Assembly (NCBI GenBank): GCA_021234155.1
Contig: JAJEKV010000049.1
Location: forward strand, 7,970,036 to 8,034,035
From: Isoetes taiwanensis
Taxonomy: Eukaryota; Streptophyta; Lycopodiopsida; Isoetales; Isoetaceae
Direction: 5' to 3'
Length of the DNA: 64,000 nt
The notes under the pieces are model-generated. The model was not told where the DNA came from, searched no databases, and saw nothing but the letters and a program-made list of their open reading frames with translations. Each line of letters opens with the position of its first letter. The first letter of the stretch is position 1. Shown piece by piece: positions 1 through 64,000 of the stretch. The position numbers were made by a program, and so were the translations under genes.

Positions 1-2150
1 AGAACATAAAACAATGCCAACACTTGCAATGACATCATGGAGATCTAATCACATTCATGTGCTACCACATCATGATGTCTAATCAACAAGAACATGCTAA
101 CATTATGCAACCATGACTACATTGTTATCTAAGCATAACATCTCTAGATATACCATCAAACAGGAGCACATAGAAAGTCTATAGTATTTTCCTAAGGGCA
201 AATCTTCCTTGGAACCACTCCCCCCTAGAGGAATACAACTTTTCACAAGGAATGCAATGGCACATGAATACAATGTTAGTATTTTCCATAAAGAACACAA
301 TTTGGTTAGATAACCACCATTAGCTATGTTAAATTCCCAGTCTATAGAAATGCCCATTCCTTAGCTGAAATATTAATCTTATCAACCCCTTGGGCTCCGT
401 GTCATGATTGTACTCAGAAGCCCCAATAAGTTTACTAGACCATATGTTAATACTAAGTTTGCTAGACTCTTAATTATGTTAATATGCCATATTTGTTCAA
501 CTATTTCCTTAGCTTTATTTTCTTCGTATAGTTGGATCACAATTTTTGAGTTTATGAACTCATTATCTACTCATTCATCCGTGGACGATAAAATCATATT
601 CTATTCTATTCTATTTGAGCCAACAACAAAATCCCAGTGGCACCCGCTCTATATCTCCACGTATTTCAATATAAAACCACATGCTTCATAGTCATGTTCC
701 TTCCTTAGATTCTATTAATTTCTTATAGCCAAGTCTTATCTTCGAATCCTCATAAACTCAATATGTATGTCATTCTCTTGAGGGGTCTAATGGTAATGAC
801 CATATCATACTAGCTCTATGTAGACACCTCCTCTCAATACAGCCCCCCAATTAGATACAAAAATCCATTTAATTTGCTATCTTTATCCATAACTCCATTA
901 TTTAACTATGGAGTTCATTTATCTTTAAAGTTCTATGCCATTACTAGCTACTACAAGCTTCGTAGGCCTGATTCATCTTAATTCTCAAGGATCTCAAAGA
1001 TCGATTATGATTACTTACATTAATTACTAGGCTATTTCTCAACTTCACATTCAATTCACTTATATCGATTATGACAAGGTTCATTTTTAAGCTTAGCCAC
1101 AAGCATCTCGACACTTATGTTACCTTGTTGGCTCTGCCATGTTCTTCCCGCATGGGCACCGCTCTTCTAGGCCCCAACTATGAATTGATAATTTAGTCTT
1201 GTATTAATCCTTCTTGGGTAACTTGTTCTTATGTTCCACCGTGGTGATTATTATGCAAGACTCAAAAGATTCCTTTGATAACTTTGATTCATATACTCGG
1301 ATCTTAATAAAACTCATAGCATGATTGTTTATCTTATTAGGCTCTTCTTATTTAGTACCAAAACTTACAACCAATCCATATCTTTTTATATCATTACCAG
1401 AATAATTACTATCTATAAAGTCACAAAGCAGCCTCTGGTGTAAGCTTAAAACCACCTACCTAAGAATTCTTTCAAGTATGGACCCTTTGCAGATAGTTGT
1501 GCCTCAAAAGACCAGCTTGCAGCTCCAAGAACCAATCTGTAGAAGAAGATGCATGCGTAGTCGATTCTGACCCATCATCACTATAACCATCATAACTCTG
1601 CCATACGGATGAATTTTAATCTGATTAGACTGAATCCTGAAAGCTGATTCAAAAATCTTTCCAGGAAAGTAATAATCATCTGAATTGGTTCTCGGACTGC
1701 CGAGATATGATGTTCCAAACTTAAACCAACAGAACTATCTAGAAATTGTTCCCACTTCCTTCCAGAGACATTAGCAGAAATTGATGCCTTTGCTTATCAC
1801 ATGAACTTTATATAAACTTCTCACACATAATATGTATTTCTCATAGAATAATCTCATTAATCATCAGCAGGAAAATGTAAAATACATACCAGCTAACGGG
1901 CCAAGCTCATTACATTGATAAAAAAAACACACAAATACCCAATGGTTCCTTGCCAAAAAAACCCAATTACAGCAACTTCCCAGCCCATACGGTTTGCGAA
2001 CTATTGGACTGGGACGTTTGATCCTTGCATCCAGGATTATGAGAAGCATATTTAGAATTTGTCCATGAATTTTTTGTGTGTTGATTATTTGTTAGTATTA
2101 GATTTCATTATTGTGTTTTTGTTGCATACAAAAGCTTTTTTATAATTTGC
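1..2150. other. AT-rich stretch without recognisable gene
   Basis: No reading frame here resembles a protein family I know; the open frames are short and low-complexity. The last ~60 bases are T-rich and end in a plausible 3' splice site (TTTTTGCAG, ending at 2167), so part of this stretch could be the intron or promoter region of the aspartic protease that follows. Confidence 0.5.
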
Positions 2151-2182
2151 TCTAATTATTTTTGCAGAATTTATTATTCTCT

Positions 2183-3266
2183 ATGGCTATCTTGACATCT
2201 TTGGTCATAGCTATCATGGCAATATTAGTTCCTGCATTTGTGGAAAACCATTCAATTATATTGCCATCTGGTTTTGTACGACTTCACGAAGTTGACGTAC
2301 CAATGTCGTTTGTTGATGACTATGGTTTGACAAACGACAAAAATATAAAGAGTGCGACTTCAAGTGTTAGTCGACGGTATCCCTGTTTTGGCAGTTTTAG
2401 ATACTGGAAGTTCAAATTTTATTATTAGATCAAAAAGCTGTGGACAATACAAGAATATGGGCTGCCATGCAGATTATAACTGTGAATGTCTTAGCGAAAT
2501 CTGTTTTATCAGATTTAAGTTCTTAAGTGAGAATGCGCTTTATGGCAGTGCTAGATATGCTAACATAAAAGTTCTTGGAAAAAAATCTCGTTTGGTTCGT
2601 GTTTTATGCCTAAAGAATGATCACCTTGACAACATTCTTGGTGTGAATTATGGAATATTGGGGCTAGGACCAGGTGCATTCAGTCTTTTCGAGCAACTAG
2701 GTATTGACCGATTCACGTACTGTCTAGAATTTTCAAGACCAGGCATATTGGGCGGAAGCTTCTTTGCATCTGGTAAAGATGCCAATTTTTTCAATAATAA
2801 AAGCTCTTCCTCATCTATTCCAACAACTTATGGTTCCCACGCTGAAATAACCGAACTTAAGCTGGATGTTTTCGGACATAATTTGGCAAAAACATCAATG
2901 GAGGTTATATTTGATACGGGAGCTACCCTAAGTGTATTTCCAAAGTTTTTTGTAGATGCACTTATTAAGATTGTTCAATTTGAAGCTGTGAAAGAAAAAG
3001 AATCAAACGAACAATGGTGTTATCTATGGGATGTCGAGCCAAAGTTACCAGATATTGTCCTCCAGTTTGTCAATGGGGCTACTATGGAAATACCCTCCAG
3101 TAATTATATGGAGATAAAGATGATTAATGGTGAATATTTTAAGTGTATTGGCATAATCGACAAGGAAATTGGAGAAACAACTGCATTAATTGGGGCTAAC
3201 TTGCAGCAAAATTTCCAATTTATATTCTCTAAGAACATGATAGTTGTGGACTTTACACCTAATTGA
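2183..3266 (+). pseudogene. Nepenthesin-like (A1) aspartic protease, frameshifted
   Basis: Pepsin-family endopeptidase of the plant nepenthesin type, normally secreted or vacuolar. The frame from 2349 to the TGA at 3266 holds the first catalytic motif (VLDTGSSNFI), then a Cys-rich insert (about seven Cys within 35 residues, typical of nepenthesins), the GILGLG loop region, and the second catalytic motif (VIFDTGATLSVFP). It ends in a normal C-terminal fold (ALIGANLQQNFQFIF). An ATG at 2183 opens a different frame with a hydrophobic signal-peptide-like N-terminus (MAILTSLVIAIMAILVPAF), which runs out of frame at about 2345 and stops at 2428. Either one indel or a very short intron separates the two. 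A T-rich 3' splice site sits just upstream (ending 2167), suggesting an intron in the 5' leader. Family assignment is firm; whether the gene is functional is open. Confidence 0.8.
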
Positions 3267-4052
3267 TGTGTACTCTGAAATAGGAACATATTATACATTA
3301 TATGCTCTATCTTATAATTAATGTCATGCCAATTCAAAAGTCAATGCATGTGCAAAAATGACATCAAACTGCTTGAGAAGACTTCACTACTTCATTTTGT
3401 AGAAGCAAGAATTGTAAATAACTGCAACATTTGTAAACTAACGAAACAACGATGTCTTGCGAAGCATTTTAAAGCTATAATGCTCCAGTTTAAATTAAAT
3501 ACCATTTCACCTACTTCATACATGAGAAACATAATTAGGTATCATCATTAAAGACAAAAATTAATAACTCCTATTTTCTCATGATGCGATCCCTCCCTTG
3601 TTGCGCCTTTTCTATTGGCCTACAATAAGTAGCACATCACTTTTGTTTAGTTAATAATTTGTGGTCTTTAAGAGAACTACCCCTTCTAATTACCTCCTTA
3701 AGCCGAAACACTAGCTCAAGATCACCTTTATTTACCTGCACTGAATCATGTCCCATTTTAGATTTAAGTATAGGGAACATTTAAGATGATCCCATCATTG
3801 CCCATGATCACATGCCTACCCCTATATGACCTCCGATCGTGCCCACATGCACTGCGAGATAAACCCATCATCACCCATATCACATGCCTACTCCTACATG
3901 ACCTCCAGTCATGTCCACATGCACTACATCATGGTATAGGGAACATTTAAGATGATCCCATCACTGCCCACGATTACATGCTTAGCCACATATGCATCTT
4001 AACTGAGTAGATGCATAAAACTCTTTTCGCCTTGGCTCTCATGCACTATGAT
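3267..4052. repeat. Non-coding stretch with imperfect direct repeats
   Basis: No gene seen. At 3771-3985 a block is repeated: the motif TATAGGGAACATTTAAGATG occurs at about 3771 and 3932, and inside it a ~75 bp unit (CACATGCCTAC...TGACCTCC...CCACATGCACT) occurs twice. Degenerate tandem repetition; function unknown. Confidence 0.5.
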
Positions 4053-5239
4053 AAGCTAACTCACATACCTGGTGTCGCCTAATTCGGAGGTGACTTAGCC
4101 GTCGAATCACTCCATGAATTGTGGATATTTTCTCTAGATCTCGCTTCAATAACCACATTGCATCTTCCACAAACAAGTGTTTTCACTTGACCAAATACTG
4201 AAGGAATTCCGACCTTCTTGCCTTCTTGAATGACTTATCAAGAAGGCTTTTGGGAACAATCTCAAGTTGTTCCTCACTCATTTACAACAAAGTTGGAGTC
4301 TCCAAGATCTCCTCAGGATTGGAGGTACTGTTGGGCCTTACAACCTAACATATCAGATCGTTGTGGATTCCATTTCCGTTAGTATTTCCTTTTCAATCCC
4401 TTCAATTTTTATACCACTCTTGTTTTATTTCCTTAGTTGCACTAGCCTATATCCCATAGCTTTTCTGTACCTTGATCTCTTTCTTTCCCATTAGCCAACA
4501 AAAAGCATAGACCTACTGCACTTCTGGAGCATCACGAGAAAGAATAAGCATAATATCCTCTTGAATTTATTCGCAACTAACCTTTAATATTCATTATTTT
4601 GGGCAATTTCTTTACTGCAGTCGAATGCCCCATTGAAGACCTTGGAGAAGACCCCTTATGGAGAAACATCACCTAGGAATTGCTGAAGATCCATCATGGA
4701 TGAGTTCACTGCGATGCAACGTACACTCGTAGAAGATCATTGTTGAAGACCCCATTCGTGAATCCATTTGTAGAAGACTGTAACATGGAGGATAATCTGT
4801 ACAAGACCTTTATAGGGACATGCGCGTAGAAGATACCACATGGACGTTAACTATAGAAGACCTCGTATTGAGGAAAAGCACACGAAAACATCTTAAAGTT
4901 CTAATATTCATCCTAAGCGATTTGCATGCAAAGCATATGACCTCAGCCATTTACCGTTCTGAGCAAATAAACAGATGGTAGCATTTTATTGTTTTGTGAG
5001 CAAGCACATATATGGCAATGTTTCATTGTTTTGGACAAGCAGGTTTTAAGATATGACACTTGGGACATATCCTTTTCTTTGGCGACGAAAATGCAGAGTA
5101 ATCAAGATTACAAGGTTGCGAAGACATTTGTTGGCACAACTTACAGAAATATAGCGCATATTCTACTGGTTGAACAGAGTTACAGCAGTTGCCTTGGCCC
5201 CCCTTGCAATTTTGAGACATGCTTTCAATACAGGTTATA
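4053..5239. repeat. 1.2 kb segment duplicated at 39758-40961
   Basis: This segment and 39758-40961 are nearly identical end to end. They differ by scattered substitutions and one ~15 bp insertion in the second copy near 40452. Both start at the motif CTAACTCACATACCTGG and end at ACAGGTTATAA. The first ~280 bp is the decayed 3' end of a minus-strand Gypsy integrase with chromodomain, clear by comparison with the intact equivalent at 15256-15500. The next part (about 4640-4880) is rich in GAAGAC/GAAGAT words every 20-40 bp. The rest is unrecognised. The two copies would have been about 9 kb apart before the OUTER element inserted between them. Confidence 0.85.
4058..4331 (-). pseudogene. Decayed Gypsy chromodomain fragment
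   Basis: Read on the minus strand, this is a nucleotide-level match to the C-terminal integrase/chromodomain coding end of OUTER (15256-15500). It shares the stretches equivalent to the integrase tail, the chromodomain WKHLPVEDATWV region and the last residues, but has frame breaks. It belongs to the same decayed family as the fragments at 39763-40036, 43110-44152 and 47340-49075. Confidence 0.7.
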
Positions 5240-7460
5240 ACTAGTAAACGTGTGTCCGGCGTTGCCGGGCTAATGTCCTGACTTGTGTTTTTACGTGATC
5301 TTTAACGTCCATTTGTGCAACTTTCGACAACACCACAAGTTGATACTTGCAAGAAAAGAATATAGTTTACTTTTGTAATTGTGGTTCATCACTTCAGGTG
5401 ACCTCAACATGATCCTATAGATTGGTGTACTTCAAGGAGGCAAAAATCTCATTCCAAAACAACAATGAGTCCCGCAAATAATCTGTCACATGCCATCATG
5501 TCACAAAGTGTTCTATCCAATGCTTCATAAACATGTTTATACATCATTGGAGCCTCGTCCCATATAGAGATGCTAGTCTCTATCGTCAACTTTGTCAGCT
5601 CAACAGCTTTAGAATATTGGAAGTTGATGCCTCATCTATTTTTATTGGTATTTGAATGCGTAGTGCATCTGTCCTTGCCCTAATTAAGCATTGGTCGGCC
5701 TGTGCAAGGGGTTTATGGGGGAGTGATATTTTATGCGATTTAATGTCAGAACCCTTTAATAACTTCCAGATAATGATCTAACAACTCTGCAACTACTTAT
5801 GCAATAGTCCCCACCAAATATCTATCCAGATACAATTAATAAAAGTGGAACATGCATGCAGGATTGCACTGCAGCTTGTTGAATATCTAAACCATCTACC
5901 TATTTGGGTTGATGGTGGATAATGATATTACAAAAAAAATGTGAACCTTCACATCTTTAGTCTGTCAGAGTTGTTCTTAAGTTGGATGTATAATTATGCA
6001 GCAAATAATATATGAGTAAGGTGGAACACGATGGTATACATTAAAATTGAAAAATACCCTTTTACCAGACCTTTGAATCAATCATACGCATGATGTATTC
6101 ATATTTGCCATCAGTTTTTAAATATATAGGGCAGCATATGCAAAGTGTTGAGCTATTAATAATGAAAAATATTATAATACATTCGAGCGAGGTTTCCTTC
6201 CATAAGGGTATGCATATGGTGTGGTGGAGAGGTTGTATTCATAATTGACAAACAAAACCTTGGATATGTTGTATCCATATTAAATTGGATATGTTGTATC
6301 CATAAGTTTGATGTATGCATATTTAGGGAGTTGAATTCTGATTTGTCCGGCGCATGATCCAAATACATCAGATGGCAATGCTTATAATCAAAAATAAGAG
6401 TTGTGGATCGTTCAAACAAAAGACACAAAGAAACTATAAAAATTTAACTTAAAATTGTTCATAACAATAGCAGAAATGACAATAAAAGTTCAAGCTCATA
6501 CCTTAATGCAGCAAGGTTTTCAGTCCTTATCCCATACATTTTCAGTCCTTATCCCAAGCTTTCGGGGCGGGGAATTTATGATCCAACGTCAAAGAAGAAA
6601 GACATTTAAAAGACTGAACAAACTTAAGATATCAGATAAGCCTGCAAATTAGTGAAGAAATTTACACAAAAAATGACGATTTAGATAGCTTGTTAGGCGC
6701 AGATCCACCTTCTCTATGCCAGACAATTATTAGAATGCCATTCTTTTGTTCTCACCGCCTCTACAAAAACACGAAACGATGCTATAATACTTGCAGCAAG
6801 CTTCCTTTGAACGTTGAAGCATTAAAATTTTCCCTGCAGAGCTTACCTCAACCTTGGACTGTATACAGTTCTCCTGTATCAACAAACCGTAGTACGTGCT
6901 GCCTATCACAAATTTGCAAGACTGCGCAAAAACGTCCTTCTGCAGCAAGGAAATGTTGATCATGACATAAAGTTGCTGCAAAGGTATATCCATGCCATGC
7001 TCTCGAGGTTGGGGTCCTGCATAAATTAACATATACATAACTGAGCAGTCCCAAATACACCATTCCATTAGCTTAATACAAATGATTGTACTTTGCATCT
7101 GCCAGCATTGGTCTAGATGGTGGGCGCAAAAATGTTCATAGAACCAGAAACTATCGTGCAAGAACCATAAACGAAATGCACAAACTACCTCTAGGAATTT
7201 TGCTTATTTTAAATTGTCAAACCTGGACTGATAACTCTGACTTGTGCAGAAGCCATAGCCGAAGTATACAATGCAAATGAACATGCCATGGTTGCCTTGC
7301 TTCCTTTTTTATCATTTGCAATGGCCAGAAAGCCTAATCCAAACTATCAACTCCTCCGTACCTCATCTTACGTTTTCTGCATTGAAAGCAACCACAAGCA
7401 TGGTATATGATGCACATCGATTTTAACCAACTAAAGGTCATTCAGGAAACATGGATGCAC
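5240..7460. other. AT-rich stretch without recognisable gene
   Basis: I see no protein family, RNA gene or clear repeat structure here. Around 6241-6310 there is a short duplication of a phrase containing TTGGATATGTTGTATCCATA. The right end (7468-7483) is an A-rich run directly next to the Copia fragment. Confidence 0.45.
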
Positions 7461-8620
7461 TTACAATTTAAAAAAAAAAAAACTAAGTTTGTATATATTT
7501 CCTGATCTGTCCTCTTTGGCCAAAACCATTTGCTCCCTGTCCTTAACCACGCATCTGCCATTGCCAAAGGTCACAAACATGTTTGCATCATCCATCTTTG
7601 AGACTGAGAGAAGATTTGCCTCTAGCTCTGGAACATGCAAGACATTTTTTAAATACAGCTGCCCCTGCGGTAGTTGGAGTTTTACTGAGCCAATGCCAGC
7701 TATGTTGAGTTTACCTTTCCCAATTCTAACTTTCCTCCCTGAATTGTTGGGACGATAACTCGTGAACGCTTCCTTGACACTGGTCATGTGGTCACTTGCA
7801 CCAGAGTCAAGATACCACAGTCCTTGAATGATATCAGAAGCAATAAGGCACGATGCGGTTGCATCAACGTACCTCCCTTTTAAAAGGTCACTGCAACTAG
7901 AGACCAACCAAAAAATCCAGTGGACTACATGCAGGACTTTTGCAAGAAGGCTACCACTTACAGAGTTCTGGTCGTTGATGGCACAAGCAAAGAATGCTCT
8001 GCTGGGTGACACGACAGAATCACTCTCAGATCCCGTGTCTTCTTCTGTACTACTACTACTACTTTTGCTTGCTTTATGAGCTCTGGAGTCTGCTTTCTGT
8101 TTTTTTGATTGCTCTTTTGCCTTCTCCTTTCCTTTATCTGTTCTTTTATGACCTTGCTTTGATTTTCTTTTGTCAGGTTCAGGGCAGTCTTTGCCCATGT
8201 GTCCATATTTGTTGCAGTTGAAACATTTTTTATTCTCCTCTTTGTTCCCAACAAATGCCTGGGTATCTTTGGCAGTGGAACGTTTCTGTCCTCCCTGGTT
8301 CCTCTCCTCAAGCGAGAGTTGCTGGCATGCCCATTCAAGGTCTACCTTCTCTTGAGATCCAACAATATTTTTGACATTGTTATAGCTTGCAGGAAGGCCA
8401 ATAAGCAGAGCTCCTACTATGACATCATCATCAAGTGCCCTTTTCATACCCTGTAACTGCTTGGATGCCTGCCTGATAATGCCAATATATTCTTCTACTG
8501 ATGCACAGTCTTTGAGCTTCATGTTGAATACTATACTGTACAAATTTGCTTGAGTAGAGAAGTGCCTCTTTTTGTAGGAGCGCTCCAGCTGCTCCCATGC
8601 TTCCTGCAAACTACCCTTTG
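7461..8620 (-). pseudogene. Copia gag-protease segment, inverted relative to its pol
   Basis: Minus-strand frame encoding most of a Ty1/Copia Gag and protease. It holds UBN2-type gag sequence (VEEYIGIIRQASKQLQGM), a CCHC zinc knuckle (CFNCNKYGHMGKDC), a Ser/Lys-rich linker, the protease active site (WYLDSGASDHM) and the start of the gag-pre-integrase region (GNIYKL). It then ends in a poly-T run (minus strand) at about 7483. The Gag N-terminus (roughly 80-90 residues) is missing: the reading starts abruptly at the junction near 8620. The rest of pol lies immediately next to it on the opposite strand, so the element has been internally inverted. Confidence 0.9.
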
Positions 8621-8621
8621 C

Positions 8622-9769
8622 TTAAAACAATGCATGAGCAAAAGCTGGTAACAGGGCTCCCGAAGATTTGCAAGCCAAAGACAATGTGTGAGGGGTGCAT
8701 TTTGGGCAAATTACGAAGGAAACCCTATAAAACGGAAGCAGTCCAAAGAGCAAGCAAACAGTTGGAGTTGCTTCATATGGATCTATGGGGACTAGCCAGT
8801 GTCAGATCGCTTGGAGGATCCAAGTATTTCCTGCTCATTATTGATGACTATAGTAGAAAAAATTGGGTATTTTTTCTCAAACACAAGTCTGACACATTCG
8901 AAGAATTTGCCAAATGGAAGTTGCAGGTGGAAAAACAAGTGGAGGAGCAGATCAAAACTATAAGAACCGACCAAGGTAAAGAGTTCCTCAATCGCAACTT
9001 CAGTGCATTTTTGCAGGAGCGGGGCATCCATCATAAAACATCAGTGGCATATGGGCATCAACAGAACGGTATTGTTGAACGAAAAAACAGAACATTGCTT
9101 GAATGTGCCAGGGCCATGATCCATGGAAGGGGCTTAGATCCAATTTTTTGGGCAGAGGCTGTACATACAGCATGTTACGTCTTGAACAGACTCCCCACAA
9201 AGGCAAATCCAGGAATAGTACCAGAAGAACTTTGGTCGGGACAGAAGCCAGATGTGCAAGCATTTAAAATCTTTGGCTGTAGAGCTTTTGCTCATCTCAG
9301 TCCACAGGAAAGACCCCGAGGTAAACTCTTAAGTCGAGCAGTGGCATGCATGTTCGTAGGTTATGACAATGACATCAAGGGTTACAGGCTGTATGTGCCT
9401 CTCACTCGAAAAATCATTGTCCGCAGAAGTGTAGCATTTGATGAAAACGTTTTTGTGTTTGGCAAAAAGGATGTTGCTTTCGCAGTTGAGTGGTATGAGT
9501 CAGAGGATGAGGACGATGAGGGAGAAGAAGATCCCCACCATATTGTCACCAATGCTGTCCCACCGCATGACCATGACACAAGCCTTGATGGCCCGGAGGA
9601 TTTGGCAGATTCAGAACCTGAAGAGACAGATCTTGATGATGATGAAGACTTGTCTGCAGTTCCTCTTAGAAGATCCACAAGATCTACAAAGGTTACTGAT
9701 AAAATGCAAGCCTATCTGGAGCTAGGTCCAAGAAAACATCTTCCTACATTGCATTCCACAGCCATGTGA
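8622..9769 (+). pseudogene. Copia integrase segment
   Basis: Starts inside the gag-pre-integrase domain (KLVTGLPKI...CEGCILGK). It continues through the rve integrase core, with catalytic residues in LLHMDLWG (Asp), RTDQGKEF (Asp) and HQQNGIVERKNR (Glu), followed by the Copia-type C-terminal region and an acidic linker. Integrase would join element cDNA to host DNA. The region between GNIYKL of the inverted half and KTMHEQ here (about 30-40 codons, including the HHCC histidines) is lost at the junction. A frame break at about 9765 separates it from the reverse transcriptase. Confidence 0.9.
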
Positions 9770-10503
9770 CCATAGATGAACCTGCCAATCACAAAGAAGC
9801 AATGGCCACCTCCAATCATCGGGAGTGGACCAAAGCCATGCATGAAGAATTTGACTCATTGCTTGCCAATAATACCTGGGAGATGTGTAAGTTGCCACCT
9901 GGTAGAAAAGCCGTTCCTTGCAAGTGGGTTTACAAGGTCAAGTACAATGAAGAAGGCGAAATTGATCGCTTCAAAGCTAGACTTGTTGCCAAAGGCTACT
10001 TCCAAGTACCAGGTATCGACTTTCATGAGACCTTTGCCCCTGTTGCACGCCTAAGTTCAGTCAGACTTGTTATTGCATTAGCAGCAGTGCATGGCTTAGA
10101 CATCCAACAGATGGATATTAAAACTGCTTTTCTCAATGGCAAGCTGGACGAAGAAGTGTACATGAGACAAGACCCTGGCTTCATTTCACAGGGGCAATCC
10201 GAGCTGGTTTACAAACTCAAGAAAGCAATTTACGGTCTCCAGCAGTCTTCCAGACAATGGTACAAAACTATCCATGATTTCCTTTCCAGCAAGGACTTCT
10301 TTCGAAGCCAGGCAGATTGGAATGTTTATTATAAGTTCGCAGGTTCCAAAATGATCTTCATAGTGCTCTATGTGGATGATCTGATCCTTGCCAGCAATTG
10401 CAAGTTTCTCATGCATGACACCAAGCAAAGCCTTGCTAAGCGTTTCCATATGACAGATTTAGGGCCACAAGTATTTTTTGGGCATACAAGTGCACAGGGA
10501 TGA
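9766..10503 (+). pseudogene. Copia reverse transcriptase segment
   Basis: RVT_2 reverse transcriptase: CKWVYKVKYNEEGEIDRFKA, ARLVAKGY, ETFAPVARLSSVR, QMDIKTAFLNG, KAIYGLQQSSRQWY and the catalytic YVDDLIL box are all present. The frame is lost at about 10478, next to a T-run in the FLGIQV region, and continues in another frame as the RNase H segment. One indel here and one at about 9765 are the only disruptions seen in pol. Confidence 0.92.
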
Positions 10504-11317
10504 TAATCGAATTGTTTTGCACCAAAAGAAGGCCGTACAAACACTGCTCTCTAAATGCGGTATGGAGGATGGCAAGATAGTGTCTACACCTGCAACAAAT
10601 CAAAAGGTACACTCTCCTAAGCCTATTGATGAAACATTGAAGGCCATTGGATACAGAAGCATCACAGGTTCCTTAATGCATTTTATGATATGCACACGTC
10701 CTGATATTGCTCAAGCTGTAATTATGCTTAGCCAGCATCTTGAAAAGCCCCAATTGGCTCATTGGCATGGTCTCAAAAGGGTTCTTAGGTATCTTCAAGG
10801 AACCAAGAACCTAGGCATTGCATTCGCTGCTAACTCTGTCAATCAAGAACTCGAAGGTTATGCAGATGCCAATTATGCAGGGGAGGTAACAGATAGAAAA
10901 TCTAGAAGTGGGTTCTGTTTCCTTCTGCAAGGAGGAGTGGTCAGCTGGTCCAGTCGAAAACAGAAAGCTACAGCAGCTTCTAGTTGTGAATCAGAATACA
11001 TGGCATTGGCATCTGCCACAAAGGAGGCAGTTTGGCTGAGACGGTTCCTTAAAGAATTACAGGCATCCAATGGAGCCCCCACCATACTCTACAATGATAA
11101 CAAGGCAGCCATGTCCTTGGCTAAACATCCCACAAATTGGAGCAAGGCAAAGCACATAGAGGTGCAATACCATTTTACACGCGAAAAGATAGCTGAAGGG
11201 AGCATTCAGGCCAAATACCTTGGGACAAATCAAATGACAGCAGATGTATTTACCAAAGCATTAGGCAGGAAAGCTTTCAACAGGTGCATTGATGAATTGG
11301 GGATGGTCACAATCTGA
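10478..11317 (+). pseudogene. Copia RT connection and RNase H segment
   Basis: Continues the RT C-terminus (LMHFMICTRPDIAQAV) and includes RNase H with the typical Copia motifs GYADANYAG, SGFCFLLQGGVVSWSSRKQ, SCESEYMALASATKEAVWL, YNDNKAAMSLAKHP and KHIEVQYHFTREKI, ending with TADVFTKAL and a TGA at 11317. All catalytic acidic residues appear present. Confidence 0.92.
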
Positions 11318-11449
11318 AGAAGACATATTAGAAGATGGATAACAGTTGCAACAAAGTTGCAGCAAACCACGTCAGGAAACCAGTTCATTGTTCAAGTTTT
11401 TTTGTTCTTGTTGTTTTGTGTGTGCTCTTCACTTATGCATTCTGTCTGT

Positions 11450-11461
11450 TTTGAGGAGGAG
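11450..11461 (+). promoter_or_regulatory. Copia polypurine tract
   Basis: The purine-rich run GAGGAGGAG directly precedes the TGTTGGACATAAATGTCC start of the 3' LTR, about 130 bp after the pol stop, the expected place for plus-strand priming. Confidence 0.75.
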
Positions 11462-11730
11462 TGTTGGACATAAATGTCCATGTTGTAACAAAACAGTCAG
11501 ATAGGCAACGAAAGATGAAAACTGTTTTGTTTGCCTTTTTAGAAAGACTGAAATCACGCCCAGGATCTTGGCGGTGATTTTGGCTATGGAGACATCTGTT
11601 GGTGAGAAGCGTTGCCGCCTCCACGAACTATGGATGTGTTCTATAGATGTTTTGTGCTGTTTATGCATTGTATTCCTTTTGAATCCAATAGAAGCTCCTT
11701 GTTTTTCTTCAAGCCCCAAGAAAATGAAAA
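11462..11730 (+). mobile_element. Copia 3' LTR (right end uncertain)
   Basis: Begins with the typical Copia LTR start TGTTGGA right after the polypurine tract. I find no second LTR copy in the window, so the right border is a guess; a possible polyadenylation region (CCAATAGAAGCTCC) is at about 11682. The 5' LTR and leader are absent on both sides, consistent with a partial, rearranged copy. Confidence 0.6.
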
Positions 11731-12662
11731 GCCAGTACCTTTTCAACCGATTTCTATGCTTCAACCGATTATGACTCTTATGCTTCAACTGCAAATAGAG
11801 AAGACAAACACATCAGATTTAAAGCTGGATGCCATTGCAAATCGAGGGAGTGAGTTTGAAAATGGGCCTGCCAGAATTTATACCTTGTTGCTTTGCCACA
11901 GCCGATTAACCCAAATAATTGCTTTGCCACAGCCGATTGCAATACGAAAATGGAAAACCCCGTTGCAAAGCCATAGCTGCTTCGGCAGACTCAGAGACTA
12001 CCTTTTTGTTTGCATAAAAAAAGGGTGGAGCAGAATCCAGTCTCGGCTCTCACATATATCACACGGAGTGCATGCAGCAAACCCTGCACCAAAACTCCGT
12101 TGCACCAAACCCTGCCCGTTATATGCTATGCAGCCAGAAATGAGAAACGTAAAGTTATGGAAATACCAGAACTCTTGGCTCCACAAATTATCGTGTAGAA
12201 AATTGGAATACCTTCCTTTACATTTGCACAGAATGGAGCGTATGCAAGTCACCCTGTGAAAAGTGGAAAACGTTCTAAGAAAAGAACCCAAAAATTGACC
12301 AGAAAAAGCAGGATACTGTCAAAGCAAAAAACACGAAATAGAAGCAAAAATACAGAAGCCTTACCCTCCTTGCAAGAGCTGTCTGTAAAATATGTATATC
12401 ACATAAAAAATGCTGCTAGATAATGCTTGCGAAAATGAAAGAAATTCATTTTAATTCCTGAACCAGCAGCTCGAAAGCCTTTCGCTTCTTGCAAGAATCG
12501 TGCAAAAAAAAAACGTTTGCTGTCAATGACTCCGGCTCCAAGCTCAAGCTGCAGGCTCCAAAATGTGAGCTCCATTGCGATTTTCCAAAGCCCTCCTTTT
12601 CTTGCAAAAACCCTAAGAAATGTGTCGGTTTGTATTGAACCGAGTCAACCATCATCAAAGCG
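11731..12662. other. Stretch without recognisable gene
   Basis: No convincing gene. The last ~80 bp (from about 12590), once joined to the sequence right of OUTER at 39580, reads like a plant 5' leader ending CGAGATCCATGGCC. It could be the promoter side of a host gene split by the insertion. Confidence 0.4.
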
Positions 12663-12667
12663 AGATC
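12663..12667. repeat. Target site duplication of OUTER element, left
   Basis: AGATC immediately before the TGTGACG LTR terminus; the same five bases follow the other LTR end at 39575-39579. A 5 bp duplication is usual for Gypsy integrases. Confidence 0.95.
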
Positions 12668-14332
12668 TGTGACGTCCCCTACTCGTATACGGTGCACTCA
12701 CCGTATACAAACAGGAGTTCATCCCCCGTACCAGCTCTGTGCCGATACAGGGCCCTCCACATGACACTGCAACCGTGACGGGTTCCAGTGGGAAGAGTTA
12801 AGGGGTCATTTTACCCCGTCTCCCTCAGGGCCTACCTAGCTGCGGAAGCGTAAACATACATGTCAGTATATAGCATCAGCACATATCCACCTCGAAGGGT
12901 GGTCCATCACATCTGCATAAACAAGGTGAGCACAATACATTTGGGGAGTCCTACCCAAGGCTCAGACTCAAGGGGTTGACTGACGGCTTGGGTCTCCAGA
13001 GTTCATTGCAGACAGAATTTATAGCAATGGATTTGGCTGGCATATGAACATGGCATAGGGTTGTCCACTCCATCCGCCCCTCCTGTGCACACTTTGCAGA
13101 GTAGGCTGAAAAGTGTCGGGACTGCCCAGAGCCAGCCGGATGCATAGCCAAAGGGGCTATTCCGGGTTTCATCTCCCCAGTTCCGATGGGGCAGGAAGGG
13201 ATCACTCCCTCCAGAGATGTACCTGCTGACTCTAGGTGACTAGAGGGCCACTGCCCGTGTTCGACTGAACCCACTGGAAAGTGAACACCACTTCACGGGT
13301 GTCGAGTCCATGCCTTACCCGCCCTCAGTGGTAAGCCATTAGACCTAGTCACAATGATCCCCGGTAGGCCTTACACACCAGAGGGATCGTTCAAGAGTCA
13401 GAACAGGAACCTCCTTCTTAGCCAGTCTGGCCCCTTCACCCACAACCAGGTGTGGTTCTTGTACACAGGCCGAATCTATAATGTGCTAGAGAGGCTAATC
13501 TAGGAGCATCTACTACCAAGCTTTAGGTCTCTACCCCCCTTCCCAATACAAGGAGTTCATAGAGATACATCCTCCACATACATCACAGAAGAACTAAAGA
13601 ACTATATCTAAGCTATATCATAGGGTTAGGTTCTTTAGTTAGAGTCTGGTATCTAGAGATCTAGAGAGCTGCTATGGGCAATTTAATAGGCTAAACCTAC
13701 TGATTCTATGACTGAAACATGGTTTAAACTATTAAATTGCCTAAATACCTGATCCTTGAGTGGCTCCTCCTGACCTGAGCTCAACCATCCTGCTGAAACG
13801 CTCGAATCAAGGGAAACTAATGGTGCAATTCTCCTAGGCAGAGTCTGGGAGGCGGTTTTGGCTCTTGAGGCAGCCAAAACAGAGCTCTAAAACCCTAGAA
13901 ACGAAAAATGGGCAAGTTAGGGTTTCCCTCCTTAAATAGACATGGGGTTGGCTAGGGTTTCCAATTATCCCCTTTAGGCATGTGGGATAATTGGGAATGG
14001 GCCCACTTGCCTTTAATGGCTAGGTGGCAAAATGTGCCCACATGGAAATGTGTGCCCACATTAATGTGTACATTGGAAAATGTGCACATTAATTGCACCC
14101 TTGGGTATGGCCCACTTGGCATGAAGTGTCCATGTGGAAATGTGTGCCCACATTAATGTGTACATTGGAAAATGTGCACATTAATACTAATGCACAATCT
14201 TAGCAAGTTGCCCCCTAGGGCTACTCACTTGGCCACACGTCGGCGTACACGTCAGTCGGAGTGGCGGTAATGCGATGACGAGGCAAGATAAAGATACGCC
14301 CGGGACCGTAGATATCGCCCCGGAATGTCACA
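12668..14332 (-). repeat. OUTER 3' LTR
   Basis: 1665 bp direct repeat matching 37545-39574 minus the MITE there. It starts TGTGACG and ends TGTCACA on the plus strand. It includes a perfect hairpin near its plus-strand left end (GTATACGGTG, 4 bp loop, CACCGTATAC at about 12688-12711) and a tandem repeat of about 64 bp (14028-14092 and 14125-14186, phrase AAATGTGTGCCCACATTAAT). The extreme right end is altered relative to the other LTR at CAG/CTG sites. Confidence 0.93.
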
Positions 14333-14345
14333 TTCTCCCCACCTT
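14333..14345 (-). promoter_or_regulatory. OUTER polypurine tract
   Basis: On the minus strand AAGGTGGGGAGAA abuts the TGTGACA start of the 3' LTR. Purine-only apart from one T, and similar to the INNER tract AAGGAGGGGAGAG. Confidence 0.9.
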
Positions 14346-15218
14346 GAAATGATGTTTGTCCCAAAGATCGTGGGTCTCCCCACCTTGGGATCATCCTAAC
14401 CTGCAATCAACCTGATACATACGATAAACTACTATAATACTTACACCTTAATTAAGATTACCTTAAGGTAATATTTTTAAAACATTATCACACCATTATA
14501 TTATGAAATAACTTATCAATTCATAACATCTTTAAGCAAATTACCCGATAGTTTTACTTATCACGACAATTAAGTTTATCAAAATTTATCATTTCATAAC
14601 TGCAATTATTGTTCGAGGTACTCTTCATTCCTTGCAACACATTCCAACAAAATTTGTGTTGCAAGTCCTCATAGCTCGACCTCCTTGCCCTCCGGAGCGC
14701 TCTATTGGCCTGCTTGTCGACACTATGTTAGTACCATTTTAATTATTAATAAAATTTTGGTTATATGGTGACCACCCCACCTATCTACATGGACGCATGG
14801 CTAATCTCCCGGCGTAGAAGAGGGTGAATCTTCCATTATGGCCGTGGAGACAGCGCCTATATGCCTATATGCCGCTCATGCCTACACCCTAGTTGCCCAG
14901 CGTGGAGGATAGGTCCTTCCCGTATATGGGGCGTGAAGGCCTGATTCCTCCTATCAAAGCATATATGGGGCTAGAGGTGCTTTTCCTATCAGTGCATTCC
15001 TTAATGACCTCCTTTCTCTCGAGGTCGTCTACTTCCGTGGGACAGAAGTAGACTTTCTAATCTACCTTCCACTCGCCCAAGCGAAAACGCGGTCATGCCT
15101 ACATTGACATTACACCACGCCCTAGAGATCACCGTAGTGGTCCCATCATCGGTAACGACGCATGCGACCCATACCTAGCATAGGTTGCATGCGTAGATTA
15201 ATCTTAACTACACAAGAA
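14346..15218 (-). other. OUTER 3' untranslated region
   Basis: About 870 bp between the chromodomain stop codon and the polypurine tract. No coding frame resembling a known family. A long 3' UTR is also present in INNER (27212-27800). Confidence 0.6.
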
Positions 15219-16258
15219 TTAATCTACACAAATCGACATGCCTGAGCCGATTTCTTCGGAGATGACTTTGCCGTCCCATTGCTCCATAAACTGCGGGTAC
15301 TGCTTTACTAGATCTTTCTTAAGTACCCACGTCGCATCTTCCACTGGCAAGTGTTTCCACTTGACCAAGTATTGGAGGAACTCCGACCTCCTTGTTTTCT
15401 TGAAAGCTTTATCAAGAATCAGTTCTGGAACTATTTCCAGCTGCTCCTCCGTCATTTCCAACAACGTTGGAGTGTCCAAGACTTCGTCTAGATTTGGGGT
15501 GTGCTTCTTCAACAAACTCACGTGGAAGACCTTATGAATCTTTAGGTGTGCTGATAAGTCTAGCTTGTAGGATTGATTACCTACTCTCTTGACTATTCTG
15601 AAAGGTCCAGCCCACCTTGGAGCAAGCTTCTTGCAATTCCTGATCCTGAGCTTCGCCTGCTTCACCTTGATCTTGAGCCACACATTGTCGCCAACTTCGA
15701 ACTCCCTGACTGTTCGATGCTTGTCGGCGATGCTCTTTTGTCGGCTCCTTGCTGCTAGCAGATACCCTCGAACTTCTTCCACTAGCTGCTGCATATCGGC
15801 CAACATCTGCTGCGAAACTTCTACTTTTGACACGGGATTGTGCCAAGTGTCTGGAGTTAGGCATTGATAGCCGTAATTGATCATAAACGGCGACATTTGG
15901 GATGATTCCTGCTTGGTGCTATTGTATGCAAACTCCACCAAGTGAATAAATTCCTCCCACATACCTTGCTTATTCCAGACATAGTTTCGTAGCATGTCCT
16001 CCAAGATCCTGTTGGTCCGCTCCGTTTGGCCATCCGTCTGAGGATGATACGCCGTGCTCATGGATAACTTCGTCTGAATCGTCGTAAAGAGGTCTTGTCA
16101 AAAGGCGCTCATGAATTTCGGATCCCTGTCGGAGATGATCTCCCTTGGCATCCATGAAGCTTAAAGATCTCTTTGGTGAAGAGCTTTGCTGTATCCATAG
16201 CGGTGTCTGTGGTCCTGCAAGGCACAAAGTGTGCCATCTTTGACAACTTGTCGACCAC
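15219..16258 (-). pseudogene. OUTER integrase C-terminal half with chromodomain
   Basis: Minus strand, continuing the integrase cut by INNER: from [17 protein letters not shown] at the junction, through the SDRDPKF (Asp) region, to YHPQTDGQTERTNR with the catalytic Glu. Then come the GPY/F-type region (KLAPRWAGPFRIVKRVG), HKVFHVSLLKKH, and a C-terminal chromodomain (YLVKWKHLPVEDATWV). The last 280 codons from 16061 are open. Between about 16090 and 16145 there is a frameshift and an in-frame TGA just after the SAF motif, so integrase is broken independently of the INNER insertion. The chromodomain marks the chromovirus clade and probably directs integration to particular chromatin. Confidence 0.93.
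16254..16258. repeat. Target site duplication of INNER element, left
   Basis: ACCAC, repeated at 29457-29461. Removing INNER plus one copy restores a continuous integrase frame (IVVV joined to [10 protein letters not shown]). Confidence 0.96.
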
Positions 16259-17877
16259 TGTGACGTTCCAAGTATTTATACGGTATACGTATAAATATAT
16301 TGACACGTCACCTAGTATAGATACGCCACCATGGGGTATGGTAACCTAGGGGGTTGACCTAAAAGGGATTAAATTAGCTATGCTAATTTAATTATTAAGG
16401 ATAATAACCTATAACTAAGGAACTAATATTTAAAAAGCCATAATTAAGTTAATTATGGCTTGGGAAGGCGCCACGTGGCCACCCTCGATTGGCTAACATG
16501 GTAATGCTAATTGGGATCAATAGGGTGGATCATCACCCCCATATCAGCCACAACTCACCTTGAGCGATTGGGCGCCACCCTTGTGACGGTGCTGGCGCCA
16601 CCTTGAGCAGTTGGACGCCACCCTTCTGACACGAGCTGAACACCAAGACCAAGAAGATGGAAATCCCCAATGACAACGGGTCCAGCAGAAACATAGGTGG
16701 GTGGCTAGAGTAGTTGTGAATTCTAGGATAGCGCCCCTGTTGGGCACCTGTTTGGGTTGTTGGTCTGTTCTCTCTGTGTTTTACTCGTAGGAACTAACCC
16801 TTGATTGTAAAGGTAAGTTCTCTTTATATTCTGATTCTGGTTTTGCTCGTAAAGGATGGATTGATGGTTCTTGGCCTAGTATTACTCTGGAAATGGGGGA
16901 ATTAAGGGGGGTAGAGACCTCTGAGCCATTTATTGTAGTATGCTCCTAGATAGAGCCCTGTATTATCCCGTTAATTGCGGCCTGTGCACAAGAGCCCACC
17001 GGGTCATAGATGCTATGGTACTGGCTTAGCACCAGACAAGGAACACAGTGGTGAAGTGGGGGTGGGGTCTTGCACGAACATAAAAGGCTCCTGAGACTCC
17101 TACAGTGAGCTAGGCCCGAGCCCGGTCACGTGAGGGGCGGGTATGGGTCCGACACTCCACGGGTGTAGAGGTGTGACCCGTATGGGGCACCTTGCACTTT
17201 GAGTAGATTTAGGGTGAGTAAGTCGGGTACGGATGCGGCACGTATTCTCTAGCTCACCCATGGAACCACTGTGATTCTGGAAGGGGACGCCTCCCTGACC
17301 TGCCTCATCGGACTGGGGCTTCATGAACCCTGGAGTAGGCTCAGCAGGGTGATGCCTCGAGCCTGCGTCTCCGGAAGGCTATAGCGAGGCCATAGCGTGA
17401 ATTGACCCATCTGCAAAGTGTGCACAGGAGGGGCGGATGGAGTGGACCACCCTAGCCGATGTTCTATGCCAGCCAACGCCAGGTTATACCTCTGTCTGCT
17501 GATCTCTTGAGGCCAAGCCGTCAGTTTACCCTCACAGGAGTCGGAACCGGGGTAGAACCTTGGGTTTGGGGTGTTTTCTTAGGTTTAGATGCATATTCTT
17601 TGCCGTTGGTATTTGGATGGATGTGCCACCCTTCGTGGTGGTTATTTATATATGATTTATGCTGTGTGCTAACCCTTGTATTCACGCTTCCGCGACATAG
17701 GCGCCCATTGAAGGCGTGGGCCGAATGACCCCTCTGTGTCCTTCACTTGAGCGTCTTATTATAGACGGCCCGAGTTAGACGGAGGGCCCTGCTTATGGCA
17801 AGTTGGTTGCCATGGGAGGGGAAAGTCCCCGTATGTATCTGGTACCGAGGGTCGTATATGTTCGGGAGGCGTCCGCA
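16259..17877 (+). repeat. INNER 5' LTR
   Basis: 1619 bp. It starts TGTGACGTTCC and ends GCGTCCGCA where the other LTR has GCGTCACA. Close to the start lies a perfect hairpin (ATTTATACG, GTATA, CGTATAAAT, about 16274-16296). It is collinear with 27814-29456; many differences between the two copies fall at CAG/CTG sites. Confidence 0.95.
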
Positions 17878-17879
17878 AG

Positions 17880-17891
17880 TGGTATCAGAGC
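17880..17891 (+). promoter_or_regulatory. INNER primer-binding site (tRNA-iMet)
   Basis: TGGTATCAGAGC two bases after the LTR end. It is complementary to the 3' end of plant initiator methionine tRNA, the usual minus-strand primer of plant Gypsy elements. Confidence 0.95.
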
Positions 17892-18597
17892 CGTGATTTC
17901 GGATACTCGAAATCATAGCACTGACTAAACCCTAACTCGCTAGTTCGGCAGTTAGGAGAGAGAGTTAAGCAAGAGTGATTGTTTAAGTCTTTGATGTTTG
18001 ATTTAGTGCTAGGTTAATGTAATAGACTGTAATTCCTTAAGAAGTCTGGGCCGACTGGAAGACCCAAGTTTCGAAGAGCTATAACTTTTTGTAGGTAGCT
18101 CGGATGAAGGCGAAAACGGCTCCAATGGATCGGGTACTCTCAAATACCCTAGGGGGCACGTCTCCCGAGGTTAAAAGGACAACAGGCCGCCGAAAAATGG
18201 AAAGGGGCGCTGCCTTACTCAGAGGTGTTTCTTTTCAAAAATAAAACGCGTATAAGCAACGCTTGGCTTGATCACTGATCGTAGCGTATTTTTATCTGGC
18301 CTACTGTTTAAAAAATTTTTATATAAAAAAAAAAAAATTAATATTTTTTTTGAAAATTTTTATAAAAGTTAAAAGTTGAAATTTGAATTTTGAACTATAC
18401 TTTTGGGCGTGTGCTTTCTCTGAGCACCCTTTTCCACCATAGCCGCCGGACTTAAGCTCCAAACTCGCCATAGCTGACCTCCACGCCTCCCTTGCATCTG
18501 CCCTACACCTCGGTGCCCTTACTTACTTCTTAGCGCCGACCCGCCTTGCTTGAGCGCCTCCCTTCCTTCTTCCTTGCTGTTCTTTGTTAGTATAGCC
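17892..18597 (+). other. INNER leader upstream of H3 gene
   Basis: Untranslated leader with an A/T-rich block (18305-18380, including TTTTTATATAAAAAA) followed by a pyrimidine-rich stretch. It could contain an internal promoter for the H3 gene, but the TATA assignment is less clear than in OUTER. Confidence 0.4.
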
Positions 18598-19595
18598 ATG
18601 CCGCGCTTCAAGCTAACCGTGGATTTGAAGAAGTTGAGCGTGTTCGGTTATTTGCCGCCCTAGTAGTCGAAAGCATCTTCTTTGAGGAAGACCCTATGAT
18701 AGATACCATTCTTAACCTTTTTGTCAAGCACTTTTGTCGGGGCCGACGAGTCCCCTACCCTATCTTCCACTTCAACGGCGCTTCCTCCTCAAGTTGAATG
18801 AAGCCGGTCGGGATTACACTCGTGGAGCAGCCGGACCGTGCATGGGCTGTGGTTAAGTTTTATCCCTCGCCAGGACCAGATGACGACCCTGCAGAGCTTA
18901 GTCAGAATGAAGCCCAGAGGATCATGCATCTTGCGAGAGTGGAAGACTTGCACCAGATAGCCAGTGCTCCACCAGACATAAGAATGGAACGTTTTTATTA
19001 CTTGGGGAAAGGTCGTATACTTACGTACCGGGAATACTTTAATCTTCCTACCTTCTCTTGGAATGAAGACCTTAACAGCTTCATCTTTGAGAATGTCCCG
19101 CCAAGGTTTAGTCAAGGCCACACGGAATCCAAGGCGAGGGGAGGACATGCGAGCACCACGGCCAGGTGTACCACACCGAGATTGCTTTCGGCAAGATACA
19201 AATGCTGCCCGGACAAGGAGGCCAGGGATGAAGAGAGAGAGCGGCTCCAAGAGGAAGGGGAGGACCTTCATAGCCAGCAGAGCGAGAATCAAGAGGGGGG
19301 CCAGCAAGATCACCAGCAGGACCTAGGTGTTGCCCAGAATGTTAATCCCGTGAAAACCACAGCCGGCGTTAACCGATCGGCAGACCCGCAGCAGCCGAGC
19401 GGGCAAGGTAATCGGAGACTAAAGAGAACAAAGTCCCGGCCTATTAAGAGTGGGGTGCACTATAAGACCCGACTGCAGCAGGATGCAACAATCGCCAAGA
19501 AGACATCGGCTCAGAGACGGGAGCACATCGTTGAGCGGACAAGGCATCCTAACACAAAGCGGGCAAGTCCATTCCGCCGCAAAGGCGACCCTTAA
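18598..19595 (+). pseudogene. INNER accessory gene 1, N-terminal part of H3 fusion protein
   Basis: A possible start is ATG 18598 (MPRFKLTVDLKKL), but the frame breaks at about 18660. A protein-like frame follows (18672-18795, FFEEDPMIDTILNLFVKHF), then an open frame of 265 codons from 18798 (MKPVGITLVEQPDRAWAVVK). That frame begins with about 110 residues of globular-looking sequence (ERFYYLGKGRILTYREYFNL), then a Gln/Glu-rich linker, then a strongly basic tail rich in Lys/Arg/Thr/Ser. The basic tail occupies the place of an H3 N-terminal tail but does not match the canonical ARTKQTARKS. The globular part matches nothing I know. The frame ends at 19595, overlapping the histone-fold frame, so one more indel lies near 19580. 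Confidence 0.65.
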
Positions 19596-19902
19596 GCCGC
19601 GGAAACCCCACAGGTTTCGACCGGGCACGGTAGCACTTCGGGAGATACGTAAGTATCAGAAGACTACCGAGCCATTGATCCACCGGCTTCCCTTCCAGCG
19701 CCTGGTACGGAAGATTGCTCAGGACTTCAAGACCGACCTAAGGTTTCAAGCTTTTGCGATCCTTGCCTTACAGGAAGCTGCCGAGGCGTATCTTATTGAA
19801 CTTTTGAGCGACGCTAACCTTTGCGCCATACACGCGAAGAGGGTCACTATTATGCCCAAGGACCTTCAGCTGGCACGAAGGATCCGAGGGGATTTTAGGT
19901 GA
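19594..19902 (+). CDS. INNER-encoded histone H3 fold domain
   Basis: About 102 codons, ending in TGA at 19900-19902, read as an H3 core without gaps: [76 protein letters not shown]. The alpha-N helix, alpha-1, loop 1 (ordinary H3 length), alpha-2, loop 2 and alpha-3 are all recognisable. It differs from plant H3 at several core positions, for example [10 protein letters not shown] where plant H3 has TELLIRKLPF and [20 protein letters not shown] where H3 has the AVMALQEASEAYL type, so it is not a fresh host gene copy. H3 pairs with H4 in nucleosomes. Lying on the element's coding strand between PBS and gag, it is element cargo. Confidence 0.93.
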
Positions 19903-20143
19903 TGACACGACCGTCTTTTTCTGTTGTAAAAATTTTTGTAACTTATCCATGTACTAGTCCCATTTTTGGGGTTGTGAATATAAAAACATTTTTTTTGGAA
20001 ATATATTATTAAGTAAATAAAAATTTTAATAATAATTTTGGGAAACGTGCCAAAAAGTATAAAACCCCTTTTTGGCCATTAGGGTTTCATTTTCCCTTCT
20101 TGCTTCAGCGCCTCCTTTCTCCTCCTTTGCGCCTTCACTCTTC
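19903..20143 (+). promoter_or_regulatory. Intergenic region with TATA box for INNER ORF2
   Basis: An A/T-rich spacer, then TATAAAA at 20058-20064, a pyrimidine-rich leader and ATGGCT at 20144. The TATA-to-ATG distance of about 80 bp fits a plant core promoter with short leader. OUTER has the corresponding TATAAATA before its ORF2. Confidence 0.6.
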
Positions 20144-21529
20144 ATGGCTCGCCCAACCCTGCAGCAGTGGTACTTAGACGGAGAGCATTGGGACCCTGCG
20201 GTTCCCTTTGATCTTCTTCACCCCTACACGCCCCAGCGAGGTAGACCTTATCTCAACATGCGGGGCCATCCGGATTATGCTGCTTTCCTTCAGTTCTGTT
20301 ATGAGGAGATTGTACCTGCATGCGTTTGCAATGAAGACGATGGGCAGCTCTATCTTGATTTTCACACCCCGCACGGATGTTGGGGGTGATGAGCATGCCC
20401 CATAGCGTCATCAAAGGCATCGACGGCGAGGGACCGACCTCCCTATTGCTACGATAGATCGGGAAACCTGTTTTGAGGCCCGATTCGCACTGGCCGTCAT
20501 TATGGACCAGTACATAGAGGATGAGGAGATTCCTGCTGAGCATTCTTCTACGCCTCTACCTCCTGACCCAGAAGATGACGAAGTCGTCAATGAGCAGGAT
20601 TTCGTAAGATGGAAGGAACTTGCTCTGAAGCCCCCCGCCGGTAGACAAAAAGCCCTTAAGCTCGAAGGGTTAAACCTTCTCCTGCGGTACTCTTGAATGA
20701 CCAAGAGTACACGATCTTTGAGGATATCATGTGGGCCTCTGGCGTTCTTCTTGGGATTCGCCGCAAGAAAATAGAAATTCTTTATGATCTTGCGGAGTAT
20801 TGCCAAGATGACTTCATCGATTTCACCACACCGGTTGTGCAACCTGCCCAAGTAGAGAGCCTCTTGGCATATCGGCCCGAAGAGCAAGAGCCCATTGAGA
20901 CTCTTTTGTCACTTCGCCAGTTCTTACTAACTGACACACCCCAGCCTCCAGAAGAGCAGTTTGCGGCCCCGACACGGCCATTTCTCTCGGAACCGCCTCT
21001 GCGAATCACCATGGGAGAAGTGGATCAGGACGAGGAAGACCTTTGGGACACCAAGGTCAGCCTTGAGGATGACAGGGAAGAAGAAGAAGAGGAGAAACTC
21101 CCTATCAATTTGGAAAAGGAAGCGGAAACCTCCACCGACCCTCAGGTTAGGGCAATGGGCAACCATGTGGCCCGATTCTTTCTCTCAGCCTTCCGCCAAG
21201 GAGAGGTGCTATTTTTCTCTAAGAACCTAGGGCCTTCTTCTGAAGCTTCTTGGTGGGCGCTCCGAGCCATATCTACTTCAGCGGGCCATAAGAAGATTGA
21301 CTATCACATCACCACCATTACTTTGGTCCGTAGAGATTTGGCTATAGCAGCATTGGGGGACGTGGCGGGCTGCGCTAACATGCGCCTCCTTGTGGCAGCG
21401 CCTTTGGCTACTTGCTTACCACCTGAGGCAGCAGCTCGAGCCGCCCTTTCTGCTAGTCCTAGCGCCACTTTGATGCGTTATCGTCCACCTCCTCAGCCAA
21501 TGAACGAAGACGAGGGACCTAGCTCCTAG
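20144..21529 (+). pseudogene. INNER accessory gene 2 (ORF2), unrecognised conserved protein
   Basis: Starts MARPTLQQWYLDG at 20144. It is open to about 20389, frameshifted, resumes by about 20450 (FALAVIMDQYIEDEEIP), shifts again near 20694 and is then open to the TAG at 21529. Predicted length is roughly 450 residues: an N-terminal Trp/Tyr-rich part, a proline/acidic linker with DDREEEEEEK around 21075-21100, and a C-terminal domain (about 21150-21400) with RFFLSAFRQGEVLFFSKNL and ITTITLVRRDLAIAAL. I do not recognise the family. OUTER has a counterpart in the same position with the same start (MA...WY) and a similar C-terminal domain, so it is a genuine, conserved element gene. Its location next to the H3 gene suggests a partner role, which is inference. 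Confidence 0.7.
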
Positions 21530-21677
21530 ATGATTGTATTATGTATTTTGCATTCTGAAATCACTGTAAAATTTTCATTGGCAATGTCTTAAGCCATGGT
21601 TATCACTCGTGATGTGTTATCCTTTATGATTATTGTCTATTGTATCAATCAATATGTAATGCCAATATAATTTTGAA

Positions 21678-22287
21678 TGGATCTCTTCCATGATGCGTCA
21701 TTATATCTCTTGGAATTCTTTGGTACTATATGCTCATCGCGCCGTTTTGCAGAAGAAACATTGGAGGAGTACGAAGAGAGGATTGAGGGATGACCAAGGA
21801 CCTCCTGAACAGGATTACGGACAAAGGTACGGTGAGTATCCGGAGCGAGAAAGTGGAGACGAGATGAGGGAATCGGCAGAGCCAGAAGAACCATATGATC
21901 CGGACAAGGGGATGGCGATAGTTACCCTCCTCCGAGAACGGGCTTTCGATGATTTGAAATGGACCCTCTGCCGCACATGGGACTCTTTGGAATATGTCCG
22001 GACATGAAGCCTTCGAGGATGCCAATGATCACCTCGGCAAATCTTCTTCACGCTCACGGAGGCTTTTCAACCTTCTCATCATTAGCCCCACTTGGGATTA
22101 TCAACCCGTTATCATCCGGGGCTTGGGCGCGCTACAAGCTCGTCCGAAAGCCAGGCGTGAGAGTGTCGCTATTCCGTCATGTATCCCTTTGCAAACCCCT
22201 AAGCCGAATCCTCCACTTTGTGTTCCTATGTTCGATTATGAAATAAGGAAATGGCATATCGAGGCCCCTTTATGTATTATATAACTA
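21678..22287 (+). pseudogene. INNER accessory ORF3, unrecognised
   Basis: A third protein-like region between ORF2 and gag. The frame covering 21690-22007 has a charged middle (EQDYGQRYGEYPERESGDEM) and GMAIVTLLRERAFDDLKWTL. A shifted frame from about 21994 to the stop at 22284 continues with SSRSRRLFNLLIISPTWDYQ and ends FDYEIRKWHIEAPL. No family recognised and no clear counterpart in OUTER. It could be the real C-terminus of ORF2 or an upstream part of gag separated by frame breaks. Confidence 0.45.
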
Positions 22288-22480
22288 TAAGTATAAGCGT
22301 GTTGATTATGAACTTCTTTAATGTAACAGATTATTTAAACTTGTAATTTGAATCTTTTCGTCCTTTTTAGGTGTTCACTTTGTGTTCTCGATACTACCTA
22401 AAATGACTTTGTTATAACACTTTATTGTTATCGTACTCCTTCTTATATCATCATTATGTTTAATATAGGCCGGTGACATA
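22288..22480 (+). other. AT-rich spacer before INNER gag
   Basis: T-rich non-coding spacer ending TTTAATATAG|G at about 22470, which could act as a 3' splice site for a spliced gag message; not testable from sequence alone. Confidence 0.3.
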
Positions 22481-23764
22481 ATGCGCTTTGGCGGACACCC
22501 TCAAACGCCCGGTCGGTTAACACCCAAGCAAGAATTGATGCTAATGAAAAGACGACTAGGGCGATTTACGAGGCCTATGTGTTGCATGCTAACCCACCAC
22601 GGCATGTACAAGAAGGCGGACCGGAGTTACCTCCGTTCCGCCTAGTCGCCTACACGCGGCCGTCCCCACCACAAACTAGCCCGTTACTGCGCGAAAGAGG
22701 CCCCAGTCCTAAACGCCGCGGAGCTCCTCTAGAGACAGTGCCACCTCCTCAAAGTCCGCCGCCGATTGTCATCCGAATCATCCGCATCATCGGTGGCCAT
22801 GCAAAGCCCGGGATAAGAGAGTACCGCAAGGCGGTTGATACAGCCATAACTAGTATATGGAAGAATAGGAAATTGGCCCGGTTTGATGGGAAATCTAGAG
22901 GCGGCTTGAATGCGAATCTGGCTGGACGAAATGAAGGAGTTCGCGAGTCCTATGGCATGAGAGAAGGATACTGAGGAAAGGTTGCCACCACAAACTAGGA
23001 GCTGCCCGTATTTGGTGGAAGGGCTATGCGAGCCAAACATCGGGCAGGGAGTAGATGCAACCGAGAGAAAGTTTGCCAAGGCCTTCAAATCGCATTATGT
23101 GCCGTGCACATAAATGCCAACAGATCCGGACTTTCTGAGGTTGGAGCGAGAAGAGTATGTCCGCAGGCTTACGGATGAGTTTATGCGCTGAGACCTGTAT
23201 GTACCTGGTATGAATGAGAAAAGGGCGGTGGAAGGCTATATTGAGGGTTTGGCACCATCGATCAAGCGGATGGTTAAGGCCATCGACCCAAAATCGATTC
23301 TGGCGGCCGAGGCTAAAGCATTGAGCCTCGAGGAGGACATACCAAGGAATCGGAGATCCGCGTCCTGCTCCTTACTGCATGACCCACGGCCGTCCACACC
23401 TTACAAACCCCGCTCTCCAAGTCCGGGGCCCTCTTAGCGAGAACTCTTACGGTCGCCCGGGAGAAGAAAGTCGCTTTTAGCACGCCCGGATAAGCGAGAA
23501 CAATCTTTGGTAAGGAAGTTCAAACCTCTTGATCCATTCCTAAAGAGGCCGGGAGAACATTTTGCCGAGATAAGGCATGTTACAGTGTATGAGGCTGGAC
23601 ACTTCATGCGTAATTGTCCATATGTTACCCGACTGCCCTTGGTGGCCATGGCCGACCTCGGCTGGGGCGATATTGAGTCAACATTACCTGGCGGCGAGGG
23701 CGGCTCAGAGTACATTCACCGGTCGTCTCATATCCTTGCGGCTATAGAAAGCGGCAATCTTTGA
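22481..23764 (+). pseudogene. INNER gag
   Basis: ATG 22481 (MRFGGHPQTPGRL) opens a frame that breaks within ~170 bp. The Gag capsid core is clear further on: GAARIWWKGYA at about 23000, KFAKAFKSHYVP at about 23075, FLRLEREEYVRRLTDEF, VPGMNEKRAVEGYIEGLAPS and KAIDPKSILAAEAKALSLEE, the retrotrans_gag pattern. A degraded zinc knuckle (YEAGHFMRNC) lies at about 23590. Internal stops and shifts at about 22975, 23110 and 23190 break it. Gag forms the virus-like particle and binds RNA. Confidence 0.85.
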
Positions 23765-25210
23765 AAAGTCTTCTTTGTCATTTCCACCATAGGCCAAGTA
23801 GGCGGTAAGCCTTTTGTAATTCTTATGGATACGGGGGAGTACACATAATTTTGCTTCTCCTAGAATGGCCCAGTCCTGGCTGGAAACCCTAAGGTCCGCG
23901 ACAGGGGCCTGTCACTTTAGCCGATGGTAAGGTTAGACATACTCATGGTCGTCGCATCAACCTTAAGATCACGGTTGCCAGGCGCACCGGTTGCTATGGG
24001 TGCGAGTTAATGGATATTGGCAAATCGACCTCATTGTTGGAATGGAATTCTTGGCATCCGCAAAAGCCAACATAGGCTGCGAGAAGAGAAGTTACCTTCA
24101 ACGCAGACTAATGGAGCCAGCGTAACTATAAAAGGTGAACCATTCAACCCTATCATGCGTCTATGTCCATTCGACAGTTAGATAAAGCTATACATGCAAA
24201 GCAAAAGCTCCTCTGCGTTATTAGACTTGCTTCCATTGAGTCGGATGCTAAGCAAAACCAAGTAATCAACACCTTGCCACGGGGGGGATTGCCGGTGTTA
24301 CCATGAATTTAGCGATCTTTTCCCGGGACGAGATCGAAGCTTCCTCCTTTTAGAGGGCTAGAATGTGAGATAGCTCTAGAGCCGGGGCACTAAGCCTACC
24401 AGCAAGGCCCCGTCACCGTATGAGTCCCCGAGTTGGCGAGCTTAAGAAGCAACTTCAAGAGCTACTAAACCTAGGTTTTATTAGACCTAGCGTTTAGCCC
24501 TTTGGCGCCCCTATTCTTTTGTAAAGAAAAGGGCGGCTCCTTGAGAATGTGTATTGATTATCGGCAACTCAACAAGCATACCATCAAAAATCGCTATGCT
24601 TTCTTGGGAAGCGGATGATCTAATGGATCGGTTGCAAGGGGCCAAATATTTTCAAAGATTGACCTTGGCTCGGGATATCATCGGATAAGGATTAAAGAGG
24701 AGGACATCCATAAATCTGCTTTTTCGCACTAGATATGGGCATTATGAGTTTACCGTTATGCCTTTCGGATTAACTAATGCCCCATAGCGTTTATGCGGTT
24801 AATGAGCGATGTTTTCCGACAATACTTGGATGATTTTGTTGTCATTTTCTTTGGTGACATTCTCATCTGATGAAGACTCTAGAAGAGCATGAGAAACATC
24901 TTAAATTGGCCCTACAAAAGTTAAGGCGTCATCAGCTTTTGCCAAGTTCTCTAAGTGCAAGTTTGCCACTCAAAGGTTGATTATTTGGGCCATATCATTT
25001 CTGCGAGAGGAATTGCTACTGATCCGGCAAAAATAGAGGCCGTAAGGGAATGGCCTATTCGAGAAAATGTCTCAGAGGTCCGAAGTTTCTTGGGATTAGC
25101 AGGATACTATCGAAAGTTTGTAAAGGATTTTGCAAGGATTGCAGCACCTCTTACAAATCTTACGAAGCATGAGAAGGTGAAGGATTGGATGGAGCCTTTG
25201 GAAGACTAAG
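23765..25210 (+). pseudogene. INNER protease and reverse transcriptase, heavily frameshifted
   Basis: Protease active-site region ILMDTG at about 23825, followed by FASPRM-like sequence. The RT begins near 24420 ([17 protein letters not shown]), with [18 protein letters not shown] at 24547, [14 protein letters not shown] at 24673, [19 protein letters not shown] at 24725 and the catalytic box VVIFFGDILI at about 24838. The box reads FFGD where the family has FFDD. The thumb/connection is open from 24955 to 25209 ([20 protein letters not shown]). There are at least eight small indels, many where the parallel OUTER gene has CAG or CTG. Confidence 0.88.
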
Positions 25211-25870
25211 GTTCGGGGAAGTTTCAAAGCAACTTAAAGATGCCTTAACGTCGACACCCGTTCTCTCCGTTGCCCGATCGACAAGGATAAACTAGTGGCC
25301 ACGGATGCAGTCAAATTGCCACCGGTGGAGTCGATGCAAGAAGGGAGGGTTATTGCCTATGATTCAAAGAAGATGAGCGAGGCGAACAGCGATATCCTAC
25401 CCATGATCAGGAGTTGTTAGGCTGTTGTTGGCGCCCTTGCGAATATGGAGACACTACCTCCTTGGTAGAAGATTCCAGTTGGACACGGATCACCAAAGTC
25501 TCCGTTATTTATCCACCCAACCGAACCTCAACCTCCGTCAGAGGAGATGGATGGAATTTCTTGAAGAATATGATTTTGAGATCATGTATAAGCCTGGAAA
25601 GCACAATGTGGTTGCGGATGCATTGTCACGCCACCCCTCGGTAACCCGAACCCATTGTAATGCAATTTCTACACTCACAAGTGAGTTTGGGAAACAGATA
25701 GAACAGACCTTGGCTACGGATCCCGAGTTCTGTGAAATATGGGCTAGTTTGAGTAAGGAGGCACGCACAGATAAAGAACGCGAAGCTTTCCGTTCATATA
25801 AGAAAGAGGGCAATCTGTTATATCACAAGGATAAGTTGTGTGTACCTCAGACTTCGAGTCGCGTAAGTTA
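25211..25870 (+). pseudogene. INNER RNase H
   Basis: The first half is broken (KLVATDA at about 25290, retaining the first catalytic Asp; YDSKKMSEA at 25360). The second half is open from 25425 to 25871 with [20 protein letters not shown], the C-terminal Asp in [27 protein letters not shown] and [10 protein letters not shown]. RNase H removes the RNA template during reverse transcription. Confidence 0.88.
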
Positions 25871-27211
25871 ATCCTCCATGACACACATAACACCCTATAA
25901 TTTGGACATGCGCGGGATTTATGAAGACCTATTTTAAAATCCGTTCTAGCTACTTTTGGCCTTCGATGAAGAAGGATATTGCTAGATATATTAAGCAGTG
26001 TCAAGTGTGTCAGCAAACCAAGGCGGAGCAACTAAGACTTCCAGGAGAGCTACAGCCTTTGGATGTGCCCCACGCAAAGTGGGAAGTAATAACCATGGAT
26101 TTCATTGTGGGACTGCCACGAACTCTCCGTGGCTATGATGCACTAATGGTGGTCGTCGACAAATTGTCAAAAATGGCTCACTTCTTGCCCTGTCGTACCA
26201 CCGGAAACCGCCTTCGACAATCTTGCTTTTGCTTTTAAAGGAGATCTTCGGGTTGCCCGAATGCCACGGGTTATTGTATCTGACAGAGATCCCAAATTTG
26301 TAAGTGCATTCTGGAAAGATTTCTTCACCACCATCCAGACCAAGCTTGCTATGAGTACCGCCTATCATCCTCAGACAGATGGTCAGACAGAGCGTACCAA
26401 TCGTATCATAGAGGATATGCTACGAAGTTATGTGTGGAGTAAGCAATCCCAATGGGCTGACTATATTTATCTAGTAGAGTTTGCCTATAACAGTATGAGA
26501 CAGGAGTCTTCCAGAATGTCTCCTTTCATGATAAATTATGGTTATCAATGCCTTACTCCTGACACATGGCACAACCCCGTGTCGAAAGTGGAGGTTTCTC
26601 AACAACTCCTCCTGGAGATGCAAGCTTTGGTCGAGGAAGTGCGTGGTTTACTTGCTAATGCGACGATCGTCAAAAAGTGTAGCGAGATAAGCACAAGACC
26701 CCAGGTGGGTGAATCGGTTTGGCTTAAGATTAAGGTAAAACAAGCCAAGCTTAAGATTGGTAAGCGCAAGAAGTTGGCACCGGATGATGGGCTGGACCGT
26801 TCAAAATCATCGAGCGTATTGGGGAGCAAGCATATCGCTGGACTTGCCACCCCGTTTAAAATCCACAAGGTTTTTCATGTGAGTCTTCTAAAGCAGCACA
26901 CCCCGATCCGGAGGAGGTTTTGGAAACCCCAACCCTCCACGGAAATGACGGAGGAGCAGCTAGAGATAGTACCTGAAGCTCTTCTTGATCGAGCTTATAA
27001 ACAGACCAGGAGGACTCAAATGTTACAATACTTGGTCAAGTGGAAACACTTGCCAGTGGAGGATGCTACGTGGGTGATGCAAACAGATCTTGAGAAGCAC
27101 TATCCGGATTTCATGCGCGAATCTCAAGGCCGCACCATCAACGATGCTATCAACCCCGCTCCCGGCGGTAAGTTTGAAGACTTGATTCGCCGAGAATCAG
27201 TAGAGGGGTAG
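25871..27211 (+). pseudogene. INNER integrase with chromodomain
   Basis: HHCC zinc-binding part (DTHNTL...GHAGFMKTYF; CQVCQQTKAEQL) from about 25880, then ITMDFIVGLP with the first catalytic Asp, [12 protein letters not shown] and a frameshift at about 26205. An open 316-codon frame (26261-27211) follows with SDRDPKF (Asp), HPQTDGQTERTNR (Glu), HKVFHVSLLKQH and a chromodomain (YLVKWKHLPVEDATWV). It is clearly paralogous to the OUTER integrase but with many substitutions, and less damaged than INNER's RT. Confidence 0.92.
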
Positions 27212-27800
27212 ATGCATCGTAGTTAACAACAGTTACCGATGATGGGATCACCTTCGTGTTCCTTAGGGGCGTGGTGTCTTGTCAATGTGTGACACGACCA
27301 CGAACTGCTTGTAAAGCATGTAGTTCTTAGCCGCATTCATCTTGGCTATAATAGGAACGTGACCATTCCTTACGCCGCAATGAATTGCGAACCATAGGCA
27401 TGATAGGTTCCTTGTAGATAAATTTTCTTTTATTCTTTTAGGGGGTGGACCCTTCAACCACAACCTACTTATTTTATCTATGGCCCGATATATTGACATA
27501 TGCGGGCCGATTAAGCGATCGCATTGACCTGCCCATGTATAGGGGGTTGCTGATGACCCGACTTTCTCCGTTTTCATGGTGTTTACACATAGCTCCTTAG
27601 TGTTACGCTGCTTTTTGATATTGGACTTCGGTCCTTGAACGTGTTGCTTATAATAATCATGTGAACTGCACCTCGGTGCTTGAACTGTTTTAAACTTTGA
27701 AGTTTTAATACATTATCTTCTGAAATAAGGAATTTTCTTCCTTCATAACGTCAATTACTACATTTGTATCTAACCCAATGCTGGGGACAGCATTAATTCT
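27212..27800 (+). other. INNER 3' untranslated region
   Basis: About 590 bp between the chromodomain stop and the polypurine tract; no coding frame recognised. Confidence 0.6.
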
Positions 27801-27813
27801 AAGGAGGGGAGAG
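27801..27813 (+). promoter_or_regulatory. INNER polypurine tract
   Basis: AAGGAGGGGAGAG immediately before the TGTGACG start of the 3' LTR; all purines. Confidence 0.95.
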
Positions 27814-29456
27814 TGTGACGTTCCAAGTATTTATACGGTATACGTATAAATATATTGACACGTCACCTAGTATAGATACGCCACCATGGGGTATGGTAAC
27901 CTAGGGGGTTGACCTAAAAGGGATTAAATTAACTATGCTAATTTAATTATTAAGGATAATAACCTATAACTAAGGAACTAATATTTAAAAAGCCATAATT
28001 AAGTTAATTATGGCTTGGGAAGGCGCCATGTGGCCACCCTCGATTGGCTAACATGGTAATGCTAATTGGGATCAATAGGGTGGATCACCACCCCCATATC
28101 AGCCACAACTCACCTTGAGCGATTGGGCGCCACCCTTGTGACCCGAGTGGCGCCACCTTGGCAGTTGGGCGCCACCCTTCCGACACGAGCTGAACACCAA
28201 GACCAAGAAGATGGAAATCCCCAATGACAAGCGGGTCCGGAGAATCCGCAGGTGGGTGGCTAGAGTAGTTGTGAATTCTAGGATAGCCGCCCTGTTGGGC
28301 ACCTGTTTGGGTTGTTGGTGCGATTCTCTCTCGTGTTTTTACTCGTAGGAACTAACCCTTGATTGTAAAGGTAAGTTCTCTTTATATTCTGATTCGGTTT
28401 TGCTCGTAAAGGATGGATCGATGGTTCTTGGCCTAGTATTACTCGGAAATGGGGGAATTAAAAGGGGTAGAGACCTCGAGCCATTTATTGTAGTATGCTC
28501 CTAGATAGAGCCCACGTATTATCCCGTTAATTGCGGCTTTGTGCACAAGAGCCCACGGGTCATAGATGCTATGGTGCGGCTTAGCACCGGACAAGGAACA
28601 CAAGTGGTGAAGTGGGGGTGGGGTCTTGCACGAACATAAAAAGGCTCACGAAACTCCTACGATTGAGCTAGGCGATAGCCGGTCACGTAGGAGGGCGGGT
28701 ATGGGTCCGACACTCCACAGGTGTAGAGGTGTGACCCGTATGGGGCACCTTGCACTTTGAGTAGATTTAGGGTGAGTAAGTCGGGGTGCGGATGCGGGGG
28801 TCGGCCGATGCGCACGTATTCTCTAGCTCACCCATGGAACCCTTTGTGATTACGGAAGGGGACGCCTCCACGACCTGCCTCATCGGACTGGGGCTTCATG
28901 AACCACAGAGTAGGCTCGGCGGGGTGATGCCTCGAGCCTGCGTCTGGGGAAGGCTATAAGCGAGGCCATAGCGTGAATTGACCCATCCGCAAAGTGTGCA
29001 GGTGAGGGGCGGATGGAGTGGACCACCCTAGCCGATGTTCTATGCCGGTCCAACGCCGGGTTATACCTGCATCTGTCACGCTGATCTCTTGAGGCCAAGC
29101 CGTCGGTTTACCCTCACGGGAGTCGGAACGGGGTAGAACCTTGGGTTTTGGGGTGTTTTCTTAGGTTTAGATGCATATTCTTTGCCGTTGGTATTTGGAT
29201 GGATGTGCCACCCTTCGTGGTGGTTATTTATATATGATTTATGTTGTGTGCTAACCCTTGTATTCACGCTTCTGCGACATAGGCGCCCATTGAAGGCGTG
29301 GGCCGAATGACCCCTCTGTGTCCTTCACTTGAGCGTCTTATTATAGACGGCCCGAGTTGAACGGAGGGCCCTGCTTATGGCAAGTTGGTTGCCATGGGAG
29401 GGGGAAGTCCCCGTATGTATACGGCCGAGGGTCGTATATATTCAGGGAGCGTCACA
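27814..29456 (+). repeat. INNER 3' LTR
   Basis: 1643 bp, starting TGTGACG and ending CGTCACA (perfect 7 bp terminal inverted repeat). Collinear with the 5' LTR. The first 290 bp and the last 300 bp are almost identical to it, while the middle (about 28130-29150) differs mostly at CAG and CTG sites. Confidence 0.95.
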
Positions 29457-29461
29457 ACCAC
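29457..29461. repeat. Target site duplication of INNER element, right
   Basis: ACCAC, matching 16254-16258. Confidence 0.96.
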
Positions 29462-29926
29462 TACGATCAAGGCATCCTTCCCTCTTATTGTCCTTGGAAG
29501 CCCTGTTATAAAATCCATGTTGATCACTTCCCACTTGGCGTTTGGCACCGCTAATGGCTCTAATGCCCCTGGAATTCGAAGCTGTTCTGCCTTCGTCTGC
29601 TGACATAGTTGACATTCCTTGATGTAGCGAGCTACTTGTTTTTTCATTCCTGGCCAATAATAGCTGCTGCGCACTTTGAAATATGTTTTCATGAATCCCG
29701 CATGGCCAGCTATTGGGCTGTTGTGCGTGTCATGGAGGATCAATTTCCTTACACACGATGATTGAGTGCACGCACAACTTGTTCTTATGGTATAACGAGG
29801 TTGCCTTCCTTCTTATAATGTTTAAAGGCTTCCGCTCCTTATACGTTCTAGCCTCCTAGAGAGGCTTGCCCATACTTCCTTGAAATTCCGTCCGTTGGCA
29901 AGGACTCTTCAATCTTCTTACCAAAG
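29457..29926 (-). pseudogene. OUTER integrase N-terminal part
   Basis: Minus-strand HHCC zinc-binding domain (HDTHNSPIAGHAGF...CQLCQQTKAEQL) followed by INMDFITGLP with the first catalytic Asp. It is interrupted after KDALIVVV by the INNER insertion and continues at 16258. Between 29927 and 29743 the junction to RNase H contains a frame break, since the 673-codon pol frame ends at 29927. Confidence 0.92.
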
Positions 29927-31948
29927 TCATTTGGAGAGCGTCGAAATTGCATTGCAATGCACTCTAGTTGTCAGGGGATGCCTTGAAAGCGCATCCGCTA
30001 CCACATTGAGCTTCCCTGGCTTGTAGACTATATCAAAGTCATACTCTTCAAGGAACTCCATCCATTTTCTCTGCCTCAGGTTGAGGTGTGGTTGCGTGAA
30101 TACATACTGGAGGCTCTGATGGTCTGTATCCAACTGGAACTTCCCTCCCAAAAGATAGTGCCTCCAAATTCTTAATGCCCTGACGACTGCAAGCAATTCC
30201 TGATCGTGGGTGGGGTAGCGCGTTTCGGCGTCGTTCATCTTCCTGGAGTCATACGCTACTACACGCTCTTCTTGCATAAGCACTGCACCTGTAGCTGTCG
30301 CCACCAGCTTATCTTTCTCTGGGTCCGGCAGGGTTAGGACTGGGGCTGTTGTTAAAGCTTCCTTCAACAATTCAAACCCTGCTTGGGCTTTCTTGTGCCA
30401 ATGCTCTGCCCAATCTTTCACCTTCTCCGCCCTCGTCAAGTCTGTTAACGGGGCCGCTATCTTAGCAAAGTTCTTCACGAACTTCCTGTAGTACCCTGCT
30501 AGGCCGAGAAAACTTCTGACTTCATGCACATTCTTCGGCGCCGGCCACTGAATGACGGCTTCAATCTTGACAGGGTCCGTCGAGATTCCTTCTGCTGAGA
30601 TCACATGACCCAGGTATTCCACCTTCTCTGTTGCGAAGTGACACTTCGACAACTTGGCGTACAACTGGTGCCTCTTCAACTTCTCTAGCACTCTCCTTAA
30701 GTGTTGTACGTGCTCTTCAAGGGATCTGCTATACACCAAAATGTCATCAAAGAATACAATCACAAAGGTGTCTAAAAACTCCCTGAAGATGTCGTTCATG
30801 AGCCTCATGAACGTCGCGGGGGCATTCGATAAGCCGAAAGGCATTACCGTGAACTCATAATGCCCATACCGCGTTCTGAAGGCGGTCTTGTGGATATCGT
30901 CTTCCTTTATCCTGATCTGATGATATCCTGACCTTAAGTCGATTTTGGAGAAGACCTTTGCACCTTGGAGCTGATCCATCAAGTCGTCTGATCTGGGGAG
31001 CGCATACTTGTTCTTAATGGTATGCTTGTTCAACTGCCTATAGTCTATGCACATCCTTAAACTGCCATCCTTCTTCTTTACAAAGAGAATGGGTGCTCCA
31101 AATGGCGAGACACTAGGTCTAATGAAGCCTAGGTCGAGCAACTCCTGCAATTGCTTCTTTAGCTCCGTCAATTCTTGTGTCGTCATTCTGTATGGAGCCT
31201 TACTTGTCGGCTTTGTTCCCGGTTTGAGTGCTATCTCACACTCGACTCCCCTGTAAGGAGGAAGCTGCTTGATCTCATCTGGAAAAAGCACATGGAACTC
31301 CGTGATCAGCTGTGCTATTTGCTTCGGCAACTTGCTGAGCACTTTGTCTTCTTTGCTTTCTTCTGACTCTGGCTCATCAATCTCAAGCTTGAAGATGTAT
31401 GCCACATGCTCGCTCTTGATGCACTTGAACAGCCGCTTAGAAGACATACACTGCATGATGGGAACAACTTCTTTACCTGTGATCTCAATGATCTTGCCGT
31501 CGGGTGTTGGGAAGGTCACCTTCCGCTTTTTACAATCAATAATGGCCCCTGCTGGTCCAAGGTACTCCATTCCTATGATCAAGTCGTACTTGCCAATGCC
31601 CATTACTTCTGCCCCCATCTGGATTTTAATCCCTGGCAAGTCGATGTCGAAGTTAATTCTCTTGCCTGCCGTCTGCCTTACTGCTCCACTTGCTAAGACA
31701 ACGGGCCTTGGCTTTGACTTTAGTGGTTTCAACTTCAACATTTGAACCATTCTGGGGGAGGCAAAATTATGGCTACTTCCCGAGTCTATCAGGACTATGA
31801 AGGACTTGGTCTTGGCCTTCCCTACTGTGGAAATTACTTTATACTGGCTCTTTGCTTGCTCTGTATCAATTGCGGCAAAGATATGACACTCACCCTGAAT
31901 GTAGTCACGGGCTTCCTCGCCGTCGTCGTCGGGGAACGAGTGTCCCAA
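29927..31948 (-). CDS. OUTER pol: protease, reverse transcriptase, RNase H
   Basis: One open frame of 673 codons. It has an aspartic protease with [15 protein letters not shown] (about residues 50-65) and LIIGMEYL. The RT runs from [20 protein letters not shown] through [57 protein letters not shown] and the catalytic FFDDILVYS. RNase H has [12 protein letters not shown] and [11 protein letters not shown]. In the RNase H N-terminus the sequence runs [13 protein letters not shown], where the family has KLVATDAS...GAVLMQ: about five codons including the first catalytic Asp are missing in frame. The polyprotein would normally continue into integrase, but a stop intervenes. Confidence 0.95.
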
Positions 31949-33440
31949 TCTCCCAATTCGCTAGTCTTTGCACTCATGGCGTAGGGGCGGTTCATTTGTC
32001 CCTATGGCTTTGGCTGGAAGCACACGAAGCAAAAGCTGCTTTTCTATGCACTCTGTCTCTTTTCCTTGGGCATCGCTGCAAAAGGATCGCACAGCTTTGG
32101 AGTAGTTTGACCCCTCTGCTTGTCCTTGAAGGACACTGCTTCTTCTCCTTTGTTTCCCACTGGTTTGCCACCATATGGGGCTCTAATTTGGACACATTTA
32201 GGCTGCCCTAGGGCTATAGCTTCCGTCGCCTTGCCTTTATCCACGAAAATCTTGCCCTGCGCCCGCTATTCTGAGGGTCCGTCCCTTGCAAGCTTATAGC
32301 CTTGGACTCGCCCGACAACTTGTCTTAGGGTTTATTGCCCTCACAAGCTTGCGGATCTCCTCATTGACCCCTCAATATAACTTTCTCTTGCATGCTTCTC
32401 ACCCAATTTTGGCACATCTGACCTCGATCTCATGAATTCCTACGTGTATTTACGGACTGATTTGTTTCCCTATTGCAACTTTGTAGAAGCTGGCTGCATC
32501 ATCTTTGGACTTGTGTTCCCTTGGGGCGTAATGGCGCTTGAAGGCTTTAGCAAACTTTCTGAACTTACAAGCATCCCTGCTTAAGCCATGTGCCTTTGCA
32601 TAACCCTTCCACCAAATCCGTGCGGCTCCTTTCAAGATGGTACATTTGCCACCGCCTTTGTCTTTATCCTTCATACCATAAGCATTGCCAGGTACTCACT
32701 CATTTCGTCCAGCCATGCCTCGCTTCTAATCGACATGTTCTCCCAGAAGCCTGTTCCGATTCAGGGCCTTCCATACATTGCCGGTCGCGGAATCTACCTT
32801 CTTACGGTAGTCGAGGCCCTAGTGTCCCTTTATCGTCCTTCTATGGCGTCCCTCTGCCTTGCATCTACAGTGTTCCTTTGCCTTGCATCTGTTCGGTCCT
32901 GGGCCTGATCTTCTTCTTCCTCGGAGTGAGGAGAGTCGAATCACGAGCTTGAGTCGGAAGATTAGGGCTGGAGGATCTCCTTCTCTTGTTCCTCTTCTTG
33001 TCCCTTCCTGCTCTCCGAGCTGATGCTTCTGCGGCAATTTGGCGTTGCCCATAGAACCTGCTCACGCTGCGGCCAGCCAAGGCCTTTATCGTTCGAGGTC
33101 CGTCCTCATCGGGATATTTCCTCTTACGGGGTCATGGGTCCAAATTCCTCAAAGCGGGTTCCTTCGGAGGTGGCACAGGCGAACTCTGTTCTTCCATATG
33201 GTCTCGGCGTTGTCGTTCCCCTGAGCCTAGGCCTCTAACTGCATGCACAAGTAATTCATGGCTATATGGTTAGTTTTTTCTTGTTCTCTTGCATTGTTTA
33301 TGTTTGTTGGTATAGTTGTGGGGCAAAAATACATCAACAAAACATTTAAAGTGCAACAGAAATTATATTCATATATATATAATATAATATTTTAGTACAA
33401 AAGTCTCCGGGATCAAGAGTCTAACTAATCTTGGAATCGC
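31949..33440 (-). pseudogene. OUTER gag
   Basis: Minus strand, frameshifted. The capsid core is clear at 32450-32674 (KGAARIWWKGYAKAHGLSRD, FRKFAKAFKRHYAPREHKSK), homologous to INNER gag. Upstream (about 32865-33080) is a very basic Arg/Lys-rich N-terminal region (RKKKIRPRTEQM), and a degraded zinc knuckle (VCFQPKP then GQMNR) lies near 31990-32040. The gag start is uncertain. An AT-rich spacer of about 170 bp (33270-33440) separates it from ORF2. Confidence 0.8.
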
Positions 33441-34954
33441 CGGTAAGACGGGTTGTCTTCGAGGAACTTCTTAACTTGGGCCGTTCCTACCGAATGACCC
33501 AAGTTCCTGATGACGCTTGCTGACGAGCCGCCCTGCAAGGCTCTCGCTTGACTCTTCCACCTAGCTCGGCGGTTTTGTAAGGGCCGCGGTCACCGCCAAT
33601 CTCGCCTGCCGTCGATGGGGTATGGCGAAGTCGAAGAGGTCCAGTGCCATTGCCCTCTTGACTAGGACAGCATAGTCGACGTTTGCCGCTATTCGAGCAT
33701 GCCTGCCGAAGCCTGAGAGTGCAATCAGCATGAACACCCCTTCTTCACCTTTGGGGCTGAACTTGCGGTGTACCACCGCTATTCTCCCGTCTAGCAGCAG
33801 TGGCAGGTAGTACCTCAGGGATCTGTCGTTGTGTGTCGCGGAAGATTCTCCACTTGTTTGGCCTCCTGCTCTATGCCACCGGCTGTGATTCGCCGACCTC
33901 TATCTCGGTGAGCTCGGTGAAGTAGTCTTCAATTGTGGAGTCGACTTCGCCTGAGGTCGATTCCCGCTCCTCTTGCTGGGGGTGGTGTCAAAGGCCTGGG
34001 CATTAGGATGCTCGTGGTCTTCCCACGGATCCCCATCTGTTCTTGGAGGGCGAGGAACTCCTCCTCCGTTGGCAGCTCTCGCTCATCCATCATTTGCCTG
34101 ATGCTGCTGTAGGCCTGGATGTCGGAAGTCGACTCCCCTGTGTAGGTGTCAGCCTCCCTCACTTGAAGCGGAAAGTCCAGGCTCGGGGACGATGAAGTCG
34201 CCCAAGTCGGACTGCCGTAGCTGGTGGAGCGATTCATCAATCGAGCTCCCTCCCCGCATTCGGGAAGGTTACGGATGTCGAGGAGGAGTAGATACTCCTC
34301 TCGTTGATGATGATAGGGGCTAGGCTTGTGATGCCTAGCCCAAGTGGGGAGCAACTCGATAGTCCGCCGGCTACGCGCCGAAGTTGACCAGCTCCTGTTC
34401 TGCTTGTTGCCGTTCTTCTTCTAAGTCGAGCTCTGTGTACTTATTGTCGTCCAGGCTCCTCTTCTTCTTCCTCTGCTTCTTCGCTCTTTAGCGTCTTGCG
34501 AGAAGCATCTGCTCCTCACGCTCTTGTTTGCTATGGAGTCCACCTCCATCGGAGGGATAGAGGTTGCCCCCATTGGGTTTTCGGCGCGGTGGGACAAGAA
34601 AATAGCTAGGGCGGCGGTGTATGAGAAATACTTGGTCCTGTTGGCTGCCAGGACCATGTAGTCTGGCAGCCTCTGCGCCTTGTTAGTTAGGTACTTGGCG
34701 ATATTGGGGACATCACCCAAGGCTGCTTGAAGGGATGGGCGGGGAACGAAATATCCTATGCAAGGGGGAACCTGAACAAGGGAGGGTCCTACCCTAGCCT
34801 GAAACTCTGCTAACACTTGCCTATATGCTGGGGTTGCATTTAGCGTAGCTTGGATATCAATTTCTTTCCCAAAGACTTGGAAGATGTCGTTGACATCCGC
34901 ATCTGCAGCATGGGCACTGGCGCTGTACCATCGCCTGAAGTCAGCAGTGGCCAT
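33441..34954 (-). pseudogene. OUTER accessory gene 2 (ORF2), counterpart of INNER ORF2
   Basis: Minus strand, starting MATADFRRWYSAS at 34954 just below a TATA box at 35039-35046. It is open to 34421 (FVPRPSLQAALGDVPNIAKY; YMVLAANRTKYFSYTAALAI), then shifts. 34354-33929 holds a linker (MDERELPTEEEFLALQEQMG), and 33776-33561 a C-terminal domain (VHRKFSPKGEEGVFMLIALS; VLVKRAMALDLFDFAI). Position, length, start MA...WY and the pattern of the C-terminal domain match INNER ORF2 (20144-21529), although identity is low. Function unknown; no known retroviral or plant domain recognised. Confidence 0.65.
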
Positions 34955-35038
34955 TGATCTAGCGAAGAAGGGAGTGTCAAACGGATGCAGAAGCACCTTA
35001 GGGAGCTGGAAGATCGCCTAAGCAGTGAAGAGCAAACT

Positions 35039-35046
35039 TATTTATA
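35039..35046 (-). promoter_or_regulatory. TATA box of OUTER ORF2
   Basis: On the minus strand CTATAAATAAG, a consensus plant TATA box about 90 bp above the ATG at 34954. It is preceded by two copies of the 67 bp palindrome. Confidence 0.65.
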
Positions 35047-35226
35047 GAAAAAGGGAAAACCCTAATTTTTGGATGACCTAACATTTACTGGGATTGGGTG
35101 ATTCTGATCTATTAAAGGGTGCAATTGAGAGTTTGAAGACTACTTCTAGGGTTGGAGCATGCTAAGATGGGCTAACGAACCTATTGCAACAATTTGAAGA
35201 TCATTTGGTGAAGAAATTGGGGCGAG

Positions 35227-35293
35227 GTCTCACACGTTGCGCCCAGACCGATAATGAAAAGTTCATTTTCTGTCCTGGCGCGACGTGTGAGAC
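35227..35293 (-). repeat. 67 bp palindromic element, copy A (upstream of ORF2 TATA)
   Basis: Ends GTCTCACACGTTGCGCC and GGCGCGACGTGTGAGAC, which pair over about 17 bp with one T/C difference. The interior (ATAATGAAAAGTTCATTTTC) is itself partly palindromic. One of four copies. Confidence 0.85.
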
Positions 35294-35425
35294 ATAGGTT
35301 CTAAATGGGCTAAACTTAATCAATTTGGCTAATCTAAGGCTGTAATTCTACTAAACTCGCCAAGTTAGGCAGAATTGACCCCTTATTTGGTCGATTTGGA
35401 GCAGTTTTGGGCATTTTTGGGCATG

Positions 35426-35492
35426 GTCTCACACGTTGCGCCCAGCCCGAAAATGAGAATCTCATTTTCTGTTTTGGCGCGACGTGTGAGAC
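35426..35492 (-). repeat. 67 bp palindromic element, copy B
   Basis: Same ends as copy A; starts 199 bp from it (35227 to 35426). Confidence 0.85.
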
Positions 35493-35636
35493 ATCGTCTC
35501 AATTTTGCTCAAAAACTCTAATTTGACCAAAACAAAAGCTAGAATTCATTTTCTTAACCTATTTAAACAAGATTAGGCACATTATTTACCCACAAAATTC
35601 TTTATATTAACAAAATTTTCTGTTATTTACAAAATC

Positions 35637-35905
35637 TCAAGGGCGTTCCCCCTTGATATGCCTGGCAAGATACATATCCTGCCTCATGAGGGTGACCCTC
35701 TTTGCGTGTCTTTGTCGCGGCCGTCAAATCTTCAAAATCGCAGACTATTTTTCGCCTCTGCTGCCTCCTGTAAGCACAGCAGCATTTCATCGGTCACGCG
35801 CATGTCCGTGTTGTACTCCTGGATTACTTCACGGACCAAGCGTTGAAACGGTGCCCGGGGGATCAAGAGTCTGGAAGTGCCGGATCTCCTTGAGGGCTCT
35901 GTCCT
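35637..35905 (-). pseudogene. OUTER-encoded CenH3-like histone H3 fold
   Basis: Minus strand, C-terminus of accessory gene 1. The pieces read in order as an H3 fold: ALKEIRHFQT (alpha-N, about 35895), LLIPRAPFQRLVRE (alpha-1, 35870), LLCLQEAAEA (alpha-2, 35775), an FEDL segment (end of alpha-2, 35730) and RVTLMRQDMYLARHIKG (loop 2 and alpha-3, 35695-35645), ending ERP and TGA at 35637. Frame changes occur at about 35865, 35760 and 35700. EIRHFQ, LLIP.APF and RVTLMR.D are features of plant centromeric H3 rather than ordinary H3 ([16 protein letters not shown]). Loop 1 is short, unlike typical CenH3. Homology to H3 is strong; the CenH3 affinity is suggestive. Confidence 0.82.
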
Positions 35906-36881
35906 CTAACTTTTTCCTGTTGGTCCGCTTCTTCCCTGGTGCTCTGGGAGGCTTGGGCTTTGGTGGTGGCGGCTTCAGGGTCTGACTCCTCGTCGGGTGT
36001 CCGCCTTCAATTGTCTGTACCCTGTGCTGCTGGTAATAGGCATTGTATGCCTCCCACTTCGCCATATAGGCGTTGTGCTCCTTGATCCTCTTCTGATAGA
36101 CCTTTACGGGGTCTATCACATATGCTTCCCGTTCGCGCCGGCGGGCTTTGACTCTATCCACGTCGGGGGAATGGTAGGGCTTCATGGCCTGTCGGTTCTT
36201 TGCTCATCAGGCACCACCTGCTCCGGTACCTCCTTCTCTGCGAGTGGGGGTTTCGAAGAGCTTGCCCCCTCTGTGTTGGGGACATAGTCCTCGTCCGAGT
36301 CGTCGGTAGAAGGGAGGTCTCAAAACGCGACGGCTCGTTGATGACCGGGGGCCCCGCGCCCTCTTGCCTACACTGTATCACCCTTCGCCGCCGCCTTAAA
36401 GCCCACATTGCTTCTTCGATTCGACTCGCCCAGAACTCACGGTTGGGTTGTCGCCCGGCTTCTCTTTGTCCTCTTCTCAGTAGCAGCTCCTATCTTCATA
36501 CTGGCGATGAAGCTGGCCTTAAAGATCTGCTTCTTCGCCGGGGGTAAGCCCCGAGGCTTTGCTCTGCCTCTCCTCTTCTTCTTGCGGGGGGCCCCAAACG
36601 GTTTGTTGTTCGACGGTCGGTATCCTCTACGCTCTCGTTCCTCCCTGCTTCTCCTTTCCTCCTCGGCGATTTCTTCGAGGATTTGCTGCATAATGTCCGA
36701 GAGCTCTTCTTCTATGACCTCCCGTCGGTGCGCTCCGGTTAAGTCACCCCTTAACGATGAAGATTCCCCTTGCAGGAGAAGGCGTTCTCGAAATACCCTT
36801 TGAATCAGTCCGGGGTCATTGTATTTGGATGATGTGCTTCAATGAGCTTCCCTACTTGATCTGTTTACGTTCGAGGGCCAT
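35906..36881 (-). pseudogene. OUTER accessory gene 1, N-terminal part of H3 fusion protein
   Basis: Minus strand. A candidate start is ATG 36881 (MALERKQIK), about 105 bp below a TATA box. The frame breaks early. Protein-like segments follow: an acidic helix (EVIEEELSDIMQQILEEIAE, 36720-36640), a basic patch (GAPRKKKRRGRAKPRGLPPA, 36590-36530), a helical YVIDPVKVYQKRIKEHNAYM segment (36110), and a proline/lysine-rich tail (KPPPPKPKPPRAPGKKRTNR) running directly into the histone fold. Like INNER, this is a long, charged extension ahead of an H3 core. At least three frame breaks. Confidence 0.65.
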
Positions 36882-36985
36882 GTTCGACGGTTCGCCGACG
36901 TCGAGACTCTGGCCCAAAAGATCGCCTTGGCAAAGAGAGCAAATTTTCTAAAGGGTATATAAAATTTGGGAGGGGGTTCGAGGTC

Positions 36986-36993
36986 TATTTATA
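36986..36993 (-). promoter_or_regulatory. TATA box of OUTER H3 gene
   Basis: On the minus strand CCTATAAATAGA, a textbook plant TATA box, 105 bp above ATG 36881. It lies inside the element, about 550 bp below the primer-binding site, implying a promoter separate from the LTR. Confidence 0.7.
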
Positions 36994-37068
36994 GGGGTCG
37001 ATTTTAGGTCAAACTTCAAGCTACCTTTCTGGGTTGCCTAAAACATCTAAAACACCTAATTAATCAAG

Positions 37069-37135
37069 GTCTCACACGTTGCGCCCAGCCCGAAAATGAA
37101 AAAGTCATTTCCTGTCCTAGCGCGACGTGTGAGAT
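37069..37135 (-). repeat. 67 bp palindromic element, copy C (upstream of H3 TATA)
   Basis: Same as copies A, B and D except that the right end reads GTGAGAT; it lies about 75 bp above the H3 TATA box. Confidence 0.85.
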
Positions 37136-37270
37136 ATGGTGGGACCCACTATCAAATTTAATACTTGTTAAGCATGTAACATGCCAATTCTACTGATTCT
37201 TAGCTTAAAATTAGAATTATCGAGTTATTTTACTGTGATTCATGACATTTCTTAATGTTCCAAGCTGAAT

Positions 37271-37337
37271 GTCTCACACGTTGCGCCCAGCCCGAAAATG
37301 AAAAAGTCATTTCCTGTCCTGGCGCGACGTGTGAGAC
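37271..37337 (-). repeat. 67 bp palindromic element, copy D
   Basis: Nearly identical to copy C in both stem and loop; the two start 202 bp apart. Confidence 0.85.
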
Positions 37338-37531
37338 CACCCTACTTTTTGAAGGTTGGCTCACCAATTTTAGTCTTTTTATGTTTTCATTCATTTTTAA
37401 CTGTTACTAGCTTAGCGTGAACTACAAAAATGAGAAAAAAAAAATTTCCCATTTTTCGAGGTTTAAGGATCCTATCAGTTAGTACTAATGGGAGCATGGT
37501 CAGTGCTTTGCTCTTGGTCACCAAGAACATT

Positions 37532-37543
37532 GCTCTGATACCA
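37532..37543 (-). promoter_or_regulatory. OUTER primer-binding site (tRNA-iMet)
   Basis: The plus strand reads GCTCTGATACCA, the reverse complement of TGGTATCAGAGC, one base from the LTR terminus at 37545. Confidence 0.95.
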
Positions 37544-37544
37544 C

Positions 37545-39574
37545 TGTGACGTCCGCTACTCGTATACGGTGCACTCACCGTATACAAACAGGAGTTCATC
37601 CCCCGTACCAGTGTTGTATCCGTACGGGTACGGTAACTTTCAAGTACTTAGCGTACCGTACCAGAGGTACGGTACGTACGAAATAAAAAATGCATTGTTT
37701 TTGTGTCAAATTTTGGTAGTTTTCAACACAAGTACGGTAAGTATTTTATAGGTACGGTACGTATTTTATAGGTATTTTTAAGGTATTGTAAGTATTTTAT
37801 AAGTATTTTATAGGTACGGTACGTATTTTATAGGTACGGTAACAACACTTTTTAACGTACTTGTTTTTTTTTCGGTACGTTAAAAACTCAGAGGTACGTT
37901 ACGAGGTATGATACGTAAAATACTTACAGTACCGTACAGGTACGGTAAGTATGTAACAACACTGCCCCGTACCAGCTCCGTGCCGATACAGGGCCCTCCA
38001 CATGACACTGCAACCGTGACGGGTTCCAGTGGGAAGAGTGAAGGGGTCATTTTACCCCGTCTCCCTCAGGGCCTACCCAGCTGCGGAAGCGTAAACATAC
38101 ATGTCAGTATATAGCATCAGCACATATCCACCTCGAAGGGTGGTCCATCACATCTGCATAAACAAGGTGAGCACAATACATATGGGGAGTCCTACCCAAG
38201 GCTCAGACTCAAGGGGTTGACTGACGGCTTGGGTCTCCAGAGTTCATTGCAGACAGAATTCATAGCAATGGATTTGGCTGGCATATGAACATGGCATAGG
38301 GTTGTCCACTCCATCCGCCCCTCCTGTGCACACTTTGCGTAGTAAATTTGAAAAGTGTCGGGACTGATTGTAGCCAGCATGGGATGCATAGCCAAAGGGG
38401 CTATTCCCCGGTTTCATCTCCCGATTCCGATGGGGCGGGAAGGGATCACTCCCTCGAGGAGATGTACCTGCCGACTCTAGGTGACTAGAGGGCCCCTTTG
38501 CCCGTGTTATTTGAACCCACCGGAAAGTGAACACCACTTCACGGGTGTCGAGTCCATGCCTTACCCTTTTCGGTGGTAAGCCATTAGACCTAGTCACAAT
38601 GATCCCAAAGTGGGCCTTACACACGGAGGGATCGTTCAAGAGTCGAAACAGGGAACCTCCTTCTTAGCCGGTCGGCCCCTTCACCCACAACCGTGTGTGG
38701 TTCTTGTACCTGAGGCGAATCTATAATGTGCTAGAGAGGCTAATCTAGGAGCATCTACTACCAAGCTTTAGGTCTCTACCCCCCTTCCCAATAAAAGGAG
38801 TTCATAGAGATACATCCTCTACATACATCACAGAAGAACTAAAGAACTATATCTAAGCTATATCATAGGGTTAGGTTCTTTAGTTAGAGTCTGGTATCTA
38901 GAGATCTAGAGAGCTGCTATGGGCAATTTAATAGGCTAAACCTACTGATTCTATGACTGAAACATGGTTTAAGCTATTAAATTGCCTAAATACCTGATCC
39001 TTGAGTGGCTCCTCCTGACCTGAGCTCAACCATCCTGCTGAAACGCTCGAATCAAGGGAAACTAATGGTGCAATTCTCCTAGGCAGAGTCTGGGAGGCGG
39101 TTTTGGCTCTTGAGGCAGCCAAGACAGAGCTCTAAAACCCTAGAAACGAAAAATGGGCAAGTTAGGGTTTCCCTCCTTAAATAGACATGGGGTTGGCTAG
39201 GGTTTCCAATTATCCCCTTTAGGCATGTGGGATAATTGGGAATGGGCCCACTTGCCTTTAATGGTTAGGTGGCAAAATGTGCCCACATGGAAATGTGTGC
39301 CCACATTAATGTGTACATTGGAAAATGTGCACATTAATTGCACCCTTGGGTATGGCCCACTTGGCATGAAGTGTCCATGTGGAAATGTGTGCCCACATTA
39401 ATGTGTACATTGGAAAATGTGCACATTAATACTAATGCACAATCTTAGCAAGTTGCCCCCTAGGGCTACTCACTTGGCCACACGTCGGCGTACACGTCAG
39501 TCGGAGTGGCGTGTACGCATGACGAGGCAGTACAGTATACGTCCTGGGACCGTATACTGTCCTGGAACGTCACA
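37545..39574 (-). repeat. OUTER 5' LTR (contains a MITE)
   Basis: 2030 bp, of which 364 bp is a MITE plus its duplicated target; the remaining 1666 bp matches the 1665 bp LTR at 12668-14332. At the high-coordinate end is a perfect 10 bp hairpin (ACAGTATACG...CGTATACTGT, 39532-39560); at the other end the GTATACGGTG/CACCGTATAC hairpin. A patch at about 38330-38720 differs from the other LTR mainly at CAG/CTG sites, while the flanking ~780 bp (38720-39500) is almost identical. Confidence 0.95.
37601..37972. mobile_element. hAT-like MITE with GTACGG repeats inside the OUTER LTR
   Basis: Element 37609-37964 (356 bp), flanked by perfect 8 bp duplications CCCCGTAC at 37601-37608 and 37965-37972. 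The terminal inverted repeats begin CAGTGTTGT on both ends (CAGTGTTGTATCC and, reversed, CAGTGTTGTTACATAC). The 8 bp duplication and CAGTG ends point to the hAT superfamily. The interior is made largely of GGTACGGTA/TACCGTACC words in both orientations with no coding capacity. The corresponding site in the other LTR (about 12720) is empty and holds a single CCCCGTAC, proving insertion after the element integrated. Confidence 0.93.
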
Positions 39575-39579
39575 AGATC
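39575..39579. repeat. Target site duplication of OUTER element, right
   Basis: AGATC, matching 12663-12667. Confidence 0.95.
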
Positions 39580-39757
39580 CATGGCCATCGAGAAGTTTGG
39601 TGCTCTCGCCCGTTCACAAAATTTTCGTATGATTAGACGGCAAGGGAGAAACATAGCCGGAAAAACGGGTTTTGGCCGGAAAACCCATTTTTTTTGCCAA
39701 TGTAACGCCGGAAAAAAGGGCACACCGGCATCAGCAAGACACCCCAAAAACTTTTTA
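39580..39757 (+). other. Possible start of a host reading frame at the OUTER insertion site
   Basis: ATGGCCATCGAGAAG begins at 39581, two bases right of the target duplication, in a good plant start context once the element is removed. The frame (MAIEKFGALARSQNFRMIRR) runs about 70 codons into the duplicated 1.2 kb segment. No family recognised; a short Arg-rich N-terminus could be an organellar targeting peptide or chance. Confidence 0.25.
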
Positions 39758-40961
39758 ACTAACTCACATACCTGGTGTCGCCTAATTCGGAGGTGACTTA
39801 GCCGTCGAATCACTCCATGAATTGTGGATATTTTCTCTAGATCTTGCTTCAATAACCACATTGCATCTTCCACAAACAAGTGTTTTCACTTGACCAAATA
39901 CTGAAGGAATTCCGACCTTCTTGCCTTCTTGAATGACTTATCAAGAAGGCTTTTGGGAACAATCTCATGTTGTTCCTCACTCATTTACAACAAAGTTGGA
40001 GTCTCCAAGATCTCCTCAGGATTGGAGGTACTGTTGGGCCTTACAACCCAACATATCAGATCATTGTGGATTCCATTTCCGTTAGTATTTCCTTTTCAAT
40101 CCCTTCATTTTTTATACCACTCTTGTTTTATTTCCTTAGTTGCACTAGCCTATATCCCATAGCTTTTCTGTATCTTGATCTCTTTCTTTCCCATTAGCCA
40201 ACAAAAAGCATAGACCTACTGCACTTCTGGAGCATCACGAGAAAGAATAAGCATAATATCCTCTTGAATTTATTCGCAACTAACCTTTAATATTCATTAT
40301 TTTGGGCAATTTCTTTACTGCAGTCGAATGCCCCATTGAAGACCTTGGAGAAGACCCCTTATGGAGAAACATCACCTAGGAATTGCTGAAGATCCATCAT
40401 GGACGAGTTCACTGCGATGCGACGTACACTCGTAGAAGATCATTGTTGAAGACCCCACCATGGGATGAGTTCGTGAATCCATTTGTAGAAGACTGTAACA
40501 TGGAGGATAATCTGTACAAGACCCTTATGGGGACATGCACGTAGAAGATACCACATGGACGTTAACTATAGAAGACCTCGTATTGAGGAAAAGCACACGA
40601 AAACATCTTAAAGTTCTAATATTCATCCTAAGCGATTTGCATGCAAAGCATATGACCTCAGCCATTTACCGTTCTGAGCAAATAAACAGATGGTAGCATT
40701 TTATTGTTTTGTGAGCAAGCACATATATGGCAATGTTTCATTGTTTTGGACAACTAGGTTTTAAGATATGACACTTGGGACATATCCTTTTCTTTGGCGA
40801 CGAAAATGCAGAGTAATCAAGATTACAAGGTTGCGAAGACATTTATTGGCACAACTTACAGAAATATAGCGCATGTTCTACTGGTTGAACAGAGTTACAG
40901 CAGTTGCCTTGCCCCCCTTGCAATTTTGAGACATGCTTTTAATACAGGTTATAATTTGTGC
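39758..40961. repeat. Second copy of the 1.2 kb duplicated segment
   Basis: Near-identical to 4053-5239 and including the same decayed chromodomain fragment (minus strand, 39763-40036). Contains an additional ~15 bp near 40452 (CCATGGGATGAGTTC region). Confidence 0.85.
39763..40036 (-). pseudogene. Decayed Gypsy chromodomain fragment, second copy
   Basis: Minus-strand remains of the integrase tail and chromodomain (FVEDAMWLLKQDLEK corresponds to PVEDATWVLKKDLVK in OUTER). By order and strand it could be the 3' end of the decayed Gypsy element at 43110-49075, separated from it by about 3 kb of other sequence. Confidence 0.7.
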
Positions 40962-43109
40962 AGGCAGATGAGCTAGCAGCCTATAGATGTTGATATGCGA
41001 CCTCAACAATGATTTGTTGTTTTGCAAACAAAGTTGCAAGCATATGGCTTTAACATGGGCAAGTTACCTTTACTGCAAAATGAGCCATTATCTCTCTTTA
41101 TTCATATTTGGTCAAATTTATATAATATTGGTTGACAAAATCACCTGATGATATTTTCGACCTAAACCTAAACCAGCGTGAGCTCCTTTTCGGTGAATAG
41201 AATGGATCGTGGAGGCAAGAATAGAATCTACCAATCTCAGATAGTTGATTGCGGCATGCCAAGGGAACGGTGGAGAAAATATAGGAGGATTCTGGAAGCG
41301 GCAGAGGGAGGCATCAAAACAGGTTCGTGAGCATTCATTTCAGCAATTTTTTGGGGTTCAAAGCAGGGCAGAACTATTTTCAATTGCAGAGGGAACAGGA
41401 TGATTTGTGACCCTTGTGTTGAATGTAGTTGGATAGGTTCTGCAAGTATATCAGCATATTCAATTTCGAAATTGGTGAAGAAGCATACCCAGTTACAGAG
41501 GGAACAGGAGGATCTGAGGCCTTGTGTTGAATGGAATTGGGAAAGTGCTGATTCCAACTGATCCAAATACGAATTTGGTGTAGATGTCCATTTATGTTGC
41601 AGATCTGGAGCTTCATTTTGAAGAAGTTCCATTCATTCTATTGAAGATCACTTTCAGTTGCTGAGGATATATATCAGAGATACTATTCTATCATTCCTCC
41701 GGAAAAATAGCATTGTGCTGCTCAAAGTTCTGAAATACATTAGGGCTTTTTCAAAACATGACAACTAAGCCAAATGAAGATAAATGAACTACCAATCAGA
41801 AATCAGAGCCTGACGGGTCCAGTCAGCAAAATGATATGGTTTAAGATTAATAACTAATAATGGTGCTCGGGGGAGTGGCCTTGCATGGAACAATATTTAT
41901 TGATATGATCAAGTAAGAAAGTCATCCAGTATGTCTAAGCCTTGCTATTATCAAAGAGAGAGCTAAAAATAAACCTTGACCTTTATTTAGAAGCAAAAAG
42001 GCAAAAAAAGAGTGTTGTTACCTATAAATAGAAGGACAACTTTGAGACGTGATATCTCCGCGACCACAACTCAGAAATCGGCGATCCTTACCTTGTTGGA
42101 AAGTGCATAGGGGTCTAAGTTGACTGCACAACTAGATCTGCTTCTTCCTATGTTGATGATGTGCCTAGTCTTACCTTCTAGTATCTTCTCTTATTCCTTG
42201 CTTGATCATATCATTAGAAGGAATTCATGTAACACCAGTGGTTGGTGGCTAGAAAAAGAGTTTGTTCTTATACAGTCTTGCGGAGTAGCTTGACTTGGTG
42301 ATATCTCTTCTAGTTGGTCCGGTTGGGTGGTAAAACGAGTACCCTGTGGTATTTTTTTTTCTAATAAGTTGATGAATTTGCAGGAAGAATAGAGCATTCG
42401 TAACACAAAACTGTTATAACTAACTCACTGGATCATATTTTCTAGCATAACTATTGATAGAAAAGTCCAAATGAGCTCTCGTTTAGTGCAATAGATAGAT
42501 ATCATTGAGATCTTTCCAACCTTAGGTGCTTTGAACATATTTTAACCACTTATGATAGTCAAAACTCCAAAAAATATGGTTTTTACTATTTTTTACTATT
42601 CTTCGGGGCTGAAAGATATGTAAACCACCCAAGATTGGAAAGATCTCAATGAGATCTATCTATTGCACCAAACAAGAGCTCATTTAGACTTTTCTATCAA
42701 CACTTATGCTAGAAAATGTGATCCAGTGAGTTAGTTATAACTGTTTTGCTTACTGGATTACCAGTTCTGTTTTTTGATTGGTAGTTCATATAGCTTAGTC
42801 AGCAGTTCTTAGAAGGCCCTTTTATGATCTCAAAAAATCTCTAATGATTCCATAATGTGCTGTATTTTTCAATACAAAAAGGTCTATGCTTTGTTGGTTT
42901 TCTTGTCATATTATCTTTTCTATTGCTTCTTTTAATACTGATCATTTTTTCCTGAACCATTCTCTTGGCTCTTCCTTCATATGATTATTCTACCTTGTCT
43001 TTCACAACTATCTATCCATCCCACCATCTTATAGTTCTTGAAACCACTTACCTTTAGAAATATTTTCCAAGTGATTACCATGATGATTCCCAGCTCCAAG
43101 CTATCATCA
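40962..43109. other. Non-coding stretch with an inverted-repeat element
   Basis: No gene recognised apart from the inverted repeat at 42407-42747, listed separately. Confidence 0.45.
42407..42747. repeat. Inverted repeat (foldback/MITE-like), ~116 bp arms
   Basis: The left arm 42407-42522 (AAAACTGTTATAACTAACTC...) is the imperfect reverse complement of the right arm 42631-42747 (...GAGTTAGTTATAACTGTTTT), with a 108 bp spacer. Total 341 bp, non-coding. Flanks show no clear target duplication by eye, so whether it is a MITE or a local inverted duplication is open. Confidence 0.8.
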
Positions 43110-44152
43110 GGTACATTTCTTAAGAAGACTTACATTGAAGACTTTATGGGCGTTTAAGTGAGCATGGAGATCAAGCTTGTAGGATTGGGTACTTACTCTT
43201 TCAATAACTTTAAAAGGTCCTGCCCATCGTGGAGCAAGCTTCTTGTAGTTGTCGATCCAGAGCTTGGCCTACTTGACTTTAATCTTGAGCCACACGCTAT
43301 CTCAACCTGAAATTCCCTTACCATCGTATGTTTGTCTGCCAAACTCTTTTGACGGTTTCTTGCAGCTGACAAATATCCTCGAACTTCCTCCACTAACTGC
43401 TGCATATCTGACAATATATGTTGAGAGACTTCTACCTTTAACACAGGATTGTGCCAGCAGGTATCGGGTGTGCAGCATTAATAGCCATATTTAATCATAA
43501 AGGGGGGAATCTGAGATGATTCTGGCTTGGTGCTATTGAATGCAAATTCAACCAAGTAGATATAGTCCTCCCACTTCGACTGCTTATTCTAGACATAGTT
43601 CTCAACATATATTCTAGAATTCTATTTGTCCGCTTCATCTGAAAATTTGGTTGAGGATGATGTGATGTATTCATGCAGAGCTTTGACATGATAGTGCTGA
43701 AGAAATCATTCCAGAAGGCGCTTTATGAACTTTGGGTCCCTATTGGAGATGATCTCTCTAGGCATCCCATGCAGCCTAAAGTTCTCTTTTGCAAATAGTA
43801 GATAGATAGATAGTAGTTTTCGCGGTATCTAGGGTTGTGTCTGTGGTTCAACATGGCCGAAAGTGTGTCATCTTCGACAACTTGCTGACCACTAACATTA
43901 ACGCATCGTAGCCCCTTGCTACTCTTGGGAGGCCCATTTTGAAATCTATGTTGACTACTTCTATTTGGCATTTGGCAATACCAAGGATTCCAAGGCTCCT
44001 GAGATTTGGAATTGCTTTGCCTTCATTTGCTGGCATAACTGGCACTCTTGGATGTACCTCGCTATATGCTTCTTCGTGCCTGGCTAGAAGCAAGTACTTC
44101 TAATCTTGAAATACGTCTTCATGAGTCCTGCATATGGCCGGCGATAGATGTA
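43110..44152 (-). pseudogene. Third Gypsy element: decayed integrase
   Basis: Minus strand. From the HHCC region (AGLMKTYFKIR, about 44130) through VVNIDFKMGLPRVARGYDAL, the LSKMTHF stretch, AFYNS-type sequence, VEVSQHILSDMQQLVEEVRG and the tail to about 43110 (HKVF). Numerous stops and shifts. Closest to OUTER. Confidence 0.85.
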
Positions 44153-47100
44153 GTCCAACAATTCAAATAGGAAACAAATTGGGCACACTAGCGATGCTTA
44201 AGATATTGCTATTTATATCCATTTCTTTAAAGACACAATCCTAATAGAATCCGTCAAAGATTTTCATGTATTCATCATTACAAAGGAATAATACCGAAAT
44301 TGCACACACAAAAATGTATTCTTATTGAAAGTCTGAAATGTACATGCACACAAGAATTTGGCATTCAAACTTTCTTTCCCATTGCTGCAACAGGTCAAAA
44401 TTGGCATGGGCGGGTCGAAATTGCCATGTGATGCTTCGTCCAACTGCTATAATCTATGTACAACCTCCTTTGATCGCTCCTTCTCCTCTTGTACCTCTCC
44501 GTTCTCTCCGCCCCCTTTTCTCCTTCCCAAGAGCGTTGGTTCAGACCTGAATTGGGGCTTTTATCTCAACCCTTATATCTCCACCATTCAACCTCCACCC
44601 CTTGATTAAATGTGCATGCTTCCCTTAACTATAAAAAACTTGTGCATTCATTCTTCTTCTCTTGCGGCTCTTGTTTCTCTATGACTGAATAAGCTTTCAA
44701 ATCTATCATGCATGTAACTTAAATATTGATTTGCTAATGCGCATAGTAGAGTGATTACTGCCCTTTTGTGTTTTCAAGGAAACCTCCACAGTACTTACCC
44801 GACTAGCATAGCCCAAAAATTGCCCCATTGGCATATACTCTGCATATTTTCCCACAAAAATAGTGGGCAACCATTCTTGTTAACTCTTCACATCTTCTTT
44901 TAGCTCCACAAAGCTTCCTACTGGGTGCCTCCATTTTTGCAGCATGTCTTGATTGAATGATCATAAGCAAAACGTTGGAACCCCTGTGTAATGTTGTTTA
45001 CTCAAGAATTATGCCTTGGTGCTACAATTTATTGTACAAGAAGCCATCTATGTCATTTCTTCAATAGTAGATGTATAGTTCTTTTGCTAAATCAGAAAGG
45101 TTGTGTTTCTAGCAAGCATAAGATTTGTTTTTCGCCGAAGAAAAGAATTTTCCTTTTAAATATACAGATGGATAGTGCTTTATGCCCTGGGTTGATGCTA
45201 TCACATTCGTTTGCTAGAAGTATCTTATGTGGCTCTGATCAAAGTGGTTGAATTATATGTATTAAGAGCTTTCTTTCTGGCGCTAGGCTTACAAAAGAAC
45301 ACTGTGAGGTAAAGTTTCTGTTTGATAGATCTGTTTATCTCATCAGTTCAAGTATTCATCATGGTGATCTTTGAATTGCCAGAGCATGTCCAAGTTGATT
45401 GGAAAGGCAGGTGAGGCAGCAAAGATGAGCATACGGAGGGGAAGGCAAATGTGTGGTTTGAGATGTTATTTCTAGCAGCAATATTTTCGCTAGCAAACGA
45501 ATTTTAATTTTGAAGTGTTGGCTATGGATAATATTAACAAACTCAAAATGATTTCAAACGACGAGCTTAAATGTTATGAAAAAAATATAAGTCAGCGAAT
45601 GTATTTTTGCACATACCCTATTAACATGATTGATACATAAAATGGCTGGCATATTGCAGTTTGTGGCTTGTAGCACCAGTCCTTGGTTTTTTAGAGGCAA
45701 TATTTCTGCAATGCAAGCGCAAACAAATTTCTATTCAGGCCACGATTGCTCTCAAAATAAAGGCGGCCTTGAAGATAGGTTCTTTTGGAGCTTGTGGGCA
45801 ACTAGCACATAAAGAACACATCAATGGTTAACATGGGACTGGGATCGTAGCAGATCAAAAGAAAGTTGCCTTTTATACGGACCTGCTTTATTCTTGCTTG
45901 AGTGGAGGCCAAGTTTTAATTTTGAGAATCTGTTACATAAAAGCTGCCTCTCATTTCTATATTCTCGTGCGTACTCTTTTTTCTATTGTTGCTCCTCGGA
46001 CAAACTAGCATACCACTCATGCTGTTGTTCTCTTTTTCGTTGCCTCATGTAAACTCTAACTGCACATATGATTACCTCATTACAGATGCCACTTTCAGAA
46101 TTACTCATTTAAGAGATGAGCAACCAGTATTAGCAACTAAGGAATATGAAGTTCCAGAGAACATGTTGCCTGGCCCTATTTAAAGTTCAACGTGACTATG
46201 GAACAACATGTCAATATGTTACAAGCAAATGATTGTTTGCATCATGGCATAGCAGGCACCTTATGCTTTACACTGGATGAGGTAGGTTTGGAAAATGACT
46301 TTGAAATCAACAGTTATTTCCATCAATAACAGGCAGAAGGCTAGCAGCAATAATTAAACTGACAACAACTTATGTCTCTTACTCCCCAACTGCCTTCTTG
46401 AGCACTCTAATATTTTTCAGTTGGTCGCATGCCTCTTCAAATGATTCCCTATCCTTTGTATGATCACACCTTAGTTATACAATGATCACACCTTCAAAGG
46501 TTACACTTACACATAGAATAGACCATTAACAAAGACCTTAATGTGAATCAACCATTGAATAATTTACTGTAGCAAAGGTAAAAGCACTGTAGCTTATATT
46601 TTTCAATGAAAACTTAAACGAGCATTGCCGACAGCCCAGGCATTCATCAAATGATGAATCCGATCAGAATCACTTCATGCATACATGTTTTAATCTCTGT
46701 TTCTACTTATAAGTAGTTAGGCGGCACCGATTCACTAAGAATCAGTCCCGACGGTTATGGACTTGCTATTCGAGCTCGATCCATATTTGCCTCCTTTTTT
46801 ATCTTTAAACATTTAACCTTTAACATATTAAACCCTTCAATGGTTTCAAACGACCATTATACATAAGTATTTCACTTAGTAACTAGGTTGCACCATAACC
46901 TAGCATAGTTAGGTACACCTTAGATCTCTGAGCTATGGGAACTGTGGACATCTGTGCATTCTCAACATAGAACCACCACTGTGCAATTCTCACACTGCAA
47001 TTCCAGCTATCACATGGATCAACTGGTTTTTACATTGAAACGACCTCCAGTTATTTCATGAATCAACTGAGGTCAAACTATTATAATATGAACATACCCT

Positions 47101-47339
47101 TTCACATCTTTCTCATTAGCACATATCTTAACAAAATACAAATAGATACGAACGATCACACCTGTCATCCTCAGATTTCGTATATTCTTCTCTCTCTATG
47201 CTTTGACTTCATTTTTACTCAAAATATTAGTAATTACACTAGAAAACAAGTAGTTTAAACAAAAATTAAAAAAAACTACCCCCTTGGATATACTACAATA
47301 TAGCTATTATGTGTATCATGTAAGATTGGGGCTTCCTTT
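44153..47339. other. 3.2 kb insertion of unknown nature between parts of the third Gypsy element
   Basis: Separates the RNase H end at 47340 from the integrase start at 44152, which should be only about 250 bp apart. No protein family, LTR pair or terminal repeat recognised by eye. It may be a decayed transposon or a rearrangement. Confidence 0.4.
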
Positions 47340-49075
47340 TTAAAATGCTTGAAGGTCTTTTTTTTTTCGTTGTCCGCCCTTGTGTTCTTGCAAAGACTTA
47401 GCCCATACATACTTAAATTCCATGCTTGAAGGAATGGCTTCCTCTATCTTCTTACTGAATTCGCTTGACAAGATGGAGATGGCATTGCAACGTACTCGAG
47501 TCTCTAGTGGCTGTCGAGAAAGTGCGTCAGCAACCACAATTAAGTTTGAGGAGTGGTTCTGTTGGTTTGTATTCGACTAAAATTTCCTGCCAAGTAAGTA
47601 GTGCTTCTACATATGAAGAACTCTTACAACTGCTAGACGCTCTTGATCGTGCTTTGGATAGTTGTTCGGCATCATTCATCTTCTTGGAGTCGTTGGCCAC
47701 CACTCTTCCCTCTTGCATGAGGACTCCTCCCATTGCGATCTTGCTTACATTTGTTGCTACCAACTTATCCTTATTTGGATCTAGTAGGGTCAGCACTGGT
47801 GCTATAGAGGCTTCGTTCAGCTTGTCAACAGAAGTTTGAACATTCTAAATCCAATGTGCAACCTAAGTTTTGACTTTCTAGTATTTAGTGAGGTCTAATC
47901 GAGGTGCTGCTCACTTAGCTAATTTCTTCACAAAATTCTTATAATACTCTGCAAGATCCAAAAAGCTTCTTACTTCTAATACATTCTGCGGTGCTGGCCA
48001 CATTGCTTCGATCTTGGATGGATTGATGGGGATTCCCTCTGTCGATATGACATGACTTAAATACTCCACCTTCGGTGTTGCGAAGTGGCACTTTGAAAGC
48101 TTGCCAAAAAGGCAGTGTTGTCTCAAATTTTCCAATAGCCTTGGACTATATGCTCCGCCATTGACTTGATGTAGATGAGGATGTCGTCGAAGAAAATGAT
48201 GATGAACTCATCCAAGTATGAAGGTTTCGGAAGCATTTGATAGACCAAAGAGCATTATCATGAATTGACAGTGCCCATACCGTTTTCTAAAGGCAGTCTT
48301 ACATATGTCTTCCTCCTTTATTCTTATTTGATGGTGCTCGGATCTTAAGTCTACCTTGGAGAATAGTTTAGCTCCTTGGAGCTGGACTATCAAGACATCT
48401 GCCCTTGGCAAGACATACTTGTTCTTAATTGTCTGCTTGTTGAGTTGTCGATAGTCTATGCACATTCTCAAACTTTCATTTTTTTCTTCACGAAGAGGAT
48501 GGGTGTCCCGAAGGATGACACACTAGGTCAAATAATTCAAGCTCAAGCAACTCCTTCAACTGCTTCTTGAGTTCTGCTGCTCGGGAGTGCTCATTCTATA
48601 AGGAGCTTTGCTGGCTGGTTTTGCATCTAGTGCAAGAGTGATTTCACACCCTAAGCCTCTATAAGGCAGAAGCTCTCAAGTTTCATCTCCTTGGCAACCG
48701 TTCCAAAGTCGCATTTTCCTTCTTACTCTTGCGATTGGGGTCGACGACTTCTAGCTTAAGAATGTACGTGACCTCATCTCTTTAATATATGTACCTAGCT
48801 TTTTGGTTGACATGCATTGCATGACTGAAATGACTTTCGTAGCTTTGATTGTAAAGTGCTTGAAGTACTAGAATGGATATTTCTTACTTATGGAAATCTA
48901 TTATTGGCTTAGCCTGCTTTGAATAATCGACTATGAGGTCATACTTGCCCATGCCTAACTTTGCTCCGCTTAAGCTAGTATCCCTTGTTCCTTTAGTGTT
49001 GCAAATTGCTCAGTCATAATTACTGGCTTAGACTTAGGCTTAACATTATTGCTCTTAAAGATGTTCGCCATCTAG
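47340..49075 (-). pseudogene. Third Gypsy element: decayed protease, RT and RNase H
   Basis: Minus strand. Protease remains at about 48750-49075; RT with [40 protein letters not shown] and [20 protein letters not shown] (48471-48208); [20 protein letters not shown] (48100). RNase H with DKLVATNVSKIAMGGVLMQE (47760) and MVADALSRQP (47537). Gag and LTRs were not found in the window. Confidence 0.88.
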
Positions 49076-51207
49076 TGGGTGCAAGGCTACGGTTAAAGAA
49101 TTATTTACATAAATTCTATGGCCACAGGTTTTGTCGACATGATATTTCCTTTGAACACAAAAGACTATGCAATTAAATAATTATTCTCGTTTTAGATCTA
49201 TTCTATACTCTGCAATTCCCCCTCTCTTGATTATTACCCTCTTGACATAATACACAAAAGCCTTAGTTCATAACATAATAAAAAAGAGCAAAATGTGTCT
49301 GGCCTAGCCAGAAAACCCACAATTATAAAGATAAACAAATAGATATGCATCCTTCCAAAGAGTTGCATGACACTATAAGGGGGAAAATGCACCTCATGGC
49401 TAATTGAGGGAACGCCCATATTAGAACTTAGTTAAAAAAAAGGGTTCACACATTTTACTGTACATAGCAGTAAAGACCAGCAAGAATAGATGATGTCTCT
49501 CTTCTTTGCATTTGAACACCACATAAGAAGCTTCTCATGTAAGAAATTCTTCACTACATCACTTCCTTATTGTCAAAACCCTTATTTTCATCACATGCTT
49601 ACCTGCAATGACGATCGAAGGTTCTTTTGTTTCTGATCATTGCTTTAGTCTGCCATTACTGTAGGATCCATAGCTGCCATAAGCGAAAGACATGATCCAC
49701 CTCATTTTTTTGTCTAAAATATTACCTTGAACATCAATTTGGGCAACTGCTATAAATCTGCTCTGCTTTTCTAACTTCTATTTAGGATCGTGCAAAAAAG
49801 GAAACAGAAAAATCTTAGAAGGTTTGACAAATTTTGCCAGATTGACCACTCCTGATCTGGGAACAACCAGAGAAGAAGAGGGTAGTCCCTCTTATTGTCA
49901 GTTCCAAGTTTCAGTATTTTGCTAGAATAACTTTTCCTGCCTCGTTGCAATGCAAGGATGTTAAAAGCATGTTGACGATTTTCAAGGGCTGTTTAGTTTT
50001 GGGAAAATTAGCAACGCCTATGGAACCAAATAGAATCAAACTCTGATATCAAATTTACATATTTCTTCTTTTGCAAAAGCATAAGAATAAGAAAGAAATG
50101 GCTTAGTTCATCAATGTAAAACCAGAACAAAGCCATCGATTTGCACACCCACCAAGCATGTAGAATCTTTATCTTGGAGATACATCACTATTGCATCTCC
50201 CATCACTTTCTCAATTGAGCATGGAAAAATGCCTTTACCTTCCATTAGGAGAAAAGTGGATGCACCTTTCTAGATCTATGCGAAGCAATAGCAGCAATTC
50301 TGGCTAATCCATTTTCATAACCATGACCTGACCCATTTTTGCAAGGTTAAGTTGCATGGATAACAACAACAATCTTCATATAAATCATGGTTAAACTGCA
50401 CGCATTACAACAACAATTAAAATAAAGAACGATTGATGACAAGTTGTATGCAGCAACAACTCAGCCAACTATTTATTACCATAATTTGTACCCATGTCTT
50501 GCTCTTGTATAAGTGGAATCCACATTGCTTCATCCTGTTACAGGAATGCGGTACGTATAAAAGTTCACCAATGAACATCGTTTGATTTCAATGTAGAAGC
50601 AAATAAGCCAATATATACAAAACATAAAAGCACAAACATAACCAATGAGACTAAATTTTTAAAAAACTTTGCATGCATCTGTTTATGAAATGCATTATTC
50701 AAAACTCATATTAATTGGAAGGAAAGACTTTGTTTTCTTCAGCAGAGATGCCTTCTCATCAAACTTGACAGTGATGCCCATAATATAATAATATACAGAA
50801 CCACGAAAGCATGTTAACTTCTAAAACATGGTTTTCATCTACTTGAGCTCTTTATTAGCCAAACAATACTTTCTCTTCAGTATGGCCAAGAGGCCTAAAC
50901 ACAACAGATAGCTCTATTGGTTAGCTCTATTGGGTATTGCTAAGCAGGAAGAAACTATATTGCAAGGCAACAAAGCATCTGTCAAATAATTTTATCTCAA
51001 CTAATTTTATCTGCTCTTCTAGAACACAACCTATAAACTGGCGTCACAAAGTAATTTACGTATAAGATCCTTTATTTGAGTTATAGCTTTGTCTCTACTT
51101 CTTCTGGAGATTTCGAATGGACTTTCCAATTCACAAGCTAAAATTAATTATTGAAGTTTAATCCCCAACCAATTATGAGAGTGAATATTAGAACAGTGGC
51201 ACATGCT
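49076..51207. other. AT-rich stretch without recognisable gene
   Basis: Nothing supported on either strand beyond short low-complexity frames. Confidence 0.45.
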
Positions 51208-51211
51208 TTAA

Positions 51212-51234
51212 GGAAGGAAGGAAGGAAGGAAGTT
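51212..51234. repeat. (GGAA)n microsatellite at LINE 3' end
   Basis: AAGGAAGGAAGGAAGGAAGG and further units, directly adjoining the putative LINE terminus (TTTATTTTAACGTCCACGG). Confidence 0.9.
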
Positions 51235-51707
51235 TATTTTAACGTCCACGGAGGCTAGAGGCCTATGAGACGGTACATGCAGAGAACAGGCAAAAAGCCA
51301 AAAACCCCAACACCAAAAACAAACAATGTAACTGTACAGTAGATCCCTACTACCGGGATGAAAAAAACCCCCACTTGGGAGGAAAAACCCTAACAGTAGG
51401 CTCTCAAATACTATGCCCCCGAAGAGCAAGTCTGACGGCCGAAATCTGCAGGATGTAAGCTCCCAGTCGCGCTACCATAGGTGATGCAAGTAACTGATGT
51501 AGCGGTGTGTCAGAGCATCTAAGATCAGTGTGCCTTTGCCGGACATGGGCATATCTTTGCCGGGCACCGCATTTGGAGGGCATGGTGCTCATCCTCTATC
51601 ACGTGCATCGACAACACCGACATATCCTCTCCTCCCCAGGGATCCCGTGGCCCGCCATTCACCCCCAAATGACTGTTTCAATTCTGAGGTAATGGGAACC
51701 CGTCCTT

Positions 51708-51891
51708 ATGGCAGCAATAGCTCTCTGTTTCTTCACCGAGATGTGTGCTTTCAAGTACCGATGGTGTCCATGCTCAAGGCCGGGATTAATCTGAGCGTTA
51801 TGGCAGCAATAGCTCTCCGTTTCTTCACCGAGATGTGTGCTTTCAAGTACCGATGGGGTCCATGCTCAAGGCCGGGATTAATCTGAGCGTG
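51708..51891. repeat. 92 bp tandem duplication in LINE 3' part
   Basis: 51708-51799 and 51800-51891 are nearly identical (phrase GCAGCAATAGCTCTC...CTGAGCGT), a head-to-tail duplication within the LINE. Confidence 0.9.
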
Positions 51892-54724
51892 ATAGTGCTC
51901 TATCTTGGGCTTTGCAAGAGTAGAGGCATCCCACAGAGTGGCAGCATAGCCCGCATCCAATTGCCCATTCTGCAAGATTAGAATGCGCCGGTGCCACCAT
52001 CTGTTGGTAATCCATAGACCACCTCATAAACCATCCCTTACAGTGCTCGTGCCATACCCTCTTCAGCTGCTGGGGGCCCTGCATTAACAATACTGCCTGT
52101 GGAGGCAAGCGATGCTCATCCATCTCATCCACCTTATGGAAGCAAGTAAGATGCTGCAAGATAGCGAATCTTTGTAAAGGCGAACCCCGTCTCATACAAC
52201 AAAATCGATGCGATGCGGTGCCCTTCACTCCCAAGCTATATGTCAAGAAAGCTTTCTGCACCCTTTCCAACCTATCCCACGTGTTTTTGCTAACTCTTTG
52301 GGCCCCAAACCTCCACCCCATATAGCAAAGACCGCTCGACCAAAGCCCTAAGCGGTGTGCTCTCCTCGCCCGATCCACAGAGATCTATCAAGCAACACGT
52401 GTTTTTTAATCGCATATAGAGCCTTCCAGCCTGCACTGGCTCTCCTCTCCACACACTCATCCCACAGCATGTTAGTAGTGAAATCAATTCCCAGATACTT
52501 GAAGCTCCGCACCATCTCCACTTCCTGTCCCCTGTAATATAACTCCGGGATAGGGTGTTGCGAGGACAGGATCACGAGATGCTTAGTTTTGTGCAAGTTC
52601 ACTGTCATTCCCGTTGCCCCACAGAACCCACTGAGGGCATCCAAATGCTGCTACATACTGCCGGCCGTGTGGGCTAGCAAATCTACATCATCCGCATATA
52701 GTAACTGGATTGCACCCCGGCTACCCCATGGTGCTGCATCCACGTCTCCAAGCTATCAATGTACAACCCAAAGAGCGTTGGAGACAACGGGCAGCCCTGC
52801 TTAACTCCCATAGTGCTAGCTACCCGCCTATCTTCATAAGGCAGTGCAGCATAAATCCCATCATAAAGTTGGTGCACCACATTCTGCAACTCCTGTGGAA
52901 CTCGCAATTCTTGCAACCTCTGCCACAGCATGTCTCTGGGGACGGTATCATATGCAGTCTTAAAATCTACAAAGCAGCAATACAAGTCACATTTGCATTC
53001 CGCTTGCCTCCATCAACACTCTCAAAGTGAAGATATGGTCGGTCGTGGAGTGAGCTGGGCGAAAGCCTGCCTGGCCAATTGCCCGCACCCTGCCTCCTCG
53101 GCCCACTTAGTGAGTTTCTTCTCCACCACTCCTGCCAGGAGCTTTGCAAACAGCGAGCTTACCATAATCATCCGGTAATTCGCTGGCTCATCCATATTAT
53201 TAGCTTTATGAACAGGAACAACCTTACTAACCATCCACTCCTGGGGGAGCCCCTCCCTCAGAGCCTGGTTAAGGATCACCGTCAGGGCCCCTACCACGCG
53301 GATGGGCCACCCCATTTCAACATTTCGACCTGCGGCCCTGTAAATCCTTTTGCCTTGCCATTCGCCCGGATGCACGAGACCCTGCTGGACATCCTCTGCG
53401 TGAGCCGCAGCACCTCTCCTACCTGATCAGGGACCCGGCATTAGCTCACGGGGGTTATATAACTCCCCTAAGCGGTGCATCCATTGCTCCACACTTACAT
53501 TACCGACCACGGCGCTACGGTATAACATCTTATGCCAAAAAGCTTTTGGCTCGCCATGAGCATGTCAAGCAGCGCTTTCGAAGTTTCGCCATGTATCTCC
53601 CCTTCTTGGCTTTTAGGAAGAGCTTATAGTCTTGCGGGGCTGTGGCGCAATCGTGGATCTATGACTGCGCGGTGGCTCTTTAGAGCCTTGCAATCGACAT
53701 CAAACCACGGGTTCGGGGAAAATGCGGCGGTGTCCCTCCTTGGAGGGCCCTTCACCGCAAAGGAAGCACCGCAAAGAAGCGGCGCCCTCACCCGACCATG
53801 CTTTTTGTCTTGCGGTGTGTAGAAGCTATCAAACCCTCAGAACTCCCACACCAACAGAGATTCATCGCCCCTCGCCCGATGGCGTGGGATGTATGGTAAT
53901 CCTCCACGCCCCCTTTTGCGGTGTCTCCACTATTGAGTGCTCCCAATTCGGCCGTGACATAAAGTGGGTCGTGATCGATAAAGCCTCCTCATCCCCCATT
54001 AGGCTTGTGCCAATGGAGAAGTGTGTAACTATGTCAAGTCTTTCGCTACCGGGGCGAGAAGGTAATCCAACACACTAGCTCCCCATCCCGCCTATCACTC
54101 CCGCAAGTAACACCCCCGAGTGTGGCCATGGCTGCATACCATTACAAATTACCATGTCAAAACACGGCGGAGCTGGACCAGCTGCACGCCAAATGGTCTA
54201 GCCACCATATCCGGGGAGTGCCACATTATCTTTGAAATAGCGGCCGTCTCAAGCCAAAGCGGATCAGCATTAGCGCGCCGCCTTTGAAAGTCACCGACCG
54301 CAAGCTGCGACGTCACGAGCATTGAAATCTCTAGCAAAAGCACCCGTCCCTGGCTTGTCTATAGCGGTCTATGTCATCATCTGATTCCCTATCGGCATCA
54401 CGGACATACGTAATCCGCATCATGTACATGGTAGAACTTAGAGCCCGCATGGGGAATGTAGCGACTAGCAAGAAACAATGGGACATGACCGGGCTCTATC
54501 ATCATTACCCACATGTAGCGGTTAAATGCATCGGACTTCTTAAGTGTGATCTTGCATGCTAAAGCGTCTCTAAAGTAGCAAGCTACTCCCACCGTACTCC
54601 CGCCCGCCATGGCGCTCATTAGCAAGTGAGAAATGCTGATATCCTTGAATGTCTGGCAATCGATGCCCTTCATACTCCCATGTCTCCTGCAGGAAGAGGA
54701 TGTCCATGTCTGTCGCGAGCCCAT
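51878..54724 (-). pseudogene. LINE ORF2: endonuclease and reverse transcriptase
   Basis: Minus strand. Endonuclease remains at about 54700-53950 (a DMDILFLQETWEYEG-like start; VGDFQRRR corresponds to the GDFNAR motif). The RT runs from about 53400 (VSKVVPVHKANNMDEPANYR), through CCFVDFKTAYDTVPRDMLWQ (52980), MGVKQGCPLSPTLFGLYIDS (52800) and the catalytic YADD region (about 52690). It continues with VNLHKTKHLVILSSQ and FKYLGIDF (52600-52480), then a C-terminal region (WDRLERVQKAFLTYSLGVKG, 52270). At least six frame breaks; non-functional. Confidence 0.88.
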
Positions 54725-54950
54725 TCAAGCCACCGCAAGCCCCTACAATTCCGGAAATAATGCGAAGACACTTTTCCTATTTGAATGCATTTGTGGACCC
54801 ATCCCGAGTGCCTCGAGGACGCCGGGGCGTGGTTGGAATAACTCGGGCAGCCTGCTCACGGGACCCTGATGGATGTGCTGCAGTTGTGGAAGGCCTCAAT
54901 CCGCCCTCTCCACGGCACGCTGCCACGATGCCCCCGGACTGCTCTGCCCC

Positions 54951-56165
54951 TCACGACGCATTTGTTGGGGAGTGTCTTTGCCAAGAATCGCCCTGTCGGC
55001 GAGGAGGCACATATACCTTCATCTTGCCATTAACCAAACCAGCAGCCCCTCCAGCTTGTCGAATCTCTCTTATCTTGACCAACTCTTGGCTTCTTTCCCA
55101 TTGTTGCAGTGGCGTGAGATCCAGATCCAGGTATATGGACGTACCTTTCAAGCGATTGGTGTGGTGCAACAACAAAGATTTTGCCTCCCAATCCAAGACT
55201 GCAAACTTAACTAGTCGAGGTCTCATGCTCGGTCCTCCGACCCTGATTGGACTCTTGATAACCAAATACTGTAATTGGAGCTTTGCAAGTACCAGGGTGG
55301 TAAGCTTACCTGGCAAATCCTCGCCTTGCTCCTCGGGCAATCCCCGCACAATAAGGTTGAGGCGGCGTGCCTGGATGTCTTGCTCCTCACGAAGTACCCG
55401 CCTGATTCCATGAGCCACCTCGGCCTCTGGCATGGGGGGTGCTGGTGCAGACGACTGTGATGCACTCCGGACTCGTTGTACCTCCATTCGGAGGTCCTGC
55501 GTCTCTTGCTATAAGTGGGCCATATGGTTCTCTATATGTGAGCATCTTCCTGACATCTCCTGCCTGTCTGCCTTTGCTTCATCAAGGAATTGGAGCCTCC
55601 CCCGTACCGCTTCCACATCCTTTTCCTTAGCATCTATCCGATCAGCCATGCTTGTGACTTGTGCAATCTGCTGCAGCAACCCCTTCATGTCAGCCCGTGC
55701 TTGCGCCATGTCTTCCATCCACTGCTGGTGGACCTTATCCAAGCGGTGCCCCATCTCTGTGACTAGCTGCGTTGTTGCTTGTATCTCCCCTCTTATCTGG
55801 TCATTAGCCTTTTGGGCTCCCCTGCAATCATAATCCCCGAGCCGAACTTCCACAAAGGAAATTCGCTCCTTCTGTTGGAGAAGCTGCTTCTTGAGCGCAG
55901 CCCCTGGCAGATGGTCCCGTGATGCCTCCAAGCTTGCCAGCTTAGCCTGGAGGGAACCGGCCTGTTCCTGTACAACCCTGATTGCCTCAGCCTGTGATAC
56001 CTGCTCCGATGGGGACGAGGTATCCAAATTGCGGCCTCTTTTCTTCAATGCATGCATGCTGTCAGGTAAAGCACATGAAGGAAACACACCAGGGTTTGAC
56101 ATGGGGACCGAAATGGAAGTGCTGCAATCCGGCATAGCTAGAGGTATTGAAATATTTGATGCCAT
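54951..56165 (-). pseudogene. LINE ORF1 (coiled coil plus L1-type RRM), one internal stop
   Basis: A single minus-strand frame of about 404 codons from ATG 56165 to 54951, interrupted only by one stop codon at about 55509. The N-terminal ~200 residues are predicted coiled coil (QEQAGSLQAKLASLEASRDH; LVTEMGHRLDKVHQQWMEDM). The C-terminal part resembles the L1 ORF1p RNA-binding domain (RRLNLIVRGLPEEQGEDLPG; VKFAVLDWEAKSLLLHHTNR; YLDLDLTPLQQWER). L1 ORF1p binds element RNA as a trimer. Both halves share a frame, so the stop is a point change. Confidence 0.82.
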
Positions 56166-56300
56166 ACATCAATGGAAAGCTCACTGAGACAGCTTTCCAA
56201 CGAACCAAGAATCGCTCCAATCTGACACCCGGTGAGGGAGATACACCAAAAACCATCTGGCACCGTCTTCAGCATCCAGGCAGCGTCCAGAGTAATTTAA

Positions 56301-57917
56301 GGAAAGGATTCGTCTTGTAGAGTATCATGTGAGTGTACATGTAGACCTTCAATCCAATGATATTCAATGAAAGAAATATGATATGTAGATGGCATCTCAT
56401 TTGCTCTTCTTCAAGCTATTACAATCATCTTTCTTGACAAAATCTACAAGAGATCTCGGAACAGAACCACAACCTTGTTACACGATCCTTGTTATTCGAG
56501 AGCATAAATGCCCCATAAGCATATGGTTATCGTAGCAAATACAACCGCTTGCAAAACAGAAGTAAATTTTCTCCATAAAAACATCATAATACAATGACTT
56601 GCAAAACACAAGTGCAATTTATTCATAAAAATATCAAGTAATCCAATTTTATAAATGCAAAAATAGACACTACTTCATGGTTATGACTTGCCCGGTAGGA
56701 TATACTTGATGGCAATATCATTCATCATCACTTAGAAATTTCATATTCTAAACGAAGTGCACCCTGGACTACCACAGTCATCGGATTCATTGATCCTACG
56801 ACCCAGATCGTGTGTTGGGGCTTCTGGGCACCTCTCGTTTCGCATATGTAGCATAATAACAGGGGGTTTTCTTTGTGTTTTTGTATGCTTTTCACTAAGG
56901 TTTTCCTATGATTTCGTGATATATTCAAATGGATGTACTAATGCGTACATCTAGAGTGCACCATTTCTGAGCCATTGATTTTAGCCTTTTTTCTTTCAAT
57001 AGTCAACAACCAATGGCTCACAACAAAAGCCCTTTTTTTGTGCGCGTGGTACATAATGGGCACATGAAAGGCCATTGATTTTAGCCTCTTTTTTCAATGG
57101 TCAACAACCAATGGCTCACAACAAAAGCCCTCTTTTTGTGTGTGTGGTGTATAATGGGCACATGTTGAAGAGCGCATGTAGTGCAGTTTCCCCACCGGCA
57201 ACACATTTCTTATAATAACTTTTGATCAAGAGCTCTGTTTGAGATGATTTTTATTGCGTTGGAAAGCTCTCTCTGAGATCTTTTTGATAGTGTATGATAT
57301 GGATATGTTTGGTTAAGTTATCTATGCTAAAACAGCAATTTTTCGGCCGGGTTTGGTAGGCTTTCACATCCTACCAGCTGATTAATACAGGATTGCGCGA
57401 TTGGATATTGTTTTATGGCTCATTCCGAATGAAGCTTGCAAAAAACTACCATGCATTTTTAGATTTTGAGGCAGTTATTAAGCAAATTCCAAGGCTTCTA
57501 GATCCTTGTGCTAACAAGCAGAAAAGTTTCCCACTTTGGTTTCTCACTACAAGAATCCATGGAGGCCAAAGGCTGCTGTTAAATTCCAGTTGAAAAATGT
57601 TTGTGTATGGGTGTTGCAAACTTTATGACTTGCAGAATAATGAGATCAATTTGCTCTATCTTTATGGTAACTTTTACTTATGTTCTATTTGTTTTATTGT
57701 GATCAAATTCAAAAGCTACAGGTGATGAAAGCCTCAAATGAATTCTAGTTTTTTTTCTGGTTTGAATTCTAAAATTTTTGTCACTTGGGGAGGGGTGGCG
57801 TCCCTAAGGCCCCGAAGGGGCCAAAAAATTTTTTTTGCAACACAAACCATTAACATCCAATATATAAAAATTAAATCCCCCAACACATAACAACCATTGA
57901 CATTAACCAGCACATAA
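56301..57917. repeat. Non-coding stretch with a 97 bp tandem repeat
   Basis: At 56968-57164 a unit containing GCCATTGATTTTAGCC, CAACAACCAATGGCTCACAA and ATAATGGGCACATG is repeated twice in tandem, about 97 bp each. Within each unit GCCATTG and CAATGGC form a short inverted pair. At 56790-56850 a phrase (CCCAGATCGTGTGTTGGGGC) recurs at about 58590. Confidence 0.7.
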
Positions 57918-58340
57918 CTACCATTGACATTAATTAACACAACCATTGGGTCCAACACATTTAAATTAAAATCCCCCTTAAACCCCCTTTGGTTTGGGTG
58001 TATATTCACACGGGGGGTGACGTAGGGCAGCGAGAGCCCTCATAATTGTATTTTGCACATACGAAATCAACACCATATAGTATTCCGCTTGAAATCTTAT
58101 AGTATTTTGCGAATCTTGTTATACAGTATAGCAAATTCTGTACTTGCATACCCCCACAAACGAGGAACTTTACGTACAGTGTAGATTAAGGAATAAGGGG
58201 TGAATATGCCTATCCAACAGCTCTCGTTGCCCGGAGTCACCCCCCCGTGTGAATATGCACCCAAACCAAAGGGGGTTTAAGGGGGATTTTAATTTAAATG
58301 TGTTGGACCCAATGGTTGTGTTAATTAATGTCAATGGTAG
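57918..58340. repeat. Inverted repeat with ~120 bp arms
   Basis: The left arm 57918-58039 (CTACCATTGACATTAATTAA...) is the near-perfect reverse complement of the right arm 58221-58340 (...TTAATTAATGTCAATGGTAG), with a 181 bp spacer that has no coding potential. Arms include GGGGGATTTTAATTTAAATG. Structure of a foldback element or MITE. Confidence 0.88.
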
Positions 58341-58878
58341 TCATTTATGATTGGAGGCGCCTATGATTTTGAAATATGAAATACGATTTCACCTAAGGTT
58401 TTGAGGGGATATCGAACCTCTATACGGCTTTGCCTAAGATTTTAGAATATGAAATACGGGGGATCGAACCTCTACCAAAATAACTCAATTTCCTAATAAC
58501 ACTATTTTAACCAATGTACCAGTGAGCTAATGTGATTATTTTTTATCTTGAATCTATGTTTTTTTATAACAACCCATTTATTGATCCTACAACCCAGATC
58601 GTATGTTGGGGCCTCTGAGCACCTCTCGTTTCGCTTATAGTCATTTATGATTGGAGGCGCCTATGATTTTGAAATATGAAATACGATTTCACCTAAAGTT
58701 TTGAGGGGATATTGAATCTCTATACGGCTTTGCCTAAGATTTTAGAATATGAAATACGGGGGATCGAACCTCTACCAAAATAACTCAATTTCCTAATAAC
58801 ACTATTTTAACCAATGTACCCAATGAGCTAATGTGATTATTTTTTATCTTGAATCTATATTTTTTTATAACAATCCAT
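58338..58878. repeat. 290 bp direct repeat, two copies
   Basis: TAGTCATTTATGATTGGAGG starts at 58338 and again at 58628; about 235 bp of each 290 bp unit is near-identical, including GGGGGATCGAACCTCTACC. The first copy directly abuts the right arm of the inverted repeat. Confidence 0.88.
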
Positions 58879-61025
58879 TCAAATGTTTTAGGGATATATG
58901 GTCTATGGTTTCAGGAATTGTTCATTTTACATCCATATCAAATCCCCCTAGAACCCCCTGTTATTTTGCTACATATTTATACTGCTTCCCTTTCTGAATT
59001 GCCCTATGCAATTAAATTGAGAAAATTCCACTTCCTATTTTAAATTTTGCGAACTCATTTTAATGCCCCTTTTTAAGTGTTTATTTAAAATTCTTATTCC
59101 ATTCGTAAAGTTAATATGATGTATGCATAAATTGAAGAAGCAATATTAGACAACAGACTTGGGTGCATAAAAGTAAGGATATGAAGATAAGATATTTTCA
59201 ACGTCCACGGGAAGTTGGATGAAATAATGGGATGAAGTACATGGAAAGAGTAAGTGACCAAACTAAAACTCAGGGACTAAGCCTCATCACAAGAGCAAAG
59301 AACAAAAATTACAATCAAATATGAAGAGTGGGGCTATACACCAACTGTCCATGGTTCAGAAGGCTAATGATCCCTAATGATAGCTTGTCCTCCTTTGTAC
59401 ACTGCGCATTTCCACTGCAGATGAGCTTCGCATACCCGACTTTATTTCTCTTTTCGTCTACAGAGTTGTGCTGGAGTGAACAACAAACATTATTATAAAA
59501 TAACTTTTATATAAGATGTCTAGGATATTATATATAGAATGTGACTACAATGTAGAAGGAGAGGGCTTACGATATTACTACCTTAGCTTTTGTTATTCCA
59601 GCGGTAATTGTAATACCAGCAGACGATATCATAATATTGTGTGGCCTAACTATGCAGTTCCCTACTTACTGCACAGTTTTCATCAATCTTTGGGCTTGGT
59701 TCAATGCAGAAGCACTTTACTTCTTTTGCTTCGCTCCCCTTCTGATTCACTTCGAATTAGAATGAATCAAAATGGTTGAGTGTTGTAGGAGAAATCATCC
59801 AGCAAAATCACCATTCAAATCGCTTTGAAAAGTAGATGCATTCATTTTGACTGCGTATCTTTGGAATCACTGCAACCAAGGTACTAATATGTTAAACTAA
59901 AAGGGAGTGTAGTCTTACATAAACTTCTATACTAGTCTATAGTTCATGATCCCAACATACACTCCGTTCTTTTATTAGTTATTGTTTATCAATTAGTTGG
60001 ACCCTTTTGTTGGTTCACCAACTTCCATTGTAGCAGAAGATGCTGCTTTGACTGTTTAATATCACTTGATGTACATATGATATACTTGAAGCAAAGCTTT
60101 ATAATCAAATGCATAGATTATGCCCAGCACGCCAACCAATACATACAATTTTTATGAGTTGAGACGAACATTTAAGCCACTTAGCATAGACTCAATAATA
60201 TAGATAGGAAATATATAAAAGCAAGCAACTTAGGCTATGGATTTAACTCCGTGTTATTAGCAAAAAAAAAAACTATGACTCCAATAGCAATATAGAATCA
60301 ACTATATACAGATCATAATAAATAGCCATTATTGGGAAACAAAACAAGACTTTGCGTTTAAAACATAGCTTGTAGCTTAGTCCATAACTACCACTATGGA
60401 TTATGAGTCTTCGAATCATACAACTGATGCTCCCTTGATGAGGTTATACAACATGTCTGCTCTGCGTCGGTATAATGATATCATATATACCATTAGCTAA
60501 TGAAGATAAGTCGATCTACTTAAGTATTTGAACTTAGTATTATCTACTCAAGTATAAACCATATGGATATAACCTAACAAAGCTCAAGACATAGAGTTTC
60601 TATACTAAGTTGGCAAACTATGTAGATCCGATATCACGGACTCAAGTCTGGAATCAATACTTAGATGACATACCCACATATGGATGGAGTAAGGTCATAA
60701 ATTATTTCGTGGTCAGATGACGGACTTAAGTCTGTGAACTTTACCCCAAACTTCAAACAATGAACTTTACCCAAAGGTTATGACGGAGTAACTTTCCTAG
60801 ATCTTAATTGATGGGAATTCCACCCTTTGTAGGGCATAAGCAATTCACGGACTCAAGTCCGTGAATTATATAAAGTCATATACAAACTCTCATTAGGGTG
60901 AGGGATTAAGTAAGAGAAATCCCACTGTAATTTAAAACCAAATACTAGATACTCATAATATATTTTATTGGATTATGGAAAAATCTACCTAAGGCATCAA
61001 ATAGAAAAAACATATTTACAAATCA
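58879..61025. other. AT-rich stretch without recognisable gene
   Basis: No gene recognised. A phrase AACGTCCACGG at about 59209 recalls the LINE 3' end at 51238 and may be a tiny truncated copy. At 60638, 60721 and 60846 the motif CGGACT(C/T)AAGTC recurs, the last as a near-perfect palindrome. Confidence 0.45.
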
Positions 61026-62249
61026 ATTTTGCTATCTGCGACAGCTGGGGACCCCCCTTGACTTGCAGAATGCAGTATATAGGCTATACGAGGCATGCTC
61101 AGGCCGTATCACATCGTCAGGACAGCCGGTAATCAGTAGTATTGGGGTGCGTCAGGGTTGCCCCCTCTCCCCCACACTCTTTGGCCTATACATTGACCAA
61201 CTGGAGGATTGGCTCTCTGAGGATGGAGGTGCGGACGCCTATCTCATGCATCACACAATCCGGCAACTCATATATGCTGACGATGTCAACCTCCTGGCCT
61301 ATACTCCAGAGGACATGCAACGTCACCTGGATGCTCTTGACACTTTTTGTTGATTCACTGGCATGTGAGTTAAGTTGGCCAAAACTAGGGTGCTGCTAGT
61401 TTCATCATCTCGTCAGCCAAGGCTTCCCTCATTCACTTACCAGGGACAAGATGTAGAGGTGGCTCCGACCTACAAGTACTTGGGGATCGAGTTCTCAACT
61501 ACCACCCACTGGGATGCTGCCATCAGTTTGCGGGTCACGGCGGGTTGGAAAGCACTGTATGCCATGCAGAACAACAGCCATAAGGCAGAGCCACTAGTCA
61601 CACTTGTTTCGGGCCTTGGTCGAGCCGGTCCTTTTGTATGGGGCAGAAGTGTGGGGTCCAGTGATATCCCTCAACACTTGGAATGACCTCGAGCAGGTGC
61701 AGAAGGCCTTCTTGCACGAGCCCTTGGGGTGAAGTCCACAGTTCCATACCATATCCTACTCCAGGAGACATGCTTTCTACCCCTTCAACGGGCTGCATTG
61801 GAATGCCATATCATTTACTTCCAGAAGGTGGTCGCTATGGCGGATACACGTTTGCCCAACCTTGCTTTGGCCATGGCGATGGGTCTCCAACGCCTGAAAT
61901 CCTGCTGGAAGCACAAGCAAGCTCGGTGGTTCTCATGCTGGGGTGTACAGGCAAACAAATGCGTACATGTAAGGACAAAGAAAGGTCACAAGGCACTTAA
62001 GCTGTACCTAGATGCTACTTTCCTTCGCAAGCTCTGGGATGCAGATGCTCTAATGCACGTTAAGCTGGCACACTATCAGTAGCAAGTCAATCCTAGGCTC
62101 ACGAGAGGCCCACACCAGTACTTGTACACCCAGCTGCCTATGAAGATGCGCAGACTTATAGCTTCCATTCGCACGGGTGCACATCGCCTCCACATTGAAA
62201 CATGACGTTGGGCTCGGGAAGCACGAGAGCAAAGGCTTTGCCAGTGTTG
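61026..62249 (+). pseudogene. 5'-truncated LINE, RT and C-terminal part
   Basis: Plus strand, starting within RT (LDLQNAVYRLYEACSGRI at about 61055), then GVRQGCPLSPTLFGLYIDQL (61145), the catalytic LIYADDVNLLAYTPEDMQ (61270), FTYQGQDVEVAPTYKYLGIE (61435) and a C-terminal region to about 62245. That region ends in RWAREAREQRLCQ, the start of the usual Cys-rich end. Frames shift at about 61350, 61590 and 61680. Same family as the LINE at 51208-56300. The sequence stops abruptly at the poly(T) of the next LINE. Confidence 0.88.
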
Positions 62250-62251
62250 TC

Positions 62252-62273
62252 TTTTTTTTTTTTTTTTTTTTTT
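62252..62273 (-). repeat. Poly(T)22: poly(A) tail of a minus-strand LINE
   Basis: Uninterrupted T22 between the truncated plus-strand LINE and the minus-strand LINE sequence, as expected for target-primed insertion. Confidence 0.85.
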
Positions 62274-64000
62274 GAGGAAAAGGAAGGATTTGATATTAAT
62301 CATAATTCAAAAACATACATATATTAAAAAGGCTCAGAGCCCAAATAAAAAGTAGCAGAATGTAAACTAAACCAACACCAAAAGCCATTTCTGGCATACT
62401 GATCAGTAATCTCTGTATTGTGAACCACAATTCAAAGCCAAATACCACTTCCATGGGCAGAATTCTGAAGAGGAAGGGGAGACTGAATCGGCAGGGAAGA
62501 CAGATTTAACAGGGAAGCCGGGATTGCAGGGAGATCAGGGAAGGAATGAGTAGCAGTAATGGGCATGGCAAAGGAAGGGGGGGCAATCCAGTTGATCTCA
62601 GACCAGGATGGAGTAAGCAACAGTAATTCATCAAGGGGAACTTGTATAATATCTAGAAGAACACCAGCAGCTGCTTCACACCTGCCTTTATGATAGTAGT
62701 ACATCGATCTCAGACACGAAAATTGTTGTTCTGTAAGCAGACGGTTATGAGCACCAATAAATTTGTGTAGAATGTGTGCATTGTATGCCTCTTTGAGAAG
62801 GAATTTGAGCCGGAAAGTTGCCCTTACAGCTTGCCTTGGAGTCCCCGAATGATGAACAGGGACGTCATCCGGTAGCGTGGTTCCTGTGAAGACCTGTACC
62901 ACACTGTTCAAGAATGCTGCAGTCCACAAAAGAATTTTGGTCAATGAGGGAGTCAAACCGAACAACAAAGAAGTTAGACTTGAAAGACCCCCAGGGCAGC
63001 CAATCTGTATCATATTTCTCCAATTTTGAAGCCTTATGGGCCATAGCACACCTAACAAGCTTAAACTGAAAATTGAGCTTCATCCAGTTAAGATCACACT
63101 TCCTATTTGCCAAAGCCACATTATTTCTGTGCTTCCAGACAATCCACAAGGCTAACTGCAAGATGGTTGAATTCACCTGGGAGTTCTGAAGATGGAAGAA
63201 TGGAGCCATATTAGAAATAGAATTCATATCAGGGATATTCAGCTTAGAACCAATCCGAGACAGCCACTTCCAGAAATCCAGAATCCTGCGGCAAGTGAAA
63301 ATGTGTAGAACCGTCTCATCCTGACTGTTACAAAGGGGACAAAGAGGGCTAGGAACATTCTTAAACTGCCTCTTAATCATATTTATGTTACTTAACAAGG
63401 CATTGTGAAGGACCAGCCAGGCAAACACCTTAATTTTAGGGCAGGAATAGGATTGCCAATTGGAGAAGAGGATCTTCTTAAAGTTTTTGGTAGAAAGACC
63501 CTGAAGGGCAGCATATTTCCTTCTCTTCTGGGGAAGGCAGGCATGGTAAATTTTGGAGACCCTATAACTTCTTTTCACTTTGAAAAACCAATTCAAAGGA
63601 GAATGGCTCTCACCCTTGCCATCCTTTCCTAGAACAGGAGAATAAGTCTGGACAACCTGTTTATAGATAGATCTGTTGGTTACCCCTCCCCCAATTTTCC
63701 TCTTAACAATCTCCCAGGGCATCCACTTGTTATTCTCATCAATAAGGTCTCTAACAAGTAAGATATTAGCTCTGTGCCACTTTTTGTAGCAGGTGGGGTG
63801 GCAGATAGCCATAGCAGAGTAGGAGGGTGGGGCTAAGATGGGAGACCAAAAAATTGAGGTATCTCGAACAGAGTTAGTGATTTTGTCATGGTTGAACTTA
63901 CTAGCCACTTTCTCCCAAGCTTTGAAAATGCTCCTTAGCAGAGAAGAGGTGTTAGCAGCACATTTGAAGTCATAGAAAGCAGAATCTGGAAGTTGGTGCA
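62274..64000 (-). mobile_element. Plant L1 LINE 3' part (runs off the window)
   Basis: Minus strand. The frame 63908-62865 holds the end of ORF2 with a zf-RVT domain (KIKVFAWLVLHNALLSNINM; CPLCNSQDETVLHIFTCRRI) and WIVWKHRNNVALANRK, typical of plant L1 elements. It continues, frameshifted, in 63058-62432, a C-terminal domain with SWSEINWIAPPSF that resembles the start of the RNase H-like tail of plant L1s. It ends in the poly(A) at 62252-62273. The 5' part lies beyond 64000. Confidence 0.85.

Follow-up and report, generated by a model that had tools for sequence, protein, structure and literature searches.

A histone H3 core in the same position of two nested chromovirus families of Isoetes taiwanensis

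In plants, transposon silencing works by marking histone H3, and chromoviruses are believed to recognize these marks. Histones carried by mobile genomes are familiar from viruses, as in the doublets of Marseillevirus and the H4 of bracoviruses, and LTR retrotransposons with an extra ORF near gag (Ogre ORF1) or a captured host gene (Bs1) have been described. To our knowledge no histone occurs in LTR elements of either kind, and none of the literature searched, which lay mostly outside subscription papers and preprints, describes a retrotransposon with a histone gene.

The locus analyzed here is a 64,000-nucleotide stretch of the Isoetes taiwanensis genome (the window), in which two related elements, EL1 and EL2, each contain an H3 core. 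As with the virus-borne histones, a mobile genome has its own histone, although here the carrier is an LTR retrotransposon and not a DNA virus; as with Ogre and Bs1, the elements have extra or captured coding sequence. EL1 and EL2 share with plant chromoviruses (Ty3/Gypsy, group II chromodomain) their LTR ends, a 5-bp target site duplication (TSD), a primer-binding site (PBS) and the order protease-RT-RNase H-integrase-chromodomain, but differ from them in having two additional ORFs upstream of gag, the first of which includes the H3 core, an arrangement that did not appear in the literature searched.

Structure of the two nested elements

Repeats in the window are nested within one another. 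EL1 is an LTR chromovirus on the plus strand (16259-29456, termini TGTGACG...CGTCACA) that is inserted in the integrase region of EL2, a chromovirus on the minus strand. The parts of each are given below in the order of its own coding strand.

EL1 5′ LTR, 16259..17877, plus; starts TGTGACG; TSD ACCAC at 16254-16258
EL1 primer-binding site, 17880..17891, plus; TGGTATCAGAGC
EL1 ORF1 leader, AT-rich, 18241..18597, plus; TATAAAW at 18322 and 18361; similar to the ORF2 leader
EL1 ORF1 N-terminal part, 18598..19592, plus; ATG at 18598; open frame of 265 aa at 18798-19592, in a different frame
EL1 histone H3 core, 19594..19902, plus; KPHR... begins at 19603; stop 19900-19902
EL1 second leader, AT-rich, 19903..20143, plus; TATAAAW at 19979 and 20058
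EL1 ORF2, protein without assigned function, 20144..21526, plus; frames broken; borderline similarity of its C-terminal part to EL2 ORF2
EL1 gag-like region, in pieces, 22819..23434, plus; GAARIWWKGYA, RKFAKAFKSHYVP
EL1 pol (protease, RT, RNase H, integrase, chromodomain at about 26969-27115), 23893..27208, plus; broken frames
EL1 3′ LTR, 27814..29456, plus; TSD ACCAC at 29457-29461; polypurine tract immediately 5′
EL2 5′ LTR, 37545..39574, minus; TSD GATCT
EL2 primer-binding site, 37532..37543, minus; sequence identical to the EL1 PBS
EL2 palindromes, ORF1 leader, 37070..37336, minus; two copies of 65 bp (37336-37272, 37134-37070), 202 bp apart; TATAAAW at 36993
EL2 histone H3 core, 35637..35897, minus; pieces in three frames, one 11-nt deletion; stop 35639-35637
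EL2 palindromes, ORF2 leader, 35228..35491, minus; two further copies, 199 bp apart; TATAAAW at 35046
EL2 ORF2, protein without assigned function, 33564..34954, minus; MATADFRRWY..., broken frames
EL2 gag piece, 32453..32695, minus; Retrotrans_gag 18.4 bits, under the cut-off of 24.1
EL2 pol (protease, RT, RNase H), 29930..31960, minus; 677 codons open
EL2 integrase C-terminal part and chromodomain, 15222..16097, minus; separated from the remaining pol by EL1
EL2 3′ LTR, 12668..14332, minus; TSD GATCT at 12663-12667

Both elements have paired LTRs with TG..CA ends, and their target duplications of 5 bp lie within the expected 4-6 bp. When the two EL1 LTRs are aligned, 1539 of 1653 columns agree and 51 are gaps, which leaves 63 substitutions over 1602 sites (3.9%); the corresponding figure for EL2 is 3.4%. 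The PBS TGGTATCAGAGC of EL1 is, we assume, of the initiator-Met type. Segments of EL1 align to EL2 pol in the same order, as expected of Gypsy elements, and integrase-side and chromodomain segments are present in both. The chromodomain at the integrase C-terminus of EL1 scores 37.5 bits and that of EL2 40.4 bits (Pfam cut-off 25.1), and in EL2 Pfam also detected RNase H and an RT at 141.6 bits (RVT_1). The first-pass annotation, which covered EL1 only, had placed the H3 sequence on the sense strand of a chromovirus, and the paired LTRs, the ACCAC/ACCAC duplication, the PBS and the chromodomain bear this out. Its placement between PBS and gag holds on the upstream side, with a PBS at 17880 and the core downstream of it, while the gag assignment itself falls below Pfam cut-offs. 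That assignment is weak: one EL1 piece reaches 12.7 bits for Ty3_capsid (cut-off 29.1), and the pieces, including GAARIWWKGYA, are common to EL1 and EL2.

The EL1 copy is broken. Its 265-aa ORF (18798-19592), in which an acidic stretch precedes a basic tail, is not in the same frame as the H3 frame (19423-19899), and the frame opened by the ATG at 18598 meets stops before it reaches the H3 core, so that no intact N-terminal-H3 fusion protein can be read and the fusion is one that we infer. The N-terminal domain and basic tail of the first-pass annotation are thus recognizable as an ORF, but not as part of a continuous H3 protein. No relatives of this ORF were found at E≤0.01 among 287 candidates in a protein search. 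EL2 is broken too, and an intact H3 product is readable from neither copy. Its 5′ LTR includes about 350 bp (37611-37965) that are absent from the 3′ LTR and rich in TACCGTACC-like repeats.

The remainder of the window contains further repeats. A third chromovirus pol remnant lies at 43117-48522 (minus), and the profile scan showed no H3 near it. A direct repeat of 1.2 kb (4052-5240 and 39756-40954) is 97.5% identical between copies and is no plain LTR pair; each copy lies near a segment resembling the end of the pol chromodomain part. A Copia-like element occupies 8558-11314, with a Pfam integrase core and SH3-like domain on 8558-9766 and an RT recognized by eye, with no Pfam match, on 10463-11314. 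LINE-like reverse transcriptase pieces are found at 52686-53012 (minus) and 60949-61350 (plus), with RVT_1 scores of 52 and 43 bits. An open frame at 2349-3263 encodes a eukaryotic aspartyl protease (49 bits), the only host-type gene noticed among the frames examined.

Divergence and constraint of the H3 cores

As the first-pass annotation had stated, 19594-19902 reads without gaps as an H3 core. The 102 codons (19594-19899, followed by the stop) match Pfam PF00125 at 147.5 bits (cut-off 26.4), and the best PDB match is a gapless alignment to residues 37-134 of the H3.3 chain 7ux9_E (E 9e-51). A structure model built from 16 sequences has the αN-α1-α2-α3 helix order of H3 at modest confidence (mean pLDDT 57, core blocks 46-74); the five significant Foldseek matches to it are all chains from nucleosome structures, at 76-80% identity and TM-scores of only 0.20-0.28. 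The EL2 core, read across three frames, runs from ALKEIRHFQ to HIKGERP and scores 80 bits against H3 in the PDB. Two EL2 segments also matched EL1 frames when reading frames were compared across the window (35905, minus, E 2e-10; 35723, E 1.8e-4). We rejected chance similarity for these cores, since a six-frame H3-profile scan of the window returned the EL1 core and the pieces at 35.6-35.9 kb (minus) with the next matches at E of at least 0.43, and none of 20 shuffled windows gave a match at E≤0.01.

Relative to canonical plant H3.1/H3.3, the EL1 core is ungapped and up to 82% identical over 99 columns. It differs at 17 of 99 residues, and the EL2 core at 36 of 84, from a plant consensus that we assembled as a mix of H3.1 and H3.3 and that is not the host's own H3. 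The EL1 changes are S57T, L60P, R63H, K64R, E73K, S86A, H87F, V89I, V101I, G102E, F104L, E105S, T107A, I124L, E133D, R134F and A135R. Among what we take to be the main arginine contacts of H3 only one, R63, is altered; the EL1 core would thus keep its H4- and DNA-facing residues, with DNA contacts largely retained. Position 36, a lysine in canonical H3, aligns as arginine in EL1 (PDB alignment). The canonical tail (ARTKQTARKS..., K27, K36) is absent from the listed open segments upstream of both cores, and the two sequences are further set apart from canonical H3 by being borne on mobile elements. A protein search with the EL1 H3 frame gave 7990 scored hits; the 120 listed, mostly long proteins with ordinary H3, served only as a source of reference H3s.

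With an LTR divergence of 3.9%, only about 4 of the 17 amino-acid changes in EL1 are expected, by our arithmetic, to postdate insertion, so most of them predate it. A recent host H3 copy as the source of the EL1 core was rejected on the number of changed residues, in line with the initial reading of the locus.

Two anciently diverged plant-type chromovirus families carry an H3 core gene in the same slot. In EL1 and EL2 alike the core lies between PBS and gag, and the common order is PBS - H3 - further ORF - gag - pol. The H3 cores are identical at 42 of 84 residues, and pol at 612 of 909 compared residues, a set of codons that includes three short rows (25469+, 25995+, 26970+) resembling wrong-frame matches. 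For H3 pS is 0.79 and pN 0.35 (84 codons); for pol the values are 0.79 and 0.21 (909 codons). Synonymous sites are saturated in H3 and in pol alike; in pol this marks the two families as old and anciently diverged. By these proportions H3 evolves faster than pol and far slower than neutral. The constancy of position that the first reading proposed to check extends, within the window, to a second family, and this speaks against a one-off capture.

We compared the observed H3-profile scores with those of neutral simulations, in which a plant H3 was mutated randomly to an equal number of replacements, with no stops, in 1000 runs. Using profiles trained on 208 sequences, or on 161 after fusion proteins had been removed by motif, the EL1 and EL2 scores each lay above all 1000 simulations. 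When the profile was restricted to 102 canonical-like sequences, the observed score was reached by 1/1000 simulations for EL1 and 83/1000 for EL2. We regard this as good evidence for EL1, and moderate evidence for EL2, of purifying selection on the histone fold after departure from host H3; the EL1 core thus bears a signature of constraint. That signature is compatible with one capture or with two.

The origin of the two cores was approached with a tree of 66 H3 cores, built on only 99 columns. EL1 joins P0193 and P0190 (93/75) and EL2 sits on a long branch beside P0128 (86/95); the two are not joined, and the backbone is open. By eye, EL2 and Arabidopsis CENH3 (P0201) both have ALKEIRHFQ, LLIP and RVTLMR, so that two captures from different H3s are possible, and the EL2 H3 could have been taken from another H3 type. 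Membership of CENH3 itself was rejected: the longer loop 1 of CENH3 is absent from both elements (by eye), and, as weaker evidence, neither lies beside CENH3 in the tree, where a single CENH3 served as outgroup.

These data also bear on whether the H3 has any role at all. Host H3 mRNA may have been caught by template switching in two families independently and carried along without function, the apparent constraint being residual similarity to a highly conserved host gene. The H3 message is short and plentiful, and capture of host mRNA by LTR elements is familiar; moreover, the EL1 and EL2 H3s do not cluster, 83/1000 simulations attain the EL2 score with the canonical-only profile, and the likeness between the two ORF2s (below) is only borderline. 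Against this, H3 occupies the same slot in both families, most EL1 changes are older than the insertion and yet the scores of both elements beat all simulations with the broad profiles, and leaders resembling promoters precede both extra ORFs. We consider such a roleless passenger unlikely. The sequences suggest instead that H3 has long belonged to these elements as a component under selection and is no recent passenger.

Leaders, ORF2 and candidate relatives

Each H3 ORF is accompanied by a second ORF, which in EL1 begins MARPTLQQWY. The C-terminal match between EL1 and EL2 ORF2 is in the right order at a borderline E of 1.6e-4; in a control with 78 query and 76 subject segments, one of 20 shuffles reached 1.7e-4 and the next 0.0022. 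The two ORF2s are likely homologous. A single-sequence structure prediction for the N-terminal part of EL2 ORF2 had a mean pLDDT of 42.6 and was not used.

Between PBS and pol, TATAAAW is found only in the leaders that precede the extra ORFs: both EL2 occurrences (36993, 35046) and all four EL1 occurrences (18322, 18361, 19979, 20058; counted to 24000) lie there, against means of 0.47 (EL2) and 0.77 (EL1) expected per dinucleotide shuffle. The leaders make up 20% (EL2) and 10% (EL1) of the stretch and have an AT content of 58-67%, versus about 50%; the formal P values of 0.041 (EL2) and 9e-5 (EL1) make the pattern look stronger than it is, because AT-rich leaders by themselves favour TATA motifs. 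Within each element the two leaders are alike. In EL1 the ORF1 and ORF2 leaders match at E 4e-6, in their AT-rich part, and 3e-5. In EL2 the match (E 8e-34) is due to palindromes, four near-perfect 65-bp copies between 35228 and 37336 (minus) arranged two per leader, one pair before each extra ORF; a 30-bp common piece (E 0.007) lies behind the TATA motif. This likeness, with TATAAAW confined to leaders, suggests gene cassettes. Each extra ORF may have its own promoter-like leader, and the H3 ORF and ORF2 would be separate transcription units, duplicated together with their promoters.

Of 336 candidates from a protein search with the EL2 H3 region, 119 had E≤0.001; H3 cores were examined for all 119 and full sequences for 46. 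The H3 core starts beyond residue 100 in 48 of the 119, and each of 7 proteins tested with Pfam had a single Histone match. Proteins such as P0141, P0142, P0177 and P0200 have the H3 core behind a long novel N-terminus. Among the 24 group A rows picked for the tree, 20 have IRHFQ or IRHYQ and 23 have CLQEA; group B represents a second fusion-protein architecture. Some of the proteins have a complete start. In P0141 it reads MARTKQTARKDTGG, and between it and the H3 core lie a novel domain and then an acidic linker rich in glycine. This start is canonical-looking (MARTKQTARKD), with D where H3 would have S10; should P0141 be related at all, the markable tail has not been lost throughout. In hhalign comparisons the EL1 N-terminal domain had no homology to that of group A (E 0.86) or group B (E 0.45), while the latter two match each other weakly (E 0.0025). 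Searches of viral contigs with P0141, EL2 pol, P0200 and alignment A1 gave no loci, and a genome-contig search with alignment A1 found 8 loci; the contigs bear titles of bacterial MAGs, and we took these loci as eukaryotic contamination. The fusion proteins could be transposon-encoded; as candidates they are leads and not evidence.

Possible roles of an element-borne H3

The function most likely to be served by the element H3, we infer, is that of a variant without silencing-mark lysines in nucleosomes on element DNA. The element would make an H3 in which the fold and DNA-contact residues are kept and the tail is swapped for another domain. This variant would pair with host H4 and be assembled into nucleosomes on the element's own DNA, either unintegrated cDNA or new insertions. 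Because EL1 lacks the canonical tail (no ARTKQTARKS start, and R for K36), such nucleosomes could not bear marks at H3K9 and H3K27, through which transposons are silenced in plants, and the element H3 would act as an anti-silencing histone. The full account, a selected H3 variant with this activity, is one that we hold tentatively, at somewhat less than an even chance. It is our first choice over the three alternatives considered next since such an H3 would be expected to enter nucleosomes and yet escape K9 and K27 marking.

The kept core and promoter-like leader would also suit a protein acting on the host as a whole. If strongly expressed from that leader, the element H3 might compete with host H3 for H4 or for chaperones and weaken host heterochromatin globally, but this would be costly to the host and we rate it as improbable.

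A histone with largely retained DNA contacts and, by eye, basic stretches upstream of the core in both elements might alternatively condense the element's nucleic acid, together with H4 or via the basic tail, in virus-like particles or the pre-integration complex. H3 works with H4, however, and gag already packages RNA; in addition, a separate promoter-like leader is no less to be expected for a nuclear protein than for one found in particles. The probability we assign to packaging is low.

The nest itself invites a further interpretation, in which element H3 marks the chromatin of copies already in place and is recognized there by the integrase chromodomain or by the fused N-terminal domain, which would direct new copies into old. 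EL1 is inserted in a relative, EL2, and both have a chromodomain, but plant repeats often nest in one another in any case, and a single nest amounts to a single event. Chromodomain targeting to H3K9me has been reported for MAGGY (PMC3350952). According to the same paper, plant group II chromodomains lack the first aromatic residue and in most cases the third as well, and their ligand was not known. By eye, aromatic cage residues one and three are missing from the EL1 and EL2 chromodomains, as fits group II, and a simple model in which they read H3K9me on their own H3 is not favoured. Steering of integration has, in our estimate, a small probability.

Returning to the anti-silencing histone, a broader extension can be envisaged: a long-lived LTR lineage with its own nucleosomal histone, an internal promoter, a second gene alongside and chromatin resistant to silencing marks, of which H3-fusion proteins such as P0141 and P0177 would be members. 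We regard this extension as doubtful, though possible. If the anti-silencing account is true, an element lineage with its own H3 would represent a direct counter-move to host silencing, and nature would have tested in it which features of H3 are required for silencing. Within the literature searched, this would be the first case of a histone gene as a standing component of a retrotransposon. A caution follows for repeat-rich genomes, where gene models that resemble H3 may belong to transposons.
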